From the NCBI RefSeq assembly GCF_907163085.1, contig NZ_CAJQTX010000002.1:496001-560000 (forward strand): 64,000 bases of DNA, written 5' to 3'. The position numbers and the translations under genes are program-made. A model generated the notes under the pieces. The model was given only the letters and a program-made list of their open reading frames with translations, was not told the DNA's origin and ran no database searches. Shown here one piece after another: positions 1 to 64,000 of the stretch (positions are counted from its first letter, which is position 1; the number at the start of each line of letters is the position of its first letter). The stretch is from Candidatus Accumulibacter sp. ACC003. Its GTDB lineage: Bacteria > Pseudomonadota > Gammaproteobacteria > Burkholderiales > Rhodocyclaceae.

Positions 1-1033
1 GCTGGTATCGACCGGCCTGGTCGTCATCTCCGGCGAAATCACCACCAAAGCGCACATCAACTATCGCGAAATAGCGCAGGACACCGTTCGCCGCATCGGC
101 TACGACAACTCCGACATCGGCTTTGACTACAAGAGCTGCGCGATTCTGACGGCGATCAACCGCCAGTCGCCGGACATTGCTCAGGGCGTTGACGAAGGCC
201 ACGGCATCGACCTCGACCAGGGCGCTGGCGACCAGGGCCTGATGTTTGGCTACGCCTGCAACGAAACGCCGTCGCTGATGCCGCTGCCGATCCACTACGC
301 GCACCGGATCATGCAGCGCCAGGGCGAAGTACGCCGCGACGGGCGCCTGCCGTGGCTACGCCCCGACGCCAAGAGCCAGTTGACGGTCCGCTATGTCGAC
401 GGCCAGCCGCTGGTGATCGACACCATCGTCGTGTCCACCCAGCACGACCCGGACGTTTCGCACGCGCAGATCGAAGAGGCGGTGATTGAAGAAATCATCA
501 AGCCGGTCATCCCACAGGAGATCCTGAGCAGCAAGACCCGCTATCTGGTCAACCCGACCGGGCGCTTTGTCGTCGGTGGCCCGCACGGTGACTGTGGTCT
601 GACCGGCCGCAAGATCATCGTCGACACCTATGGTGGCGCGGCCAGGCACGGTGGCGGCGCGTTCTCGGGCAAGGATCCGTCAAAGGTCGATCGCTCGGCC
701 GCCTACGCGGCGCGCTACGTCGCCAAGAACATCGTCGCCGCCGGCCTCGCTGACCGCTGTGAAGTGCAGGTCGCCTACGCCATCGGCGTCGCCAGACCGG
801 TGTCGCTGATGGTCAACACCTTCGGCACCGGCAAGGTCGACGACGAAGTCATCGTCGACCTGATCGGCAAGCACTTCGACCTGCGTCCGAAAGGGATCAT
901 TCAATCGCTCGACCTGCTGCGGCCGATCTACCGGAAAACCGCCGCCTACGGTCACTTCGGCCGTGACGAACCCGAGTTCACCTGGGAAGCAATCGACAAG
1001 GCGGCGCTGCTGCGCGCCGAAGCGGGCCTCTAG
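1..1033 (+). CDS. metK: S-adenosylmethionine synthetase, 5'-truncated by window edge
   Basis: Makes S-adenosylmethionine from methionine and ATP in the cytosol. The reading frame is open from base 2 and ends at the TAG at 1031-1033, so the N-terminal part of the protein lies outside the window. Visible family sequence includes the ITTKAHINY and [10 protein letters not shown] segments, the [14 protein letters not shown] signature at about 232-273, the central [21 protein letters not shown] stretch (one of the most conserved parts of MetK), and the C-terminal AAYGHFGR. No frame break is seen. An intrinsic terminator follows about 26 bp after the stop. Identification is secure; only the start is missing. 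Confidence 0.97.
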
Positions 1034-1059
1034 ACTTTCGCCTCGCCGGGACAAGGAAA

Positions 1060-1082
1060 GGGGCCACTGCGGCCCCTTTTTT
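1060..1082 (+). terminator. Rho-independent terminator after metK
   Basis: A perfect 6-bp GC stem (GGGGCC / GGCCCC) with a 5-nt loop (ACTGC) is followed directly by six T residues. It lies 27 bp after the metK stop and about 70 bp before the next start codon, so it should separate metK from the HD-GYP gene. Confidence 0.9.
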
Positions 1083-1152
1083 CGTCGTGCCGACGCGCGG
1101 CGGTATAGACTGGCCACTCCTCCACCCTTGGCGCCGCGGTAGCGACACGCTC

Positions 1153-2388
1153 ATGCTCAAGCGAATCAGCGTCGAACAACTCGCCGTGGGCATGTACCTC
1201 AAGGAGTTCTGCGGCTCGTGGATGGAACATCCCTTCTGGCGCTCGTCCTTCGTCATCAGCGACGCCAGGGACATCGACAGCATCCGCGCCAGCAGCATCC
1301 GGGAAGTCTGGATCGACGCCAGCAAGGGCCTCGACCTGCCACTCGGCGCGGTCGTCGTTTCGATCGCCGAATCGGCAACGCAGGTCGACGCCGAGCTGGC
1401 GCAGGCGGCCAACGCCAGACGCCAGATTGGGCGCGTGCCGAGCACCGTGGAATTCACGCGCGCGGCACGAATCGTCGCCAGCTCGCGACGGGCGGTGAGC
1501 TTGATGTTCGAGGAAGCGCGCCTGGGTCGAGCCGTCGACACGCTTGGCGCGCAACGACTGGTCGACGAAATCTCCGACTCGGTGAGCCGCAACGCCGACG
1601 CCCTGATCAGCCTGGCGCGCCTGAAGACCGCTGACGATTACACCTACATGCATTCGGTCGCTGTTTGCGCACTGATGATCGCCCTCGCCAGACAGCTTGG
1701 CCTCGACGACGCACAGACGCGCTCGGCGGGCATCGCCGGCCTGCTGCACGACCTGGGCAAAGCGACGATACCGCTCGAAATCCTCAACAAACCGGGCAAA
1801 CTGACCGATGCGGAATTCGTGATCATCAAGTCGCACCCGGCCGAGGGGCATCGCCTGCTGTTGCACGCCAGCAGCGTAGACGCCGTGGCGCTGGACGTCG
1901 TCCTGCACCACCACGAAAAGACCGACGGTTCGGGCTACCCACAAGGCCTGCACGATCAGGAGATCAGTATCTTCGCCAAGATGAGCGCGGTCTGCGACGT
2001 GTACGACGCGATTACCTCGAACCGCCCCTACAAGGTCGGCTGGGACCCCGCCGAATCGCTACGCAAGATGGCCGAGTGGACCGCCGGTCACTTCGACCCG
2101 AAGGTCTTCCAGGCCTTTGTCAAAAGCATCGGCATCTACCCGGTCGGCTCGCTGGTTCTGCTCAGTTGCGGTCGCCTCGGGGTGGTCATCGAGCAACGCC
2201 GCGCGCTGCTGACGCCGCGGGTCAAGGTTTTCTTCTCGACGCGGGCCAAGGCCAGGATCAAGCCCGAAATCGTCGACCTGGCGCGCACCGGTTGTCAACA
2301 GAAGATCGTCAGCCGCGAAGACCCGGCAAAATGGAACTTCCCCGATCTCGACGAGATCTGGTCGGGGCTACGCCTTCCCGGGCGCTGA
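1153..2388 (+). CDS. HD-GYP domain cyclic di-GMP phosphodiesterase with N-terminal DUF3391
   Basis: A 411-aa protein predicted to hydrolyse cyclic di-GMP. The N-terminal ~120 residues (starting MLKRISVEQL) fit the DUF3391 domain often found before HD-GYP. The HD-GYP core is complete: the GLLHDLGKATIP segment carries the HD pair, and the HHHEKTDGSGYP segment carries the second histidine cluster and the GYP triad. An in-frame ATG 66 bp further upstream (1087) is possible, but the family normally begins at MLKRI, so 1153 is preferred. No signal peptide or receiver domain is seen, so it is probably cytosolic and regulated through the DUF3391 part. It stands alone between the metK terminator and the convergent minus-strand block. 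Confidence 0.92.
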   Translation: MLKRISVEQLAVGMYLKEFCGSWMEHPFWRSSFVISDARDIDSIRASSIREVWIDASKGLDLPLGAVVVSIAESATQVDAELAQAANARRQIGRVPSTVEFTRAARIVASSRRAVSLMFEEARLGRAVDTLGAQRLVDEISDSVSRNADALISLARLKTADDYTYMHSVAVCALMIALARQLGLDDAQTRSAGIAGLLHDLGKATIPLEILNKPGKLTDAEFVIIKSHPAEGHRLLLHASSVDAVALDVVLHHHEKTDGSGYPQGLHDQEISIFAKMSAVCDVYDAITSNRPYKVGWDPAESLRKMAEWTAGHFDPKVFQAFVKSIGIYPVGSLVLLSCGRLGVVIEQRRALLTPRVKVFFSTRAKARIKPEIVDLARTGCQQKIVSREDPAKWNFPDLDEIWSGLRLPGR

Positions 2389-2444
2389 CTGGCGCGCGTT
2401 CACTGTCGACGAAGGCTCCGTGGAGCGACGCCGCGACGCCTTCC

Positions 2445-2591
2445 CTACTTGTGGAAACTGCGGCCGCTGCTCCCCGCCACCCGCGCCGCCTGCGCACTGG
2501 CGGCGCTGGCAAAGAGACTCCAGCCCTGATACTGGGCATTGGCGAAAAGAAGTAGCGCGAGCACGCCGGCAAGCCAGTTGAATTTGATCAT
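2445..2591 (-). CDS. Small single-TM membrane protein at the end of the DUF4178 cluster
   Basis: A 48-codon frame beginning MIKFNWLAGVLALLLF. Residues about 5-20 form one hydrophobic segment and the tail is short, basic and Ser-rich. It starts 23 bp after the stop of the DUF4178 gene, and GGGCGAGAGGCGTG just upstream is a plausible ribosome site. Function is unknown. Its place at the 3' end of the SPFH/DUF350/DUF4178 operon suggests a small partner membrane protein. Because it is short, chance is possible, but the clean start, TM segment and spacing favour a real gene. Confidence 0.6.
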   Translation of the reverse strand: MIKFNWLAGVLALLLFANAQYQGWSLFASAASAQAARVAGSSGRSFHK

Positions 2592-2613
2592 CACGCGCCT
2601 CTCGCCCTGCCCC

Positions 2614-4518
2614 TCAGTCGTCGTCGCCGGCGAGATCGCTCTCGTTCCAGCGCCGTGCTTCGAAAGCATTCCAACGCCAACGCGAAAACAGCGGGAAGAC
2701 CGCCAGGAAGACCAGCACCAGCACCAGGTTCGACCACGCGGCCGGATTGCGAACGACCGCCAGCGTGTCGACCACCGCCGCCCGTCGGTCGCTGCCGAGT
2801 TCGTAATCGATGACCAGGTAGTAGGTCCCCGGCGGTATCGCCCTGAACACCATCTCGTCCGATGGCGACCCTTCGGACCAGCCTTCGGAACCTGACGAGC
2901 CCGAGTAAAAGCTGATTTCCTGAACACCCGTGTAGGCTTCGCCGGTGTTCTTTTCAATCAAGGTACTGCTCAAGGATAGCCAGTTGTTGTTGAGATCCGT
3001 GCCATGGCGTACCAACAGCGTGCGCGCGCGGCTGCTCAGGACGAAGTCCTGGCTGCGCAGCGTCGCTTCCTCGTTGAGCGCCGAAAACACCAGTTGCTGT
3101 TCGAGCACCACTTGCGAAGCGAACAGAAAGGCAAACGCCAACTGGACGACCACGGCCGTCAAAGCCAGCTTCCAGAAAACGCTGCAAACCCGCCGATGCC
3201 GCTCGGCCAGAGGATTCGGCTGGTTGGCATAGACGCCAATGCGCGCCGGTGGGCGTTCCTTGATCCGGAAAGCGGCGCAGAGATCGGCGGGCTCCAGATA
3301 CTCGGCTTGCGACCAGCTGACTTCGCTGGCCGTCAGCTCGCGCGACAGCATCAGCGGCGGGCAGATGTAGTCGTCGACGCGGCAACTGTCGCCTAGCGCC
3401 ACCCGCCAGTAGAACTCGCCGACGACGTAGGTCACTTCGGCCGTGCCGCTATTGAACAGCTTGAACTCCTGCCCACTGCGGCTGAACTTGGTCTGCCCTT
3501 CCGCGACCGCCGGCGGGCGGGCGAGCGTACGCGCGAAGTTCCAGTGCCCCTGGTATTCGATCAGCCAGGAAAAGCCTTCCGAGGCGTTGAACAACAGGTA
3601 CTCCGACCACGGGTAATCGATGCCTTCGGAACGTGTACTGCGGCGCATGAAGCCAATCGCCTCCCACTCGACACCGCCGATGGTGCCCAAGCTGCCGAGC
3701 GGCAACCAGGGCACTTCGCGCAAGGCCTGTGCGGCGCTGACCAGCAATTGTACGTTCTCGTTGTCGACGCCGATGATCGAGCCGCAAGCGTCGCAAGCGA
3801 CGCTGGCGATCGCTGGCGAATGGATGCGCAGCGGCGCCGCGCAGTGCGGACAGTTGAAAGAACGCGCGGCGACCGGCGACGCGCCGCCACTCGATCGATC
3901 AGCGGGCTGTTTCAGCTGCTCGAGCTGCAGGTCGGCGAAAGCGACCTGCTGGCCGACAAAGAGCAGCGGCGGCACCTCGCTGTAGTCGATGGTCAGGAAG
4001 CGATCGCTGCTGCGCAGGTCGGCGCTATTGACGTCGTAACCGGCAGCGACGCGAAACGGCAGCTCACCCTGGCCGGAAATGCAGCGCGCGCGTTCGAGAT
4101 TGGTGACCGTGAAGCTACGGCCGTCGAGCTGCAACTCCATCGCCGGCGCCAGGTCCTCGAAAGCCGGTAGCGGATCCTTGGCCAGCACCTGCGCGCTGAC
4201 CATCAACTCGCCAGCTGCCTCGGCAAGCCAGGCGCTGCGCCCGTCGTCGAAGACGATGTGCCACTCGTTCCACAGCCCCGACTCGTACTGCAACTGGATA
4301 CGACCGATGACCATGAAATGCCGCTGGCGAAATACACCAGCGCTGCCGATCTGGATCAGCGACGAGTCTTCGAGCAGATCGGCCATCCGCCCGAGGTTTT
4401 GCAAATCCTCGCCAGCACGCAGCAGCGTACTGTGACAGAACTCGCAGACGACGTAGATCGACGCCAGCGACCGGAAAACGACCGGCGCGCCGCAGGACGG
4501 ACAGTTGGCTCGTTTCAC
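2614..4518 (-). CDS. DUF4178 domain membrane protein with two zinc ribbons
   Basis: A 634-aa protein starting at GTG (MKRANCPSCG). It has an N-terminal CxxC...CxxC zinc ribbon (CPSC ... CEFC), a DUF4178 region, a second ribbon (CPHC ... CDAC) near residue 220, a second DUF4178 region, then two hydrophobic segments (around the KLALTAVVVQLAFAFLF stretch and near the C-terminus at NLVLVLVFLAVFPLF) around a ~100-residue probably exported loop. Start is 44 bp after the SPFH gene stop, in the same direction. In many proteobacteria DUF4178, SPFH and DUF350 genes cluster together; a biochemical role is not established. No polyamine synthase gene, sometimes present in such clusters, is seen here. Confidence 0.88.
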   Translation of the reverse strand: MKRANCPSCGAPVVFRSLASIYVVCEFCHSTLLRAGEDLQNLGRMADLLEDSSLIQIGSAGVFRQRHFMVIGRIQLQYESGLWNEWHIVFDDGRSAWLAEAAGELMVSAQVLAKDPLPAFEDLAPAMELQLDGRSFTVTNLERARCISGQGELPFRVAAGYDVNSADLRSSDRFLTIDYSEVPPLLFVGQQVAFADLQLEQLKQPADRSSGGASPVAARSFNCPHCAAPLRIHSPAIASVACDACGSIIGVDNENVQLLVSAAQALREVPWLPLGSLGTIGGVEWEAIGFMRRSTRSEGIDYPWSEYLLFNASEGFSWLIEYQGHWNFARTLARPPAVAEGQTKFSRSGQEFKLFNSGTAEVTYVVGEFYWRVALGDSCRVDDYICPPLMLSRELTASEVSWSQAEYLEPADLCAAFRIKERPPARIGVYANQPNPLAERHRRVCSVFWKLALTAVVVQLAFAFLFASQVVLEQQLVFSALNEEATLRSQDFVLSSRARTLLVRHGTDLNNNWLSLSSTLIEKNTGEAYTGVQEISFYSGSSGSEGWSEGSPSDEMVFRAIPPGTYYLVIDYELGSDRRAAVVDTLAVVRNPAAWSNLVLVLVFLAVFPLFSRWRWNAFEARRWNESDLAGDDD

Positions 4519-4562
4519 GACCAGGTAGCAGGAGCCGTCGCTGCCCTAACGGGCACGCCGGC

Positions 4563-5618
4563 TCAAACCAACTTGCCCAGCAGCTCGGCCTTCTTGGCGT
4601 CGAACTCGGCTTGCGAGACGATGCCCTTGCCGACCAGAGCGTGCAGCTTCTCAAGCGTCGCCACGAGCTCGTCGGCACTGACTGCGGCGACTGCCGACGC
4701 GGCCGCCGCTGCTGGCGCTGCTGAGGCGGCCGGCGGCGCAACGCCGCCACCGGCCACCATCGCCTGGCCCATCGCCGTACTCATCGTCTGGCCAATGCCG
4801 AGGCCGGCGCCAAGGCCGGCGCCGATGCCGGCAATACCGCCTTCGTTTTGTGCCGCCAGGGGAATGCTGCTTGCCACCTGGTACTGCGTATAGCGGCCGA
4901 GGTCACCGATGATGTTCATGCCGATGCGCGTATCGAGCACCTTCTGCAGCTCTTCGGGCAAGGAGACGTTCTGCACGACGAAACTGTCGAGTGCCAGCCC
5001 GTAGCGATCGAATACCGGTTCGAGTTTGCCTTTCAGCGTTCGCCCGAACTCTTCCTGGTTGGCGGCCATGTCGATGAACGGGACGCCGGCCTCACCGAAC
5101 AGGTCGGTCATCGAAGCGATCACGAGATTGCGCAACTGCCCATCGAGGTCTTCAACGGTGTATTGCTCGCGCGTCCCGGAAATCTCGCTGTAGAACTTCT
5201 TCACATCGACCAGCTTGTACGAATAGATGCCGAAGGCACGCATCCGGACCATCCCGAAGTCCTTGTCGCGGATGGTGATCGGATTCGACGTTCCCCACTT
5301 GCGGTCGAGTTGCAGGCGCGCCGAGAAAAAGTAAATATCGGACTTGAAGGGCGACTCGAAAAGCTTGTCCCAGTTCTTCAGGTAGGTCAGCACCGGCAAG
5401 GTCCTGGTCGTCAGCTTGTACAAGCCGGGGCCAAAGACGTCGGCGACCTGACCTTCATTGACAAACACCGCCAGCTGCGATTCGCGCACCGTTAGCTGCG
5501 CGCCATACTGGATCTCGAAGTCCTGCATCGGATAGCGCGCACCAAGAACGCCGTCGCCGTCCTCGGTCCATTGAATGACGTCGATGAACTGTTTCTTGAT
5601 GAAATCCATGAGGGCCAT
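4563..5618 (-). CDS. SPFH/band-7 family protein with C-terminal SHOCT domain (YdjI-like)
   Basis: A 351-aa protein. Residues ~1-240 match the prokaryotic SPFH family sometimes labelled virion-core-like (starts MALMDFIKKQFIDVIQW; the stretch from LRNLVIASMTDLFG is typical). A Gly/Ala-rich low-complexity linker (~260-310) leads to a C-terminal SHOCT helix pair (LVATLEKLHALVGKGI ... FDAKKAELLGKL). Such proteins are thought to form membrane-associated oligomeric scaffolds. It has no TM segment of its own and lies between the DUF350 and DUF4178 membrane proteins, which may recruit it. A ribosome site (GGAGAT) precedes the ATG. Confidence 0.9.
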   Translation of the reverse strand: MALMDFIKKQFIDVIQWTEDGDGVLGARYPMQDFEIQYGAQLTVRESQLAVFVNEGQVADVFGPGLYKLTTRTLPVLTYLKNWDKLFESPFKSDIYFFSARLQLDRKWGTSNPITIRDKDFGMVRMRAFGIYSYKLVDVKKFYSEISGTREQYTVEDLDGQLRNLVIASMTDLFGEAGVPFIDMAANQEEFGRTLKGKLEPVFDRYGLALDSFVVQNVSLPEELQKVLDTRIGMNIIGDLGRYTQYQVASSIPLAAQNEGGIAGIGAGLGAGLGIGQTMSTAMGQAMVAGGGVAPPAASAAPAAAAASAVAAVSADELVATLEKLHALVGKGIVSQAEFDAKKAELLGKLV

Positions 5619-5690
5619 GGCGATCTCCTGAAGTCGAGCGTTGATGAGCCGACGTCGGCGCTGGCAGGGCAGCGCCGACGGCAGAAGCGA

Positions 5691-6095
5691 TCAGTAAGTC
5701 ATGCAGGCGGCGTTGATCAGACCAACCGTCAGCGAGACGACGGCGAGCAGCAGCGCTGGCGCCATCTTGCCAGCCGGGATGTCGTGATGGAGCTGCGGCA
5801 GCGCCAGGCGCATCACCAGGTAGGCCAGCAGCTGGACGACGCCGGCAATGGCCCCCCAGGCCGCCAGACCGATCAGCGTATCGCTATGCGCAATGACGTT
5901 CGCCACCGGCATGGCAAAGCCGAGCAGCGCGCCGGCCAGGCTGACCGCGGCCGCCGTATTGCCGGCACGAATCAGCGTCAGCTCGTGATACGGCGTGACA
6001 TTCACGTAGATCAGCAGGAACAGCGCGAACAGGACGATGGCGACGGCGAAATACGCCAGAAAGGCCGGCAGCGTGGCCAACAAGTGCGTAGGCAT
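5691..6095 (-). CDS. DUF350 family inner-membrane protein (YjfL-like)
   Basis: A 134-aa, four-TM protein starting MPTHLLATLPAFLAYF. DUF350 hallmarks are the first TM ending in YVNVTPYHEL, the TLIRAGNTAAAVSLAGALLG repeat, and the second LIGLAAWGAIAGVVQLLAYL helix pair. The start is fixed by an AGGAGA ribosome site 6 bp upstream. It follows coaX by 32 bp and precedes the SPFH gene, forming the first gene of the DUF350-SPFH-DUF4178 set. Role unknown; likely a small membrane partner of the SPFH scaffold. Confidence 0.88.
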   Translation of the reverse strand: MPTHLLATLPAFLAYFAVAIVLFALFLLIYVNVTPYHELTLIRAGNTAAAVSLAGALLGFAMPVANVIAHSDTLIGLAAWGAIAGVVQLLAYLVMRLALPQLHHDIPAGKMAPALLLAVVSLTVGLINAACMTY

Positions 6096-6127
6096 GTGGC
6101 GTCTCCTGTCGGCAGCTGCCGAGAACT

Positions 6128-6853
6128 TCAGCTGCCAGGTGCCGCGGCAAAGCGCAGCAGTCCGTCGAGAATCAGATTGTCCATCAACTGGAAGGGGATC
6201 TTCAAGTGCCGTGCCAGACGCGGCGCCGTACCGCCGGTCAACAGGCAAAGCGCTCCCGGCGCGGCGGCGATGCCGCTGAACATCCGTTCGATCGCCCCCA
6301 ATTGCGCGTGCAGGCAGCCGCTGACGATGGCGTCCATGGTATTGCGCGGCTGCTCGCTGAAGACGCCTTCGGCAAGTGGCAGCTGCGCGGTGTTGCGCGC
6401 CAGCGCCGCGCGCATCAGCTCGAAGCCGGGCAGGATCAGCCCGCCGGCGAAGACGCCGTTGGCGTCGAGCAGGTCTACAGTCGTCGCCGTGCCGGCACAA
6501 ACCACCACGCAGGCGCTGTCACAGACGGCGCGCGCGCCGATCAGCGCCGCCCAGCGGTCGGCACCGAGTTGTTCCGGAATTTCGTAAGAGCTGCGAACGC
6601 CACAGGCCTCGGCCCCCGCGCGCAGGAACGAGACTCTGGCGCCGCGCTGGGCGAGCAGCGACGAGATGCTTTCGCCGACCGCTGCGCCGGCGACATTGCA
6701 AACCACGGCGCGGGAATTTGCCGGCCATTGCGTCGCGGCTGCGGCCAGGCCAGGCGCGTCGGCGGTGGCCTGCACGCCTCTGTCCAGCCAACGCTGGCCA
6801 TCGTGAACGGCCCACTTGATGCGGCTGTTGCCGGCGTCTATGGCGACGGTCAT
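6128..6853 (-). CDS. coaX: Type III pantothenate kinase
   Basis: Phosphorylates pantothenate, the first step of coenzyme A synthesis, in the cytosol. The 241-aa sequence shows the ASKHA-fold motifs of the type III enzyme: N-terminal DAGNSRIKW, central GADRWAALIGAR, and CAGTATTVDLL. Length is usual for the family. Its start overlaps the birA stop by 4 bp (ATGA), so the two are translationally coupled. The birA-coaX pair is a common betaproteobacterial arrangement linking two cofactor functions. Confidence 0.96.
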   Translation of the reverse strand: MTVAIDAGNSRIKWAVHDGQRWLDRGVQATADAPGLAAAATQWPANSRAVVCNVAGAAVGESISSLLAQRGARVSFLRAGAEACGVRSSYEIPEQLGADRWAALIGARAVCDSACVVVCAGTATTVDLLDANGVFAGGLILPGFELMRAALARNTAQLPLAEGVFSEQPRNTMDAIVSGCLHAQLGAIERMFSGIAAAPGALCLLTGGTAPRLARHLKIPFQLMDNLILDGLLRFAAAPGS

Positions 6854-7656
6854 GCGACGCGCAGCGAGACGTCACCGGAAAAGCAGCGCTCGACGCCGAC
6901 CTCGGTCTGCAGCAGCAAGGCGCCGTCGCTATCGGCGCCCAGGCAAGTCCCCTGGCGATCGACGCGCTCGCCGTCGAGCAGTCGCACCTGCCGATCCTGC
7001 CAGACGTGACGCGCCTGCCACTCGCCCCGCAGGACGGCAAAACCGCCGTCGCAAAAGCGATCGAGAACGGCCGCCAGGTCGATCAGCAGTTGCGCCAGCA
7101 ATTGGTGACGATCCGGTGGGCACGCCATGACCTGCGCCAGCGCCGCCGGGCGCTGCAGAAATTCCTCGTCGCCGGCAGGCGGCAAGCGCAGATTCAGGCC
7201 GATGCCGATCACCGCCAGCATGCCCTCGCGACCGCTCTCGAGGTCGATCAGGATGCCGCCAAGCTTGCCGCCATCGAGCTGGATGTCGTTCGGCCACTTC
7301 AGGCCGACGCGCGGCACGCCGCAATTCTCCAGGGCGCGCGCCACCGCCAGGCCGACCGCCAGCGACAGGCCGGTGAGCCGCGCAAAGTCCCCCGTGAAGC
7401 CCCACAGCAAGGAAAAGGTCAGGCTGTCGTCGGCCGTTGACAGCCAGCTGCGACCGCGCCGGCCGCGACCACCGCTCTGCCGGTCGGCGACCAGCAGCGA
7501 ACCCGAGGGCGCACCGTGGCGGGCACGTTCGAGCAGCAGCGTGCTGGTCGAAATGCACTCGGGCAGCGCCTCGACGGTAAAACGGTCGGCCGCCGGACCA
7601 AGCAGGGAAGACAGGCGGAGCGGATCGATCCGGCAGTTATCGACAGTTTGCTTCAT
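6850..7656 (-). CDS. birA: Biotin-[acetyl-CoA-carboxylase] ligase, monofunctional
   Basis: Attaches biotin to the biotin carboxyl carrier protein. The 268-aa protein has the adenylation-loop motif GRGRRGRSW and the KWPNDI biotin-binding segment, followed by GGILID and a C-terminal SH3-like part. There is no N-terminal winged-helix DNA-binding domain, so it is probably the ligase-only form and not a repressor. It begins 59 bp after the ntrC stop and overlaps coaX by 4 bp. A GC palindrome lies in the gap to ntrC but without a T tract, so read-through from ntrC is possible. Confidence 0.95.
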   Translation of the reverse strand: MKQTVDNCRIDPLRLSSLLGPAADRFTVEALPECISTSTLLLERARHGAPSGSLLVADRQSGGRGRRGRSWLSTADDSLTFSLLWGFTGDFARLTGLSLAVGLAVARALENCGVPRVGLKWPNDIQLDGGKLGGILIDLESGREGMLAVIGIGLNLRLPPAGDEEFLQRPAALAQVMACPPDRHQLLAQLLIDLAAVLDRFCDGGFAVLRGEWQARHVWQDRQVRLLDGERVDRQGTCLGADSDGALLLQTEVGVERCFSGDVSLRVA

Positions 7657-7715
7657 TCGTGGGCCACGGTCTCGCCATCAATATCGAGGCCGCCATTATC
7701 GCCGATAATCGGCGC

Positions 7716-9146
7716 TTATCGAGGCGCTTCGCGATCGTCGCTGGCGGCGCCGCTGGCGCTATCGAGCCCGAGTTCCTGAATCTTGCGGGTGATTGTATTG
7801 CGACCGATTCCCAGCGTTTGCGCGGCTTCGATTCTTCGTCCGCCGGTGTGGAGTAACGCGCGGTTGATCAGCACGCGTTCAAAAGCCTGCGTCAACTTCT
7901 CGTGCACCTGCCCGGGATCGCTCACCAGCAAACGGTCGACTTCGTCACCCAAGGCCCGTTGCCAGTCGTTGAACAGCGCCGAGGGCAGCGCTTCGCGGAG
8001 TTCCGGCGGCAGGTCGGCGAGTTCGACGAGTTGCCCTGGCGCCATCACCGTCAGCCAGTGACAGAGGTTTTCGAGTTGCCGGACGTTGCCCGAAAAGTCG
8101 AGCGAACAGAGATGCTTCAGCGCCGCCTCGGAGAAGCGCTTGCCTTCGACACCGAGTTCGTGCGCGCTCTTCTGGAGAAAGTGACGCGCCAGAATCGGGA
8201 TGTCCTCGCGACGTTCGCGTAGCGACGGCAAGCGAACACGTATGACGTTCAGGCGGTGAAAGAGATCCTCGCGGAACAAGCCCTGGCGGACCCGCGCCTC
8301 GAGATCCTGGTGCGTCGCGGCAATGATCCTGACCTTGGTTTTCAGCGGCGAATGGCCGCCAACGCGGTAGTAGTGGCCATCGGAAAGCACGCGCAGCAAG
8401 CGCGTCTGCAACTCGGCCGGCATGTCACCAATTTCATCGAGGAACAGCGTCCCGCCCTCGGCCTGTTCGAAGCGGCCCTGGCGCTGCGCCGCGGCGCCGG
8501 TAAAAGAACCGCGCTCGTGGCCAAACAGTTCGGATTCGAGGAGGTCGCGGGGAATCGCCGCGGTGTTGATGGCAATGAATGGCTGCTCGGCGCGCGGGCT
8601 GTGACGATGCACGGCGCGCGCCACCAGTTCCTTGCCCGACCCCGACTCGCCGGTAATCAGCACCGTCGCGCTCGACTGACTGAGCCGACCGATGGCCCGG
8701 AAGACCTCCTGCATCGCCGGCGCCTGGCCGAGGATTTCCGGCATCAGCTCGAGTTCGTTCGGCGCACCAGCCTGGTGCAGGCTTTCGCCGATCGCTCGCC
8801 GGATCAACTCCAACGCTTGATCGACATCGAAGGGCTTCGGCAGGTATTCGAAAGCACCGCCCTGAAACGCCGACACCGCACTCTCCAGGTCGGAGTAAGC
8901 GGTCATGATGATCACCGGCAACGCCGGGAAGCGTTCTTTGAACAGCTGCAGCAGCTCAAGCCCCGATTGACCCGGCATGCGGATGTCGGACACCAGCACC
9001 TGCGGCGGTTCACCGCCGGCGTCGAGTTCGGCAAGCGCTTCGGTGGCCGAGGCAAAGCTTCTTAAAGCAATTTTCTCGCGGGACAGGGTCTTCTCGAGTA
9101 CCCAGCGAATAGATTTGTCGTCGTCAACGATCCAGACCGGTTTCAT
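7716..9146 (-). CDS. ntrC: Nitrogen regulation response regulator NtrC (NR-I)
   Basis: A sigma-54 activator of 476 aa. Receiver domain: D9/D10 acidic pocket and phospho-acceptor D54 in LVSDIRMPG. AAA+ domain: Walker A GESGSGKE, sigma-54 contact loop GSFTGA (a conservative variant of GAFTGA), and LFLDEIGDM. C-terminal Fis-type helix-turn-helix: RIEAAQTLGIGRNTITRKI. The start is set at MKPVWIVDDD because GAGGAA sits just upstream; an ATG 33 bp earlier lacks such a site. It lies 61 bp after ntrB and should bind the site seen upstream of glnA. Confidence 0.97.
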   Translation of the reverse strand: MKPVWIVDDDKSIRWVLEKTLSREKIALRSFASATEALAELDAGGEPPQVLVSDIRMPGQSGLELLQLFKERFPALPVIIMTAYSDLESAVSAFQGGAFEYLPKPFDVDQALELIRRAIGESLHQAGAPNELELMPEILGQAPAMQEVFRAIGRLSQSSATVLITGESGSGKELVARAVHRHSPRAEQPFIAINTAAIPRDLLESELFGHERGSFTGAAAQRQGRFEQAEGGTLFLDEIGDMPAELQTRLLRVLSDGHYYRVGGHSPLKTKVRIIAATHQDLEARVRQGLFREDLFHRLNVIRVRLPSLRERREDIPILARHFLQKSAHELGVEGKRFSEAALKHLCSLDFSGNVRQLENLCHWLTVMAPGQLVELADLPPELREALPSALFNDWQRALGDEVDRLLVSDPGQVHEKLTQAFERVLINRALLHTGGRRIEAAQTLGIGRNTITRKIQELGLDSASGAASDDREAPR

Positions 9147-9207
9147 TGATTCCTCAGGCAGCGTGGCAATTGTCATCAACTACCCAAGCAAGAAACCTGC
9201 CAGCCCT

Positions 9208-10281
9208 TCAGACCAGGGGCAAGCGAATGGTAAAACACGTGTCGCCCGGTCGGCTCTCGCAATCAATCGTCCCGTGGTGCTGCTGTACGAAGCTCTGCGC
9301 CAGCGTCAGGCCCAGGCCGCTACCGCCTTCGCGACCCGAAACCAGCGGATAGAACATCCGCTCGCGGATGTCCTCGGGTATGCCCGGGCCGTCGTCGCTG
9401 ACCTGCACCTCGAGTGCCAGGCGATAGCGACGTTTGAACAAGGTAGTCTGGCGGGCGACACGCGTCCGCAGGGTGATCTGGCCCGGACCGACGCGCACCG
9501 CGGCGGGCTGGCGAATGATCGCCTGCGCGGCGTTCCGAGCGATATTCAGGAAGACCTGAATCAGCTGTTCACGGTCGCCAATCAGCTCCGGCAGACTGGT
9601 GTCGTAGTCGCGCCTGACGGTCAGCAGGTTCGGAAATTCGGCGCGCAGCAGACTGCGCACGCGTTCGAGGATTTCGTGAATGTTGACCGGCCCTGGCTGC
9701 ATCGGGCGGTGCGGCGACAGCAGTCGCCGCATCAGGTCCTGCAGGCGATCGGCCTCCTTGATGATCACCTGCGTGTACTCGCGCAAGCCGGGATTGTTGA
9801 GTTCGTGTTCGAGCAACTGCGCGGCGCCGCGAATCCCGCCCAAAGGATTCTTGATTTCGTGCACCAGATTTCTGATCAGCTCGCGATTGGCGTGCTGCTG
9901 CTCGACCAGGCGCTCTTCGCGAGTCGCCCGCAGCTGCTGGTCGATCGGCCACAGTTCGACCAGCAGCAGCTCTTCCCGTGTGTCGGCGCGGTTGACCGCG
10001 CAATTGAGCCTGAGCAGCCCGCCGTCGCTGAGACGCAGGTCGACGTTCTGCCCGCTGTAGCCGCCACCGTCATGCAAGGCGCTGGCGAGCGCCGCCAGCA
10101 GTCCCGGCGGGCACTCGATGACCGCCGCCAGCGGGCAACCGATGAAAACCTTGCTGCTGATCGCCAGCAGGTTCTCGGCGGCCGCATTGAGGTAACAGAT
10201 CGCCAGCCTGGCGTCAAGGACGACGACTGCCGACGACAGCAGGTCGAGTCCGCCGAATGGATTCCCGGCGTCTTCAGACAC
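9208..10281 (-). CDS. ntrB: Nitrogen regulation sensor kinase/phosphatase NtrB (NR-II)
   Basis: A 357-aa cytosolic sensor: N-terminal PAS domain (residues ~12-110), H-box with phospho-acceptor His141 in NLVHEIKNPLGGIRGAAQ, N-box (FLNIARNAAQA), G1 box DDGPGIP and G2 box GGSGLGLTLAQ. No TM segments, as expected for a PII-controlled NtrB. Known role: phosphorylates NtrC under nitrogen limitation and dephosphorylates it when PII signals sufficiency. It lies 41 bp after the DUF4124 gene and upstream of ntrC, as in other betaproteobacteria. Confidence 0.96.
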   Translation of the reverse strand: MSEDAGNPFGGLDLLSSAVVVLDARLAICYLNAAAENLLAISSKVFIGCPLAAVIECPPGLLAALASALHDGGGYSGQNVDLRLSDGGLLRLNCAVNRADTREELLLVELWPIDQQLRATREERLVEQQHANRELIRNLVHEIKNPLGGIRGAAQLLEHELNNPGLREYTQVIIKEADRLQDLMRRLLSPHRPMQPGPVNIHEILERVRSLLRAEFPNLLTVRRDYDTSLPELIGDREQLIQVFLNIARNAAQAIIRQPAAVRVGPGQITLRTRVARQTTLFKRRYRLALEVQVSDDGPGIPEDIRERMFYPLVSGREGGSGLGLTLAQSFVQQHHGTIDCESRPGDTCFTIRLPLV

Positions 10282-10322
10282 CGGTTTCGAGCCGCAATGG
10301 CAGCTGCGTCATGGCCATACGA

Positions 10323-10805
10323 TCAGCGTAGATTGCCGATTTCCTTGCTGATCGCCTCGACATTCCGCTGGTGCAGAGCGACCTTGTCCTGGTACGGCTG
10401 CAGCCGCTCCTGCACCTTGCCACCACTGATCGCGCCGCCCTGCATGCGCTCTTCCGGCAAGACCAGAGCCTCCTGCCCTTTGAGCGCCGTTTTGGCCTGC
10501 TCGACGTTCTTCTGCTCGGTCGCCAGCTCATTTTCGAGGATCCGGCGGCGATCACCGTCGCGAGATTTCTGCGTCTGGTCGTCCACCTTCGGAAAGGAAC
10601 CTGGTGTCGGCGTCCGCGGCGAAGCCTTGGGCGCTGGCGCCAGGTTGACCGGGTCGAGAACGAGCTTTCGGCAGCTCTTGGTCGGAACGTTCGAGTAGGT
10701 GACACTGCCGTTGTCATTGGTGCACTTGTAGATGTCCTGAGCATGCACGGGCCCGGCTGCCAAAAACAGCAGCGCGATCGAAATAAACAGGTTTTGGGGT
10801 CTCAT
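10323..10805 (-). CDS. DUF4124 domain secreted protein
   Basis: A 160-aa protein with a signal peptide (MRPQNLFISIALLFLAAGPV, cleavage predicted after VHA). DUF4124 follows (QDIYKCTNDNGSVTYSN), with Cys pairs, then a Pro-rich linker and a coiled-coil-like charged region (~75-160). Probably periplasmic. It sits between glnA and ntrB, a position conserved in many betaproteobacteria, but no role in nitrogen control is proven. It is cut off from glnA by a terminator, so it may start the ntrBC transcript. Confidence 0.9.
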   Translation of the reverse strand: MRPQNLFISIALLFLAAGPVHAQDIYKCTNDNGSVTYSNVPTKSCRKLVLDPVNLAPAPKASPRTPTPGSFPKVDDQTQKSRDGDRRRILENELATEQKNVEQAKTALKGQEALVLPEERMQGGAISGGKVQERLQPYQDKVALHQRNVEAISKEIGNLR

Positions 10806-10944
10806 CGGCGTCTTGTTCCCTGGTCGCTGGCCGCCGCCAGAGGGCGCCGAGCCGGCATCGTGCTGAATGACAAAGCAGGCACGAGTGTGAGTGTATTGGA
10901 TCAGTCAAATGAATACAAACGCACGGGAACGAAGATCGGCGGAC

Positions 10945-10971
10945 AAAAAAAAAGGACGGGCAAGCCCGTCC
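10945..10971 (-). terminator. Rho-independent terminator after glnA
   Basis: On the minus strand a perfect 8-bp stem (GGACGGGC / GCCCGTCC) with a 2-nt core loop is followed by nine T residues. It lies 20 bp after the glnA stop and should limit transcription into the DUF4124-ntrBC genes. Confidence 0.93.
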
Positions 10972-10990
10972 TGTTGACTGCGCCGCGTTC

Positions 10991-12406
10991 TCAGCAGCTG
11001 TAGTACAGCTCGAACTCGACCGGATGAGTGGTCATGCGAACCTTGTTCACCTCGTCCATCTTCAGCTCGATGAAGGCGTCGATCCACTCGTCCGAAAAGA
11101 CCCCACCACGCGTCAGGAAGTCGCGATCCTTGTCGACAGCGGCAAGCGCCTCTTCAAGACTGGCGCAGACCGTCGGAATCTTGGCATCTTCTTCCGGCGG
11201 CAGGTCGTAGAGGTTCTTGTCGGCCGGATCGCCCGGGTGAATCTTGTTCTGGATACCATCAAGGCCGGCCATCAGCAGCGCCGCAAAGCACAGGTAAGGG
11301 TTGGCAATCGGATCCGGGAAACGCGTTTCGATGCGCCGCGCCTTGTCGGACGCGACGTGCGGCACACGGATCGAAGCCGAACGGTTCTTGGCCGAGTAGG
11401 CCAGCTTGGTCGGCGCTTCGTAGTGCGGCACCAGGCGCTTGTACGAGTTGGTGCCGGGGTTGGTGATCGCGTTCAGCGCCTTGGCGTGCTTGATGATCCC
11501 GCCGATGTAGAAGAGGGCCATTTCCGACAGACCGGCGTAGCCGTTGCCGGCAAACAGGTTCTTGCCGTCTTTCCAGATCGACTGATGGACGTGCATCCCC
11601 GAGCCGTTGTCGCCGACGATCGGCTTCGGCATGAAGGTTGCGGTCTTGCCATACTGGTGCGCGACGTTGTGCACCACGTACTTCAACTGCTGCGTCCAGT
11701 CGGCGCGCTTGACCAGCGTGCTGAACTGGGTGCCGATCTCGCACTGGCCGGCGGTGGCGACTTCGTGGTGGTGCACTTCAACCGGAATGCCGATCGACTC
11801 CAACGTCAGCACCATGGCCGAGCGGATGTCGTGCAGGCTATCGACCGGCGGGACGGGAAAATAGCCACCTTTGACTCCCGGACGGTGGCCAGTGCCGCCG
11901 CCACCCTCGGATTTCTCGCCACTCGCCCAGGCCGCCTCGTCCGAAAAGATCTTCAGCGAGCAGCCCGACATGTCGACGCTCCAGGCCACCGAATCGAAAA
12001 TGAAGAACTCGGGCTCCGGGCCGAAATAAGCTGTATCACCGACGCCGCAAGACTTCAGGTAGGCTTCGGCGCGCTTGGCGATCGAACGCGGATCACGGTC
12101 GTAACCGCGGCCATCGGCCGGGTCAACGACGTCACAGGTAATGACGATCGTTGTTTCGTCAAAGAAGGGGTCAATATAGGCCGTATCGGGATCGGGCATC
12201 AGCTGCATGTCGGACGCCTGGATTCCCTTCCAACCGGCGATCGACGAGCCATCGAAAGCGTGGCCGTTCTCGAACTTGTCTTCGTCGAAAGCGCTGACCG
12301 GAACGGTCACGTGCTGCTCCTTGCCACGCGTGTCGGTGAAGCGGAAGTCGACGAACTTCGCCTCGTTTTCCTTGACCATGTTGATCACATCTTGCGGTGT
12401 TGCCAT
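10991..12406 (-). CDS. glnA: Glutamine synthetase type I
   Basis: Condenses ammonium and glutamate to glutamine using ATP; a cytosolic dodecamer. The 471-aa sequence has the [10 protein letters not shown] motif, the EFFIFD metal-binding region, the [12 protein letters not shown]-binding motif, and the adenylylation segment [10 protein letters not shown] with its target tyrosine, so it should be controlled by GlnE. A GGAGACTC ribosome site precedes the ATG. Upstream lie a sigma-54 promoter and an NtrC-type site, in line with control by the NtrBC genes encoded downstream. Confidence 0.98.
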
Positions 12407-12475
12407 TGCGGAGTCTCCTGAACAGGTGCCGGCTCGGCCGGCGGCAGTAGAAAATAGTTACGCGGTGAAACAAAA

Positions 12476-12490
12476 GCAGAAAACGTGCCA
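12476..12490 (-). promoter_or_regulatory. Sigma-54 (-24/-12) promoter of glnA
   Basis: On the minus strand the sequence reads TGGCAC-GTTTT-CTGC. It has the invariant GG and GC at the exact spacing of the sigma-54 consensus, with one mismatch in the -12 box (CTGC for TTGC). It lies about 70 bp upstream of the glnA start codon. Confidence 0.85.
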
Positions 12491-12553
12491 ACCACCTCAT
12501 GCAGAACTTTTATTGTGCCACAACGGTGTTGAGCGCACGCCAGCCCAGCTTGA

Positions 12554-12570
12554 CGCACTGTGCTGGTGCG
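12554..12570. promoter_or_regulatory. NtrC binding site (enhancer) upstream of glnA
   Basis: CGCACTGTGCTGGTGCG has the NtrC dyad GCAC-N7-GTGC, symmetric to the outer base pair. It lies about 70 bp upstream of the -24/-12 promoter, a normal enhancer distance. A second, weaker half-site-like stretch (GCCACAACGGTGT) lies between the two. Confidence 0.8.
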
Positions 12571-12700
12571 GCAAGCGGCTGAGCGCCTCATTATAGTGCG
12601 CCTCGATGTGTCAAGGCCGCAGCGCGCGCTGCAAACAAGACAAGTGATCTATACTTCGCCCCTCGTGAGATCTCACTTGACGGAGCAGTCGGCGGACACC

Positions 12701-13150
12701 ATGGGAAGATTGACAGATCTGCTTAACCTGGCGCAGGAACGCGGACGCGAACTCGGGCTCCCCTACGCGGGCGCCCTGACCCCGCAGGAAGCTTATGAAA
12801 TATGGCAACTGGCGCCGGGTGCCAAGCTGGTCGACGTGCGCACGCGTGCCGAGTGGGATTGGGTCGGGCGCATACCCGGCGCGATCGAGATCGAGTGGCT
12901 CAGTTACCCCGATAACAAGGCCAACACCCACTTCCTGCCGCAGCTCAAGCAACAGGTCGATGACGAAGCGCTGCTGATGTTCCTCTGCCGTAGCGGCCAG
13001 CGCTCGCACCAGGCCGCCGCGCTGGCCAGCCAGGGCGCGAATTCAACGTGCTACAACGTGCTCGAGGGCTTCGAAGGCGACAAAGACGCCAACGGCCAAC
13101 GCGGCAAAGTTGGCGGCTGGCGTCGCGCCGGCCTGCCGTGGCGTAGCTGA
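12701..13150 (+). CDS. Rhodanese-like sulfurtransferase
   Basis: A 149-aa single-domain rhodanese. The active-site loop is CRSGQRS with Cys96; VDVRTRAEWDWVGRIPGA is the usual N-terminal rhodanese block. The C-terminal NVLEGFEGDKD..GQRG..GGWRRAGLPW segment is typical of the family near betaproteobacterial glnA. Start chosen at MGRLTDLL (ATG 12701); a longer frame begins at 12560 but would run through the glnA control region. Substrate is unknown. It is transcribed divergently from glnA. Confidence 0.9.
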   Translation: MGRLTDLLNLAQERGRELGLPYAGALTPQEAYEIWQLAPGAKLVDVRTRAEWDWVGRIPGAIEIEWLSYPDNKANTHFLPQLKQQVDDEALLMFLCRSGQRSHQAAALASQGANSTCYNVLEGFEGDKDANGQRGKVGGWRRAGLPWRS

Positions 13151-13205
13151 ACGTTTTGCCGACAGCCCGGTCTGGGCTGTGTGCGATTGACCCGAGTACC
13201 TGAAC

Positions 13206-14303
13206 ATGCCAACAGCCACCATCAGCTTCGATAAATTCAACCAGTTGCAGGACGAGGCGTGTCATCAGCGCATTCGCGTCGCCCGCCAACGGCTGGGCAG
13301 CAAAGCCGTGCTGCTCTGCCACCACTATCAACGCGCCGACGTTTATCAGTACGCCGACCTGACCGGTGACTCGCTGAAGCTGTCGCGCCTGGCCTCGCAA
13401 ACCGATGCGCAGTACATCGTCTTCTGCGGCGTTCATTTCATGGCCGAAGTGGCCGACATCATGTCGAAGCCCGAGCAGATCGCGATCCTGCCGGATCTCG
13501 CCGCCGGTTGTTCGATGGCCGATATGGCCAATCTGGCGAAAGTCGAACGCTGCTGGCGCGAACTCGGCGAGGTTCTCGACGTCGACCAGCAGCTGACGCC
13601 GGTCACCTACATCAACTCGGCCGCCGATCTCAAGGCTTTTTGTGGCGCCCGCGGCGGCATCGTGTGCACCTCGTCGAACGCCGCAACCGTTGCCGCCTGG
13701 GCCTTCGAACGGCGTGAGAAGATCCTCTTCTTCCCCGATCAGCATCTCGGGCGCTGGACCGGCCACCAGATGGGCATCGCCCTCGACGAGATGTTCGTCT
13801 GGGACCCCGACCTCGAAATGGGCGGCCTCAGCGCCGAAGAAATCCGCCGCGCGAAGCTCCTGCTGTGGAAGGGACACTGCTCGGTGCATCAGATGTTCCA
13901 GCCGGCGCACATTCTGCGCTTCCGCAACCAGTATCCCGACGGACTGGTCATCGCCCACCCGGAATGCAGCTTCGAAGTCTGCCGGCAATCGGATTTCGTC
14001 GGCTCGACCGAGCACATCGTCAGAACGATCAAGGAAGCCGCCCCGAACACCTGCTGGCTGGTCGGCACCGAGCTCAATCTGGTCAACCGCCTGGCCGAAG
14101 AAGTCAAGACAGAAGGCAAGATCGTCCAGTTCATGTCGCCAACGGTGTGCATGTGCTCGACCATGCAGAGGATCGACCCGCAGCATCTGGCGTGGACGCT
14201 GGAAAATCTGGCCGACGGCACGCTGGTCAACCAGATCAAGGTTCCCGAGCACGAAATGGAACTCGCCCGCGTCGCGCTCGAACGAATGCTCGCCATCTCC
14301 TGA
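13206..14303 (+). CDS. nadA: Quinolinate synthase A
   Basis: Condenses iminoaspartate with dihydroxyacetone phosphate to quinolinate in de novo NAD synthesis, using a [4Fe-4S] cluster. The 365-aa protein has LCHHYQRADV, the FCGVHFMAEVADIM block, the SNAATV and HPECSFEV segments, and MCSTMQRI, which contribute cluster and substrate ligands. Length matches the family. It stands 55 bp after the rhodanese gene and 6 bp before the next gene. No nadB or nadC is in the window. Confidence 0.97.
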   Translation: MPTATISFDKFNQLQDEACHQRIRVARQRLGSKAVLLCHHYQRADVYQYADLTGDSLKLSRLASQTDAQYIVFCGVHFMAEVADIMSKPEQIAILPDLAAGCSMADMANLAKVERCWRELGEVLDVDQQLTPVTYINSAADLKAFCGARGGIVCTSSNAATVAAWAFERREKILFFPDQHLGRWTGHQMGIALDEMFVWDPDLEMGGLSAEEIRRAKLLLWKGHCSVHQMFQPAHILRFRNQYPDGLVIAHPECSFEVCRQSDFVGSTEHIVRTIKEAAPNTCWLVGTELNLVNRLAEEVKTEGKIVQFMSPTVCMCSTMQRIDPQHLAWTLENLADGTLVNQIKVPEHEMELARVALERMLAIS

Positions 14304-14309
14304 ACCGCG

Positions 14310-14720
14310 ATGGCCGCGCCAGCCAGCGTCCCCGACCCGATGAGCGAACAGCCACCTCCCAACCGCTACCGGATCTTCGGCATCAGCAACTGCGACACGA
14401 TGAAAAAAGCCCTGGCGTGGCTCGCCGAGCATCGCGTCGCCGTGGACTTCGTCGACTACCGCAAGACCGCGATCAGTGTCGAGCAACTCGCCGACTGGAG
14501 CCGCCGGGTCAGCTGGCAAGTGCTGCTCAACACCCGTGGCACGACCTGGCGGCGGCTCGCTGAAGAACAACGCGCCGACCTCGACGAAAACAGAGCCCTG
14601 ACGCTGATGGCGGCGCAACCCAGCCTGATCAAGCGACCGGTGATCGACACCGGCGACGCCTTGCTGATCGGCTTCGATGCACAGCGCTACGCCAACGAGT
14701 TCCTGGGAACAAAGCCATGA
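14310..14720 (+). CDS. ArsC/Spx-family reductase (YffB-like)
   Basis: A thioredoxin-fold protein of about 126-136 aa. The CxxxK-type active site is seen in FGISNCDTMKKALAWL, followed by VDFVDYRKTAIS and the cis-Pro region LIKRPVIDT. This subgroup is annotated as ArsC family but lacks proof of arsenate reduction. Start may be at 14310 or at the inner ATG at 14340 (MSEQPPPNRYRIFG), which leaves a shorter leader. It overlaps hslO by 4 bp (ATGA), so the two are coupled; a redox chaperone next to a thiol reductase is suggestive. Confidence 0.87.
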   Translation: MAAPASVPDPMSEQPPPNRYRIFGISNCDTMKKALAWLAEHRVAVDFVDYRKTAISVEQLADWSRRVSWQVLLNTRGTTWRRLAEEQRADLDENRALTLMAAQPSLIKRPVIDTGDALLIGFDAQRYANEFLGTKP

Positions 14721-15586
14721 TCGACGACTACCTCTGCCGTTTCCTGCTCGAAGACCTGGACATCTCGGGAGCCGTCGTTCGCCTCGGACCGGCCTGGCGA
14801 CAAATGCTCGACCAGCGCGACTACGCCGCGCCGGTCGGCCGCGTCCTCGGCGAAATGACCGCGACGACGCTCTTGCTCGCCGGCAATCTGAAGCAGCCCG
14901 GACGGATGACCATCCAGCTGCGCGGTGGCGGCGCGGTGTCGCTGCTGGTCATCGACTGCAACGAGAAATTGCAGATTCGCGGCATGGCCAAGTGCAGCGG
15001 CGCCGTCGCCGATGGCTCGGCGGCCGAACTGCTCGGCGACGGCCAACTGCAGCTAAGCCTCGATTTGCCGTCGATGCGCGAACCCTATCAAAGCATCGTG
15101 CCGCTCACCGGCGACAGCATCGCCGATATTTTTGAACACTACCTCGAACAGTCGGATCAGTTGCCCGCACGACTCTTTCTCGCCGCTTCGCCGGATGCCG
15201 CTGCCGGGCTGTTTCTGCAGCGACTGCCGAACGCCGAGCAGCGCGACGCCGATGGCTGGACGCGCGTCGCGGCGCTGGCGGCGACCGTGCAGCCCGCCGA
15301 ACTGCTGTCGCTGACCGCCGAAGACCTGCTACGACGCCTCTTTGGCGAAGAGACCGTGCGCATCTTTCCGGCCAGAACCGTCGCCTACAACTGCCCCGAA
15401 GACTGGGACAAGGTCCGTTCGATGCTGCGTTCGCTCGGTCGTCGTGAAGTCTACGCGACGCTGCACGAACACGGCGAAGTGCTGATCAAGGACGACATCT
15501 GCAATCGCGAATACCGTTTTGACGCGCTGGCAATCGACGAACTTTTTGGCGAGTCACCGACAGCAACACCGCCGACCGTCCACTGA
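14717..15586 (+). CDS. hslO: Hsp33 redox chaperone with a reduced cysteine set
   Basis: A 289-aa Hsp33 family protein (MTATTLLLAGNLKQPGRMTIQLRGGG and the GMAKCSGAV block are typical). Canonical Hsp33 binds zinc with CxC and CxxC motifs in its C-terminal redox switch. Here the equivalent segments are YNCPEDWDKV (Cys226) and DDICNREYRF (Cys262), so only one cysteine of each pair is left. Folding and substrate regions look intact. It may be active without the classical zinc-linked switch, or use a different one. Overlaps the upstream ArsC-like gene by 4 bp. Confidence 0.93.
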   Translation: MIDDYLCRFLLEDLDISGAVVRLGPAWRQMLDQRDYAAPVGRVLGEMTATTLLLAGNLKQPGRMTIQLRGGGAVSLLVIDCNEKLQIRGMAKCSGAVADGSAAELLGDGQLQLSLDLPSMREPYQSIVPLTGDSIADIFEHYLEQSDQLPARLFLAASPDAAAGLFLQRLPNAEQRDADGWTRVAALAATVQPAELLSLTAEDLLRRLFGEETVRIFPARTVAYNCPEDWDKVRSMLRSLGRREVYATLHEHGEVLIKDDICNREYRFDALAIDELFGESPTATPPTVH

Positions 15587-15762
15587 GCGCTGCGACGGCA
15601 GGCGGGGAGTACTCCCGATGGCGTCGCGCCAGTTTTCGTCGCCGCCAGCGCTCCGCGTCGTACGCCACAAGACGCCTGCTTGTTGACAAGCGTGCCTGCT
15701 CGAGAACACCCTTCTGGCAGCGATTCCATTTCGTCCCTGCCATCAACAGAAGGAGCCCACAC

Positions 15763-16236
15763 ATGAAAGCTTTCCAGGACTACTACCCTGAAAACGTCGC
15801 CCATTGCTATGGTTGCGGCCGCCTGAACACGCAAGGCCACCAGATCAAGACCTACTGGGAGGGCGACGAAAGCGTCACGCGTTTCCGGCCCGAGCCCTAT
15901 CTCACTTCGGTACCGGGCTATGCCTATGGCGGCCTGGTCGCTTCGCTGATCGACTGCCACAGCACGGGCACGGCCGCCGCCGCCATGTACCGGCAACAAG
16001 GCCGCGAGATGGACTCGCTGCCCGCCTTCCGTTTCGTGACCGGTTCGCTGCACGTGGATTTTCTCAAGCCGACGCCCCTGGACGTCGAACTGGAGGTCCG
16101 CGGCCGCGTCAAGGAAATCAAGGGCCGCAAGGTGGTGATCGAGACGACGGTGAGCGCGGCTGGCGTCGCGACGGCGCGCGGTGAAGTCGTCGCCATACAA
16201 ATGCCCGACAGCTTCGGCAGCACGCCACCGGCGTAA
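15763..16236 (+). CDS. PaaI-family hotdog thioesterase
   Basis: A 157-aa single-domain hotdog protein. The N-terminal HCYGCGRLNTQGHQIK and the helix start GYAYGGLVASLIDCHSTGTAAAA fit the PaaI/DUF4442-like acyl-CoA thioesterases; TGSLHVDFLKPTPL is the family strand block. Acyl substrate unknown. An AGAAGGAG ribosome site lies 8 bp upstream of the ATG. It is alone, 176 bp after hslO. Confidence 0.88.
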   Translation: MKAFQDYYPENVAHCYGCGRLNTQGHQIKTYWEGDESVTRFRPEPYLTSVPGYAYGGLVASLIDCHSTGTAAAAMYRQQGREMDSLPAFRFVTGSLHVDFLKPTPLDVELEVRGRVKEIKGRKVVIETTVSAAGVATARGEVVAIQMPDSFGSTPPA

Positions 16237-16341
16237 ACAAAGCAACTGTCGCGTCGGTCGGGTGGCCGCTGATCCTGGGCGGCAAGCGAGCGGACGGCAA
16301 GCCGTCGCTGGCCGGTGGCCGAAAACCCTGCCCCGACCTCC

Positions 16342-16539
16342 TCAGTTGCGCTCAGGTGGCCATCGCCTGGAGGTGTGGACCAGAGCCAGAACCGTCTCGC
16401 CGACGATCTCGTACACCAGGCGATAGCTTTCGTGAGGGAGCAGCTCGCGGGTGCCGGGAATCTTGCCCGATCGCCCCATAAAGGGATATTCGGCCAAGCG
16501 GGTTGCCGCGTCGCTAACGGTCAACGCTGTGGGGGCCAC
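16342..16539 (-). pseudogene. RelE/ParE toxin remnant, N-terminus missing
   Basis: The frame encodes ATRLAEYPFMGRSGKIPGTR..., then LVYEIVGETVLALVHTSRRW, which match the C-terminal two thirds of ParE/RelE toxins (family pattern: aefPlmGRpGrvpGTRELv...yrv.y.v....i.il.v.H..r.wP). The first ~25-30 residues are absent: the open frame begins at a GTG and an in-frame TGA lies seven codons before it. No antitoxin gene is adjacent. The missing end abuts the palindromic repeat at 16565, which may mark the breakpoint. Likely inactive. Confidence 0.7.
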
Positions 16540-16564
16540 GCCCGGCAGCCATCCCCATCAGGCA

Positions 16565-16692
16565 CCCACGCCGTCATTGCGAGGAGGCGCAGCCGACGCG
16601 GCAATCCAGTTCCACCCTCTGATTTCCTTTCGGCCACCGCATCGACAACGCGAAGAGTCAAACGTCTGGATTGCCACGTCGGCTTCGCCACC
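16565..16692. repeat. Palindromic dispersed repeat (MITE-like), copy 1
   Basis: Starts CCCACGCCGTCATTGCGAGG and runs through GCGGCAATCCAG to the inverted CTGGATTGCC half. A second copy at 62116-62255 shares the same order. In this copy the outer right end has diverged (GCCACCTTGACGCC where copy 2 has the full inverted GCGAGGAGGC end). No transposase is inside. It abuts the ParE remnant. Confidence 0.8.
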
Positions 16693-16818
16693 TTGACGCC
16701 TTGACCCCTTATCGTGACTCGTGACTTATCGCCTCGGTCGCAATTGCTGTAATTGTGACAATCAACGACAATCGCCGACCTTCAGCGCGTCGTCGCGGCG
16801 TTCGGATTCAAGCCGGCG

Positions 16819-17295
16819 TTGATCAAAGGCCTGCTCAAGGCGATGTCGGCCGAAGGCAGCACCGATGTCGACCTGGCGCTGCCGCACTTCCGGCACGATG
16901 ACCGACAGCTTGCCGGCTGGCGGGCGCTGCTGTTCTCGGTGCAGCGCTTCGAGCGCGCGGTGCTGTTGATCGCCCAGGGCCAGCTACCGCTGGGACGAGC
17001 GACGCTGGCGCGGCTGGCTGAAGTACAGGGTCTCAAGGCGATGGTCGCCAAGCTGCGCGTCGCGCTCGACAAGCTCGGGAAGGCGGGAATCCTCAGCAAG
17101 CCGCTGGCCGGTAACGACGCCATCGAGAACCGCCTGTTTACCGAATACCGCAAGGAGCTGGCGCTGAAAGAGATTGTTTGCAGCAGCGACGCATCGCACG
17201 ATGGGCGAGCAATGCGACAACAGCCCGTTGAGCAAGCCGGGCACGCGAGCTTGATCCAGCGCCGCAGCAAACTACAAAAAAGGACGAAGGAATGA
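16819..17295 (+). CDS. Hypothetical protein coupled to hsdM
   Basis: An open frame runs from about 16759 (after a TGA at 16756) to 17295; TTG at 16819 is the first plausible start, giving 158 aa. The sequence (from IKGLLKAMSAEGSTDVDLAL to RLFTEYRKELALKEI) is helical and charged, and I do not recognise a family. Its TGA overlaps the hsdM ATG (ATGA at 17292-17295), which suggests translational coupling and makes it a candidate restriction-locus accessory gene. The lack of a good start codon leaves open that it is a 5'-truncated gene. Confidence 0.45.
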   Translation: MIKGLLKAMSAEGSTDVDLALPHFRHDDRQLAGWRALLFSVQRFERAVLLIAQGQLPLGRATLARLAEVQGLKAMVAKLRVALDKLGKAGILSKPLAGNDAIENRLFTEYRKELALKEIVCSSDASHDGRAMRQQPVEQAGHASLIQRRSKLQKRTKE

Positions 17296-18830
17296 TCACC
17301 GGCAACATCAAGAGCCAGATCGACCAGATCTGGAACGCCTTCTGGTCGGGTGGTATCTCGAATCCGCTGGAAGTCATCGAGCAGATCACCTTCCTGCTCT
17401 TCCTGCGCCGTCTCGACGACCTGCATACGCTCGAAGAGAACAAGGCGGCGCGGCTCAAGCGCCCGCTGGCGCGGCGCGTCTTCCCCGAAGGCAGCGACGC
17501 CCGTGGACGCTCGTACGAACACCTGCGCTGGTCGCGCTTCAAGCATTTCGCTCCGGCCGAGATGTACACCATCGTCGCCGAGCACGTCTTCCCGTATCTG
17601 CGGACGCTCGGTGGCGACGGCTCGACCTACGCGCAGAACATGAAGGACGCGCGCTTCACGATTCCGACGCCGGCGCTGCTCGTCAAGGTCGTCGACCTGC
17701 TCGACGCGGTACCGATGGACGACCGCGACACCAAGGGCGACCTCTACGAGTACATGCTCGGCAAGATCGCCAGCGCCGGCCAGAACGGCCAGTTCCGCAC
17801 GCCGCGCCACATCATCCGGCTGATGGTCGAGCTGACCGCGCCGCAGCCGGGCGACGTCATCTGCGATCCCGCCTGCGGCACCGCCGGCTTCCTCGTTGCC
17901 GCCGGCGAAGTCCTCCGCGAGCGCCATCCGAACCTCCTGCACGACACCAGGCTGCGCGAGCATTTTCACCACCACATGTTCCACGGCTTCGATTTCGACA
18001 ACACCATGCTGCGCATCGGCAGCATGAACATGCTGCTGCACGGCGTCGAAAATCCCGACATCCGCTACCGTGACTCGCTGGCGCAGGACCACGCCGGCGA
18101 GGAGGAGAAGTACACGCTGGTCCTCGCCAATCCGCCCTTCGCCGGCAGCCTCGACTACGAGAACACGGCCAAGGACCTGCTGCAGATCGTCAAGACCAGG
18201 AAGACCGAACTGCTCTTCCTGGCGCTCTTCCTGCGCCTGCTCAAACCCGGCGGCCGTGCCGCGGTGATCGTCCCCGACGGCGTCCTTTTCGGTTCGAGCA
18301 AGGCGCACAAGGAGCTGCGCCGGATGCTCGTCGAAGAGCAGAAGCTCGACGCCGTCGTCAAGCTGCCGGGCGGCGTCTTCAAGCCCTACGCCGGCGTGTC
18401 GACGGCGATCCTGCTGTTCACCCGTACCGACTCGGGCGGCACCGACAGCGTCTGGTTCTACGACGTCCAGGCCGACGGCTGGAGCCTCGACGACAAGCGC
18501 ACGCCGCTGCTGGCCGAAGACAAGCTTGGCCCGGTGCCGCGCAGCGCGCTTGCCGAAGGCGAGCACGGCAGGAACAACCTGCCCGACGTGTTGGCGCGCT
18601 GGGGGCAGCGCAATGGTGATGAGCGCGTACGTCCGCGCACGGCGCAGAGTTTCTGTGCGGCGAAGGCCGAAATCGCTGCGCAGGGCTACGATCTGTCGCT
18701 GAACCGCTACAAGGAGGTGGTGCACGAGGAGGTCGAGCATCGCGCGCCGAAGGAGATCCTGGCCGAGCTGGCGAAGCTGGAGGAGGAGATTCAGCGGGAG
18801 ATGAAGGAGTTGGAGGGAATGCTGAAGTGA
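17292..18830 (+). CDS. hsdM: Type I restriction-modification methyltransferase subunit
   Basis: A 512-aa N6-adenine methyltransferase. Residues 1-~130 form the HsdM N-terminal domain (IWNAFWSGGISNPLEVIEQI). The catalytic domain has the SAM motif DPACGTAGF (D192) and the target-base motif NPPF (N280). A C-terminal coiled-coil (ELAKLEEEIQREMKELEGML) should pair with HsdS. It protects host DNA by methylating the site specified by HsdS and is required for the restriction complex. GAAGGA precedes the start; the stop overlaps the GTG start of hsdS by 4 bp. Confidence 0.96.
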   Translation: MITGNIKSQIDQIWNAFWSGGISNPLEVIEQITFLLFLRRLDDLHTLEENKAARLKRPLARRVFPEGSDARGRSYEHLRWSRFKHFAPAEMYTIVAEHVFPYLRTLGGDGSTYAQNMKDARFTIPTPALLVKVVDLLDAVPMDDRDTKGDLYEYMLGKIASAGQNGQFRTPRHIIRLMVELTAPQPGDVICDPACGTAGFLVAAGEVLRERHPNLLHDTRLREHFHHHMFHGFDFDNTMLRIGSMNMLLHGVENPDIRYRDSLAQDHAGEEEKYTLVLANPPFAGSLDYENTAKDLLQIVKTRKTELLFLALFLRLLKPGGRAAVIVPDGVLFGSSKAHKELRRMLVEEQKLDAVVKLPGGVFKPYAGVSTAILLFTRTDSGGTDSVWFYDVQADGWSLDDKRTPLLAEDKLGPVPRSALAEGEHGRNNLPDVLARWGQRNGDERVRPRTAQSFCAAKAEIAAQGYDLSLNRYKEVVHEEVEHRAPKEILAELAKLEEEIQREMKELEGMLK

Positions 18831-20041
18831 CATCGGCGAGCCAGAACGGCCACTTGCGCTGGCCAACGGTACAGCTCTCGGATGTCGCTGACCATTGCCT
18901 CGGAAAGATGCTGGATGCCAAGAAGAACAAGGGCCGTCCCCTTCCGTATTTGCGCAATCCAGACGTCCGCTGGCTTGAAATTAATACGACGCAGTTGCGA
19001 ACCATGCCATTTGAGCCGCACGAAGACGACCGTTACAGCTTGCAGAAGGGAGACGTGGTCATTTGCGAAGGCGGGGAAGCGGGGCGGGCAGCGATCTGGG
19101 ACGGCCGGTTGCCGAACGTGAAGTTCCAAAAGGCTATTCATCGAGTACGCCCAGGCCCAAAGCTCGACGCAAAGTATCTGGTGTACTGCATCATGACGGA
19201 CTACCAGAACGGTCAACTCGCCGACTACTACACAGGAGCAACAATCAAACACCTGACCGGGCAAGATATTGCGCGCTACAGGTTTCAGCTGCCACCACTT
19301 CAAGAACAGCGGCGAATTGCGGAGATCCTGGACAAAGCGGACGCGTTGCGGGCCAAGCGCCGCGCCGCTCTCGCCCAACTCGAAGCACTCACCCAATCCA
19401 TCTTCCTCGACATGTTTGGCGACCCTGTCACGAATCCGAAGGGATGGCCGGCGTCGGTGACTCTCGGCGAGGTAGCCGAGATCGTTTCTGGGGTCACCAA
19501 GGGGCGAAACCTACAGGGAAAAGTCTCGCGCATGGTGCCCTACCTTGCCGTTTCAAATGTGCAGGATCGGGCGCTCGACCTTTCTATCACCAAGCGCATT
19601 GAGGCGACGGAAGAGGAGATTCAGCGCTATCAATTGCAAGCGGATGATCTGCTCCTGACCGAAGGCGGTGATCCGGACAAACTTGGACGAGGAACGCTCT
19701 GGAATAACGAACTACCCGAGTGCATCCACCAGAATCACATCTTCAGAGTGAGGCTCACAACTGAGGCGGTGACCCCGCTATTCCTGAATTGGTTGGTAGG
19801 TGGCCAGCGAGGTAAGCGTTACTTTCTTCGTTCGGCGAAACAGACGACGGGTATCGCGTCGATAAACATGACGCAGCTGAAGGGCTTCCCGCTCCTTCTT
19901 CCGCCGCTTGCCTTGCAGCACGAATTCGCCCGCCATGTCGCCATCGCGCAAAAACTGAAAGCCGCTCACCGCGCCTCACTCGCCGAACTCGATGCCCTCT
20001 TCGCCTCCCTCCAGCACCGCGCCTTCAGAGGAGAGTTGTAA
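18827..20041 (+). CDS. hsdS: Type I restriction-modification specificity subunit
   Basis: A 404-aa S subunit starting at GTG. It has two target recognition domains (about residues 8-165 and 205-380), each followed by a conserved helix: [20 protein letters not shown] after the first and [14 protein letters not shown] after the second. It ends [12 protein letters not shown], the usual HsdS C-terminus. TRD sequence decides the DNA target, which cannot be read from sequence alone. TRD1 DNA is visibly more A/T-rich than hsdM, as expected for fast-exchanging specificity genes. Confidence 0.95.
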
Positions 20042-20043
20042 CC

Positions 20044-21102
20044 ATGACCAGCTTCCAACCGAAGTTCACGATCTCGAATTCGATCACCGCAGCGCTCACC
20101 GCCATCGAGCGGGCGCGCGGCTTTCTGGAAGCGGCGACGCTTTCAGAGGCGTGGGTTGAGCGCATGAGCCAGCAGGCGCTGCTGCTGGAGGCGCATCACA
20201 GCACGCACATCGAGGGCACCTTGCTCACGCTGGGCGAGGCCGAGCGATTGTGGGGGGGCGAGACGGTAGCGGGTGCCAATGTTGACGACGTGCGCGAGCT
20301 GCTCAACTACCGCGATGCCTTCGAACTGGTGTCGGAGTATCTCGGTGGTGGCGAACCCATCACCGAAGGGCTGCTCCGCGAGATCCACAAGCGACTGGTA
20401 AGCGGCGTGCGGGGCCACGCCGCGCAGCCCGGGTGCTATCGGACTATCCAGAACTACATCGCCAACAGCCGCACGCGTGCGGTGATCTATACGCCGCCAT
20501 CGCCCGAGCAGGTGGCGCCCTTGATGCGCGAGCTGATCGAGTGGCTGCGCGGCGACACGGACATCCATCCGGTGCTGGTCGCCGGCATTGCGCAGTTCCA
20601 GCTGGTGCATATCCATCCCTTCGTCGACGGCAACGGCCGGACCTCGCGTTTGCTCTCGACCCTTTGTCTTTACCGCGCGGGTTACGATTTCAAGCGCTTG
20701 TTTACCCTCAGCGAGTTCTTCGACCGCGACCGAAGCGCGTTCTATGCCGCGCTGCAAGGCGTGCGCGAGCGGGATATGAATTTGACTGACTGGCTCGACT
20801 ACTTCGTGCACGGCCTCATGCAGCAACTGGAAGAGGTCAAGAGTCGCGGCGTATCGGTGATCCGGGCCGACGTGCAGGCCAGGGAGCATGCTCTTGGGCT
20901 GCGCCAGGCAGCGGTGCTCGCAGCGATCCATCAGGCACAGATGTTCTCCCTGGGGGAACTCGAACCGCTGTTTCCCAACGTGAGTCGCCGTTCGCTGCAG
21001 CGCGACCTCAAGCTGTTGCTCGACAAGGGGTTGATCCGCGAGCTGGGCGCTGCCAGCGTGACTGACCCGAATCGTTCCTACGGGCCAGCGCCGGATCGCT
21101 AG
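20044..21102 (+). CDS. Fic family AMP-transferase with class II inhibitory helix and C-terminal wHTH
   Basis: A 352-aa Fic protein. The active-site loop [12 protein letters not shown] (191-202) is complete, and an N-terminal inhibitory motif (S/T)xxxE(G/N) is present as STHIEG (S53-G58), defining a class II Fic. The N-terminal part fits a Fic/DOC N-domain and the last ~80 residues look like a winged helix ([20 protein letters not shown]). It starts 3 bp after hsdS and is followed by the repeat array and hsdR, so it is embedded in the restriction operon. Known chemistry: AMP transfer to a protein hydroxyl. Target unknown. A decayed relative of its 3' part lies at 26350-26640. Confidence 0.93.
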
Positions 21103-21126
21103 CCGCGCACGGCCGGGCGTCGCAAG

Positions 21127-21180
21127 CTGTGACAAACTGTGACAGGGAGCTATGACAAGCTGTGACACCGAGCTGTGACA
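21127..21180. repeat. 23-bp tandem repeat with paired CTGTGACA boxes, upstream of hsdR
   Basis: Five CTGTGACA-type octamers start at 21127, 21137, 21150 (CTATGACA), 21160 and 21173. Spacing alternates 10 and 13 bp, giving a 23-bp unit present about 2.3 times. The array lies in the 103-bp fic-hsdR gap and ends 25 bp before the hsdR ATG. It looks like a multi-site operator. A related but decayed array is at about 26632-26660, and one TTGTGACA lies at 16754 upstream of the restriction operon. Confidence 0.7.
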
Positions 21181-21205
21181 AGTCCGCAAGCCTGGCTGCA
21201 GGCGC

Positions 21206-24676
<3,471 letters not shown>

Positions 24677-24916
24677 AAGTCGGCCCACGAACTGAAGCAG
24701 CTGGTGCGAACGCCTTTATCCATCACCGATTGACCGGCTGATCGCTGGCAGGGAGCCATCACAGCGCCTCCAAAGGTGGATCATCGACCTATCGAGGTGT
24801 TCGGGGAAATAGACCACACCTCAGTCGTCTAGCGGCCTGCGTTTGCGGCAAGCCGTCATCGGCCTGTCACGACCGCTACTTAGCATGCGGGCTTCCATGC
24901 GATGAGGAGAACCACC

Positions 24917-26341
24917 ATGCTGCGCCCCACCCTGCTTGCCACCGCACTTGCCGCCGCCCTGGCCATGCCTTCGGCCCATGCTATCAACCTGATTGCCAGC
25001 GGCAGCCTTTCAGGTGCCCTGAACGACCTGTCGTCCACCAGCGGCGCGCTGGAAAATGGCGTAGCCGGCAACCTCCTCGGCGGCCTCGGTTCAGGCTTGG
25101 CCTGGGCCGGCGGCAATACCTTCCTGGGGCTGCCTGACCGCGGCCCAAATGCCACGGCCTGGAATGCCACGGTGGCCGACACCGCGTCCTACATCCCCCG
25201 CTTCCAGACGCTGACGCTGGCGCTATCGGCGGCATCAAGTGGCGCCCTGCCGTTTACGCTCACGCCGAAGCTAACCGCGAGCACGCTGCTGCACAGCAGC
25301 ACGGCTCTAAACTACGGCACTGCCCCCTCCCTGGCCAGCAGTGGCAAGAACTATTTCACCGGCCGCTCCGACGCCTTCGATCCGACGCAGAACTCCCTGA
25401 ACACGGCCAATGCCCGGCTCGACACCGAGAGCATCCGCGTCTCCAACGATGGCCGAAGCGTATTCATCTCCGACGAATACGGCCCCTACGTCTACCAGTT
25501 GGACCGCAGCACCGGCGAACGCATTCGGACCTTCACGCTACCGTCCAACCTGGCCGTGGCCACCCTGGGCCCGACCACGGCCAGCGAAGGCGCGCCCACC
25601 AACAGCAGCGGCCGCGTTGCCAACAAGGGCATGGAAGGCCTGGCCATCACGCCCGACGGCGCCATGCTGGTCGGCATGATGCAGAGCGCGCTGCTGCAGG
25701 ACGGCGGCGACGGCGCCCGCTACAACCGGCTGGTGACCATCGACATCGCCACCGGCAGCACGCATGAGTACGCCTACGATAACCGGATCACTGGCAAGAA
25801 CTACAACAACAGCGAGATCCTGGCGCTCAACAACCACGAATTCCTGGTGCTCGAGCGCGACGGCAAAGGTTTGGGCGACGACTCCAAAACCGCCTTCAAG
25901 CAGGTGCTGAAGGTCGATATCGCAGGCGCCCAGACGGTCGACAACGACAGCGGCGTTGCGGCGCTAAGCCTAAAGGCGGTCAAACCAAGCTTGTTCCTGG
26001 ATCTGAAGGCCGCGCTCAACGCCCACGGCATCACCGACGACCAGATCCCGGCCAAGCTTGAAGGCATGGCCTTCGGCGATGACGTAGTAATCGGCGGCGT
26101 GACGATGCACACGCTGTTCGTAGCCAACGACAACGATTTCCTGGCGGTCACGCCCGCTGGCCTGGACAACCCGAACCAGTGGTTCGTTTTCGCTTTCAGC
26201 GACGCCGATCTCAACGGTTCGGAATTCGTGCCGCAATCCATCAGCACCGTGCCTGAGCCCGCCAGCTGGGTGCTGATGGGCCTCGGTCTGCTGGCCGTGG
26301 CTGGCCACCGTCGCCGCGCAGACACGTCGCGCGCGATATGA
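24917..26341 (+). CDS. Secreted esterase-like phytase-domain protein with PEP-CTERM anchor
   Basis: A 474-aa exported protein. Signal peptide MLRPTLLATALAAALAMPSA; then an esterase-like phytase family domain (beta-propeller; TESIRVSNDGRSVFISDEYG, KGMEGLAITPDG, LEGMAFGDDV). The C-terminus has a PEP-CTERM sorting signal: VPEPASW, a hydrophobic helix and HRRR. Start is put at 24917 because GAGGAG lies 6 bp before it; an ATG at 24902 overlaps that ribosome site. The window has no exosortase. True substrate is unknown. Confidence 0.9.
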   Translation: MLRPTLLATALAAALAMPSAHAINLIASGSLSGALNDLSSTSGALENGVAGNLLGGLGSGLAWAGGNTFLGLPDRGPNATAWNATVADTASYIPRFQTLTLALSAASSGALPFTLTPKLTASTLLHSSTALNYGTAPSLASSGKNYFTGRSDAFDPTQNSLNTANARLDTESIRVSNDGRSVFISDEYGPYVYQLDRSTGERIRTFTLPSNLAVATLGPTTASEGAPTNSSGRVANKGMEGLAITPDGAMLVGMMQSALLQDGGDGARYNRLVTIDIATGSTHEYAYDNRITGKNYNNSEILALNNHEFLVLERDGKGLGDDSKTAFKQVLKVDIAGAQTVDNDSGVAALSLKAVKPSLFLDLKAALNAHGITDDQIPAKLEGMAFGDDVVIGGVTMHTLFVANDNDFLAVTPAGLDNPNQWFVFAFSDADLNGSEFVPQSISTVPEPASWVLMGLGLLAVAGHRRRADTSRAI

Positions 26342-26349
26342 AGGGCCGC

Positions 26350-26640
26350 TGAACGAGCTTTGTCTGCGCGGCGACTGGGAAAACGCTGACTCGATTTCTT
26401 TGCCGAGGGCGTGCAGGCAAGCGCCGCGCGGGCGCTGGGGATCGTCGCCGAACTACGCAGCGCCAGCGCGGGCGCTTCTTCAGCTACCGGCGCTACGTCG
26501 AGCTGCTGAACGCCGACCTGCCGCCAAGCGCTACCTGGAACGAAGCGGCTGATCCGCGAGTTGGGCGCTACCGCCGTAACGGAGCCGAATCGTTCGCACC
26601 GACCAGCGCCGGATCGCTGGGCGCTAGCCATGACGAACTG
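26350..26640 (+). pseudogene. Decayed Fic family gene fragment (3' part)
   Basis: Translated across frames this stretch gives pieces typical of Fic C-terminal regions (GDWEN..., FSYRRYVELLNADLP). From about 26550 it aligns by eye with the 3' end of the fic gene at 21030-21105: CTGATCCGCGAGTTGGGCGC, CCGAATCGTTC and CAGCGCCGGATCGCT are shared, followed by a GTGACA motif and GTCCGCAAGC as before hsdR. Several frame shifts make it non-coding. It points to a former second restriction/Fic locus or a duplication. Confidence 0.65.
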
Positions 26641-26959
26641 TGACAGCGACCGCTGACAGGTCCGCAAGCTTTGCTGCACGCGCTGGCGACCATCCGCGCG
26701 GGGCTGAAGCTCAGCGAGATCGACGCTTCCGCCGACCAGGCGCGGCAGACGCCGCGACAAGCCGATTGTCGCCCCGGGCGATGCGTCGAGCGTCGCCTTC
26801 ATGCTGCACTCGAACTCGACGCGGGGGGTTGCCGCGCTGGTGCCGCAGCCATGGGCACATCGCCATCGCAAGAAGAGTGTTTGCGCGCCCAATGTACTGC
26901 TACGCTCTGTGGTGACGACGCTCGCCACTGTCGCCGGTCCGCCAGTGCCGACCTGTGCG

Positions 26960-27364
26960 GCGCCCAGCGAAGCCCCCCGCAATCTTGCCGTCGCCCGGTA
27001 TCTGTGGGCCATGTGGCTGGCGCGCCTCTATGAAGGCCGGCCACTGCGTTGCCCGATCGACCACAGTCAGATGCCGATCATCGCGCTTCATCGACGGTGC
27101 CGGCACCGTGACGAAGATCCTCGACCACCTCGGCGGATCCGTCCAGCCAGCACGCAATACCGCAGCGCGTGTGCCACCGCTGCGGGAGGCGGCAGCGGCG
27201 GAACAGGCGCGCAACGATTCTCGGTGGATTCGTCAGCCCAACCCGCAGCGGAGATCGCGTCGATCAGCACATCGCGTGGTAGGTGGGTGGGTGGCGAAGC
27301 TCGTGCCCGAAGCCGTGCCAGGCAGTGCTTGCGCTGCTATTCGCCAGGCCCTTCTGTAAATTGA
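26960..27364 (+). pseudogene. IS91/IS801-type transposase 3' remnant
   Basis: Frame-corrected translation gives RYLWAMWLARLYEGRPLRCP, then MPIIA, FIDGAGTVTKILDHLGG and PPLREAA. This matches the C-terminus of IS801/IS91-type HUH transposases, whose family pattern is LLARIYE..PL.CP.C...M.iIAFI....v..IL.HlG...PP...PARGPPLW. A frame shift lies at about 27090 and the ligand cysteines are changed, so it is dead. The stretch before it (26640-26960) shows no gene I can name. The remnant is followed by the 83-bp repeat shared with 29864. Confidence 0.65.
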
Positions 27365-27447
27365 AACGCATGCCGCCCAAAAATCGGCGATTGACCAACT
27401 TATCAGCCGTCAGCTATAAAAACATTATATTTCCCCAAAGCCCATTG
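27365..27447 (+). repeat. IS91-like terminal repeat, copy 1 (left of GH13 gene)
   Basis: About 83 bp beginning AACGCATGCCGCCCAAAAAT, with core TCGGCGATTGAC and end AAAGCCCATTG. The same order of blocks occurs in direct orientation at 29864-29943. It follows the transposase remnant, so it probably represents the terminal region of that element. The gap from here to the GH13 gene (27448-27692) holds only the ribosome site AGGAGGTGA before 27693. Confidence 0.65.
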
Positions 27448-27692
27448 CACTTCCTATCCTTCGGAGTCCGGCTGACAATGCCGTAAAAAAACCTGGTTGC
27501 GGAACGAGCGCAAGCTCAGAGCACGCCGCGTAAAGTGATTTAAATATTGGCGGCACCCTCTGTGCGCGCGGACTGCAAATCCCATGGCGCGGGACAATAA
27601 CACACCGTGACACCAAAGGAGTTAACTATAACCATAGGCCGCGGGGCGATGGCTCTTACGCTCCGAGCACAAATAGCACAGGAGGTGAAGGC

Positions 27693-29528
27693 ATGGAACA
27701 TTTCAAGGTTTGGGCACCCAACGCACAGAGTGTCGAGCTGGTGACGCGCGACAAGCAGTCGTTCCAGCCATCAATCCGACTCGAAAAAACGACCCAGACC
27801 TATCGTGGCAAGGCCTTACCAGGGTATTGGCAAGTACCTGCTCACGGCCTCCAGAACTTGCCGCTCCGCGACGGAGACGGTTACTGGTTGCGAATTGTCC
27901 TGGATAACGGTGAAACCCGCTATCGAGTCGACCCCTACGCCCGCGCCATGCAGCACAGCGAGTCCTATTCGATACACAAGGATCCGGCGCGCTTCCCATG
28001 GACCGATGCTCAGCATCGCCCGACTGCCCGAGGCAAGATGGTCATCTACCAGTTGTTCCAGGGTGGCTATGTCGGTCGCGGCGACGGGAGCTGGACAGAT
28101 CCCGCCGGGAACAACTACCACTTCACCTGGGACCAGAAGAGAAAGGGAGATTTTCCACAGCTGCGCAAGAAGCTGGACTATATCCAAGCTCTCGGAGTCA
28201 ACACGATTGAGCTGTTGCCAATTAACGAGTTCAGCGGGGATAACTATATTGGCTACTCGCCAGTCAGCTTCTTCGCTGTCGAGTCTTCGTACGGCGGCGT
28301 GATCGGTGACGGCAGTTCATACGATGATCTGAAAGCCTTCATCAACGACGCTCATTCGCGCGGCATCTCCGTGATCGCCGACATCGTGTTGAATCACTTC
28401 GGTGCCGCCGGTAATTCTGGCCCACTGTGGAATTTCGATTCAACGACAACGAACATCTACTTTAGCGGTGAACAGGCCTCGAATCAGGCGGGAGGCACCT
28501 TCGGCATGGCGCCCAACTGGGCCCGATACGAAGTGCAGAAATACATCGAAGACGCGTGCCACTACTACCTAGCCGAGTTGCACTTCGACGGTCTCAGGTT
28601 CGACTTCACCTCACAGATCGTAAACAAGAACTCCGGTAGTGGAGACGATAGTGGCAGCAACGTGCTTCGCAGGCTGATCGCCGGGCTCAAGAACGCCGAC
28701 CCCGAGAAGACACTCATGTGCGAGCACTGGGACGAGTATACCGGCAGCTATAGTCGATGGATGATGGAACATATCGGCTTCGATGCCGGCTGGTTCAACT
28801 TCCGCAAAGAGCTACAAACGACCCTCAAGCCGTACCAGCAAGGCGTTGAAGGAGCCCTGGCGCATGCCATCAACGGCGGCGACTACACCCACGCCCACAG
28901 CCGCGTTGTGTATGCCAACAATCACGACGAGTGCTGGTGGGACGGCGGCCAGAACCAAGATAAATTCTACCCGGTGACGCAGTTTGGCTGGCGAGGCGAC
29001 TACTGGGCGCAGAAGAAGTCGCGCATGATGTACGCCTTGGCCTTCTTCGTTCCAGGCGTTCCTTTATTCTTCATGGGTGATGAGTTCGCAATGGAGGGCA
29101 ATTTCAACGATGCCCGTAAGGATCACATCCTGAACTGGGACCTGGAGCGGCTGCCGCCAGGGCCTCAGTTCAAGGCCATGTTCCAGCGCCTGATCGAGAT
29201 CCGCCAGAGCTACGATCCACTGACTCGAGAGGGGACAAGCTTCGAGTGGCTACACTATCCGCAGGACGGCTGGTTCGCCTTCAAGCGGAAGTGGGAAGCA
29301 GCGGTGCTTGTGGTCGCGGGAAACTGGACGGGTGAGGACAAATACCACTACGGCGTGCCAACGAATGGTGAAACGGGCCGGTGGACTCAGATCTTCAACA
29401 GCGACTCCACGCACTTCGGTGGCGACGGCGTAGGCAACTACCTGAACGATCCGAACTCCAACGACGCCTCGATGACCATCAACATCCCCAAGCAGGGAAT
29501 AGTCGTCATGGCGCGGACGTCGATCTGA
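27693..29528 (+). CDS. GH13 alpha-amylase family enzyme with N-terminal CBM48 (branching enzyme / trehalohydrolase-like)
   Basis: A 611-aa alpha-glucan enzyme without signal peptide. Residues ~1-95 form a CBM48-like beta domain (FKVWAPNAQSVELV). All four GH13 regions are present: DIVLNH (D230), GLRFDF with nucleophile D304, CEHWDE with acid/base E344, and YANNHDE with D412. Closest by architecture to glycogen branching enzymes and maltooligosyl trehalose trehalohydrolases; exact specificity cannot be set. AGGAGGTGA precedes the ATG. DNA is visibly less G/C-rich than the core genes and both sides carry copies of an IS91-like end, so it was probably acquired. Confidence 0.9.
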   Translation: MEHFKVWAPNAQSVELVTRDKQSFQPSIRLEKTTQTYRGKALPGYWQVPAHGLQNLPLRDGDGYWLRIVLDNGETRYRVDPYARAMQHSESYSIHKDPARFPWTDAQHRPTARGKMVIYQLFQGGYVGRGDGSWTDPAGNNYHFTWDQKRKGDFPQLRKKLDYIQALGVNTIELLPINEFSGDNYIGYSPVSFFAVESSYGGVIGDGSSYDDLKAFINDAHSRGISVIADIVLNHFGAAGNSGPLWNFDSTTTNIYFSGEQASNQAGGTFGMAPNWARYEVQKYIEDACHYYLAELHFDGLRFDFTSQIVNKNSGSGDDSGSNVLRRLIAGLKNADPEKTLMCEHWDEYTGSYSRWMMEHIGFDAGWFNFRKELQTTLKPYQQGVEGALAHAINGGDYTHAHSRVVYANNHDECWWDGGQNQDKFYPVTQFGWRGDYWAQKKSRMMYALAFFVPGVPLFFMGDEFAMEGNFNDARKDHILNWDLERLPPGPQFKAMFQRLIEIRQSYDPLTREGTSFEWLHYPQDGWFAFKRKWEAAVLVVAGNWTGEDKYHYGVPTNGETGRWTQIFNSDSTHFGGDGVGNYLNDPNSNDASMTINIPKQGIVVMARTSI

Positions 29529-29804
29529 AAACGGCGAGGTATCCTAGGTCGTATTCACCGTCATTCCTTACTGAAACTACCTCAAAAACTAGCTGGAGCC
29601 AAACGTTCGGCCGCCTCCTGCTGCATTCCCGCTGTCATGAACCCGCCCTGCAGTGGCGGCGGAACGCTTGCTCGAAGCTTCGGGGATTGCACTGAAAAAG
29701 GCGGGCAAGGATTTCCGCAGGCGCTGGTCCTGCCACGAAGACACCACTTGACCGCGACGCTGCTGTACTGCTGCGCCAGGTGCCTGTTTTATATACCGCC
29801 TCAT

Positions 29805-29943
29805 ATCCCGCCCGCAGCCCGGAATCTGTGGGCCTGCTGCTGGCGGACCTGTCTGCAAATCGCAACGCTTGCCGGCTCAAAATCGGCGATTGACGGCTTT
29901 ATCCTCTAAGGACAGAGAAATTATTTTTGCCGAAAGCCCATTG
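29805..29943 (+). repeat. IS91-like terminal repeat, copy 2 with internal deletion (right of GH13 gene)
   Basis: 29816-29850 (ATCTGTGGGCC, GCTGGCG) matches 26993-27025 inside the transposase remnant, and 29864-29943 (AACGCTTGCCGGCTCAAAAT, TCGGCGATTGAC, AAAGCCCATTG) matches 27365-27447. The ~340 bp between these blocks in copy 1 are missing here. The rest of 29529-30073 shows no gene; GGAGG at 30061 serves the next CDS. Confidence 0.6.
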
Positions 29944-30073
29944 GATTAACTATTTTTTTAGCGAGACCTTCGGCAAACTGGCTTGTCTCCCGGAGGGCGA
30001 TTGCCACAGCCCCAAGAGTCCGCCTTGGATTCAATATAGAAAGTCCGCAAAAACCACGACGGAGGATATCGTA

Positions 30074-31861
30074 ATGCATCGGTCTTACATCCGCTTTCCT
30101 GTTTTTCCGACTAGCGTGCTCATGCTTACAGCGTGTCTAGCCACCGCTCCCCAGGCCCATGCCGCGGCGGAACCAAATGGCTCGTATCGCTATACGTGTT
30201 CCGGCATATCGATTAGCGATGATAGCCTAATCGCGACTTGCCGCAAGCTCAATGGGACGAGTCAGCCGACTACGCTGGCGAATATCAGCGCTTGTCTGAA
30301 CGATATCACCAAAGATGGAGATATCGGCAACATCGACGGCAACCTAGTGTGCCTGCCGGATCTGCCAAAGCCGGATCCAGCAGTGCCATTTCCAGTATCG
30401 GAGACTACGGTTAATAGATGGGTGTACGACAACGATACAGGCGCGATTGTCCGGCACGGCTGGGGAATTTGGGCGGGCTTGACCCACACCGTCGGCCTCG
30501 TCAACGGCACACCTGTGCGCGCCTTCGAGACCTGGGCTACAACATCGAATATGTTGTACCGGATCAAATCAGGCCAAACCTTACTACAGATGGAAGCCGC
30601 GGCACCCAGCCGACAACCGGTGTTGGATCTCGGTATCCCGAGACAATTTCACGGCTTGACCAAGGAACGCAAATTCAAACTGCTCGGCCGTGAGGAAATC
30701 GCCAAATCTAATGTCGGCGATACCAATATCTTCGTCTCCGTCGCCTATAATCCGCCGGCGGCAAAACATGCAAACGGTAACAAGCTATTTCTGCAAAGTA
30801 CGCTGGACACCTTGCTGAAGGAAGGCTACACGGAAATCCCGAACTTCCCCAACAACGCCATCACCATCAAGCCGGTGTACAAGATCATCCCGCAGAACAC
30901 GGCCAATGGCATCTACACTTTCCCGGGCTGGCCGGGCACGCCGAATCCGGCCGTCGCCTTTCCCGAGGAGAACTGGAACAGCTGCGTCTACGTCAATATC
31001 AACGGCTCCGGCGCGGGTGGTAACAGCATTGATCCTGGATGCAAGGGGCGCAGCGCTCAGAACACGTTCTTCCTGAATAACTTCATCCATCAGAAGCTCA
31101 CCCAGCAGGATGTGCAATTTCTGAAGACGCAACTTAACTTGACGGCCAAGGACGGGGACTACGCCATCCTGGTGGGCATGCACGTGACCACGCGAGAAAT
31201 CAAGCGCTGGGCTTGGCAAACATTCTGGTGGTCCGCCAATGCCGACAAACCCTATCCGCCCAGCGACGACCACATCGCGGCTGCGCGCCCGATGAAATAC
31301 CTGGATGCAGCCGCGCAGCATTATGCCATGTCCGTTGCCTATAGCATGGTCGCGCCCGCGCAACCAATTACCAGCGGCGAAAATGTCGGCGCCTCGGTGA
31401 TTGGATATAATCCTCACCTGGAAGCCGGTTTCGATCCTTCTGTTTTCCAGATCGTGCGCGCCATCAACGGGACCATCAAGAATGCATATGGCGTCCAGAC
31501 CAATTGCATGACATGTCATAACCTGGCGCTGTACAACCCGAAAACCGATTATTCCGTCGGCGAAGGGCAAAATCGCCAAACTCCGTACGGCACGGACTAC
31601 TATATGAGCCTGACGGACCCGATCTTCAACGCCACATTGAAGCTCGACTTTGCTTGGTCCATCTTGGGTGTTTTGGAGTTGGACGAAGCCGCTACGCGGA
31701 GGAAACCCCGGTGCTGTCGTCGCGTTGACTCAAGATGTGACCTCGCCCCTCATCCGAGGGACGTTCATGACGAATGCGAGGTTACCGCAAGATGGAAGAG
31801 ATGTCCGCTGTCGCAACGACGATTTTTGACACGAACTACGAGCTGCACCAGAAGCACCTGA
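30074..31861 (+). CDS. Cyanovirin-N homology (CVNH) lectin - cytochrome c-like fusion, 3' end replaced by IS91 insertion
   Basis: An exported protein of 595 codons as it stands. Residues 1-30 form a signal peptide; LTAC (18-21) could be a lipobox. Residues ~36-97 are a CVNH domain (GSYRYTC..., SLIATCRKLNG, ISACLNDI, IGNIDGNLVCLP). A long central region of unknown fold follows, then one heme c site CMTCH (Cys478). The family-like ending TLKLDFAWSI is reached at about 31665; the remaining ~65 codons look like IS DNA and overlap the recombinase start. GGAGG at 30061 fixes the start. Function unknown: possibly a carbohydrate-binding, heme-bearing envelope protein. Confidence 0.8.
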   Translation: MHRSYIRFPVFPTSVLMLTACLATAPQAHAAAEPNGSYRYTCSGISISDDSLIATCRKLNGTSQPTTLANISACLNDITKDGDIGNIDGNLVCLPDLPKPDPAVPFPVSETTVNRWVYDNDTGAIVRHGWGIWAGLTHTVGLVNGTPVRAFETWATTSNMLYRIKSGQTLLQMEAAAPSRQPVLDLGIPRQFHGLTKERKFKLLGREEIAKSNVGDTNIFVSVAYNPPAAKHANGNKLFLQSTLDTLLKEGYTEIPNFPNNAITIKPVYKIIPQNTANGIYTFPGWPGTPNPAVAFPEENWNSCVYVNINGSGAGGNSIDPGCKGRSAQNTFFLNNFIHQKLTQQDVQFLKTQLNLTAKDGDYAILVGMHVTTREIKRWAWQTFWWSANADKPYPPSDDHIAAARPMKYLDAAAQHYAMSVAYSMVAPAQPITSGENVGASVIGYNPHLEAGFDPSVFQIVRAINGTIKNAYGVQTNCMTCHNLALYNPKTDYSVGEGQNRQTPYGTDYYMSLTDPIFNATLKLDFAWSILGVLELDEAATRRKPRCCRRVDSRCDLAPHPRDVHDECEVTARWKRCPLSQRRFLTRTTSCTRST

Positions 31862-32708
31862 AGCTCAAGGGCTTGCAGCCGAAGACGATCGACGCGTATT
31901 CGCGCGCCGTCCGCCGGGTGGGAGATTACTTCGCTCATCAGATCGACGATCTGAGCGAGGCCGACCTGTTGGATTACTTCGCCGACCTGCGTGAGACGCA
32001 CTCCTGGAGTTCGCTCAAGCTCGATCTGTACGGGCTCAAGTTTTACTACGAGCACGTGCTGAAGAAACCCTGGGTGGCGCCCGGTCTGATCAAGCCGCCG
32101 CGCTCGCTGCGCCTGCCGGACATCGTCACGGTCGAGGAGACCGAGCGGATTTTTCTGGCCACGCAGGTGCTCAGTTACCGCGTTTTCTTCTTCACCCTCT
32201 ACAGTCTCGGCCTGCGCCTGGGCGAAGGCTTACGGCTGACGGTCGCCGACATCGACGGCGCGCGCGGGCGGGTGCATATCCGCGATGCCAAGGGCAACAA
32301 GGATCGCCTGGTGCCGCTGCCGACGGCCACCTACCGACTCCTGCGTTGTTTCTGGCAGCGCCACCGTAATCCCGTTCTGCTGTTTCCCAATCGCCGCGGC
32401 GGCTTGCCAGGTGCGAGCAGCGCCAGGACACCGCTCAATCGCAGCGGCGTTCAGAAGGCACTGCGGGCGGTGGTCGAATCCTGCGGGCTAAAAAAAACAT
32501 TTCGCCGCACAGTTTGCGTCACGCCTATGCCACGCACCTGATCGAGGCGGGCGTCGAGCTCACCGAGGTGCAGAGCATTCTCGGCCATCACTCGATTCTC
32601 ACGACGGTTCGCTACACCCATCTGACGGATCAAACCCGGCATCACGCCATCGACCGCATCAACGCGCTGATGGACCGCTTTTGTCTGAGCAAGGGGACGC
32701 CGCGATGA
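31792..32708 (+). pseudogene. Tyrosine recombinase split by a -1 frame change at an A8 run
   Basis: XerC/D-like recombinase carried by the IS91 element. The first frame (from ATG 31792 or 31801) holds the N-terminal SAM-like domain and the first catalytic Arg (SLGLRLGEGLRL) but ends at 32541. Reading one base back at the eight A residues 32490-32497 joins it to the frame ending at 32708, which supplies HSLRHAYATHL, LGHHS and the Tyr of VRYTHL. CTA AAA AAA A fits a -1 slippery site (A AAA AAA). It may be programmed frameshifting, a sequencing error in the homopolymer, or decay. The last four bases overlap the transposase start. Confidence 0.75.
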
Positions 32709-33811
32709 TCCGCCTCGGCTCTGTCATTGCCGAATTCGAAGCGGACTTCATGACGCAATTTCGCCACCGCCTGAGCTTCGATCAGCTTCGGGCACTCTCG
32801 GCGATGCGCGATTGCCGCGGCCCGGCCAGCCCGATGATGCAGCTCCAGTGCGAAGGCTGCGATCAGCAAAAACTCGTTCCGCATTCCTGCGGCCATCGCC
32901 TTTGCCCGCACTGCCAGCACCACGAGAGCCAGCAATGGCTGGAACGTCAGATAGAGCGCCTCGTCCCGGCCGACTACTTTCTGCTGACCTTCACGCTGCC
33001 GGCCGAATTGCGCGGGCTCGCTGCGGCGCACGCCGACGTCGTCTTCGATGGCTTGATGCGCTGTGCCTGGGAAACGGTGCACCGCTTCAGTCAGAACGAC
33101 CGGCAGTTGCAGGGCACGCCCGGCGCCATCGCGGTCCTGCACACGCACTCGCGTCGGCTCGACTTCCACCCGCATGTCCATCTCGTCGTCCCCGCGGCAG
33201 CGATCGATGCCGCGAAGCAGCGCTGGCGACGCAAGCGGCGCGGCAAGAACGGCACCTACCTGTTCAACGAGAAGGCGATGGCCAAGGTCTTCCGGGCCAA
33301 AATGCTGGCGGCGATCGAGGCGGCCGGCATTTGCCTGCCGGCGTCCTATCCGCGGGAATGGGTAGCGCACTGCAAATCGGTGGGCAGCGGCGAGAAGGCC
33401 CTGATCTACCTCGGTCGTTACCTCTACCGCGGCGTCATCCGTGAACAGGACATCCTCGCTTGTAAGGATGGGCGGGTGAGCTTCCGCTACCGCAACGCAC
33501 AAACCGGCAAGTCGGAAAAGCGCTCGCTAGCCGGCGCCGATTTCCTCTGGCTGATCCTCCAGCACGTGCTACCCAAGGGCTTTCGCCGCGCCCGCAATTT
33601 CGGCTTCCTGCACGCCAACTGCAAGCGCCTGATCAGTTTGCTGCACCGCTTGCTGAAGTTCGATCCCAGCCGCTTCACGCCGCCGCGCAAGGAGCGGCCA
33701 GCGATGCTTTGCCCGTGCTGTGGCTCCGTGATGTCAATTGTCCGGACGCGTATTCGATCAACATCGCCCGCCTTCGTCGCTGCTCCACCGCTCGTCGCGA
33801 TCGCTGCCTGA
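32705..33811 (+). CDS. IS91-family transposase (HUH, Y1-type)
   Basis: A 368-aa rolling-circle transposase. Start at ATG 32705 (MIRLGSVIAEFEADF), overlapping the recombinase frame by 4 bp. N-terminal zinc-binding domain: CEGC ... CGHRLCPHC. HUH motif HPHVH (155-159). Catalytic Tyr region LIYLGRYLYRGVI. C-terminal CPCC pair. It looks intact and could drive the element. Confidence 0.93.
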   Translation: MIRLGSVIAEFEADFMTQFRHRLSFDQLRALSAMRDCRGPASPMMQLQCEGCDQQKLVPHSCGHRLCPHCQHHESQQWLERQIERLVPADYFLLTFTLPAELRGLAAAHADVVFDGLMRCAWETVHRFSQNDRQLQGTPGAIAVLHTHSRRLDFHPHVHLVVPAAAIDAAKQRWRRKRRGKNGTYLFNEKAMAKVFRAKMLAAIEAAGICLPASYPREWVAHCKSVGSGEKALIYLGRYLYRGVIREQDILACKDGRVSFRYRNAQTGKSEKRSLAGADFLWLILQHVLPKGFRRARNFGFLHANCKRLISLLHRLLKFDPSRFTPPRKERPAMLCPCCGSVMSIVRTRIRSTSPAFVAAPPLVAIAA

Positions 33812-34056
33812 TCGTGTAAGCCGCCTTCACAGCGCTGTCCGGCCGCCTTTGGGACTTCAGTTTCCCCAAGCTGAGTGACGGGGTCGCCCGGAGTTCAGTG
33901 GCCGGGACGCCAAAACGGCCGGATTTGCGCGATCTTCGCTGACGGTGCCGCAGCGCGCGGCGACGGCCCGCTCCCCGCCCTTCGGCATTCATGCCTGCGG
34001 GGTAAATCCAAAAAAGATATTTGCAGAGGGCGCGCCCAGCGCTCCGGCCCGGGCTC

Positions 34057-34111
34057 GTCCAACAAACGGATCAGATCGTGGCTTCGCACGATCTATCCTT
34101 ATTCGTTGGAC
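34057..34111 (+). repeat. attC-like imperfect palindrome
   Basis: Begins GTCCAAC (fits RYYYAAC) and ends GTTGGAC (fits GTTRRRY), the R'' and R' core sites of integron attC sites, 55 bp apart in total. Inside, CGGAT pairs with ATCC and AGATCGTG with CACGATCT around a GCTTCG-type loop, with unpaired bases between blocks. Length is at the lower end for attC. No integrase of the integron type is in the window, so this may instead be part of the IS91 end or another hairpin. Confidence 0.45.
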
Positions 34112-34132
34112 GGCCACTCGAAGTAAGCCCAG

Positions 34133-34164
34133 GGTCGGCGCAGCGGTAGTGCGCCGACCGTTTT
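34133..34164 (+). terminator. Possible terminator hairpin
   Basis: Perfect 10-bp stem GGTCGGCGCA / TGCGCCGACC with a 7-nt loop, followed by GTTTTC. The T tract is short, so termination is uncertain. It lies 22 bp after the attC-like palindrome in DNA that otherwise shows no gene (33812-34224). Confidence 0.45.
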
Positions 34165-34282
34165 CGGGCGTGTGCCCAGGCATCGCGGAGAGTGCAAGAC
34201 GGTGGGAACGTTGCGCAACTACCTATGAGCAATACTGGTCGGCCTATCAACGACCGGAGCACACCATTCGTTTGCATGATCG

Positions 34283-34292
34283 CGGCGCGTAT
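34283..34292. repeat. Target site duplication of ISAs1, left copy
   Basis: CGGCGCGTAT directly left of the left inverted repeat; the identical 10 bp follow the right inverted repeat at 35577-35586. Ten bp is within the usual range for the ISAs1 family. Confidence 0.92.
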
Positions 34293-35576
34293 CAGGGCCT
34301 CCGCACTCGGATAGCATAGTGCTTGTTGTCATACTCGATCAGCGGAAAATCGTTAACATTCATGGGCTTATGACAACCACTTGTAAACCCTGTTGAAATC
34401 AGGTCTACTCTCGTCTTTTGGACGAACGAAATGACTGTGACGACGGGAGTGAGCCTGATGTGCTGCTTGAGGGAAGTGGACGACCCGCGCAGACCCAGCA
34501 ACGGGACGCTGCATGACTTCCAGGAGATTTTGGTGATTGCCATGGCAGGGGTACTCTCGGATTGTGACACCATCGAAGACATCGCCTACTGGGGGCGCCG
34601 GAAAGAAAAATGGCTGCGTGAATTCCTGGTGCTCAAGAACGGGGTTCCCTCCACGGAGACGTTTCTGCGGGTGTTCCGAGCGCTTGACCCGAAGCAATTT
34701 GAGGTCGCGTTTCGCCGCTGGGTGGCCGGGGTGGTCGGCGCCTTGCGAGGCAGCGTCGCGTTCGATGGCAAGACGGTGCGAGGTTCCGGCAGTGGTGGCG
34801 AAACCGCGATTCACATGGTCAGCGCCTTCGCTACGGAATTGGGTATTGTCCTCGGCCAGGAAAAGGTCGCCAGCAAGAGTAATGAGATCACCGCCATCCC
34901 GGAACTCCTCAAGGCACTGTATATCAATGGGTTGCTGGTCACCATCGACGCCATGGGCTGCCAGAAAACTATTGCTCGGCAGATCACGGATCAAGGCGGT
35001 GACTACCTGCTGGCGGTCAAAGGCAACCAGCCGACGTTGCTGGAAGCCATCGAGACCGAGTTCATCGACCAGTATCAATCCGAGGCCGTTGATCGCCACC
35101 GTCAGGCCCGCAAGTCCCATGGTCGAATCGTCGGACAGATCGCCTCGGTCTTGCCTGCGCAAGGACTCGTTGATCTGGCCGATTGGCCGAAGTGCCAGAC
35201 GATCGGCCTGGTCGACTCCCTGCGCAAGGTTGGCGACAAGGAATCGAACTTCGAGCGACGCTACTACATCAGTTCTCGTGCCTTGACCGCCGAAGAGCTG
35301 GCGGCCGCGGTGCGAGGCCATTGGGGCGTAGAAAACCGCCTTCACTGGGTGCTCGACGTCAGCTTTCGTGAAGATGCCAGCACTGTACGCAAGGACAACG
35401 CCCCACAGAACCTCTCCCTCTTGAAGAAAATCGTTCTCAACCTGATTCGTCTGGATACGACCGACAAGACTAAAGCCAGCTTACGCTTGAAGCGCAAAGG
35501 AGCTGCTTGGGATGACGATGTCCGGATGACGATGCTGGGCCTCACACCGCTATGACAGCCGAGTGCGGAGGCCCTG
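34293..35576 (+). mobile_element. ISAs1-family insertion sequence, complete
   Basis: A 1284-bp element with perfect 18-bp terminal inverted repeats (CAGGGCCTCCGCACTCGG at 34293-34310 and its complement at 35559-35576), one intact transposase, and a perfect 10-bp target duplication. The identical ends and duplication suggest a recent insertion. Confidence 0.95.
34431..35555 (+). CDS. ISAs1-family DDE transposase
   Basis: A 374-aa transposase of the ISAs1 (H-repeat-like) family. DDE residues are seen in VAFDGKTVRGSG, VTIDAMGCQ and GVENRLHWVLDVSFRED. N-terminal domain LREVDDPRRPSNGTLHDFQE is typical. Complete and unbroken. A second copy at 44042-45130 is nearly identical over most of its length but has lost the Glu region. 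Confidence 0.95.
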   Translation: MTVTTGVSLMCCLREVDDPRRPSNGTLHDFQEILVIAMAGVLSDCDTIEDIAYWGRRKEKWLREFLVLKNGVPSTETFLRVFRALDPKQFEVAFRRWVAGVVGALRGSVAFDGKTVRGSGSGGETAIHMVSAFATELGIVLGQEKVASKSNEITAIPELLKALYINGLLVTIDAMGCQKTIARQITDQGGDYLLAVKGNQPTLLEAIETEFIDQYQSEAVDRHRQARKSHGRIVGQIASVLPAQGLVDLADWPKCQTIGLVDSLRKVGDKESNFERRYYISSRALTAEELAAAVRGHWGVENRLHWVLDVSFREDASTVRKDNAPQNLSLLKKIVLNLIRLDTTDKTKASLRLKRKGAAWDDDVRMTMLGLTPL

Positions 35577-35586
35577 CGGCGCGTAT
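35577..35586. repeat. Target site duplication of ISAs1, right copy
   Basis: CGGCGCGTAT, identical to 34283-34292, directly after the right inverted repeat. Confidence 0.92.
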
Positions 35587-35819
35587 CGATGATGGAGACT
35601 GCGAGGCCACGCGTTACGGCAACACGATTCTCGCGGAAGTCGATAGGCGTGACGGAGTTCTTTCCTGCTGGTTTGATATTCGTGGATATGGCGCTATCCC
35701 GACACGGCGCCGCTGTTCCTGCGCTGCGCACCTTGCCGCAGGTGTTTCGGAATCACCAGGGTAATTTGCGCGAACGCATTGGCCTCCGACACGCCCTGGC
35801 GTCCTCGCAAGCGACCACC

Positions 35820-36737
35820 TCAGTCTGTTTTGAGATGGGCTCTTCTCGCCTTGTGATCGGCGAGCTTGCGGCCTTCGCCAGCCTCTTCAAGCCACAGGAG
35901 CGTGTCCACATACGAGACAAATCGGCTGAGGTAGTCCGGCGACAAGTCCCGCAGTGCGGCGAGAGATCGTATGACCAGCGCCTGCGGGTTCAGTGGTCCC
36001 GGTGCTTCAGGGCCATCACTGATGACCCGCGCTACCAGTCGGTCTGAATCAAGCTTTACCAGTAGCTCTCGGAAATCTCGCACCGAACTCGATTCGATTG
36101 CCCGACCGCCGCGGCAAGCTTCACCGAAAACCGCGAACTGCTGGGTGTCTTCAGCCGCCAAAATGCCCGCGCGAGCTTTTGATTTTGCCAGACCCGACGC
36201 CTGCAGCGCGGCGTCTTCGCGTTGTCGCAAGACGTCGTTGAGAGAGTCCGCCTCCGCATGCGCGGCCAACGAGCCCTGGTTAATCTCGTTGGTCAATACG
36301 GCCAGCGCGCTGACTTCCTGCCCGTCGTGTTTCGCTTCTCGCCCTCCGTTGAGCTTGGCTGCCAGGCGGTTAACTGCCGTGAAGTCACCATCATCGAACA
36401 AGGATCGAATACGATCGGCGGCTTCGGGAAACTGGGTAGAAACCCTCTCAACGAGACTTGCAGCGCAATGTTCTGCCTTTGCATAGTCAGCCTGATAATT
36501 GGCTAAAGCAATGCGTATCTTCCGTTCCAGAATCACGCGTACCGATATTTTTCTTTCGAGCGCCCTCGTGGCCATCGATTCAATAAGCTGGAACCGAAGC
36601 GGATCCAGCTTACGAGCACTGCTTTTCGCCAGACAGGAAACAAGCAGTCCGAGGTCGGCGGTGTCAATTGCCGCCAGGCGAGACGACAGCGAAGACTCCT
36701 CCTTGCTGGCAATAGCAGAGGGAAGCGTATCAGTCAT
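35820..36737 (-). CDS. DUF2894 family protein
   Basis: A 305-aa cytosolic protein, last gene of a four-gene operon. Family marks: LDPLRFQLIESMATRAL near residue 50 and the C-terminal SLAALRDLSPDYLSRFVSYV followed by DTLLWLEEA. The middle is helical and Ala-rich. No enzyme motif is seen. It overlaps the MotB-like gene by 8 bp, so it is co-translated with the channel pair; it may act as a cytosolic partner or effector. Function unknown. Confidence 0.85.
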   Translation of the reverse strand: MTDTLPSAIASKEESSLSSRLAAIDTADLGLLVSCLAKSSARKLDPLRFQLIESMATRALERKISVRVILERKIRIALANYQADYAKAEHCAASLVERVSTQFPEAADRIRSLFDDGDFTAVNRLAAKLNGGREAKHDGQEVSALAVLTNEINQGSLAAHAEADSLNDVLRQREDAALQASGLAKSKARAGILAAEDTQQFAVFGEACRGGRAIESSSVRDFRELLVKLDSDRLVARVISDGPEAPGPLNPQALVIRSLAALRDLSPDYLSRFVSYVDTLLWLEEAGEGRKLADHKARRAHLKTD

Positions 36738-37386
36738 CTGACGATATCAGCGCCTCTTTCTGATTACTGGCCCGCGGCACTGGTGCGATCTCCACGCGTC
36801 GATTCAGCGATCGCCCCTTCGCGTCGTGATTGGAAAATACCGGTTGCTGTGAGCCAAACGCCGCCGCGAATACCATCGCTGCCGGCATGCCATCTTCGAT
36901 CAACGCCCGGGTCACGGTCAGCGCACGTTCCGCCGACAACTGCCAATTATCGTCGTAACGACGATTTCCCTCCTGAATCGGTAGGTCGTCGGTAAAACCA
37001 CTCACCATCAACAGCTGATCCCTTTGGTCAAGATAAACCTTGAGTGGAGCAACGAGCGTTCGCAGTAATTCACGCCCTGCCGGCTGCAATTGATCTGAAT
37101 TCAATGAGAACAACACACTACCGCTGATCGCGATGCGCCCGTCACGCAGCGTCACGCGTCCCGTGGCCAGTGGATCGGCCAGCGCTTCTTCAAGAGCAAT
37201 CCGTCGCCGCTCCTCGACCTGACGCTTTTCGACTTCGTGTTCGAGTGACTGCGCAAGCTCGAGTTGGAAGCCAAGCGCCCACACCAGAAGCAAGACAAAG
37301 ACACCGACCAGCGCAGACATCAAGTCGCCAAAAATCGCCCAGATCGGGGTGTCCTGAGAGAAGCCATCTTCCAGCTCTTCCATCAA
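36730..37386 (-). CDS. MotB/OmpA-like peptidoglycan-binding stator-type protein
   Basis: A 218-aa protein. One TM helix at residues ~15-38 carries Asp21 (IFGDLMSALVGVFVLLLVWA), in the place of the proton-binding Asp of MotB. A short coiled coil (~42-70) leads to an OmpA-like domain (~85-205) with LFSLNSDQLQPAGRELL, VSGFTDDLPI, LSAERALTVTRALIEDG and SLNRRVEI. It overlaps the DUF802 gene by 4 bp. Likely the peptidoglycan-anchored, ion-binding partner of the MotA/ExbB-like DUF802 protein. Confidence 0.9.
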   Translation of the reverse strand: MMEELEDGFSQDTPIWAIFGDLMSALVGVFVLLLVWALGFQLELAQSLEHEVEKRQVEERRRIALEEALADPLATGRVTLRDGRIAISGSVLFSLNSDQLQPAGRELLRTLVAPLKVYLDQRDQLLMVSGFTDDLPIQEGNRRYDDNWQLSAERALTVTRALIEDGMPAAMVFAAAFGSQQPVFSNHDAKGRSLNRRVEIAPVPRASNQKEALISSDD

Positions 37387-39428
37387 AGCACCTCTTTGGC
37401 TGCGGGCTCGGGAGCTCTTTGCACCCGCTGGCCAAGCTGGCGTAATTCGTCAAAAATGCTTTTCTGCGACAGCATGCTGTGATCGATTATTTCCCGGGCC
37501 TGGGCGACGTAATACGCCAATTGCTCATCACTTCTCTTGCTCGATTTAGCCAGCGATTTCTCGATGCGATTGAGGCTTTCTACCAGCTTGCCATTGGCTT
37601 CGTTGAAAAGCGTAACGGCGAGCCCGAATGCGTCGCCGTGACTCGATGTTTCGATCGTGCTGACGGCAAAATCATCGGCGATCGTGGACAGCCTCGACAC
37701 CTCTGACGCCACATGACCTGCAAATTGCGAACCGACACCTTCAAGCGTGCTGACTGAAGATCTGACCAGTGACTCAATCGCTTCTCGCTGCCCGCTGGTC
37801 GCGTGTTGCAAGGAAACCAAAACGGTATTGAGCTCTGTCATGATCCGTTGTCGCTCTTCAAGCAGGGTGTTATCTCGTACAATACTGTTCGACATTTCAC
37901 GGCGAAGCTGATCAATGACTTCGGCGGCAGCCCGTGGTGTCTCCGAGGCCGTCTGGATAAGGCTGGCAATCGGTTCTTCGAGCTCTTTCGCCAGACTCGC
38001 CAATTGTGAAGCTACTGTCGACTCGAGGCCGGCGAGGCTATCGAGCGCGGCCTGGCCGCGACGTTCTTCATCATTTCTGAGTGCCTGCAACTCGCTCCGC
38101 AGGGTCGATGTCAGCTCACTCATCCGCTGGCCATGCCCCTGCAGCCACGACGCTTCGCCTTCTATCCTGGCCTGGATCAAAGCCTCGGAAGACTGCAACA
38201 GAGAGCGCATTTCATTGAGCGTCGCACTGAAGTTTGCGCGGGCATTATCTGACATTTCACTGGCAGTTTTTTCGAGCGTATCGCATAACGCCTGGCTTTG
38301 CATGCGCGAGCGCTCAGCCGCCTGCTCGAAGGACTCGGTCCACAGTTCGAATCGCTCCCTATCGAGCAACTGCTGACGTTCCAGCCAGCTTGATGAACTC
38401 TGCTCGAATGATTCCAGTAGCGAGCCGGTCACCCCTTCAAGTTGCTCCCGAACAGTGGCGCTCAGTTGCCGATGAGTCGTCCGGGTTTCATTGCCAATAT
38501 CGGTCACTACGCTTTCGAGCAGCGGCTTGATGCTTTCAGCAAGCTGTCTTCCGCTCTCTATCGCCTGCCGACCACTCTCGGTAACGCTTTCCGCGAGCGA
38601 CTGACGCAGCGAACTGGCGAGCTCGGAATAGGTGCCTTGTACCGACAGATGGAAGCGCTCCTGATTGGCCAGCAACTTATCGCCAAGATTATCGCCCATT
38701 CGCTCCATCGCACTCGCCAACGCGTGCAGTCTTTCTGCCACCTCGGGAAGCGCGTTCGCTTGCAGCTGCATGGCTTTTAAAGTCTGTTGCCGAAGGTGGG
38801 CCAAAGAAAACTCACGAAATATCGTGCTGATCTTGCCATCCAGCTGTCGCGTCGCGAACATTCTGTCGCGTCGGCTTAGAGTGGCAATCAGTCCCAGCAT
38901 CGCCGACGCCGCGACGCCGGCAACGGAGGTGCCAAAGGCCAGCCCCAGCCCCTTGATTGGCGCAGCCAGGCCGGCGCGAATGGCCAGTAACTCGGTCGTT
39001 CCTTCCAGCGCGGCTACGGCGCCATGCAGTGTATCGACCATGCCAAGAAACGTTCCAAACAAACCCAGCATGACCAACAAGCCCACCAGGTAGGGTGTAA
39101 TCACGGGCGCGGGCAAGCCCACCCGTTCTCCTTCAATACGTAGCCGAACCGCGTTTTGCAGCGACGGGTGCAGCTTGCCCAGCCATTGCTCAAGAAAATC
39201 AGGCGCAGCCATCGGCGCGGTTCCCGACAATCCGGCGAGCGCATTGGTGAGCGTCGACGTGGCTTGCCGAAAGCGTACGATCTCCATAAAGCCGACGAAA
39301 TAGACGCCGCCAATTAGCGCCGTCACGGCAAGCCCCAGCACGTTCGAGCCAGTGAAAACCAGGCCCATCCAGGCAATCGCCGCCGCTCCCAGGAGGAATG
39401 CTGTCGCGAAAAATAATCTGCTCATCAA
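37383..39428 (-). CDS. DUF802 family MotA/ExbB-like channel protein with long coiled-coil tail
   Basis: A 681-aa protein. TM helices at about 5-24, 31-52, 113-132 and 162-184. The TM3-TM4 unit (VMLGLFGTFLGMVDTL ... GLGLAFGTSVAGVAASAMLG) resembles the MotA/TolQ/ExbB pore core. Residues ~190-670 form a very long, Ser/Glu/Gln-rich coiled-coil region on the cytosolic side. This layout, channel core plus long tail with a MotB-like partner next to it, is like ZorA of Zorya defence systems, but family membership is DUF802. Overlaps both neighbours by 4 bp. Confidence 0.88.
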   Translation of the reverse strand: MMSRLFFATAFLLGAAAIAWMGLVFTGSNVLGLAVTALIGGVYFVGFMEIVRFRQATSTLTNALAGLSGTAPMAAPDFLEQWLGKLHPSLQNAVRLRIEGERVGLPAPVITPYLVGLLVMLGLFGTFLGMVDTLHGAVAALEGTTELLAIRAGLAAPIKGLGLAFGTSVAGVAASAMLGLIATLSRRDRMFATRQLDGKISTIFREFSLAHLRQQTLKAMQLQANALPEVAERLHALASAMERMGDNLGDKLLANQERFHLSVQGTYSELASSLRQSLAESVTESGRQAIESGRQLAESIKPLLESVVTDIGNETRTTHRQLSATVREQLEGVTGSLLESFEQSSSSWLERQQLLDRERFELWTESFEQAAERSRMQSQALCDTLEKTASEMSDNARANFSATLNEMRSLLQSSEALIQARIEGEASWLQGHGQRMSELTSTLRSELQALRNDEERRGQAALDSLAGLESTVASQLASLAKELEEPIASLIQTASETPRAAAEVIDQLRREMSNSIVRDNTLLEERQRIMTELNTVLVSLQHATSGQREAIESLVRSSVSTLEGVGSQFAGHVASEVSRLSTIADDFAVSTIETSSHGDAFGLAVTLFNEANGKLVESLNRIEKSLAKSSKRSDEQLAYYVAQAREIIDHSMLSQKSIFDELRQLGQRVQRAPEPAAKEVL

Positions 39429-40213
39429 GCTCTTTCTACCTCTTCCTTAAGTGCCTCTATCAGTCCCAGCACCGGCTGTATGCGAACTTCAAGCTCGGCC
39501 AGCAGCAAACCCTGCATTTCCCCGGTAAATTGTTCAAGCCACCCGCCTGCTTGACTCCACAAACGCCAATCGCCTTCACCGTGCTCACCATCTTGGCTCG
39601 CAACCACCTGCTGGTGCTGCAGATACAGGTACTGAAAACGTCTTTCAAGCAGGCGTGGTATTTCGGCGAACAATTTCTGCGTGGGCGCAGAAAGCGCCTC
39701 GTCGAGCGCGGCATCGAGGACGACCAACTGAGCAAGCCTCGATGAACGACTTGAAACTGCTGCCCGGGTACTGGCCCTAAGCTTGCCGAGTTTGACGGCG
39801 ATTTCTTTTTGGCGACTCACATAGAATAGCTGGTAGCGCCCATATTTCGTTAGCTCTGCCGCGGATATAGCCGCCGTTACCAGCGGCAGGCTTGGCGGCG
39901 CCACACCCACACCCGCAGCCGGGACAAAACTATCTATTATCGATTGAACTATCGTTGTGCGAACCCGGATAAACTCGTCTACCAGCGACTCCGTGGAAAC
40001 CACAGTGGCAGTCTTCGCGCAGGGTTTTGATGCCGTCGCCGCAAGACCGACATGTACTCTTGACAGAGCTATCGAGCCAGACAGATCGATTAGTCGGCCA
40101 AGGCGTTCAGCAAAGTGCTTATGCGAAACCTCGACGCCCGTAACGGTGAGATCGGATAAAAAACGAATCAATCTGGAACTGGCCAGAGCTGTTGGCGGCG
40201 GCACTTGAGTCAT
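39425..40213 (-). CDS. DUF3348 family protein
   Basis: A 262-aa cytosolic, helical protein, first gene of the operon. The N-terminal SSRLIRFLSDLTV and HFAERLGRLIDLSGSIALS blocks are the DUF3348 signature. Start chosen at ATG 40213 (MTQVPPPTALASSRL); a GTG at 40231 is possible and neither has a strong ribosome site. Overlaps DUF802 by 4 bp. Function unknown; its fixed linkage with DUF802, OmpA and DUF2894 in betaproteobacteria points to a shared complex. Confidence 0.85.
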   Translation of the reverse strand: MTQVPPPTALASSRLIRFLSDLTVTGVEVSHKHFAERLGRLIDLSGSIALSRVHVGLAATASKPCAKTATVVSTESLVDEFIRVRTTIVQSIIDSFVPAAGVGVAPPSLPLVTAAISAAELTKYGRYQLFYVSRQKEIAVKLGKLRASTRAAVSSRSSRLAQLVVLDAALDEALSAPTQKLFAEIPRLLERRFQYLYLQHQQVVASQDGEHGEGDWRLWSQAGGWLEQFTGEMQGLLLAELEVRIQPVLGLIEALKEEVERA

Positions 40214-40699
40214 GCGAATATTGGCAAGCACATCGCTTCAGGAAATATGGCTCAATAAAATCAAGGATCTCGAAAACCAGCGTCAGGGCTGTGTTTCCCC
40301 ATTCTCATGCCAAGGATTTCGTACTCGGACAGCATGGGTTATGATTATCCGCAACCCGAGGATTGCGCGCAACTCAACGACGGCTTCACGCGCATCTTCT
40401 CGGCGCGCCTCATATCATCATGGCCGAGCGGCCTGCGTCAGACCGAGATGGGGTGCGCAAGAGCGTTCAAGAAACACGTCAAATACCCTCATAAACAATA
40501 TATTTTTGCGTATGTTTTTCGAGCGCGGAGACCCTGCTAACCTAAGCTGCTGGCCCCGATTTGCCTGGCTTTTTCGTAGTAACGGTAGAGTCGAGATGTG
40601 GCGCGATAGCCGTAGGTTCGGCTTGTCTGTTTCCGTCCCTTTCGTCTGACGGTGCCCAAGTAGCCTGGCCATAGCTTCGTTTCCACATCCCGCTCATCG

Positions 40700-40733
40700 A
40701 ACCGGACGTGCAGTTCTCCCGCATCCGGCTCTC
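40700..40733 (-). ncRNA. Group II intron domain V
   Basis: On the minus strand GAGCCGGATGCGG ... TGCACGTCCGGTTC folds into the ~34-nt domain V hairpin, the catalytic heart of the ribozyme, with the GAGCCGG / CCGGTTC outer stem. It lies just after the maturase gene as expected. Confidence 0.88.
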
Positions 40734-40743
40734 GGACAAGACA

Positions 40744-42137
40744 TCATGCTTTCGCCCACGGAAGGTCATGGGTTCAGGCTGGCAAACGGATCAGCCCCAC
40801 CTGTTGGTAGAGGTATTGATCGGGGTAGCGCGTCGCCCCATTGCCGCAAACCTTGTGCTTCTTGCACAACCACCGGCGGAGCCGCTGCTTGACATGGGTG
40901 TTGATCGCCCGATAGGCCGGGCTGACAGAGGGCCGAGGCAGAAGTAATTCACCCAGCCAGTCAGTTTGCGATTCAGACGTCCCACGACAAACTCGGCATC
41001 CAGGAGGGTTCGACAACGGTCAGTTTCCTGGTTGACGCTTTCCACCATGCGTTTGATGCTCTTCTGCGAGGGCCGAGTGCCAATGTAGGCGCGCCCGGTC
41101 GTCTGGTTGTAGCACCGCCCGAAGGTGTATCCCAGGAAGTCAAACCGCTCTTGCGGTAGTCGATACAGGTGTGTCTTGTCGTCGTTCACTGTCAGCTTCA
41201 GTGTCGCCATCATGCCTCGCATCGCGTCCATGGCATTCTCTGCCCGGCCTTTGCAGCAGATGACGAAGTCGTCCGCATAATTGACGATTTGCGCCGACCA
41301 GCGACGCGCATACCCCAACGTCTTCCATCCGAGGATGAAACGCCGCATGTACAGATTCGACAGCAGCGGTGAAATTCGGGCCCCTTGCGGGGTGCCGCGC
41401 CCGGTGTCCCGGTTGGACGTGGTCCGTTGCCGGTGACCGTGTCCATCGTCTTCTTCCACAGGCGCTTCCAGCCATTGCTTGATGAGGTGCAGAACGTGCC
41501 GATCGACAATCCGACGGGCGACGCTCTTCATCAGCTCAAGGTGCGGAATGCTATCGAAATAGCCGGATAGATCCGCGTCTATCACTGGCCGGTGTCCCGT
41601 GTTCAATAGACGATGAACCGCTTGTACCGCATCCTGCGCCTCGCGCTCTGCCCGGTAGGCGTACTGCTCCGGCTGCAGATCGGCTTCAAAGATAGGTTCC
41701 AGCACGAGCATGGCCGCCGTTTGTACGACTCGGTCGGTGATCGTCGGTATCCCCAAGGGGCGCAGTTTGCCGTTCGGCTTGGGAATCCAGACCCGTTTGA
41801 CCGCTTCCGGTCGGTAGTCTTTCTTCTTCAGCCGTTCCGCCAGTTTCCCAAGCCAGCGTTCTTCTCCATAGGCTTCGATGTCTTCAAAACGCACTCCGTC
41901 CGCCCCGGCTGCTCCCTTGTTGGCTTTGCAGCTTCGGTAGGCATAGTCGAGTACGTCTGGTCGATGGACCTTGTCGTACAGGAGGTAGAACCGGTACCCG
42001 GGTTCTTCCTTCGCTTTGGCATGTAACGCCATCTGCAGTTTCTGAACGCTTATTGGAGTTTGCAGGTTGCCCAATCTCCTGTCCCTTTCCGCTTCTTGCG
42101 TTGGTCTTGAACTGAGGCCCCTTTCCTCCATCGGCAT
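40744..42137 (-). pseudogene. Group II intron reverse transcriptase/maturase, frameshifted
   Basis: Reverse transcriptase with NYADDFVICC catalytic motif, GRGTPQGARISPLLSNLY, DADLSGYFDSIPH and the maturase-type C-terminus. The main frame (start 42137, ATG) leaves the family sequence after GWVNYFCLGPLS at about 40937; the true continuation (SPAYRAINTHVKQRLRRWLC to VGLIRLPA) is in another frame. After that an in-frame TGA (about 40777) precedes the usual end DLPWAKA (stop 40744). Two defects suggest an inactive protein. Confidence 0.85.
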
Positions 42138-42578
42138 TACCCGACTTCAGCGGTACTACGGGCCTCTCCGCCACCCCATCTCGCCCGGCCTGTCCCTCGC
42201 GGGCGTCCGGTTGGTCTTGCGCTTGACCACGTGATGGGGCTTCCCGTGTTGCGTCTGCCTTCCTCTTCCACACATGCCGTCACCAATACCCCGGCGGAAC
42301 CACAGACTGCGTTTCGCTCGCATTCGCCTGCGACGACGGCCTTCCCCGTATTAACGGCGGGTCGGCTTCCGCATCACCCTTTTCGAGGCCTGCTCAGTGT
42401 TCAATCAAATTACGGCCTGCATGTTCGCCAAGTTCCTTAAAGAACCCTCTATACCGGAGGCTTCAGCCGCTTCGTTACCTCCACGACTGCTCCAGTTGCT
42501 ACCGGCCGGAGCGAAAGTTGCCGGGCGGGATTCGCACCCGCTGGAAAACAGCGCCTTGGCACGGCGCACAAGAAATTA

Positions 42579-42625
42579 CTGATTTAATCGGGAACCTAGC
42601 TTGCCGTGAAAATCGATTAAATCAG
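42579..42625 (-). terminator. Hairpin at the intron 5' insertion point
   Basis: A perfect 12-bp inverted repeat (CTGATTTAATCG / CGATTAAATCAG) with a 23-nt loop. On the minus strand it is followed by TAATTTCTT and then the intron. It may terminate the ATP-grasp transcript coming from 42765 and is a likely intron target. 42626-42764 otherwise shows nothing. Confidence 0.6.
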
Positions 42626-42764
42626 AGCTGCCGTAGCATATAAATGTAAGACTACAGGCAAATTCAACAAGCGGGCGCTTACTGTCGTTTTTCAATCGGC
42701 ATGCCGACGTTAAAACTGACCAGCCAGTCGGTGCGCGGCACTATTTTTAATAGGCGATTTTTCA

Positions 42765-43916
42765 CTACCACAACCAGTGATGCTTCCTAATTCCCATGCG
42801 ATGATTTATCGGTGACCGGAGATGGTTTTTAGGTGGCGAATACATGAGGCCGTCGAGGCCTCGACTTCGCAAAAGCCAAATAAAGTCCTCGTCAAAAAAG
42901 CTAGTTCTGTATGCGTGTTGCGATAGGTCAATGTCCCCGAATGCATTTACTTCGAGTACTTTTGGGCCTTCCGAACAGAGAGCAATGTCCCATCCCGGAC
43001 AAATGAATCCCGGAAACCCTTTCTGTGCGTCAGTTACCAGATCGACAACTTCATTCCAATTCGGAATTTTGAAGCCCACAATTTCAGCCTTTGTTGACGG
43101 ATGTATTGGAATCTCGGTTTGGTGCAACCCAACTCCGGAAATGGCACGAATGACTTTACCCGTCTTGACATCCACGGCAGCGAGCATATTACCGCTAGCC
43201 CCATGCTCAAAATTGTCCGAGTCCCGCAGCCCAGCATTTATCTTAAAAATGACTTTTGTAATTTTAACCTCATTCTTAGCAAAGAATGTATGAATACGAA
43301 GGCCCGATATTTTATTTGACTTGGTTAACGCGAAAATGTCTTGATGTGGCGCGAGTGATTCTTGGAATATCCACCCGAGCGTACGACCTTCGTCAAGTGA
43401 TGAACAAAAATCGTTAAGAGATTCTTTACGGCCGTTGCCGAATATTACGTTGTGTCCGTCAAACCCGGTGATGAGCAAGTTACCTCTACCATACGACCCG
43501 AACGACCTTTTGATATATAGAGGAAAGCTGCCAGGGTCCGTGAAAAATGCAGAAACATCTACTAACGTTTGCAATTGAGGAATTGATGATGGCCGCATTG
43601 AACGATATACGGCTTTTATCTTGGGCACAGGAATCTTGAGGCCCGACATAAGTGCGTACATTGTAATTTTGTCTAGGCTCAGGAATCGTGAGTAGTCATC
43701 AACAAGGATGTCTTCAATTGCTGCTTGCGTTCTCTGCCCACCGAATGACGCCTTCTCTGGCCATGAAAGGTCGTTCATATACAACCGAAAGTCAATGTAT
43801 TCAGACAAGCCTAGTTTTGTTCGAGAAACGCGCAGCCGCGCTGCCTCAATGAGCAGTGAAGATAGCGACCGACTTGACAACGACGCGGCTTGTTTATATG
43901 TATCGATTAGTGTCAT
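42765..43916 (-). CDS. ATP-grasp protein, sugar-transfer-associated type
   Basis: A 383-aa protein of the ATP-grasp fold, closest to the sugar-transfer-associated ATP-grasp family. Seen: SFPLYIKRSFGSYGRGNLLI (nucleotide-binding lysine and glycine loop), GWIFQESLAPHQDI, GLRIHTFF, and the metal-binding end CPGWDIALCSEGPKVLEVNA. The family forms carboxylate-amine (peptide-like) bonds, often in polysaccharide or capsule loci, but no such partner genes are near. The DNA is clearly A/T-rich compared with everything around, a sign of transfer from a low-GC source. 43917-44041 holds no gene. Confidence 0.8.
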   Translation of the reverse strand: MTLIDTYKQAASLSSRSLSSLLIEAARLRVSRTKLGLSEYIDFRLYMNDLSWPEKASFGGQRTQAAIEDILVDDYSRFLSLDKITMYALMSGLKIPVPKIKAVYRSMRPSSIPQLQTLVDVSAFFTDPGSFPLYIKRSFGSYGRGNLLITGFDGHNVIFGNGRKESLNDFCSSLDEGRTLGWIFQESLAPHQDIFALTKSNKISGLRIHTFFAKNEVKITKVIFKINAGLRDSDNFEHGASGNMLAAVDVKTGKVIRAISGVGLHQTEIPIHPSTKAEIVGFKIPNWNEVVDLVTDAQKGFPGFICPGWDIALCSEGPKVLEVNAFGDIDLSQHAYRTSFFDEDFIWLLRSRGLDGLMYSPPKNHLRSPINHRMGIRKHHWLW

Positions 43917-44041
43917 GTTGTTGGCTCGTCACGGGAGTATAGCGAAGGAGACTCTGAATTGTGCAAAAGACATGAAGTGCTAATAATTTAATAGGGGAGC
44001 CGTTGATCGATTAACCAGCGATACGTTATTTACCCAGAGAT

Positions 44042-45130
44042 TCAGAATCTCGTTTCACATAACGCTATGAGGCCCAGCCTGTTTATCCGGACATCGCCGT
44101 CTCGAGCAGCTTTTCTGCGCTTCAAGCGCAAGCTGGCTTTGGTCTTGTCGGTCGTATCCCGACGAATCAGATCTCCACAGTTCGTCAGTCCATACTGAAC
44201 TTCTTTTCTGTGTGCCTGCGGCACACTTTCCACGCCGCAATGGCCTCGCACCGCGGCCACCAGTTCTTCGGCGGTCAACGCACGAGAACTGATGTAGTAG
44301 CGCCGCTCGAAGTTCGATTCCTTGTCGCCGACCTTGCGCAGGGGGTCGACCAGGCCGATCGTCTGGCACTTCGGCCAATCGGCCAGATCAACGAGTCCTT
44401 GCGCAGGCAAGACCGAGGCGATTTGTCCGACGATTCGACCATGGGAGTTGCGGGCCTGGCGGTGGCGATCAACGGCCTCGGATTGATACTGGTCAATGAA
44501 CTCGGTCTCGATGGCTTCCAGCAAGGTCGGCTGCTTGCCTTTGACCGCCAGTAGGTAGTCGCCGCCTTGATCCGTGATCTGCCGGGCAATAGTCTTTTGG
44601 CACCCCATGGCGTCGATGGTGACCAGCAACCCCTTGATATACAGTGCCTTGAGCAGTTCCGGGATGGCGGTGATCTCATTACTCTTGCTGGCGAGCTTTT
44701 CCTGGCCGAGGACAATAGCCAATTCCGTAGCGAAGGCGCTGACCATGTGAATCGCGGTTTCACCGCCACTGCCGGAAACTCGCACCGCCTTGCCATCGAA
44801 CGCGACGCTGCCTCCCAAGGCGCCGACCACCCCGGCCACCCAGCGGCGAAACGCGACCTCAACTTGCTTCGGGTCCAGCGCTCGGAAGACCCGCAGAAAC
44901 GTCTTCTTGGAGGGAATGCCATTCTTGAGCACCAGGAACTTACGCAGCCATGTTTCCTTCCGGCGCCCCCAATAGGCGATGTCTTCGATGGTGTCACAAT
45001 CCGAGAGTGCCCCTGCCATGGCAATCACCAAAATCTCCTGAAAGTCATGTAGCGTCCCGTTGCTGGGTCTGCGCGCGTCGTTCACTTCCCTCAAGCAGCA
45101 CATCAGGCTCACACTCGTCGTCACAGTCAT
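44042..45130 (-). pseudogene. ISAs1-family transposase, decayed second copy
   Basis: Reads as the same transposase as at 34431 (opening MTVTTSVSLMCCLREVNDAR) with many identical stretches, including AFDGKAVRVSG and VTIDAMGCQ. After VRGHCGVE about 45 residues holding the catalytic Glu helix are replaced or deleted, and the frame rejoins at DTTDKTKASLRLKR. Neither inverted repeat of the complete copy is found at the ends; similarity begins only at the CTCGTCTTTTGGA just upstream of the start. Inactive. Opposite in direction to the intact copy 9 kb away. Confidence 0.88.
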
Positions 45131-45144
45131 TTCGGTGATCCAAA

Positions 45145-45437
45145 AGACGAGAAAAGTGGCAGCGGCAATGATTTAGGCATCGATTTGCAACCGGGTATTA
45201 TGCCCAATGCTGGTATGCGACGCAATGAGACGATCGAATCGAGGCGAAGCGCCTGGCAAGGAGTTCCGGCGAGCGTTCGCATATCGCATGACGCATGCAA
45301 GGCGCCGCGCGCAAGGCCAGATCCCGGCCGTGCCTGGCAGCCGCTGCCGACCAGTGCAGACCGCCGGAGCGACCGACGCCGAAGGCCAGGAAGACAGCGA
45401 GACTGACACGCGCAGGTCTGGCAGCGCCGACGTCCGC
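45145..45437. other. Intergenic, no gene seen
   Basis: About 0.3 kb between the decayed ISAs1 copy and the recD stop. Open frames here look like shadows; no terminator with a T tract or RNA gene was found. Confidence 0.5.
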
Positions 45438-47576
45438 TCACTCCAGCAAGCGCGAAGCGCGCAGGACGCGTCGTTCGACAGCCACTCTCTGGACATCGTC
45501 ACCGCCCGGGTTGAGCAGCGTAAACCAGCGCCGCGCGCGCGTGATGCCGGTGTACAGCAGTTCGCGCGTCAGAATCGGATTGGGCTTTTCCGGAAGCACC
45601 AGCGCGGTGTGCGTGAATTCGGAGCCCTGCGACTTGTGCACGGTGAGCGCATAGACCGTTTCCACGGCCTGCAGCCGACTCGGCAGGACCCACTTGATGG
45701 CGTCGGAGCCATCGCCGGCGGGAAACGCGACGCGCGCGACCCACTCTCCGCTCGCCGCATCCGTAGTGGGGAGCAGGACCGGGACCGCAAGCGTTATCCC
45801 GATGTCGCCATTCATCAGGCCGAGCGCGTAGTCGTTGCGGGTGACGAGAACCGGGCGACCGGCGTACCAGTCCTGCGTTGCCGGAATCAGCCCGGCCGCG
45901 TGCAGCGCCAGGGCGATGCGCTGATTGAGCCCGTCAACGCCCCACGGGCCGCGGCGCAGCGCGCAGAGCACCTGAAACTCGCCGTGCGCGCGCAGGACTT
46001 GCCGCGCCCAGCTGTCGAAGGCCGGCTGGCCGGCGCTGGCGACTGGGCGTTGACGATGCAGCGTTTCAAGGTAATGACGGTAGCCGGCGCGCCCGCCGCC
46101 GCTGACACCTTCACCGCCCCCCGCGCCGCTGGTCGCCAGCGGCAAGCGCCCATCGATCACCAGATCGTTGAACGCGGCGGCGTTGCCGGCGCCAGGTGAA
46201 AGCATCGCCAGGTCGGCAGCCGGCGTCCGCCAGACTCCTTGCACGGCCGCGAAGTCGCCCGCGTTGACCGCCGCGGCGAGCCGTCCGATGCCGCTGCCGG
46301 TCGCGAAGCGATGACTGAAGCGCAGCATGGCGACAGTCTGGTCGAGTGCCGAGCCGGCTTCGTCGAGCAGCTGTGGGTCGATCGTCTGGCCGCAGACGCT
46401 CGCTAGCCAGGCGCTCGTCTGCGGCGTGTAGTGGCCTTCGCCGGCACGCCGGCACAACTCACCGAGCACCGCGCCGGCCTCGACCGAGGCCAGTTGATCC
46501 TTGTCGCCGAGCAGGATCAGGCGCGCCCGCGCCGGCAGCGCGGCGAGCACGGCGGCCATCATTTCGAGGTCGACCATCGACGCTTCATCGATCACCAGCA
46601 CGTCGAGCGCCAGTGGCTGGCCGGCGTGATGGCGAAACAGGCGGCTATCGGGCCGGCTGCCGAGCAGTCGATGCAGCGTGCTGACGGCGACCGGGATGGC
46701 GGCGCGAATCGCCTCGCCGTTGCCGAGATCGGCCAGCGGCAAGCGCGCCAGCGCGCCGGCAATCGACTCACTGAGCCGCGCCGCCGCCTTGCCGGTCGGC
46801 GCCGCCAGGCGGATCCGTAGCGGCCGCGCCGGGCGGCCGCTGGCCGGCGCGTCGGCCAGCGCCAGCGCCTGCAGCAACGCCAGCAGCTTCACCACCGTCG
46901 TCGTCTTGCCGGTACCGGGACCGCCGGTGATGACACTGAAAGCGCTGCGCGCGGCGAGCGCACACGCCAGCTTCTGCCAGTCGGCTTCGGCTTCGGCGGC
47001 GTCAGCTTCGGCCACTTTCGGGAACAGCGTCGCCAGCACCTTACGCAGTGCGTCCACCGGCAGCGCCGTAGCGGACGCCGCGGCCGCCTGCAGGCGCTGC
47101 AAAACGCCGCCGCGTACGTCCTGCTCGTATTGCCAGTAACGGCGCAGGTAGAGACGCTGGGCGACGAGCACCAGCGGCGTCGCACCGACGCCGTCGCCGA
47201 CCAGCCGGGAGTCGCCAAGCGCCGCCAGCCACTGGCGCAGCTGCACGCCCAGCAGCACTTGTCCGGGCAGCTCGACGGCGTCGCTCGGCTCGGCACCTTC
47301 GGGCGGCAATGACAGCGCCAGCGTTGGGTCGGCGAGCGTCGCCGCCAGATCAAGGCAAGCGTGGCCGCGCCCGAGCTGGTGGCTGGCCAGCGCGGCCGCC
47401 AGGATCAGCAGTGGCGGTGCGTCGGGCGCCTCGCGCCACAGGAATCCGGCAAAGGCCGCGTCGACCGCTCGCAGCCAGCCGTTCTCAGCCCAGGCGCGCA
47501 GCGTGTAGCGCATGCGCTCGCTGGCGCTGCTGCCGGCAGGCGCCGTGGCGCTCGCTTCGGGCTGGCCGGCGATCAT
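45438..47576 (-). CDS. recD: Exodeoxyribonuclease V alpha subunit
   Basis: A 712-aa SF1 helicase (5'-3' motor) of RecBCD. Walker A VITGGPGTGKTTTVVKLL, DEASMVDLEMM (motif II), GDKDQLASVEAG (motif III), and C-terminal VHKSQGSEFTHT and YTGITRAR (motifs V/VI). Final gene of the recC-recB-recD operon, overlapping recB by 4 bp. Works in double-strand break repair and in degrading linear foreign DNA. Confidence 0.95.
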   Translation of the reverse strand: MIAGQPEASATAPAGSSASERMRYTLRAWAENGWLRAVDAAFAGFLWREAPDAPPLLILAAALASHQLGRGHACLDLAATLADPTLALSLPPEGAEPSDAVELPGQVLLGVQLRQWLAALGDSRLVGDGVGATPLVLVAQRLYLRRYWQYEQDVRGGVLQRLQAAAASATALPVDALRKVLATLFPKVAEADAAEAEADWQKLACALAARSAFSVITGGPGTGKTTTVVKLLALLQALALADAPASGRPARPLRIRLAAPTGKAAARLSESIAGALARLPLADLGNGEAIRAAIPVAVSTLHRLLGSRPDSRLFRHHAGQPLALDVLVIDEASMVDLEMMAAVLAALPARARLILLGDKDQLASVEAGAVLGELCRRAGEGHYTPQTSAWLASVCGQTIDPQLLDEAGSALDQTVAMLRFSHRFATGSGIGRLAAAVNAGDFAAVQGVWRTPAADLAMLSPGAGNAAAFNDLVIDGRLPLATSGAGGGEGVSGGGRAGYRHYLETLHRQRPVASAGQPAFDSWARQVLRAHGEFQVLCALRRGPWGVDGLNQRIALALHAAGLIPATQDWYAGRPVLVTRNDYALGLMNGDIGITLAVPVLLPTTDAASGEWVARVAFPAGDGSDAIKWVLPSRLQAVETVYALTVHKSQGSEFTHTALVLPEKPNPILTRELLYTGITRARRWFTLLNPGGDDVQRVAVERRVLRASRLLE

Positions 47577-50500
47577 GCGCTTTCCTTGACGGCGCGAGCC
47601 GCAAAAAGGACGTCGAGCGCTTCGATCAGGACGCGCGGCGGACGCTCGAAGTGCACCCCGCGCGTCGCCGATTGGCTACCGCGCAGGAAGAGGTAGACGG
47701 CGCCACCGACGTGGCGGTCGTAGTCGTAATCGACCAGGCGCGCCTGCAGCAGCCGATGCAGGGCAAAGACGTAGAGCGCGTACTGCAGCTCGTAGCGCGA
47801 ATGCAGAATCGCCGCCCGCATCGCCTCGGCGGTGTAGGCCGCGTCGTCGGCGCCCAGCCAGTTCGACTTGTAGTCGGCGACGTAATAGCGCCCGTCGTGC
47901 TCGAAAAGGAGATCGATGAAACCCTTGAGCATGCCGTTCAGCTGCCCGGGCTGGAGCAGCGGCCGCGGCGCGGCGGCGAGCGTGTGCGCGCAAACCAGGC
48001 GGTCGATGGCGGCGGCGTCGACCGCGTGCGCGGCGATCCAGAACTCCATTTCGGCCATCGTCGTACAGAGATCGGCGAGCGCGAAAGTTGCTGCTGGCGC
48101 CGGCTCGGCAGCCGGCAAGCACAGCGGCGTTTTCAGAAAATCGTCGAACCAGGCGGTCAACACGTCTATCCACTCCTGCCAGCCACGCGCGTTGCAGCGC
48201 CGCGCGATGGTGTCGCGCAACAAGGCGCGGTTGGCCGCGACGTTGGCAAAGCCCTGATTGGCGACCCACTCGAGGAGATCGTGCAGAAAGGTGCCGACGT
48301 CGGCGCCGCGCGGAAAGTCGTGCAGCGCGCCACGCTCCGGCGCGTCTGGCGCGTCGGGTAATTTGGCCGGCGAGGCGGCTGGCGCCGCAACTTCGTCGGG
48401 AATTTGCCGTGCCTCGCGAAAAACATCCTCGGTCGGCGTTTCGGCGACCGCCTGCGGCGTCGCGGCGATCGTTTTCAGCGCCGAGTAGCTGGCGATCCAC
48501 CAGCGTTCGCCGCCGACCGGGCTTGCTCGGCGCGCGCTGCCCATGGCCACGGCGGCGCCTTGCGGCGTGAATATTTCGGCAGGCTCGTCGAGCACGCGGC
48601 TGACCTCGATCTCGCGGCAGTTGCCGCGCAGGGTATTCAGCAATCCGCCCAGCGCCTCGGCGGCGATCGCCGCGCCGCCCGCCAGAAGATAGCCGAAGGC
48701 ACTTTTCTCCAACCCTTCCAGCGCCGCCACGCCGACCCAGGTCGCATATTTGGCGCGCGTCAGCGCGACGTAGAGCTTGCGCAGGTCTTCGCCGAGGCGC
48801 TCGTCATCGGCGCGGCCAAGGATTGGCGCGTCGGCGCGCAGGGCGAGCTGCAAACGGCCCGCGTCATCGTGGTATTTCAGCGGCACGTCGCTCGCCTTGA
48901 GCTCGCGAAAGCTGCAGGCAAAGGGGAGGAAGACCAGCGGATACTCGAGCCCCTTGGACTTGTGCACGGTGACCACCTGCACCAGGTCGGCGTCGCTCTC
49001 GAGGCGAATCTGGCGCACGTCGCCGCTGCCGCTGCCTTTTTGTGCGGCGTCGCGGCGCTGCTCGGCGAGGTGGCGGATCAGCGCGTGCTCGCCGTCGAGC
49101 AGGCCGCTGGCCTCCTGCAACAGCTCGGCGAGATGCAGCAGGTCGGTCAGAATGCGCTCGCCGCCGCAGCTTGCGTCGGCACTGTCGCCGCCGTCGGTGA
49201 TCAGTCTGGCGGGCAGCTGAAAGTCATTGAGCAAGCGCCGCAGCATCGGCAGCACACCCTGTCGGCGCCAACATTGACGGTAGCCACGGAACTGCAGCAG
49301 GCGCGCTTCCCAGGCGACTTCGTCATGGTTCAGCGTCTCGAGCTCGGCCCAACTCAGCGCCAGCGTCGGCGTCGCCAGCGCGGCGCGCAGCAGACGCGGG
49401 TCGTCGGGTTCGGCGCACGCCGCCAGCCAGTGCTGCACTTCGGCAGCCTGCGCCGTCAGGAGCACCGAATCACGATCGGAGAGATAGACGCTGCGAACGC
49501 CGCGCGCCGCCAGCGCGCGACGAATCGCCGCCGCCTCGTTGCGGCTGTTGACCAGCACCGCCATGTCGGCCGGTCGCAGTGGGCGCTGCGGCCGTCGCGG
49601 CGGACACGACTCGTCGCGACCGACAAACGCCGCGTCGCCGCTCTGGCCGCGATTGAGCAGGCGCACCATGGCGTTGGCGCAGCTCTCGGCCATCTGCTTG
49701 AAGTAGGCGGTCTTGCTGAGCGCCGCAGCGCCGTCTGGCGGCGCCAGCCAGCAGGCGCTGAGCGCGGCTAATGGCCGGCCGTCGACCAGCAGCACGTCCT
49801 GGCGGCCCTGCCAGGTGGCGTCGACGAAGGGCAGCGGATTGCCGGCGGCGCTGCGGAACAGGAAGGCACCCGCGCCCGCGGCGCGCGCTTCGGCGAACGC
49901 AAAACAGCGGTTGGTCGCGGTCACCATCTGTTCCGTCGAGCGGAAGTTGCGCTGTAGCGTATGCAGGCGGCCGGCGCAGGCGAGACGGGCGACCAGATAG
50001 GTGTGGATGTCGGCGCCGCGAAATGAATAGATCGCCTGCTTGGGGTCGCCAATCAGGATCAGCGCCGTCGACGCGTCGTCGCTGCCGACTCGATAGACGG
50101 CGTCGAAGATGCCGTATTGCACCGGGTCGGTGTCCTGAAACTCGTCGATCAGCGCCACCGGGAAGCTGTGCCGGATGCGCTCGGCGAGGCGCGCGCCGTT
50201 GCCACCCTGGAGCGCCGCGGCCAGGCGTCCGAGGAGGTCGTCGAAGCCGAGTTGCGCGCGCCGCTGCTGCTCGGCAGCGAAACGCTCGACGACCCAGCGG
50301 ACGGCATGATAAAGCAGCTCGTCGCGGGCGTCGGGCAGAGCGGCGAGCGCGCTGTCGAGCGTCGCCAGCGCGCGCAGCGCGGCGTGCAGCGGCGGCGGCG
50401 TCCCGGGCTTCCAGATGGCGCGCAGACCGTCCTCGGTCAGGCGCAATTTGGCCGCGTCGCTGAGTTGCGGCCGCAGGCTGTCGTCGTCGCGCCAGGCGCC

Positions 50501-51349
50501 GATAGCGGCCAACCAATCGTCGTAGTTGTTCTTTCGCAGCTTGCTGCCGTCAAAGGCTTTTTGCGCGCGCGCGGCGTCGAGCAAGGTCTGCAGTTGGCCC
50601 AACCACTGCTGCCACGGCGACTTCAGCGCGGCCAGCGCCGCGCCGCGCTGTTGCAACACGCGCGCCAGCGTCATCGCCGGTGTCGCCACGGCCGGGAATA
50701 ACGCCGCGTGCCCGAGAAGATTGCGCAAGCTCGCCTGCAGCGCTACGGGCCCGCTCCACCACTGCCTGAGCTCGCGGACGCCGGCAGCGTCCAGCGGGAC
50801 CATGAAGTTGCGCCAGTAATCGCGAACGACCTCGGCCAGCAGCTCGCTCTGGTCGGCCTCCAGCACCTGCGTAAACAAGCTGCCGCTGTCGAAGGCGTGC
50901 TCGCGCAGCATGCGGTTGCACCAGCTGTGGATGGTCGACACCGCCGCCTCGTCCATCCATTCGGCGGCCAGTTGCAAGCGGCGTGCACACGCCGGCCACT
51001 GCGCCGGCGGGTAATCGGCACGCAACTCGTGCAGCAGCATTTCACCAGGCTCGCCGGCGTCGACGTCGGCCAGGAAATAGCTGGCGGCTTCGCCAAGACG
51101 AGCGCGGATGCGATCGCGCAGTTCCTTGGTCGCGGCGTCGGTGAAGGTCACGACGAGAATTTCGGGCGGCGTCAGCGGCCGCCGGCAGCCAGTGGCTTCG
51201 CCGTCCGCAAGGCCATGCCCGAGCACCAGCCGCAGGTACAGCGCGGCGATGGTGAAGGTCTTGCCGGTACCGGCGCTGGCTTCGATCAGCTGACTGCCGT
51301 GCAGCGGAAAGCGCAAGACGTTCAGCGTCGTCGGATTCTTAACGCTCAT
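47573..51349 (-). CDS. recB: Exodeoxyribonuclease V beta subunit
   Basis: A 1258-aa UvrD-like 3'-5' helicase plus nuclease. Walker A EASAGTGKTFTIA near residue 25, DEFQDTDPVQ motif II, VTVHKSKGLEYPLV motif V, and a C-terminal nuclease domain with GFIDLLFEHDGRYYVADYKS, which holds the catalytic Asp and Lys. Coupled to recC and recD by 4-bp overlaps. Length and motifs indicate an intact enzyme. Confidence 0.97.
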   Translation of the reverse strand: MSVKNPTTLNVLRFPLHGSQLIEASAGTGKTFTIAALYLRLVLGHGLADGEATGCRRPLTPPEILVVTFTDAATKELRDRIRARLGEAASYFLADVDAGEPGEMLLHELRADYPPAQWPACARRLQLAAEWMDEAAVSTIHSWCNRMLREHAFDSGSLFTQVLEADQSELLAEVVRDYWRNFMVPLDAAGVRELRQWWSGPVALQASLRNLLGHAALFPAVATPAMTLARVLQQRGAALAALKSPWQQWLGQLQTLLDAARAQKAFDGSKLRKNNYDDWLAAIGAWRDDDSLRPQLSDAAKLRLTEDGLRAIWKPGTPPPLHAALRALATLDSALAALPDARDELLYHAVRWVVERFAAEQQRRAQLGFDDLLGRLAAALQGGNGARLAERIRHSFPVALIDEFQDTDPVQYGIFDAVYRVGSDDASTALILIGDPKQAIYSFRGADIHTYLVARLACAGRLHTLQRNFRSTEQMVTATNRCFAFAEARAAGAGAFLFRSAAGNPLPFVDATWQGRQDVLLVDGRPLAALSACWLAPPDGAAALSKTAYFKQMAESCANAMVRLLNRGQSGDAAFVGRDESCPPRRPQRPLRPADMAVLVNSRNEAAAIRRALAARGVRSVYLSDRDSVLLTAQAAEVQHWLAACAEPDDPRLLRAALATPTLALSWAELETLNHDEVAWEARLLQFRGYRQCWRRQGVLPMLRRLLNDFQLPARLITDGGDSADASCGGERILTDLLHLAELLQEASGLLDGEHALIRHLAEQRRDAAQKGSGSGDVRQIRLESDADLVQVVTVHKSKGLEYPLVFLPFACSFRELKASDVPLKYHDDAGRLQLALRADAPILGRADDERLGEDLRKLYVALTRAKYATWVGVAALEGLEKSAFGYLLAGGAAIAAEALGGLLNTLRGNCREIEVSRVLDEPAEIFTPQGAAVAMGSARRASPVGGERWWIASYSALKTIAATPQAVAETPTEDVFREARQIPDEVAAPAASPAKLPDAPDAPERGALHDFPRGADVGTFLHDLLEWVANQGFANVAANRALLRDTIARRCNARGWQEWIDVLTAWFDDFLKTPLCLPAAEPAPAATFALADLCTTMAEMEFWIAAHAVDAAAIDRLVCAHTLAAAPRPLLQPGQLNGMLKGFIDLLFEHDGRYYVADYKSNWLGADDAAYTAEAMRAAILHSRYELQYALYVFALHRLLQARLVDYDYDRHVGGAVYLFLRGSQSATRGVHFERPPRVLIEALDVLFAARAVKESA

Positions 51350-54300
51350 GCGCTGGCTCCTTTTTTGGCGAAAATGGCCTGCTGCAACGGCCGCAACAAC
51401 GTCTCGGCGAGTTCGACAAATTCGCCGCTGGCGACCAGCGCGTCGAAGCTCGGCCAGGCGCGTTGCAAGTAGGCGCTGTAGGCCAGCTCGCCGCCTTGCC
51501 GGTCGCCACCTTCGTAGGCCGCACGCGCGGCCTTGCCGGCTTTCTCCAGCAGGCGTTCCTCATTGGCGCCGCTGGCTGCCGACGTATCGGGTAGCGCCTT
51601 CAACCAGGCGAACGCAGTTTTGGCCGCCAGCGGCAGCGGCCGCCGCATGCCCTGCTGCCAGGCGGCCAGAATCGTCGTCAGATGGGTCACTGCTGCAGCG
51701 GCGGCGAGCGGATGGAAGGTCACGTCGCCGACCTTGCTGATCACCTCGGTGCTCAGCGGCTCGCCCGCCAATTGCCCGGCCAGGTGCGCCAGCCAGTGGC
51801 CAATCAACTTCTCGATGCGGTACTGCTTGTCCTTGACCAGGTCGCTGCTCTCGAGGACGACGCGGCCGCGCGCGCCGGCGCTGTTGCGGCGCAGGCCGCC
51901 GAGCCAGTCGGCAAGCTCCAGGCGCTCGCCATCGAGCGTCGCCGCGAAGCGGATTTCGTCTTCTTCGCCGTCGCTTTGCGGCCAACGCGCGAGTGCCGCG
52001 GCGTAGCGCTCGAAGAGTTCGTCCATCGGTGCCACGAGTTCTTCGGCCATGACCGCGCCAAAACCGCCGTTGGCCAGCTCGCCGCGCCGCTGAATGCCAC
52101 TCAGACAGTCAGCGCGCGCGGCGGCGCCGCGGTGCTGTTCGCTCAGCGCCAGCGCCTGCGCGTTCATCAGCTCGCTTTGCAGCGCCCATTTGCCGAGGCC
52201 ATCGAGGACAAAGGGCTCGAGGTCTTCACTCGCCGGATCGTCGGCTTCGAAGCGCACGCCCAGGCGCTGCCGAAAGAAAGCCCGTACCGGGTCCTTGACG
52301 AAGTCCACGAGTTCGCGCAAGGACAGCGGCTCGGGATGGTCGATCGGCGGCAGTGGCGCGTCATTGTCGACGACGCTCTTGGCCGCCTGCCCACCTCGCC
52401 ACTCACGCGCGTAGGTGAATAGCGGCGAGGTCGCCGGCTGCGCCGGGAAATAGTCGCGACTGAACGCTTGCAGCCGGTGTTCGACGGTCAGCGCGGCGAG
52501 CAGCGCGGCACCGGCCGGGCCGCCGAATTCATTGGCTGCGCCAGCGGCGTCGGCGACTCGCCAGCCGGCGGCGAGGTGATCGCGCAACTGAGCGACCAGC
52601 ACCGAAGGCGGCCGCGTCGTGTTGTCGTTGATACTGCGCCCGACCCACGAGATATAGAGCCGCTCGCGTGCCGACAGCAGCGCTTCGAGAAAGAGATAAC
52701 GATCGTCCTCGCGGCGTGAGCGGTCACCCGGCCGATAGTCGCGGCTCATCAGGTCGAAATCCATCGGTATCCGCGTTCGCGGAAAGTCGCCGTCGTTCAT
52801 CCCCAGCAGGCAGACCTGGCGAAAAGGAATTGCGCGCATCGGCATCAGCGTCGCGAAAGTCACCGCGCCGCCGAAGAAGCGCTGCGCCAGGCCGCCTTCG
52901 TCGAGCGACGATAACCAGAAATCGGCAACGACGGTCAGCGGCAAGCTCTCGGCGAGCGCCGCCTCGTCGGCGGCTTCCTGCCAGCGCCGCAGCGCGCCGG
53001 CGAGCTGCAGCAGCGTGTACGCGTCGCGGTCGCTGTCACTGTCGCTGCCGCGGCCACTCTCGGCGACGAAAAAATCGGCCAGCAGCTGCCGCAAGCGATC
53101 GCACCAGCCGCGCACCGGCGCCGGCTCGCGCAGGCTGCGCCAGGTGGCGTCGATGCGCTCGAGCAGCAACACCAGCGGTCCGAGCGCGGCGGCGTCGAGC
53201 CCGCCAATCTCGCCGTAGGGTTCGATCCCCTGCCACGCCGCCGCGCCGTCGCCCACGGCATAGCCGAGAAGCATTCTGCGCAGCCCGAACAGCCAGCTGT
53301 TCTGGGCGGCTTGCGCCGCCTCCAGCGGCAGGCCGAGGCTGGCGCGCTGCTCGGCGTGCAGGCCCCAGCGGATATTGGCGCCGCGGATCCAGCGGTGCAG
53401 CAGCGGCAGCTCGGCTTCGGCGATGGCAAAGCGCTGCCGCAGCGCCGGCACCTCGAGCAGGTCGAGAAGGTCGCTGACGCTGAGCCGCGACTGCGGCAAG
53501 GCCAGCAGCAGCTCGATGGCGTGGATCAGCGGATCGCTGCGGCGCCGTCCCTGGTCGGCGACGCTGAAAGGAATGTGGCGCGCGTCGTCGCTGCCGAGCA
53601 GCCCGAAAACGGCCTGAATGTGCGGCGTATAGGCGTCGATCTCGGGGACCATGACGATCACGTCGCGCGGCCGCAGGCTGCGGTCGGCAGCGAAAGCGGC
53701 GAGCAGCTGATCGTGCAGGATTTCGACCTCGCGCTGGGCGCCGTGCGCGACGTGAAAGCGGATCGACTGATCGCTCGCCGGATCGATCGCCGGCCAACGC
53801 GCGCGCGTCTCGGCGAGCGGTCGCAGGTCGCGAATGTCGTCCTGAAGCTGCGCCAGAACGCTGTCGGTGCCGGCCGAAGTGAACAAGTCGATGCGTTGCC
53901 CGATGGCCGCGAAGTGCCTGGCGTAATCGCCGCGCGCCGTATCGCTATCGTGTTCGTCGAGCAGGGCGATGAAATCGCGTCCCTGCTTGCCCCAGGCGGC
54001 GAGCAGGGGATTGGCGTGCAGGTGCAGCTGCTCGTCGGAAAGCGCCGGCGGCACGCCCTGGCGCCGCTTCTGGCGCACCGCCTGGGCGCGCAGCAAGTCC
54101 TTGCCGGCGACGATATCGGCCCAGAAATGCTCGCACGGGTTCTGCACGCACAGCAGCACCTGCGTCCAGCGCCCCAGCGCCGCCAGCACTTCCAGCGACT
54201 GCCGGGGCAGCGACGAAATGCCGAAGACCATGACCCGACGCGGCAGGGCCGGCGGTCGCTCGGCGTCACGCCAGCTGGCGACGCGCTGCAGGAAGGCCGC

Positions 54301-54969
54301 ATGCACCGCCGCGCGCCCCTGCCCTGCGGCAACGCCCTGCACCAGGTCAGCGGCGGCGACGTCGGCCAGCAGCACGCGCCACAGCGCCGCCTGCCATTGC
54401 TGGTCGGCGGCCAGCGGCGAGCAAACGCCGCGCGCGTCGATCAGGACGTCGTCGCCACTGGCCCAGGCGGCCAGCCAGTCGGCGCGGTAGACCTGATACT
54501 GGTCGTAGAGGTCGGCAAGACGCTCGGCGAGCTGGAAGCGCTTGCGCAGGTCGCCGTCGCTTTCGAGAAAACTGTGCAGCGGCGCATAGACCGGCTCGTT
54601 CAGTACCGCCGGCAACAAGCGCAGCAGCCGCCAGAGCAGGCGCGGCTTGTCGAACGCCGACACCTCGGGCACCGCCTCGCGGCCGAGCAGCGCGCGGTAC
54701 ACCTGCCAGAGGAAGCGCGCCGGCAGCGAAAAGCTCAAGGCCCCGGCAATCCCGCAACCGCCGCCGACGCCAGCGCCCTCGTCGCTGGCGTCGGCGGCCA
54801 GCGCAAGCTTCAGCCATTGGGCGATGCCATTGCTCTGGACAAGGATGACTTCGTTCTCCAGCGGCGCCAGCGGGTAGCGCTTCATCCAGCCGACCAGCAA
54901 GTCACGCAAGGACTCGGCGTGGTTGCCGTGCACCAGCATCAGGCCGGCGGCGAGGTCACTGTTGCTCAA
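51346..54969 (-). CDS. recC: Exodeoxyribonuclease V gamma subunit
   Basis: A 1207-aa RecC, first gene of the operon. N-terminal LMLVHGNHAESLRDLLVGWM and ENEVILVQSNGIAQWLKLAL are family marks, as are VMVPEIDAYTPHIQAVFG and LLGMNDGDFPR. It holds inactive helicase-like domains and scans for Chi-type sites. It is transcribed divergently from alaX, with 278 bp between start codons that show no other gene. Confidence 0.96.
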   Translation of the reverse strand: MSNSDLAAGLMLVHGNHAESLRDLLVGWMKRYPLAPLENEVILVQSNGIAQWLKLALAADASDEGAGVGGGCGIAGALSFSLPARFLWQVYRALLGREAVPEVSAFDKPRLLWRLLRLLPAVLNEPVYAPLHSFLESDGDLRKRFQLAERLADLYDQYQVYRADWLAAWASGDDVLIDARGVCSPLAADQQWQAALWRVLLADVAAADLVQGVAAGQGRAAVHAAFLQRVASWRDAERPPALPRRVMVFGISSLPRQSLEVLAALGRWTQVLLCVQNPCEHFWADIVAGKDLLRAQAVRQKRRQGVPPALSDEQLHLHANPLLAAWGKQGRDFIALLDEHDSDTARGDYARHFAAIGQRIDLFTSAGTDSVLAQLQDDIRDLRPLAETRARWPAIDPASDQSIRFHVAHGAQREVEILHDQLLAAFAADRSLRPRDVIVMVPEIDAYTPHIQAVFGLLGSDDARHIPFSVADQGRRRSDPLIHAIELLLALPQSRLSVSDLLDLLEVPALRQRFAIAEAELPLLHRWIRGANIRWGLHAEQRASLGLPLEAAQAAQNSWLFGLRRMLLGYAVGDGAAAWQGIEPYGEIGGLDAAALGPLVLLLERIDATWRSLREPAPVRGWCDRLRQLLADFFVAESGRGSDSDSDRDAYTLLQLAGALRRWQEAADEAALAESLPLTVVADFWLSSLDEGGLAQRFFGGAVTFATLMPMRAIPFRQVCLLGMNDGDFPRTRIPMDFDLMSRDYRPGDRSRREDDRYLFLEALLSARERLYISWVGRSINDNTTRPPSVLVAQLRDHLAAGWRVADAAGAANEFGGPAGAALLAALTVEHRLQAFSRDYFPAQPATSPLFTYAREWRGGQAAKSVVDNDAPLPPIDHPEPLSLRELVDFVKDPVRAFFRQRLGVRFEADDPASEDLEPFVLDGLGKWALQSELMNAQALALSEQHRGAAARADCLSGIQRRGELANGGFGAVMAEELVAPMDELFERYAAALARWPQSDGEEDEIRFAATLDGERLELADWLGGLRRNSAGARGRVVLESSDLVKDKQYRIEKLIGHWLAHLAGQLAGEPLSTEVISKVGDVTFHPLAAAAAVTHLTTILAAWQQGMRRPLPLAAKTAFAWLKALPDTSAASGANEERLLEKAGKAARAAYEGGDRQGGELAYSAYLQRAWPSFDALVASGEFVELAETLLRPLQQAIFAKKGASA

Positions 54970-55247
54970 ATCGGACTCCGTTGTTCAATGGGGATCGCTG
55001 CACATCCGCGAAGAATACCGGATGCAGACGCGCAATCGTGTCGCCATGTCGCCGATCGCCAACGCGGCGCCGCCGCCGCAAGCCAAAAGCGGGTTGTCGG
55101 CTTTTCACATGGCCCTCTATACTCCGGCTGCAGCCTTGCTCCTTGCGATCGCTTGAAATCGCGTCGCATTCGCCTGCTGCGCACTTGCCGCAAACCCTCG
55201 CCGCATCCTGCGCTACCGCGCCGCACCATTCACAGGCCGCCTTGTCG

Positions 55248-55985
55248 ATGACCGAAGAACTGTTTCGCGAAGATGCCACCCTCGCCAGCTGTGCCGCGCG
55301 AGTCACTTTCATCGACCCGCAGGGGCTACGACTCGACCGCACGGTGTTCTACCCGCAGGGTGGTGGCCAGGCGGGCGACCGCGGCGTGCTGGTCCTCCCC
55401 GACGGCGCCGAACTGGAGATCATCGACACACGCAAGACGGCGCTGCCGGGCGAGATCGTGCATGTGCCGGCGCCCGGCCAACACCACCTGTTGGCGCGAT
55501 TGGCCAGCGGTCAGGCCGTCGAGGCGCGCATCGACACGCAGCGCCGGCAGCGCCACATGCGCTTTCATACCGCGACGCACCTCTTGTGCGCGCTCGTCCC
55601 GCACGCCGTTGACGGCTGCTCGATCACCGCCGCCTACGCGCGGCTGGACTTCCATATGGTCGAGCCGCTCGACAAACAACTGCTCAGCGCGGGCCTGGCA
55701 CGGCTGGTCGCCGAGGCGCATCCGGTACGCCACCGCTGGATCAGCGAAGCCGAGCTCGACGCCAACCCGGCTCTGGTACGCAGCATGAGCGTGCGGCCGC
55801 CACGCGGTCAGGGACGCGTACGCCTGCTCGAAGTCGACGGCGTAGACCTGCAGCCGTGTGGCGGCACGCACGTCGCCAACACCGCCGAGATCGGCGCGGT
55901 GATTGTCACCAAGGTCGAGAAGAAAGCGGCGATGACGCGCCGTGTCGTTCTTGGTTTCGCGATGCCGGTGGCTGGCGCCGGCTGA
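55248..55985 (+). CDS. alaX: Alanyl-tRNA editing protein AlaX
   Basis: A 245-aa trans-editing factor that removes wrongly attached Ser or Gly from tRNA-Ala. RTVFYPQGGGQAGDRG and the zinc-binding HTATH (H107, H111) plus the later CGGTHV motif match the AlaRS editing domain. Start set at MTEELFREDAT (55248); the frame is open further upstream but runs into the recC promoter region. Ends 3 bp before the MscK-like gene. Confidence 0.93.
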   Translation: MTEELFREDATLASCAARVTFIDPQGLRLDRTVFYPQGGGQAGDRGVLVLPDGAELEIIDTRKTALPGEIVHVPAPGQHHLLARLASGQAVEARIDTQRRQRHMRFHTATHLLCALVPHAVDGCSITAAYARLDFHMVEPLDKQLLSAGLARLVAEAHPVRHRWISEAELDANPALVRSMSVRPPRGQGRVRLLEVDGVDLQPCGGTHVANTAEIGAVIVTKVEKKAAMTRRVVLGFAMPVAGAG

Positions 55986-55988
55986 GCC

Positions 55989-58900
55989 GTGATCAGGGCC
56001 TTGCAGCGACCGCGAATGCCCGCTGTTGGCCTGGCGATGCTTGTGGCAAGGCTGCTGGCGGCAATCGTCCGGTGTGCCAGGCCGATCCTGGCGATCGTTG
56101 CGCTGCTCTGGGCGGCGCTGCTCGTTGCCCAGGAAGTGCCCTTGCCCGGCCTCGCCGACTTGCAGCAGCGCCTGGCGTCGATCGAGCAGGCGGGCAACCT
56201 GGGCACCGCACAGAAGGCCGAGATCGCGGCGCTGTATCGGCTGGCGATAGCGCGCATCGAGGCTGCCGAGCGCTTCGACGAGGAAGCCGAAGCCTATACG
56301 CAAGCGCTGCTTGAACTGCCGCGCGAGCAACAGCGGCTGCGCAGCAGGCAGCAAGCGTACCAGCCCCCGAAGGTCGGCAAGGACCTCGAAAGGCAGCCGA
56401 CCAGCGTCGTCGAGCAGACGCTGCTCGAAGCGCTTGGCGCCGAAGCGATCCTGCGCGCGAGACTTTCGCGGCTGCAATCGAGCGTTCAATCGGAGCGCGC
56501 GCTGGCGCTCAAGCAATTGCTGACGACGGCGCAAGAGAGCGTCAACCAGGTCGATAACGTCGCCCGCGCCGTCGGCACTTCCGAGCAGGCACAGCTGGCC
56601 GAGGCGAGCGCCCGCGTTGCCGACAAACGCCTGAAACTGGCGCGTATCGAGGCGCTGAGCCAGCGCCTGGCGAGCCGACCGGCACGGCTGGCCTTGCAGG
56701 AAGCCGAAGCGGACCTGCTGGCCGAGCAGCTGGCAAGCACGACCGACTACATCGCCGCGCTGCAGGCGCTGCTGAGTCGGGTGCACAAGGCCGGCGTCAG
56801 CGCGCTGGTCGACAAGCTCGAAGCGTTCAGGGAGTCGCTTGGTCCGGCGCCAGAGGACCTGCTTCGTTTCGCCGAGGGCAACATTCGCTTGTCCAGGGTG
56901 ATCGACGAATTCCCCGCCAAACGGCAGCAAGCGGAAGCTGAAAGTGCTCGCCTGCGCGGCGACGTCGCGCTCTTGAACAGCAAGCTCGAGACGCTCGATC
57001 GCCTGCTCAACCTCAATCAGCTCGACGCTTCGGCGGCCTTCGGCATCGCCTTGCGCCAGGAAAGAGACAAGGCCTCGGACGCGATCAACATCGACAGCGC
57101 CCGCAGCGCGGCCGAGCGCGAACTCGAGTCGAGTCGGATCGCCCTCTTCCAGCTCGAGGAGAGGCGCCCGCCATACGACCTGCCGAGCAAGGCGTCGCTG
57201 GAAAAGCTGCTGCGCGGCGCGGCACACGACTGGGGCGCGGCGATCGATGCACTGCTCGAACAGCGACGCAACCTGATCACCCGCCTGAAGGACGAACAGG
57301 CGCGCTACGCCGACGAACTGTCGGCACTGATTACCCAGCTCAAGTATTTCTCCGAGCGTTCGCATACCTACCGCGACGCGCTCGAAAGCCATCTCTTCTG
57401 GATTCCCAGCGCGCAACCGATGGGCCTGCCAACGCTGCGCGCGGCGGCCGACTCGCTGGCCTGGCTTTCCGAACCCGCGCACTGGCACGACGTCCGGCAG
57501 GCGCTGGCCATCAATCTGGAAACGCGTCTGACGGGATTCCTGGTCGGGCTGCTGCTCTTGCTGCTCGCCATCGCCAGCCGCGGCTACCTGAAGCAGCGCC
57601 TCGAGCGCATGGCGCCACGGATCGGCGACGTCGAAGCCGACGACCTGACCCTGACGCTCGAAGCTTTCGCAATTACCGTGATCCTCGCTTTGCCACCGGC
57701 GCTGCTGCTCTTCGGACTGGCGTATCTGAGCCACAGCCGCAGCGGCTTCGCGCGCAGCCTGGAGATGGCGCTGCTGGCCGGTGGCGTGCTGGTCCTGTTC
57801 ATGGAGTTCCTGCTGCAACTGGTGCGCGCCAACGGCGTCGCCGCCGTCCATTTTTGCTGGAGCCGGTCAACGCTGACGCTGCTGCGCCGCAACTGCCGGC
57901 GGCTGATGCTGCTCTTCGTACCGATCACCATCGTCATGGTCCTCGTTTCGGTGCACGCCGCTCCCGAAATTCGCGACGGTCTGGGACGGATTTCCCTGAT
58001 CGTTCTCTGTCTCGCGATTGCCTGGATCGCTTCCCGGCTGTGGCGCCTGTCGCGTCTCAGCCTGGCCGAGACCGACGGCGACAACTGGCTGTGGTACATC
58101 GTTTACCTGGGCTATCCGGCACTGATGACGATCGCGCTGGTGATGATCGTGCTGTCGCTGCTCGGCTACCACTACACCGCCTGGCAGCTGCTGCGCCTGA
58201 CCATGCAGTCGATCCTGGTGGTGACCATGGCGACGCTGATCCACGCGACGCTCGAGCGCGCCTTTGCCGTTTTCGAGCGACGCCTGGCGCTGGCGCGCGC
58301 GGCCGGCGCCGAATCGAGCGCGCGAACGGTCGATCGCCACGCCGCCGAGCGCGCCGCTGACGCGATTCCCGAAGACCTGCAGAGTTACGACATCGACGGT
58401 CGCACGATCAGCCGGCAAAGCCGCGCGCTGCTTCGCCTGCTGGTCCTGATTGGCGTCGCCCTGGCCATGGCATCGATCTGGCAGGGACTGTTGCCGGCGG
58501 TCCGCTCGCTCGACGAGATCGTGCTGTGGCGGATCAGTTCCGGTGACGGCACGCTGGCGCAGCAGGTGGTGAGCCTGTGGACCGTGATCGTCGTCGCGAC
58601 GTTGTTTACCATCGCCATCATCGCCATCAGGAACCTGCCCGGTGCGCTCGAAGTGGCCGTCCTCAGCCGCTTCCAGCTGGCACCCGGTAGCGGCTACGCG
58701 ATAACCATGCTGCTGAATTACCTGATTGTCCTGGTCAGCCTGATCGCCGCGTCGAATCTCCTCGGCATCGACTGGAGCAAGCTGCAATGGCTGATCGCGG
58801 CGCTCGGCGTCGGTCTGGGGTTCGGCTTGCAGGAAATCGTCGCCAACTTCGTTTCGGGAATCGTCATTCTCTTCGAGCGACCATTCCGCGTCGGCGATAT

Positions 58901-59396
58901 CGTGACCATCGCCGGCCATACCGGCACGGTGACGCGAATTCATATCCGGGCCACGACGATCAGCGACTGGGATCGCAAGGAACTGCTGATCCCGAACAAG
59001 ACCTTCATCACCCAGGACTGCATCAACTGGACGCTGTCCGACCCGATCACGCGCCTGATCGTCCCGGTCGGCGTCGCCCACGGGACCAACACCGAGCTCG
59101 TCGTCGAGACGCTGCTCGAGGTCGCTCGCGACAACGAAAGCGTTTGTGCCGAACCGGCACCGGCGGCGCTCTTCCTGCTCTTCGGTGAAAGCAGCCTGCA
59201 GTTCGAGTTGCGGGTGTTCACGCGCCTCGTCCTGTACCGCAGCATCGTCACGCACGAGCTGAACATGGCGATCGAGAAAGCCTTCTGCGAACAGCGAATC
59301 AAGGTCTCGCACCCGCAACGAGACGTCCATCTGAACACCGATTCGCCGCTCGAAGTGGTCATGAAGACGCCAGCGGCCGACGCCGATACGCAGTGA
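55989..59396 (+). CDS. Large mechanosensitive channel, MscK/KefA type
   Basis: A 1135-aa inner-membrane channel for release of solutes on osmotic downshock. A signal/TM start, a ~450-residue periplasmic coiled-coil region (TPR-like helices), about eleven TM helices from residue ~520, and the MscS core: LQWLIAALGVGLGFGLQEIV (pore helix), IVILFERPFRVGDIVTI and DRKELLIPNKTF. Start at GTG 55989, just after alaX; an ATG further in (MPAVGLAMLVARLL) is possible. No frame break. Confidence 0.92.
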   Translation: MIRALQRPRMPAVGLAMLVARLLAAIVRCARPILAIVALLWAALLVAQEVPLPGLADLQQRLASIEQAGNLGTAQKAEIAALYRLAIARIEAAERFDEEAEAYTQALLELPREQQRLRSRQQAYQPPKVGKDLERQPTSVVEQTLLEALGAEAILRARLSRLQSSVQSERALALKQLLTTAQESVNQVDNVARAVGTSEQAQLAEASARVADKRLKLARIEALSQRLASRPARLALQEAEADLLAEQLASTTDYIAALQALLSRVHKAGVSALVDKLEAFRESLGPAPEDLLRFAEGNIRLSRVIDEFPAKRQQAEAESARLRGDVALLNSKLETLDRLLNLNQLDASAAFGIALRQERDKASDAINIDSARSAAERELESSRIALFQLEERRPPYDLPSKASLEKLLRGAAHDWGAAIDALLEQRRNLITRLKDEQARYADELSALITQLKYFSERSHTYRDALESHLFWIPSAQPMGLPTLRAAADSLAWLSEPAHWHDVRQALAINLETRLTGFLVGLLLLLLAIASRGYLKQRLERMAPRIGDVEADDLTLTLEAFAITVILALPPALLLFGLAYLSHSRSGFARSLEMALLAGGVLVLFMEFLLQLVRANGVAAVHFCWSRSTLTLLRRNCRRLMLLFVPITIVMVLVSVHAAPEIRDGLGRISLIVLCLAIAWIASRLWRLSRLSLAETDGDNWLWYIVYLGYPALMTIALVMIVLSLLGYHYTAWQLLRLTMQSILVVTMATLIHATLERAFAVFERRLALARAAGAESSARTVDRHAAERAADAIPEDLQSYDIDGRTISRQSRALLRLLVLIGVALAMASIWQGLLPAVRSLDEIVLWRISSGDGTLAQQVVSLWTVIVVATLFTIAIIAIRNLPGALEVAVLSRFQLAPGSGYAITMLLNYLIVLVSLIAASNLLGIDWSKLQWLIAALGVGLGFGLQEIVANFVSGIVILFERPFRVGDIVTIAGHTGTVTRIHIRATTISDWDRKELLIPNKTFITQDCINWTLSDPITRLIVPVGVAHGTNTELVVETLLEVARDNESVCAEPAPAALFLLFGESSLQFELRVFTRLVLYRSIVTHELNMAIEKAFCEQRIKVSHPQRDVHLNTDSPLEVVMKTPAADADTQ

Positions 59397-59411
59397 TGAG
59401 CCTGGTGCGTG

Positions 59412-60362
59412 TCAGCCGGCGTCTGCCGGCGCCGAGCCCGCTCGGAGCGACGGGGGGTACTTCGTCGGGCACGTAGTATCGACCGTTTCACGAATGATCT
59501 CGGCCAGCCGGCGCACGCCGGGGCCGGCAAAGTCCGGGTCGGCGAGAACCAGGTAGAGCGGCACCATGCGCTGCCGCCCTGCGCGCAGCGGCAACGCTTT
59601 CAGTAGGCCATTCGCCAGCTCCTCGCGAATATGCTCGCACGGCAGCCAGGAGAAGCCGTAGCCCATGCGTACCGCCTGGATAGAGCTCGCCAGGTGGCCG
59701 ACGCTCCAGCGCTGGTCGACTTCCACCGACAGCGCCCGCCGATCGCGCGTCGCGCCCGAGTCGCGCACCAGCACGTGCCGATGCTCGCGCAGGTCGCGCG
59801 CGGTGAGCTCGCGCTGCAGGCGATGCAGCGGATGATCGCGATGCGCGACGGCGATGAGCGGCATCTGCATCAGCGGATCGCCAAGGAAACCGGGCGGCAT
59901 TTGCGGTGAAATCGCCAGATCTGCCTGGCCGGTGAGCAACGCTTCGGCGGTGCCGCCGAGCACCGATTCGATCACCGTGATGCGCGTGCGCGGACTCTCG
60001 TCGCCAAAGCGCGCCAGGCAATCGAGCAGCAGCCAGGTCGGGAAGAGAATCTCCACTGCCAGGTGGATTTCGGCCTCCCAGCCCGCCGACAGCGTGTGCC
60101 CGGCGCGTTCCAGGTCGCGCGCTTCGGCGACCAGCGCCAGCGCGCGGCGGTAAAGCATCTGCCCGGTCGGCGTCAGCACCGCCTTGCGCCCCAGCATCTC
60201 GAAGGCCTTGAGGGCGAGCAGGGATTCGATCTTCTGCACCGCGTAGGTCACCGCCGACTGGCTCTTGTGCAGGCTCAGTGCCGCTTGCGCGTAGCCGCCG
60301 GCGTCGACGACGGCGATCAGCGCTCGCCATTGCTCGAGCGTGATGTGTGCTGCTTCGGTCAT
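59412..60362 (-). CDS. LysR-family transcriptional regulator
   Basis: A 316-aa regulator. N-terminal winged HTH (LEQWRALIAVVDAGGYAQAA, then LHKSQSAVTYAVQKIESLL) and a C-terminal effector-binding domain. It is divergent from the azoreductase gene with 97 bp between starts, which hold a T-N11-A dyad; it probably controls itself and azoR. Converges on the MscK-like gene with 15 bp between stops. Confidence 0.93.
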   Translation of the reverse strand: MTEAAHITLEQWRALIAVVDAGGYAQAALSLHKSQSAVTYAVQKIESLLALKAFEMLGRKAVLTPTGQMLYRRALALVAEARDLERAGHTLSAGWEAEIHLAVEILFPTWLLLDCLARFGDESPRTRITVIESVLGGTAEALLTGQADLAISPQMPPGFLGDPLMQMPLIAVAHRDHPLHRLQRELTARDLREHRHVLVRDSGATRDRRALSVEVDQRWSVGHLASSIQAVRMGYGFSWLPCEHIREELANGLLKALPLRAGRQRMVPLYLVLADPDFAGPGVRRLAEIIRETVDTTCPTKYPPSLRAGSAPADAG

Positions 60363-60364
60363 GT

Positions 60365-60379
60365 ATCTAATTAATAGAT
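60365..60379. promoter_or_regulatory. LysR-type operator (T-N11-A)
   Basis: ATCTAATTAATAGAT is a perfect inverted repeat (ATCTA-N5-TAGAT) with T at 60366 and A at 60378, the classic T-N11-A LysR box. It lies right at the LysR start, as for an autoregulatory site; the rest of the gap to azoR is A/T-rich. Confidence 0.75.
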
Positions 60380-60459
60380 TGTATAAGCCTATATATTGTT
60401 CTTTTTAATCGCCTTGGTAAATAGTTAAATGAGTGCCTACCCACTCACGGAGCTGTGCC

Positions 60460-61062
60460 ATGAAAAACCTGCTGCAACTCAATACCAGCCTGTTCTCCAA
60501 CGGCGGCGAGTCGAGCCAGCTCGCCGACCAGTTCGTCGCCGCCTGGCGGGCGAGCAAGCCGGACGCGCAGGTCGTCGTCCGCGACCTCGCCGCGCAGCCC
60601 TTGCCGCACCTCGACGCCGAGCGCTTCCTCGCCTTCACCACCAGGGCGGAACAACGGTCGCCGCAGCAGCAGGCGCTGGTCGCCGAATCGGACGCGTTGA
60701 TCGACGAAATCAGGAATGCCGACGTGATCGTCCTCGGGCTGCCGATGTACAACTTCGGAGTTCCCTCGACACTCAAGGCCTACTTCGACCATATCGCCCG
60801 CGCCGGCGTCACCTTCCGCTATACCGCCAGCGGCCCCGAAGGTCTGCTCAGCGGCAAGCAGGCCTACGTCTTCGCCGCCCGCGGCGGCCTCTACGCCGGC
60901 ACGCCGCGTGACAGCCAGAGCGCCTACGTCCGCGACTTCCTGGCCTTCATCGGCATCACCGAGCTCGACTTCGTCTATGCCGAAGGCCTCAACATGGGCG
61001 AGCCCAGGAAGCAGACAGCGCTCGCCGGTGCCCGCCAACGGCTGGAACAACTCGCCGCCTGA
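60460..61062 (+). CDS. azoR: FMN-dependent NADH-azoreductase / quinone reductase
   Basis: A 200-aa flavodoxin-fold reductase. MKNLLQLNTSLFSNGGESSQ starts the FMN phosphate loop; GLPMYNFGVPSTLKAYFDHI and FAARGGLYAG are AzoR signatures. Known role: two-electron reduction of quinones and azo compounds. Start set at ATG 60460. Followed by a pirin gene, a frequent pairing under a LysR regulator in proteobacteria; likely an electrophile or quinone stress unit. Confidence 0.93.
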   Translation: MKNLLQLNTSLFSNGGESSQLADQFVAAWRASKPDAQVVVRDLAAQPLPHLDAERFLAFTTRAEQRSPQQQALVAESDALIDEIRNADVIVLGLPMYNFGVPSTLKAYFDHIARAGVTFRYTASGPEGLLSGKQAYVFAARGGLYAGTPRDSQSAYVRDFLAFIGITELDFVYAEGLNMGEPRKQTALAGARQRLEQLAA

Positions 61063-61191
61063 TCGCTCTACCGCTCCCCGTCACGGCGAGGAGCGCAGCG
61101 GCGCGGCAGTCCAACAGCAGCGCCTTGCGCCGCCGCAACACCGACGATCCCCGGGTCGCCACGGCGACTCACACGACCACCAGGAGGCACC

Positions 61192-62049
61192 ATGAACACC
61201 CGCAAACTGCAACAGGTAATACGCTCGATTCCCACCTCGGACGGTGCCGGCGTCAAACTCCGCCGCAGCCTGGGACAGGCGCCGGCGCTGCGCCTTGACC
61301 CCTTCCTGATGCTCGACGAGTTCGCGTCGGAAAACGCCGACGACTACATCGCCGGCTTTCCCGATCATCCGCACCGCGGCTTCGAGACCGTGACCTACAT
61401 GCTCGACGGCCACATGCTGCACCAGGACCACCTTGGCAACCGCGGCGACCTGCGCAGGGGTGGCGCGCAATGGATGACCGCCGGGCGCGGCATCATCCAT
61501 TCCGAAATCCCGCAGCAGCAAAGCGGACGGATGCGCGGCTTCCAGCTGTGGATCAACCTGCCGGCACGCGAGAAGATGAAGGCCGCCGCTTACCGCGACG
61601 TGCAGCCGGAAGAGATTCCGCTGGTGACCATGGCCGGCGGCGTCGAAGTCCGGGTGATTGCCGGCGCACTGCTGGTCGACGGAGAAAATGTTCTCGGGCC
61701 GATCCAGGGAATCAGCACCGAACCGCTGTTCCTCGACGTCCGCCTGCCGGCCGGGGCGAGCTTCTCGAACCCCCTGGCGACCGGCCACAACGCTTTCGTC
61801 TATCCCTACGAAGGCCAGCTGAGCATCGGCGCCGCCGACGAGGCGAGCGTCCTGGCCGCTCACCAGGCGGGCGTGCTATCGGCCGGCGAGCGCGTCGAAA
61901 TACGCGCCGACGACGGCGCCGCGGCTTTCCTGCTGCTCGCCGCGCGCCCCTTGCTCGAGCCGGTGGTCCAGTACGGCCCCTTCGTGATGAACAGCCGCGA
62001 AGAAATCGAGCAGGCGATTGCCGACTACCAGAATGGTCGGCTGGTGTGA
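61192..62049 (+). CDS. Pirin family protein
   Basis: A 285-aa double cupin. The metal-binding residues are seen in FPDHPHRGFETVTYML (His pair), LHQDHLGNRG and GRGIIHSEIP. Some pirins have quercetinase activity; others bind regulators. AGGAGG lies just upstream of the ATG. It follows azoR by 129 bp and is probably in the same LysR-controlled unit. Confidence 0.93.
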   Translation: MNTRKLQQVIRSIPTSDGAGVKLRRSLGQAPALRLDPFLMLDEFASENADDYIAGFPDHPHRGFETVTYMLDGHMLHQDHLGNRGDLRRGGAQWMTAGRGIIHSEIPQQQSGRMRGFQLWINLPAREKMKAAAYRDVQPEEIPLVTMAGGVEVRVIAGALLVDGENVLGPIQGISTEPLFLDVRLPAGASFSNPLATGHNAFVYPYEGQLSIGAADEASVLAAHQAGVLSAGERVEIRADDGAAAFLLLAARPLLEPVVQYGPFVMNSREEIEQAIADYQNGRLV

Positions 62050-62115
62050 ATCGTGGGGATCGTCAGGCAGGGAAACTGAACAGCCGTTAACGCCGCGGCG
62101 GACACGCGGCCCGCC

Positions 62116-62255
62116 CCCACGCCGTCATTGCGAGGAGGCAAAGCCGACGCGGCAATCCAGCTCCACCCACTGACTTCTTCACCGCCGCCGCATCGCCAAC
62201 GCCAGAAGAAAGACCTCTGGATTGCCACCTCGGCTGCGCCTCCTCGCAATGACGC
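62116..62255. repeat. Palindromic dispersed repeat (MITE-like), copy 2
   Basis: About 140 bp with near-perfect terminal inverted repeats of ~38 bp: the left end reads CGTCATTGCGAGGAGGC ... GCGGCAATCCAG and the right end is the inverted CTGGATTGCC ... GCCTCCTCGCAATGACG. Same family as 16565-16692. It carries no gene and ends 26 bp before the stop of the antitoxin gene. Confidence 0.85.
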
Positions 62256-62280
62256 CTGCGGCTCGCGCCGCAACCAGGTT

Positions 62281-62595
62281 TCAGGCGACCACTTCCAGGC
62301 CGCGCTTCTCGACCAGGCGCAGCAGCTTGAGGGCGGTGCCTGCCGGTCGTTTCTGGCCGCTTTCCCACTTCTGCACCGTCGACACACTGGTGTTCAGCAG
62401 ACGGGCAAAGACCGCCTGGCTGACCCGCGCCGCTTCGCGGATTTGCCTGATTTGCGCCGGCTCCAGTGGCTCCACCGGCGGCAGGCACAGGCGGTCGAAT
62501 TCCCGCATCGTCACCTGCTCCATCACGCCCGCGCCGTGCAAGCCTTTCGCCGTATCGTGGACGGCTTCAAGAATCGCTGACTTCGTTTTCCGCAT
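62281..62595 (-). CDS. HTH antitoxin/regulator of a RelE-type toxin-antitoxin pair
   Basis: A 104-aa protein with a C-terminal Xre-type helix-turn-helix (IRQIREAARVSQAVFARLLN, then TSVSTVQKWESGQKRPAG). The N-terminal ~45 residues probably bind the toxin. It overlaps the toxin gene by 29 bp in a toxin-first order, as in higBA-like systems. Expected to neutralise the toxin and repress the operon. Confidence 0.88.
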   Translation of the reverse strand: MRKTKSAILEAVHDTAKGLHGAGVMEQVTMREFDRLCLPPVEPLEPAQIRQIREAARVSQAVFARLLNTSVSTVQKWESGQKRPAGTALKLLRLVEKRGLEVVA

Positions 62596-62962
62596 CGCAA
62601 TCGACCTCCATCATTTCACCGGCAACTTGTGCCGTGCTCAGAGCCGTCGCCGTCAGCGACAGCAAGTGCGCAGCCAAGGTCTTCAAGGCTTCCTCTTCGT
62701 CCTTGTCGATGTTGCTGCGCGCGTTCTTCGGGAAGCCATACACGAAAACCCATCGGCTGCCCTTGTTGGTGGCCGCCAGCGTGCGAAAACCGCCACTCTT
62801 CCCCTGCCCTGCCCGCGCGATCCGCTTTTTCAGCAGGCCACCGCCCAGGTCGGCTTCGTACAGCCCGTCCGTGATCTCGCGCACCGCCGCGCAAAGGGCC
62901 TGGCTGCCGACGCCCTGTTTTCTCGCCCAACGGTCAAACCATCGGGTCTTGTAGATTGCCAT
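62567..62962 (-). CDS. RelE/HigB-like toxin
   Basis: A 131-aa toxin of the RelE family found with Xre-type antitoxins. Start at MAIYKTRWFDRWARKQGV (62962), where GAGGAGAACGGGC gives a ribosome site; an upstream start at 62992 is less likely. Typical blocks: VREITDGLYEADLGGGLLKK, RIARAGQGKSGGFRTL and WVFVYGFPKNARSNID. Known role: mRNA cleavage at the ribosome. The C-terminal tail after ALKTLAAHLL is longer than usual and covers the antitoxin start. Confidence 0.88.
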   Translation of the reverse strand: MAIYKTRWFDRWARKQGVGSQALCAAVREITDGLYEADLGGGLLKKRIARAGQGKSGGFRTLAATNKGSRWVFVYGFPKNARSNIDKDEEEALKTLAAHLLSLTATALSTAQVAGEMMEVDCDAENEVSDS

Positions 62963-63694
62963 GCCCGTTCTCCTCGGTTTCTTATATAGCACTCAGTGCT
63001 AGCGCATGGCAAGCTAAAAGGGTTCTGCTCACGAAACGGAATAGGCCGCACGTTAGGCTATTAGCATGATCTCGCCAAGAGCCAACCGACGATTCGGAGA
63101 TGTCGTACGCTAGGCTTCAGTTGCCGTTTCATGACGACGCGTTGCCAGCTATCGAACCACAGCACTAGCGCGCGGGGTCAGCTCTTCCCCCGTGCCTTGG
63201 GCAATAGTCAAGACCTGAGCCCGTTTCTGCGGTTTCTGGAAAACATCACGGCAGCCTAAGTCGCTTCTCACTTTGTCGGAAGTGTTCTGCGACGATCGCT
63301 TTAGCTTCAACGGGGTCGATTGGCGCAACTACGGCACTCAAGAAATCGGATAGGATGGGCTCACGTTCGACCTCGGACCGTAGAACCGCCGTGATGCCGC
63401 TCAAACCAAACACCTTGACGACGTCCGCCCAAGATGGGGTCTATGTCGTTTCGTGTTGTGGAACGGGCGCTGGTTTTGGCAGTTTGAGGGGGCGGCGATG
63501 TCAAGGGCGGACGCAGTCCGGGCGCAGCCGAACCCTTTACATCGCCGCCCGTTAGCTTACGCTTCTGACGTGGTCGCCTTTCTTGGTGCTTCTCGTCGCC
63601 ATCAGCCTGTCATTTCCCCGGGTCGCGGTGTTGATGGGTTCAGCAAACACCCTACCGACAGCATTCTAGCGGATTAGGGGGCGCCGCCGCCCGC
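62963..63694. other. Region without a recognisable gene
   Basis: About 0.7 kb between the toxin start and the permease stop. Only short frames without recognisable sequence occur. No tRNA, array or strong terminator was seen. The A/T-richer base pattern and mixed fragments suggest eroded mobile DNA. Confidence 0.5.
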
Positions 63695-64000
63695 TCAGCG
63701 CCTGGACAACGACTGCACCGGATCAAGCCGTGCGGCCTGGCTGGCGGGCAATACGCCGAACAGCACGCCGGTGACCAGCGCCGTGCCGAGCGCAGCGAGC
63801 ACCGCCCAGTCGGGCGGGAAGGCCGGGTAAACGGGATAGAGCTGGCGGATGAGCGCTGCGCCCGCCTGCCCGAGAACGAAGCCGAGCAGCGCGCCGGCGA
63901 CCGAGAGCATCGCGGCTTCGGTGAGGAAGGCGTTGCGGATCGTCGCGCCGGTCGCACCGAGGGCCTTGAGCAGGCCGATTTCGGCGGTGCGTTGGGCGAC
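63695..64000 (-). CDS. ABC transporter permease, MacB/FtsX type, truncated by window edge
   Basis: The last ~101 residues of a FtsX-domain permease. The frame is open to the window end: QRTAEIGLLKALGATGATIR followed by two TM helices and the usual C-terminus LPASQAARLDPVQSLSRR. The EIG..KALGA and ARLDPv.sL. motifs are typical of MacB-type efflux or lipoprotein exporters. The N-terminal part lies beyond the window. Confidence 0.9.
   Translation of the reverse strand, partial: VAQRTAEIGLLKALGATGATIRNAFLTEAAMLSVAGALLGFVLGQAGAALIRQLYPVYPAFPPDWAVLAALGTALVTGVLFGVLPASQAARLDPVQSLSRR

What the first reader, a model, noticed from the sequence alone, without database searches (positions are those of the whole stretch)
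35820..40213. Four-gene DUF3348-DUF802-MotB/OmpA-DUF2894 operon resembling an ion-driven motor
Seen: four overlapping genes (4, 4 and 8 bp). One encodes a four-TM MotA/ExbB-like protein with a ~480-residue coiled-coil tail, the next a one-TM MotB-like protein with Asp21 in its helix and an OmpA domain, flanked by two cytosolic families of unknown function. Known: MotA/MotB, ExbB/D, and ZorA/ZorB of Zorya phage defence share this channel-plus-anchor layout, and ZorA also has a long tail. Inference: this is a proton-driven signalling or force unit with its own two cytosolic partners, possibly defensive, and distinct from classic Zorya because no ZorC/D/E-like gene is present. It lies among mobile elements.
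Basis: partly seen in the sequence, partly recalled or inferred. Interest (0 to 1): 0.85.

Follow-up and report, generated by a model that had tools for sequence, protein, structure and literature searches.

The report
A Zorya type III phage-defence operon
These four genes are a known bacterial anti-phage machine, Zorya type III, in a Candidatus Accumulibacter genome; the unusual part is that the same machine is a single-copy gene set in every examined genome of some other bacterial genera rather than a come-and-go defence island.

Summary
In detail: four intact, overlapping minus-strand genes at 35820-40213 encode DUF3348, a MotA/ExbB-like protein with a long tail, a MotB/OmpA protein and DUF2894. 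The reading "distinct from Zorya" is wrong: PADLOC models name all four as Zorya type III (ZorA3 1e-225, ZorB3 2e-108, ZorF3 5e-42, ZorG3 1e-62), described in 2021 with phage protection in E. coli (PMC8565338) and defined without ZorC/D/E. Found here: the pore aspartate is in 138 of 138 aligned ZorB rows; the gene order is complete in 20 of 20 loci of the own genus and family and 74 of 80 named-genome loci, the other six cut by contig ends; the ZorA tail tip is far better conserved than the mid-tail; both partner proteins are predicted all-helical with no PDB fold match. The system is patchy in the own genus (17 of 28; more than one origin) but present in every genome of three other genera (35/35, 20/20, 20/20), mostly at one place in the two checked. 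Neighbours show no clear excess of defence genes.

The parts
39425..40213 (-). DUF3348 gene (zorG3 in PADLOC-DB; called ZorF in the 2021 and 2025 papers), first gene of the operon
   Evidence: Pfam PF11828 1.1e-62; PADLOC ZorG3 1.2e-62; model mean pLDDT 78.6, all helices
37383..39428 (-). zorA3, MotA/ExbB-like membrane part plus long cytosolic tail (681 aa from TTG; ATG is the next codon)
   Evidence: PADLOC ZorA3 1.4e-225; hydropathy; tail conservation profile
36730..37386 (-). zorB3, one membrane helix with the pore aspartate (Asp21 from TTG, Asp20 from ATG) plus OmpA-like domain
   Evidence: PADLOC ZorB3 2e-108; PF00691 6.5e-17; Asp in 138 of 138 aligned rows; the family profile matches chain 8VVN_B, the solved type I ZorB, 7.1e-07 over positions 7-199
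35820..36737 (-). DUF2894 gene (zorF3 in PADLOC-DB; called ZorG in the 2021 and 2025 papers), last gene of the operon
   Evidence: Pfam PF11445 9.8e-38; PADLOC ZorF3 5e-42; model mean pLDDT 65.9, all helices
34270..35599 (+). IS element (DDE_Tnp_1 with DDE_Tnp_1_assoc transposase, 34431-35555), downstream of the operon; outer limits uncertain
   Evidence: Pfam; inverted repeats at 34270-34319 / 35550-35599, 76%
44042..45152 (-). second, diverged copy of the same IS in inverted orientation; with the first copy it brackets the operon, the intron and an ATP-grasp gene
   Evidence: 926 bases at 94% plus 122 bases at 83%; ORF 44042-45130
40585..42543 (-). group II intron with its reverse transcriptase (40791-42137), upstream of the operon
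   Evidence: Rfam RF02003 106.1 bits and RF00029 43.5 bits; RVT_1 5.7e-37
17292..24676 (+). type I restriction-modification set hsdM-hsdS-Fic-hsdR, another defence system about 11 kb away (context, not part of the operon)
   Evidence: PADLOC MTase_I 7.3e-193, Specificity_I 5.1e-110, SoFic 2.1e-63, REase_I 2.1e-160

Best explanation
It is a complete Zorya type III system. Shown here by sequence: a ZorA-like membrane protein with a long tail, a ZorB-like protein with the conserved pore aspartate and an OmpA-type domain, and the two type III partners, kept together as one unit. Inferred from the solved types I and II: five ZorA surround two ZorB, the OmpA domains engage peptidoglycan when a phage disturbs the envelope, and ion flow turns ZorA and its tail. 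My inference: the well-conserved tip of the tail is where the two all-helical partners dock, so tail movement changes their state. No nuclease-like fold was seen in either, so the end effect is more likely recruitment or release of a partner, or a harmful ion leak, than cutting of DNA by the operon itself. That last step is the weakest part.
For: All four proteins match type III PADLOC models; ZorA and ZorB match them far better than type I or II models. The NCBIfam model NF033915 (antiphage ZorA_2) does not reach its cut-off with this protein (45.3 against 100 bits). The operon is complete in 20 of 20 and 74 of 80 loci, the other 6 cut by contig ends. DUF3348 and DUF2894 occur in the same 17 of 28 genomes of the genus. 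The four proteins diverge together (distance correlations 0.91 to 0.96 over 125 loci; relatedness of the hosts alone would also raise these). The pore Asp is in 138 of 138 aligned rows. ZorA residues 621-660 have a mean commonest-residue share of 0.79 to 0.80, against 0.16 to 0.20 at 421-480, over 132 rows. A cloned type III operon from Stenotrophomonas nitritireducens reduced plating of at least one of five phages in E. coli (PMC8565338, passages). 5:2 structures, and the need for ion flow, tail and peptidoglycan binding in types I and II: PMC11890865 (abstract, passages, first part of the first results section, discussion).
Against: Presence in every examined genome of three genera, and no clear excess of defence genes beside it, are not what is usual for a defence system. 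No structure of the complex could be predicted. Docking of DUF3348 and DUF2894 on the tail tip rests on conservation alone. The DUF2894 model is of low confidence, and both families keep a few acidic residues (D48 and D281 in DUF2894, D167 and E240 in DUF3348, numbered from the first residue of the matched stretch), so a catalytic role is not excluded. In Burkholderia cenocepacia only the first one or two genes of the Zorya I and Zorya III operons changed during phage infection, direction not stated in the section, and Zorya III was not among the systems those authors called transcriptionally active (PMC12584637, section 6 read).
Confidence: 0.85

Rival explanations
1. The four-gene set is first of all a standing envelope machine (for example a sensor or force unit on the cell wall) in the lineages that keep it; protection from phages is one outcome, or a side effect of expression in E. 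coli.
For: Present in 35/35, 20/20 and 20/20 genomes of three genera, one copy each. In the two checked it sits at the same chromosomal place in most species: with the reference locus counted, upstream flank collinear in 20 of 20 and downstream in 18 of 20 loci of one genus; 16 of 20 and 19 of 20 in the other. In the first of these genera a type I restriction enzyme model hits 8 of 35, with partial matches, and ZorA_2 is over cut-off in 0 of 35. The 25 of 110 Pfam families listed for neighbouring proteins are mostly ordinary metabolism and transport. No ZorB relative at E 1e-20 in 50,697 phage records.
Against: Patchy elsewhere: 17/28 of the own genus, 17/300 of the order, 8/369 of the class. 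More than one origin within one genus. Published phage protection in E. coli. A defence system can itself become part of a core genome.
Confidence: 0.15
2. A new motor system unrelated to Zorya.
For: ZorA3 matches the type I and II ZorA models only weakly (1.1e-10 and 0.0069), and no ZorC/D/E-like match was listed for the 14 window proteins scanned against PADLOC.
Against: All four genes match dedicated Zorya III models with E-values down to 1e-225, and type III is published.
Confidence: 0.02
3. A stranded, non-functional copy: carried in by transposition and cut off from its promoter by the intron and IS elements.
For: The near end of a group II intron lies about 370 bases upstream of the first gene, and IS copies lie on both sides.
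Against: All four frames are open and full length. Six other genomes of the genus carry all four genes of the same clade. The pore Asp and the invariant ZorA columns are kept.
Confidence: 0.06

Closest known systems
Zorya type III (ZorA3-ZorB3 with DUF3348 and DUF2894 proteins; PADLOC 2021, PMC8565338)
   Same: All four families, with the two DUF genes flanking ZorA-ZorB
   Different: No difference in make-up was found. PADLOC-DB and the papers give the letters F and G the other way round.
Zorya types I and II (ZorAB with ZorCD or ZorE; PMC11890865)
   Same: ZorA/ZorB core, pore aspartate, OmpA-type domain, long ZorA tail
   Different: No ZorC, ZorD or ZorE match among the 14 window proteins scanned; two predicted all-helical partners instead; ZorA matched stretches of 603 to 1156 aa in 132 rows, while the tails of the two solved cases end at residues 696 and 378
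MotA/MotB flagellar stator, ExbB/ExbD, TolQ/TolR
   Same: Channel plus one-helix anchor layout; OmpA-type domain like MotB
   Different: Two linked cytosolic partners and a long tail; listed MotB models under their cut-offs

Membership tests
Zorya type III | ZorA3: MotA/ExbB-like protein with a long tail | tested here: met
   PADLOC ZorA3 1.4e-225; about four membrane segments ending near residue 185, the rest tail
Zorya type III | ZorB3: one membrane helix with pore Asp, OmpA-like domain | tested here: met
   PADLOC ZorB3 2e-108; Asp in 138 of 138 aligned rows
Zorya type III | DUF3348 and DUF2894 proteins flanking zorAB | tested here: met
   1.1e-62 and 9.8e-38; order checked
Zorya type III | Protects against phages | not testable with these tools
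   Published for another copy only (PMC8565338)
Zorya type III | 5:2 assembly of ZorA and ZorB | not testable with these tools
   No complex prediction offered; solved for types I and II
Zorya type I or II | ZorC and ZorD, or ZorE, beside zorAB | tested here: not met
   No such match listed for the four operon proteins or ten further window proteins; for two of the ten only the best 25 families are listed, and not every window ORF was scanned
Zorya type I or II | ZorA over the NF033915 cut-off (100 bits) | tested here: not met
   45.3 bits
Flagellar stator MotAB | MotA and MotB family models over their cut-offs | tested here: not met
   No Pfam match for the ZorA-like protein; the MotB NCBIfam models listed (best 25 of 38 families) are under their cut-offs

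The most novel reading that the evidence does not exclude
In some lineages Zorya type III is not an accessory defence island but a fixed, vertically inherited envelope-linked motor with a standing role, using two all-helical partners docked on the tail tip in place of any nuclease; its anti-phage activity would be one use of a general cell-wall sensing machine.
Probability: 0.2. Interest if true: 0.7.

Novelty: already known. Interest (0 to 1): 0.36.

Why it matters
The system type is known, so the window itself adds a member. What could matter is the pattern around it. In what I read, the working end of type III is unexplained, and no nuclease-like fold was seen here. It is in every examined genome of three genera; in one of them, where I tested it, a restriction enzyme model is patchy. 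That makes it a good test of whether a defence system can become part of the core genome, or whether its main job is something else.

Tried and rejected
Rejected: a new motor system (dedicated Zorya III models match all four genes).

Defence-island test: one search listed 160 proteins, up to two nearest ORFs on each side of 43 loci. I gave 128 of them, from 38 loci, to the scan, leaving out large proteins and near-duplicate loci to meet the size limit; the window's own neighbours and the Burkholderiaceae and f15 loci were not in it. Control: 128 of 167 ORFs from 12 regions set at round coordinates in 7 genomes of the own family, while the neighbour set also held Gammaproteobacteria. At E 1e-30, 6 PADLOC families with one member each (at most 6 proteins, probably 3) against 4 (at most 4, probably 2). 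ORFs were picked by length and codon-position GC, not by a gene caller. The numbers are too small to exclude a weak excess.

Searches in print: DUF802 (1 paper), DUF3348/DUF2894/two Pfam accessions (2 papers), Zorya with ZorF or ZorG (2), Zorya with type III (41, 40 listed), Zorya structure terms (4; 5), Zorya with Xanthomonas and PADLOC (4), Zorya with Burkholderia (11), zorya_type_iii (0). Passages or sections of five papers that mention Zorya were seen; the rest only as listings. In these I saw no statement that type III is core in whole genera. One paper reports Zorya homologues in Xylella fastidiosa as incomplete and poorly conserved (PMC9148166, passages), which argues against presence throughout that wider family; family f15 as a whole had 98 of 247.

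Mistake corrected: in the tree I left out L072 (titled Candidatus Accumulibacter UBA704) as a presumed duplicate; it is not one. Rerun with it, it falls with Dechloromonas, and the window's nearest rows and the sizes of its starred sets are unchanged. Left out of the single-origin test as well: 8 rows (six with long end branches, two others: L076, L091) and 15 near-relatives.

Full report
What is there. The four genes of the finding are real, intact and on the minus strand. Pfam confirms DUF3348, the OmpA domain and DUF2894. The genes overlap by 4, 4 and 8 bases with TTG starts, or 1, 1 and 8 with the ATG codons next to them.

What it is. PADLOC-DB models for Zorya type III match all four: ZorA3 1.4e-225, ZorB3 2e-108, ZorF3 5e-42 (DUF2894), ZorG3 1.2e-62 (DUF3348). 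The type was defined in 2021 from 6,401 instances, and one operon reduced plating of at least one of five phages in E. coli (PMC8565338, passages). The papers call DUF3348 ZorF and DUF2894 ZorG; PADLOC-DB has them the other way round.

Host and surroundings. The window lies in a 5.39 Mb genome. About 11 kb away is a complete type I restriction set. Two inverted IS copies bracket the operon, a group II intron and an ATP-grasp gene. This looks like a composite transposon, but no ends or target repeats were checked.

The unit. The order DUF3348-ZorA-ZorB-DUF2894 was found in 20 of 20 loci of the genus and family and in 74 of 80 loci from named genomes; the other 6 start at a contig end. In two further genera 39 of 40 fetched loci are complete, and in one (L146) no ZorB was found. 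DUF3348 and DUF2894 occur in the same 17 of 28 genomes of the genus. Distances of the four proteins correlate at 0.91 to 0.96 over 125 loci.

Key residues. The pore aspartate is present in 138 of 138 aligned ZorB sequences. The ZorB family profile matches the solved type I ZorB (8VVN_B) over positions 7-199 of 214 (7.1e-07). In ZorA the membrane stretch 161-180 has a mean commonest-residue share of 0.90. The mid-tail 421-480 has 0.16 to 0.20 and is filled in only about 0.3 of rows. The tip 621-660 has 0.79 to 0.80 (132 rows). A strict tip pattern, which I wrote from the first alignment, is met by 123 of 139; of the 16 others, 14 keep a close variant and 2 are cut short (L091, L146). A tail of variable length with a constant tip suggests a docking site; this is inference.

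The two partners. AlphaFold models are all-helical: DUF3348 mean pLDDT 78.6, DUF2894 65.9 with long low-confidence stretches. No PDB match at E 0.001 by Foldseek. Residues conserved in at least 85% of 125 sequences are mostly Leu, Arg, Pro, Gly, Ala and aromatic, with no His; a few acidic ones are kept (D48, D281; D167, E240). I see no nuclease-like set in this, but that is a judgement by eye.

Distribution (one genome per species). DUF3348: 17 of 28 genomes of the own genus, 17 of 300 in the order over cut-off, 8 of 369 in the class, 98 of 247 in family f15. DUF2894: 27 of 150 in the own family over cut-off. In three genera of f15 DUF3348 is in every genome: 35 of 35, 20 of 20, 20 of 20, one copy each; the other three genes were checked only in the 40 loci fetched from two of them. 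In the first genus, ZorA_2 is over its cut-off in 0 of 35, and a type I restriction enzyme model gives hits, partial in length, in 8 of 35. For the two genera I fetched 20 loci each (of 35 and of 20 genomes). Relative to one reference, itself counted, upstream DNA is collinear in 20 of 20 and downstream in 18 of 20 of the first; in the second, 16 of 20 and 19 of 20. So there it is largely a fixed, vertically inherited locus. [quoted passage not shown]

Movement. The tree of ZorA N-terminus plus ZorB (102 rows; 103 rows) holds the window with six other genomes of its genus (support 100) in a set of 26 rows (support 100) whose other members are 18 gammaproteobacterial rows and one row labelled Desulfobacteraceae. 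Nine other rows of the genus form their own clade among Betaproteobacteria. A single origin for the 16 is rejected (p-AU 1e-61, reduced set of 79 rows, quick tree). The 9 f15 rows with Luteibacter nest among Burkholderiaceae. So the unit has moved between distant groups and later become fixed in some. A ZorB relative (E 1e-30) was found on 27 of 72,556 plasmid records; the 25 listed are large replicons of 366 kb or more, from Burkholderiales genera and one Azoarcus; the rest of the operon was not checked there. None at E 1e-20 in 50,697 phage records.

Neighbours. Proteins beside 38 loci show no clear excess of defence models over a control, and the 25 of 110 Pfam families listed are varied and mostly ordinary, with one IS66 transposase. 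The window's own restriction set is therefore not shown to be part of a trend.

How it works. By analogy with types I and II (PMC11890865), peptidoglycan engagement by ZorB opens the channel, and ion flow turns ZorA and its tail. For type III the next step is unknown in what I read; the 2021 paper proposes that the two DUF proteins regulate ZorAB. I propose that the tail tip acts through DUF3348 and DUF2894. Whether this ends in an ion leak, a recruited host factor or something else is open.

Verdict. A textbook Zorya type III operon in a new host genome: ordinary as a finding, but with a distribution worth following up.

Noticed in passing
34270-45152: Two inverted copies of one IS (94% over 926 bases), the second diverged, bracket the Zorya operon, a group II intron and an ATP-grasp gene: a possible composite transposon.
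   Followed up: partly
17292-24676: Complete type I restriction-modification set with a Fic protein between hsdS and hsdR.
   Followed up: partly
31774-33811: An ORF that looks like a tyrosine recombinase by eye (not scanned), followed by an IS91-type (Y2) transposase.
   Followed up: no
   Followed up: no
   Followed up: no
Corynebacterium glutamicum control genome: A DUF2894 match over the Pfam cut-off in an actinobacterium, while DUF3348 matches none of the 14 control genomes; a stand-alone use of the domain or a false match.
   Followed up: no
L072 10001-10636: Record titled Candidatus Accumulibacter UBA704 carries a Dechloromonas-like Zorya III: a third origin in the genus or a mislabelled bin.
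   Followed up: partly
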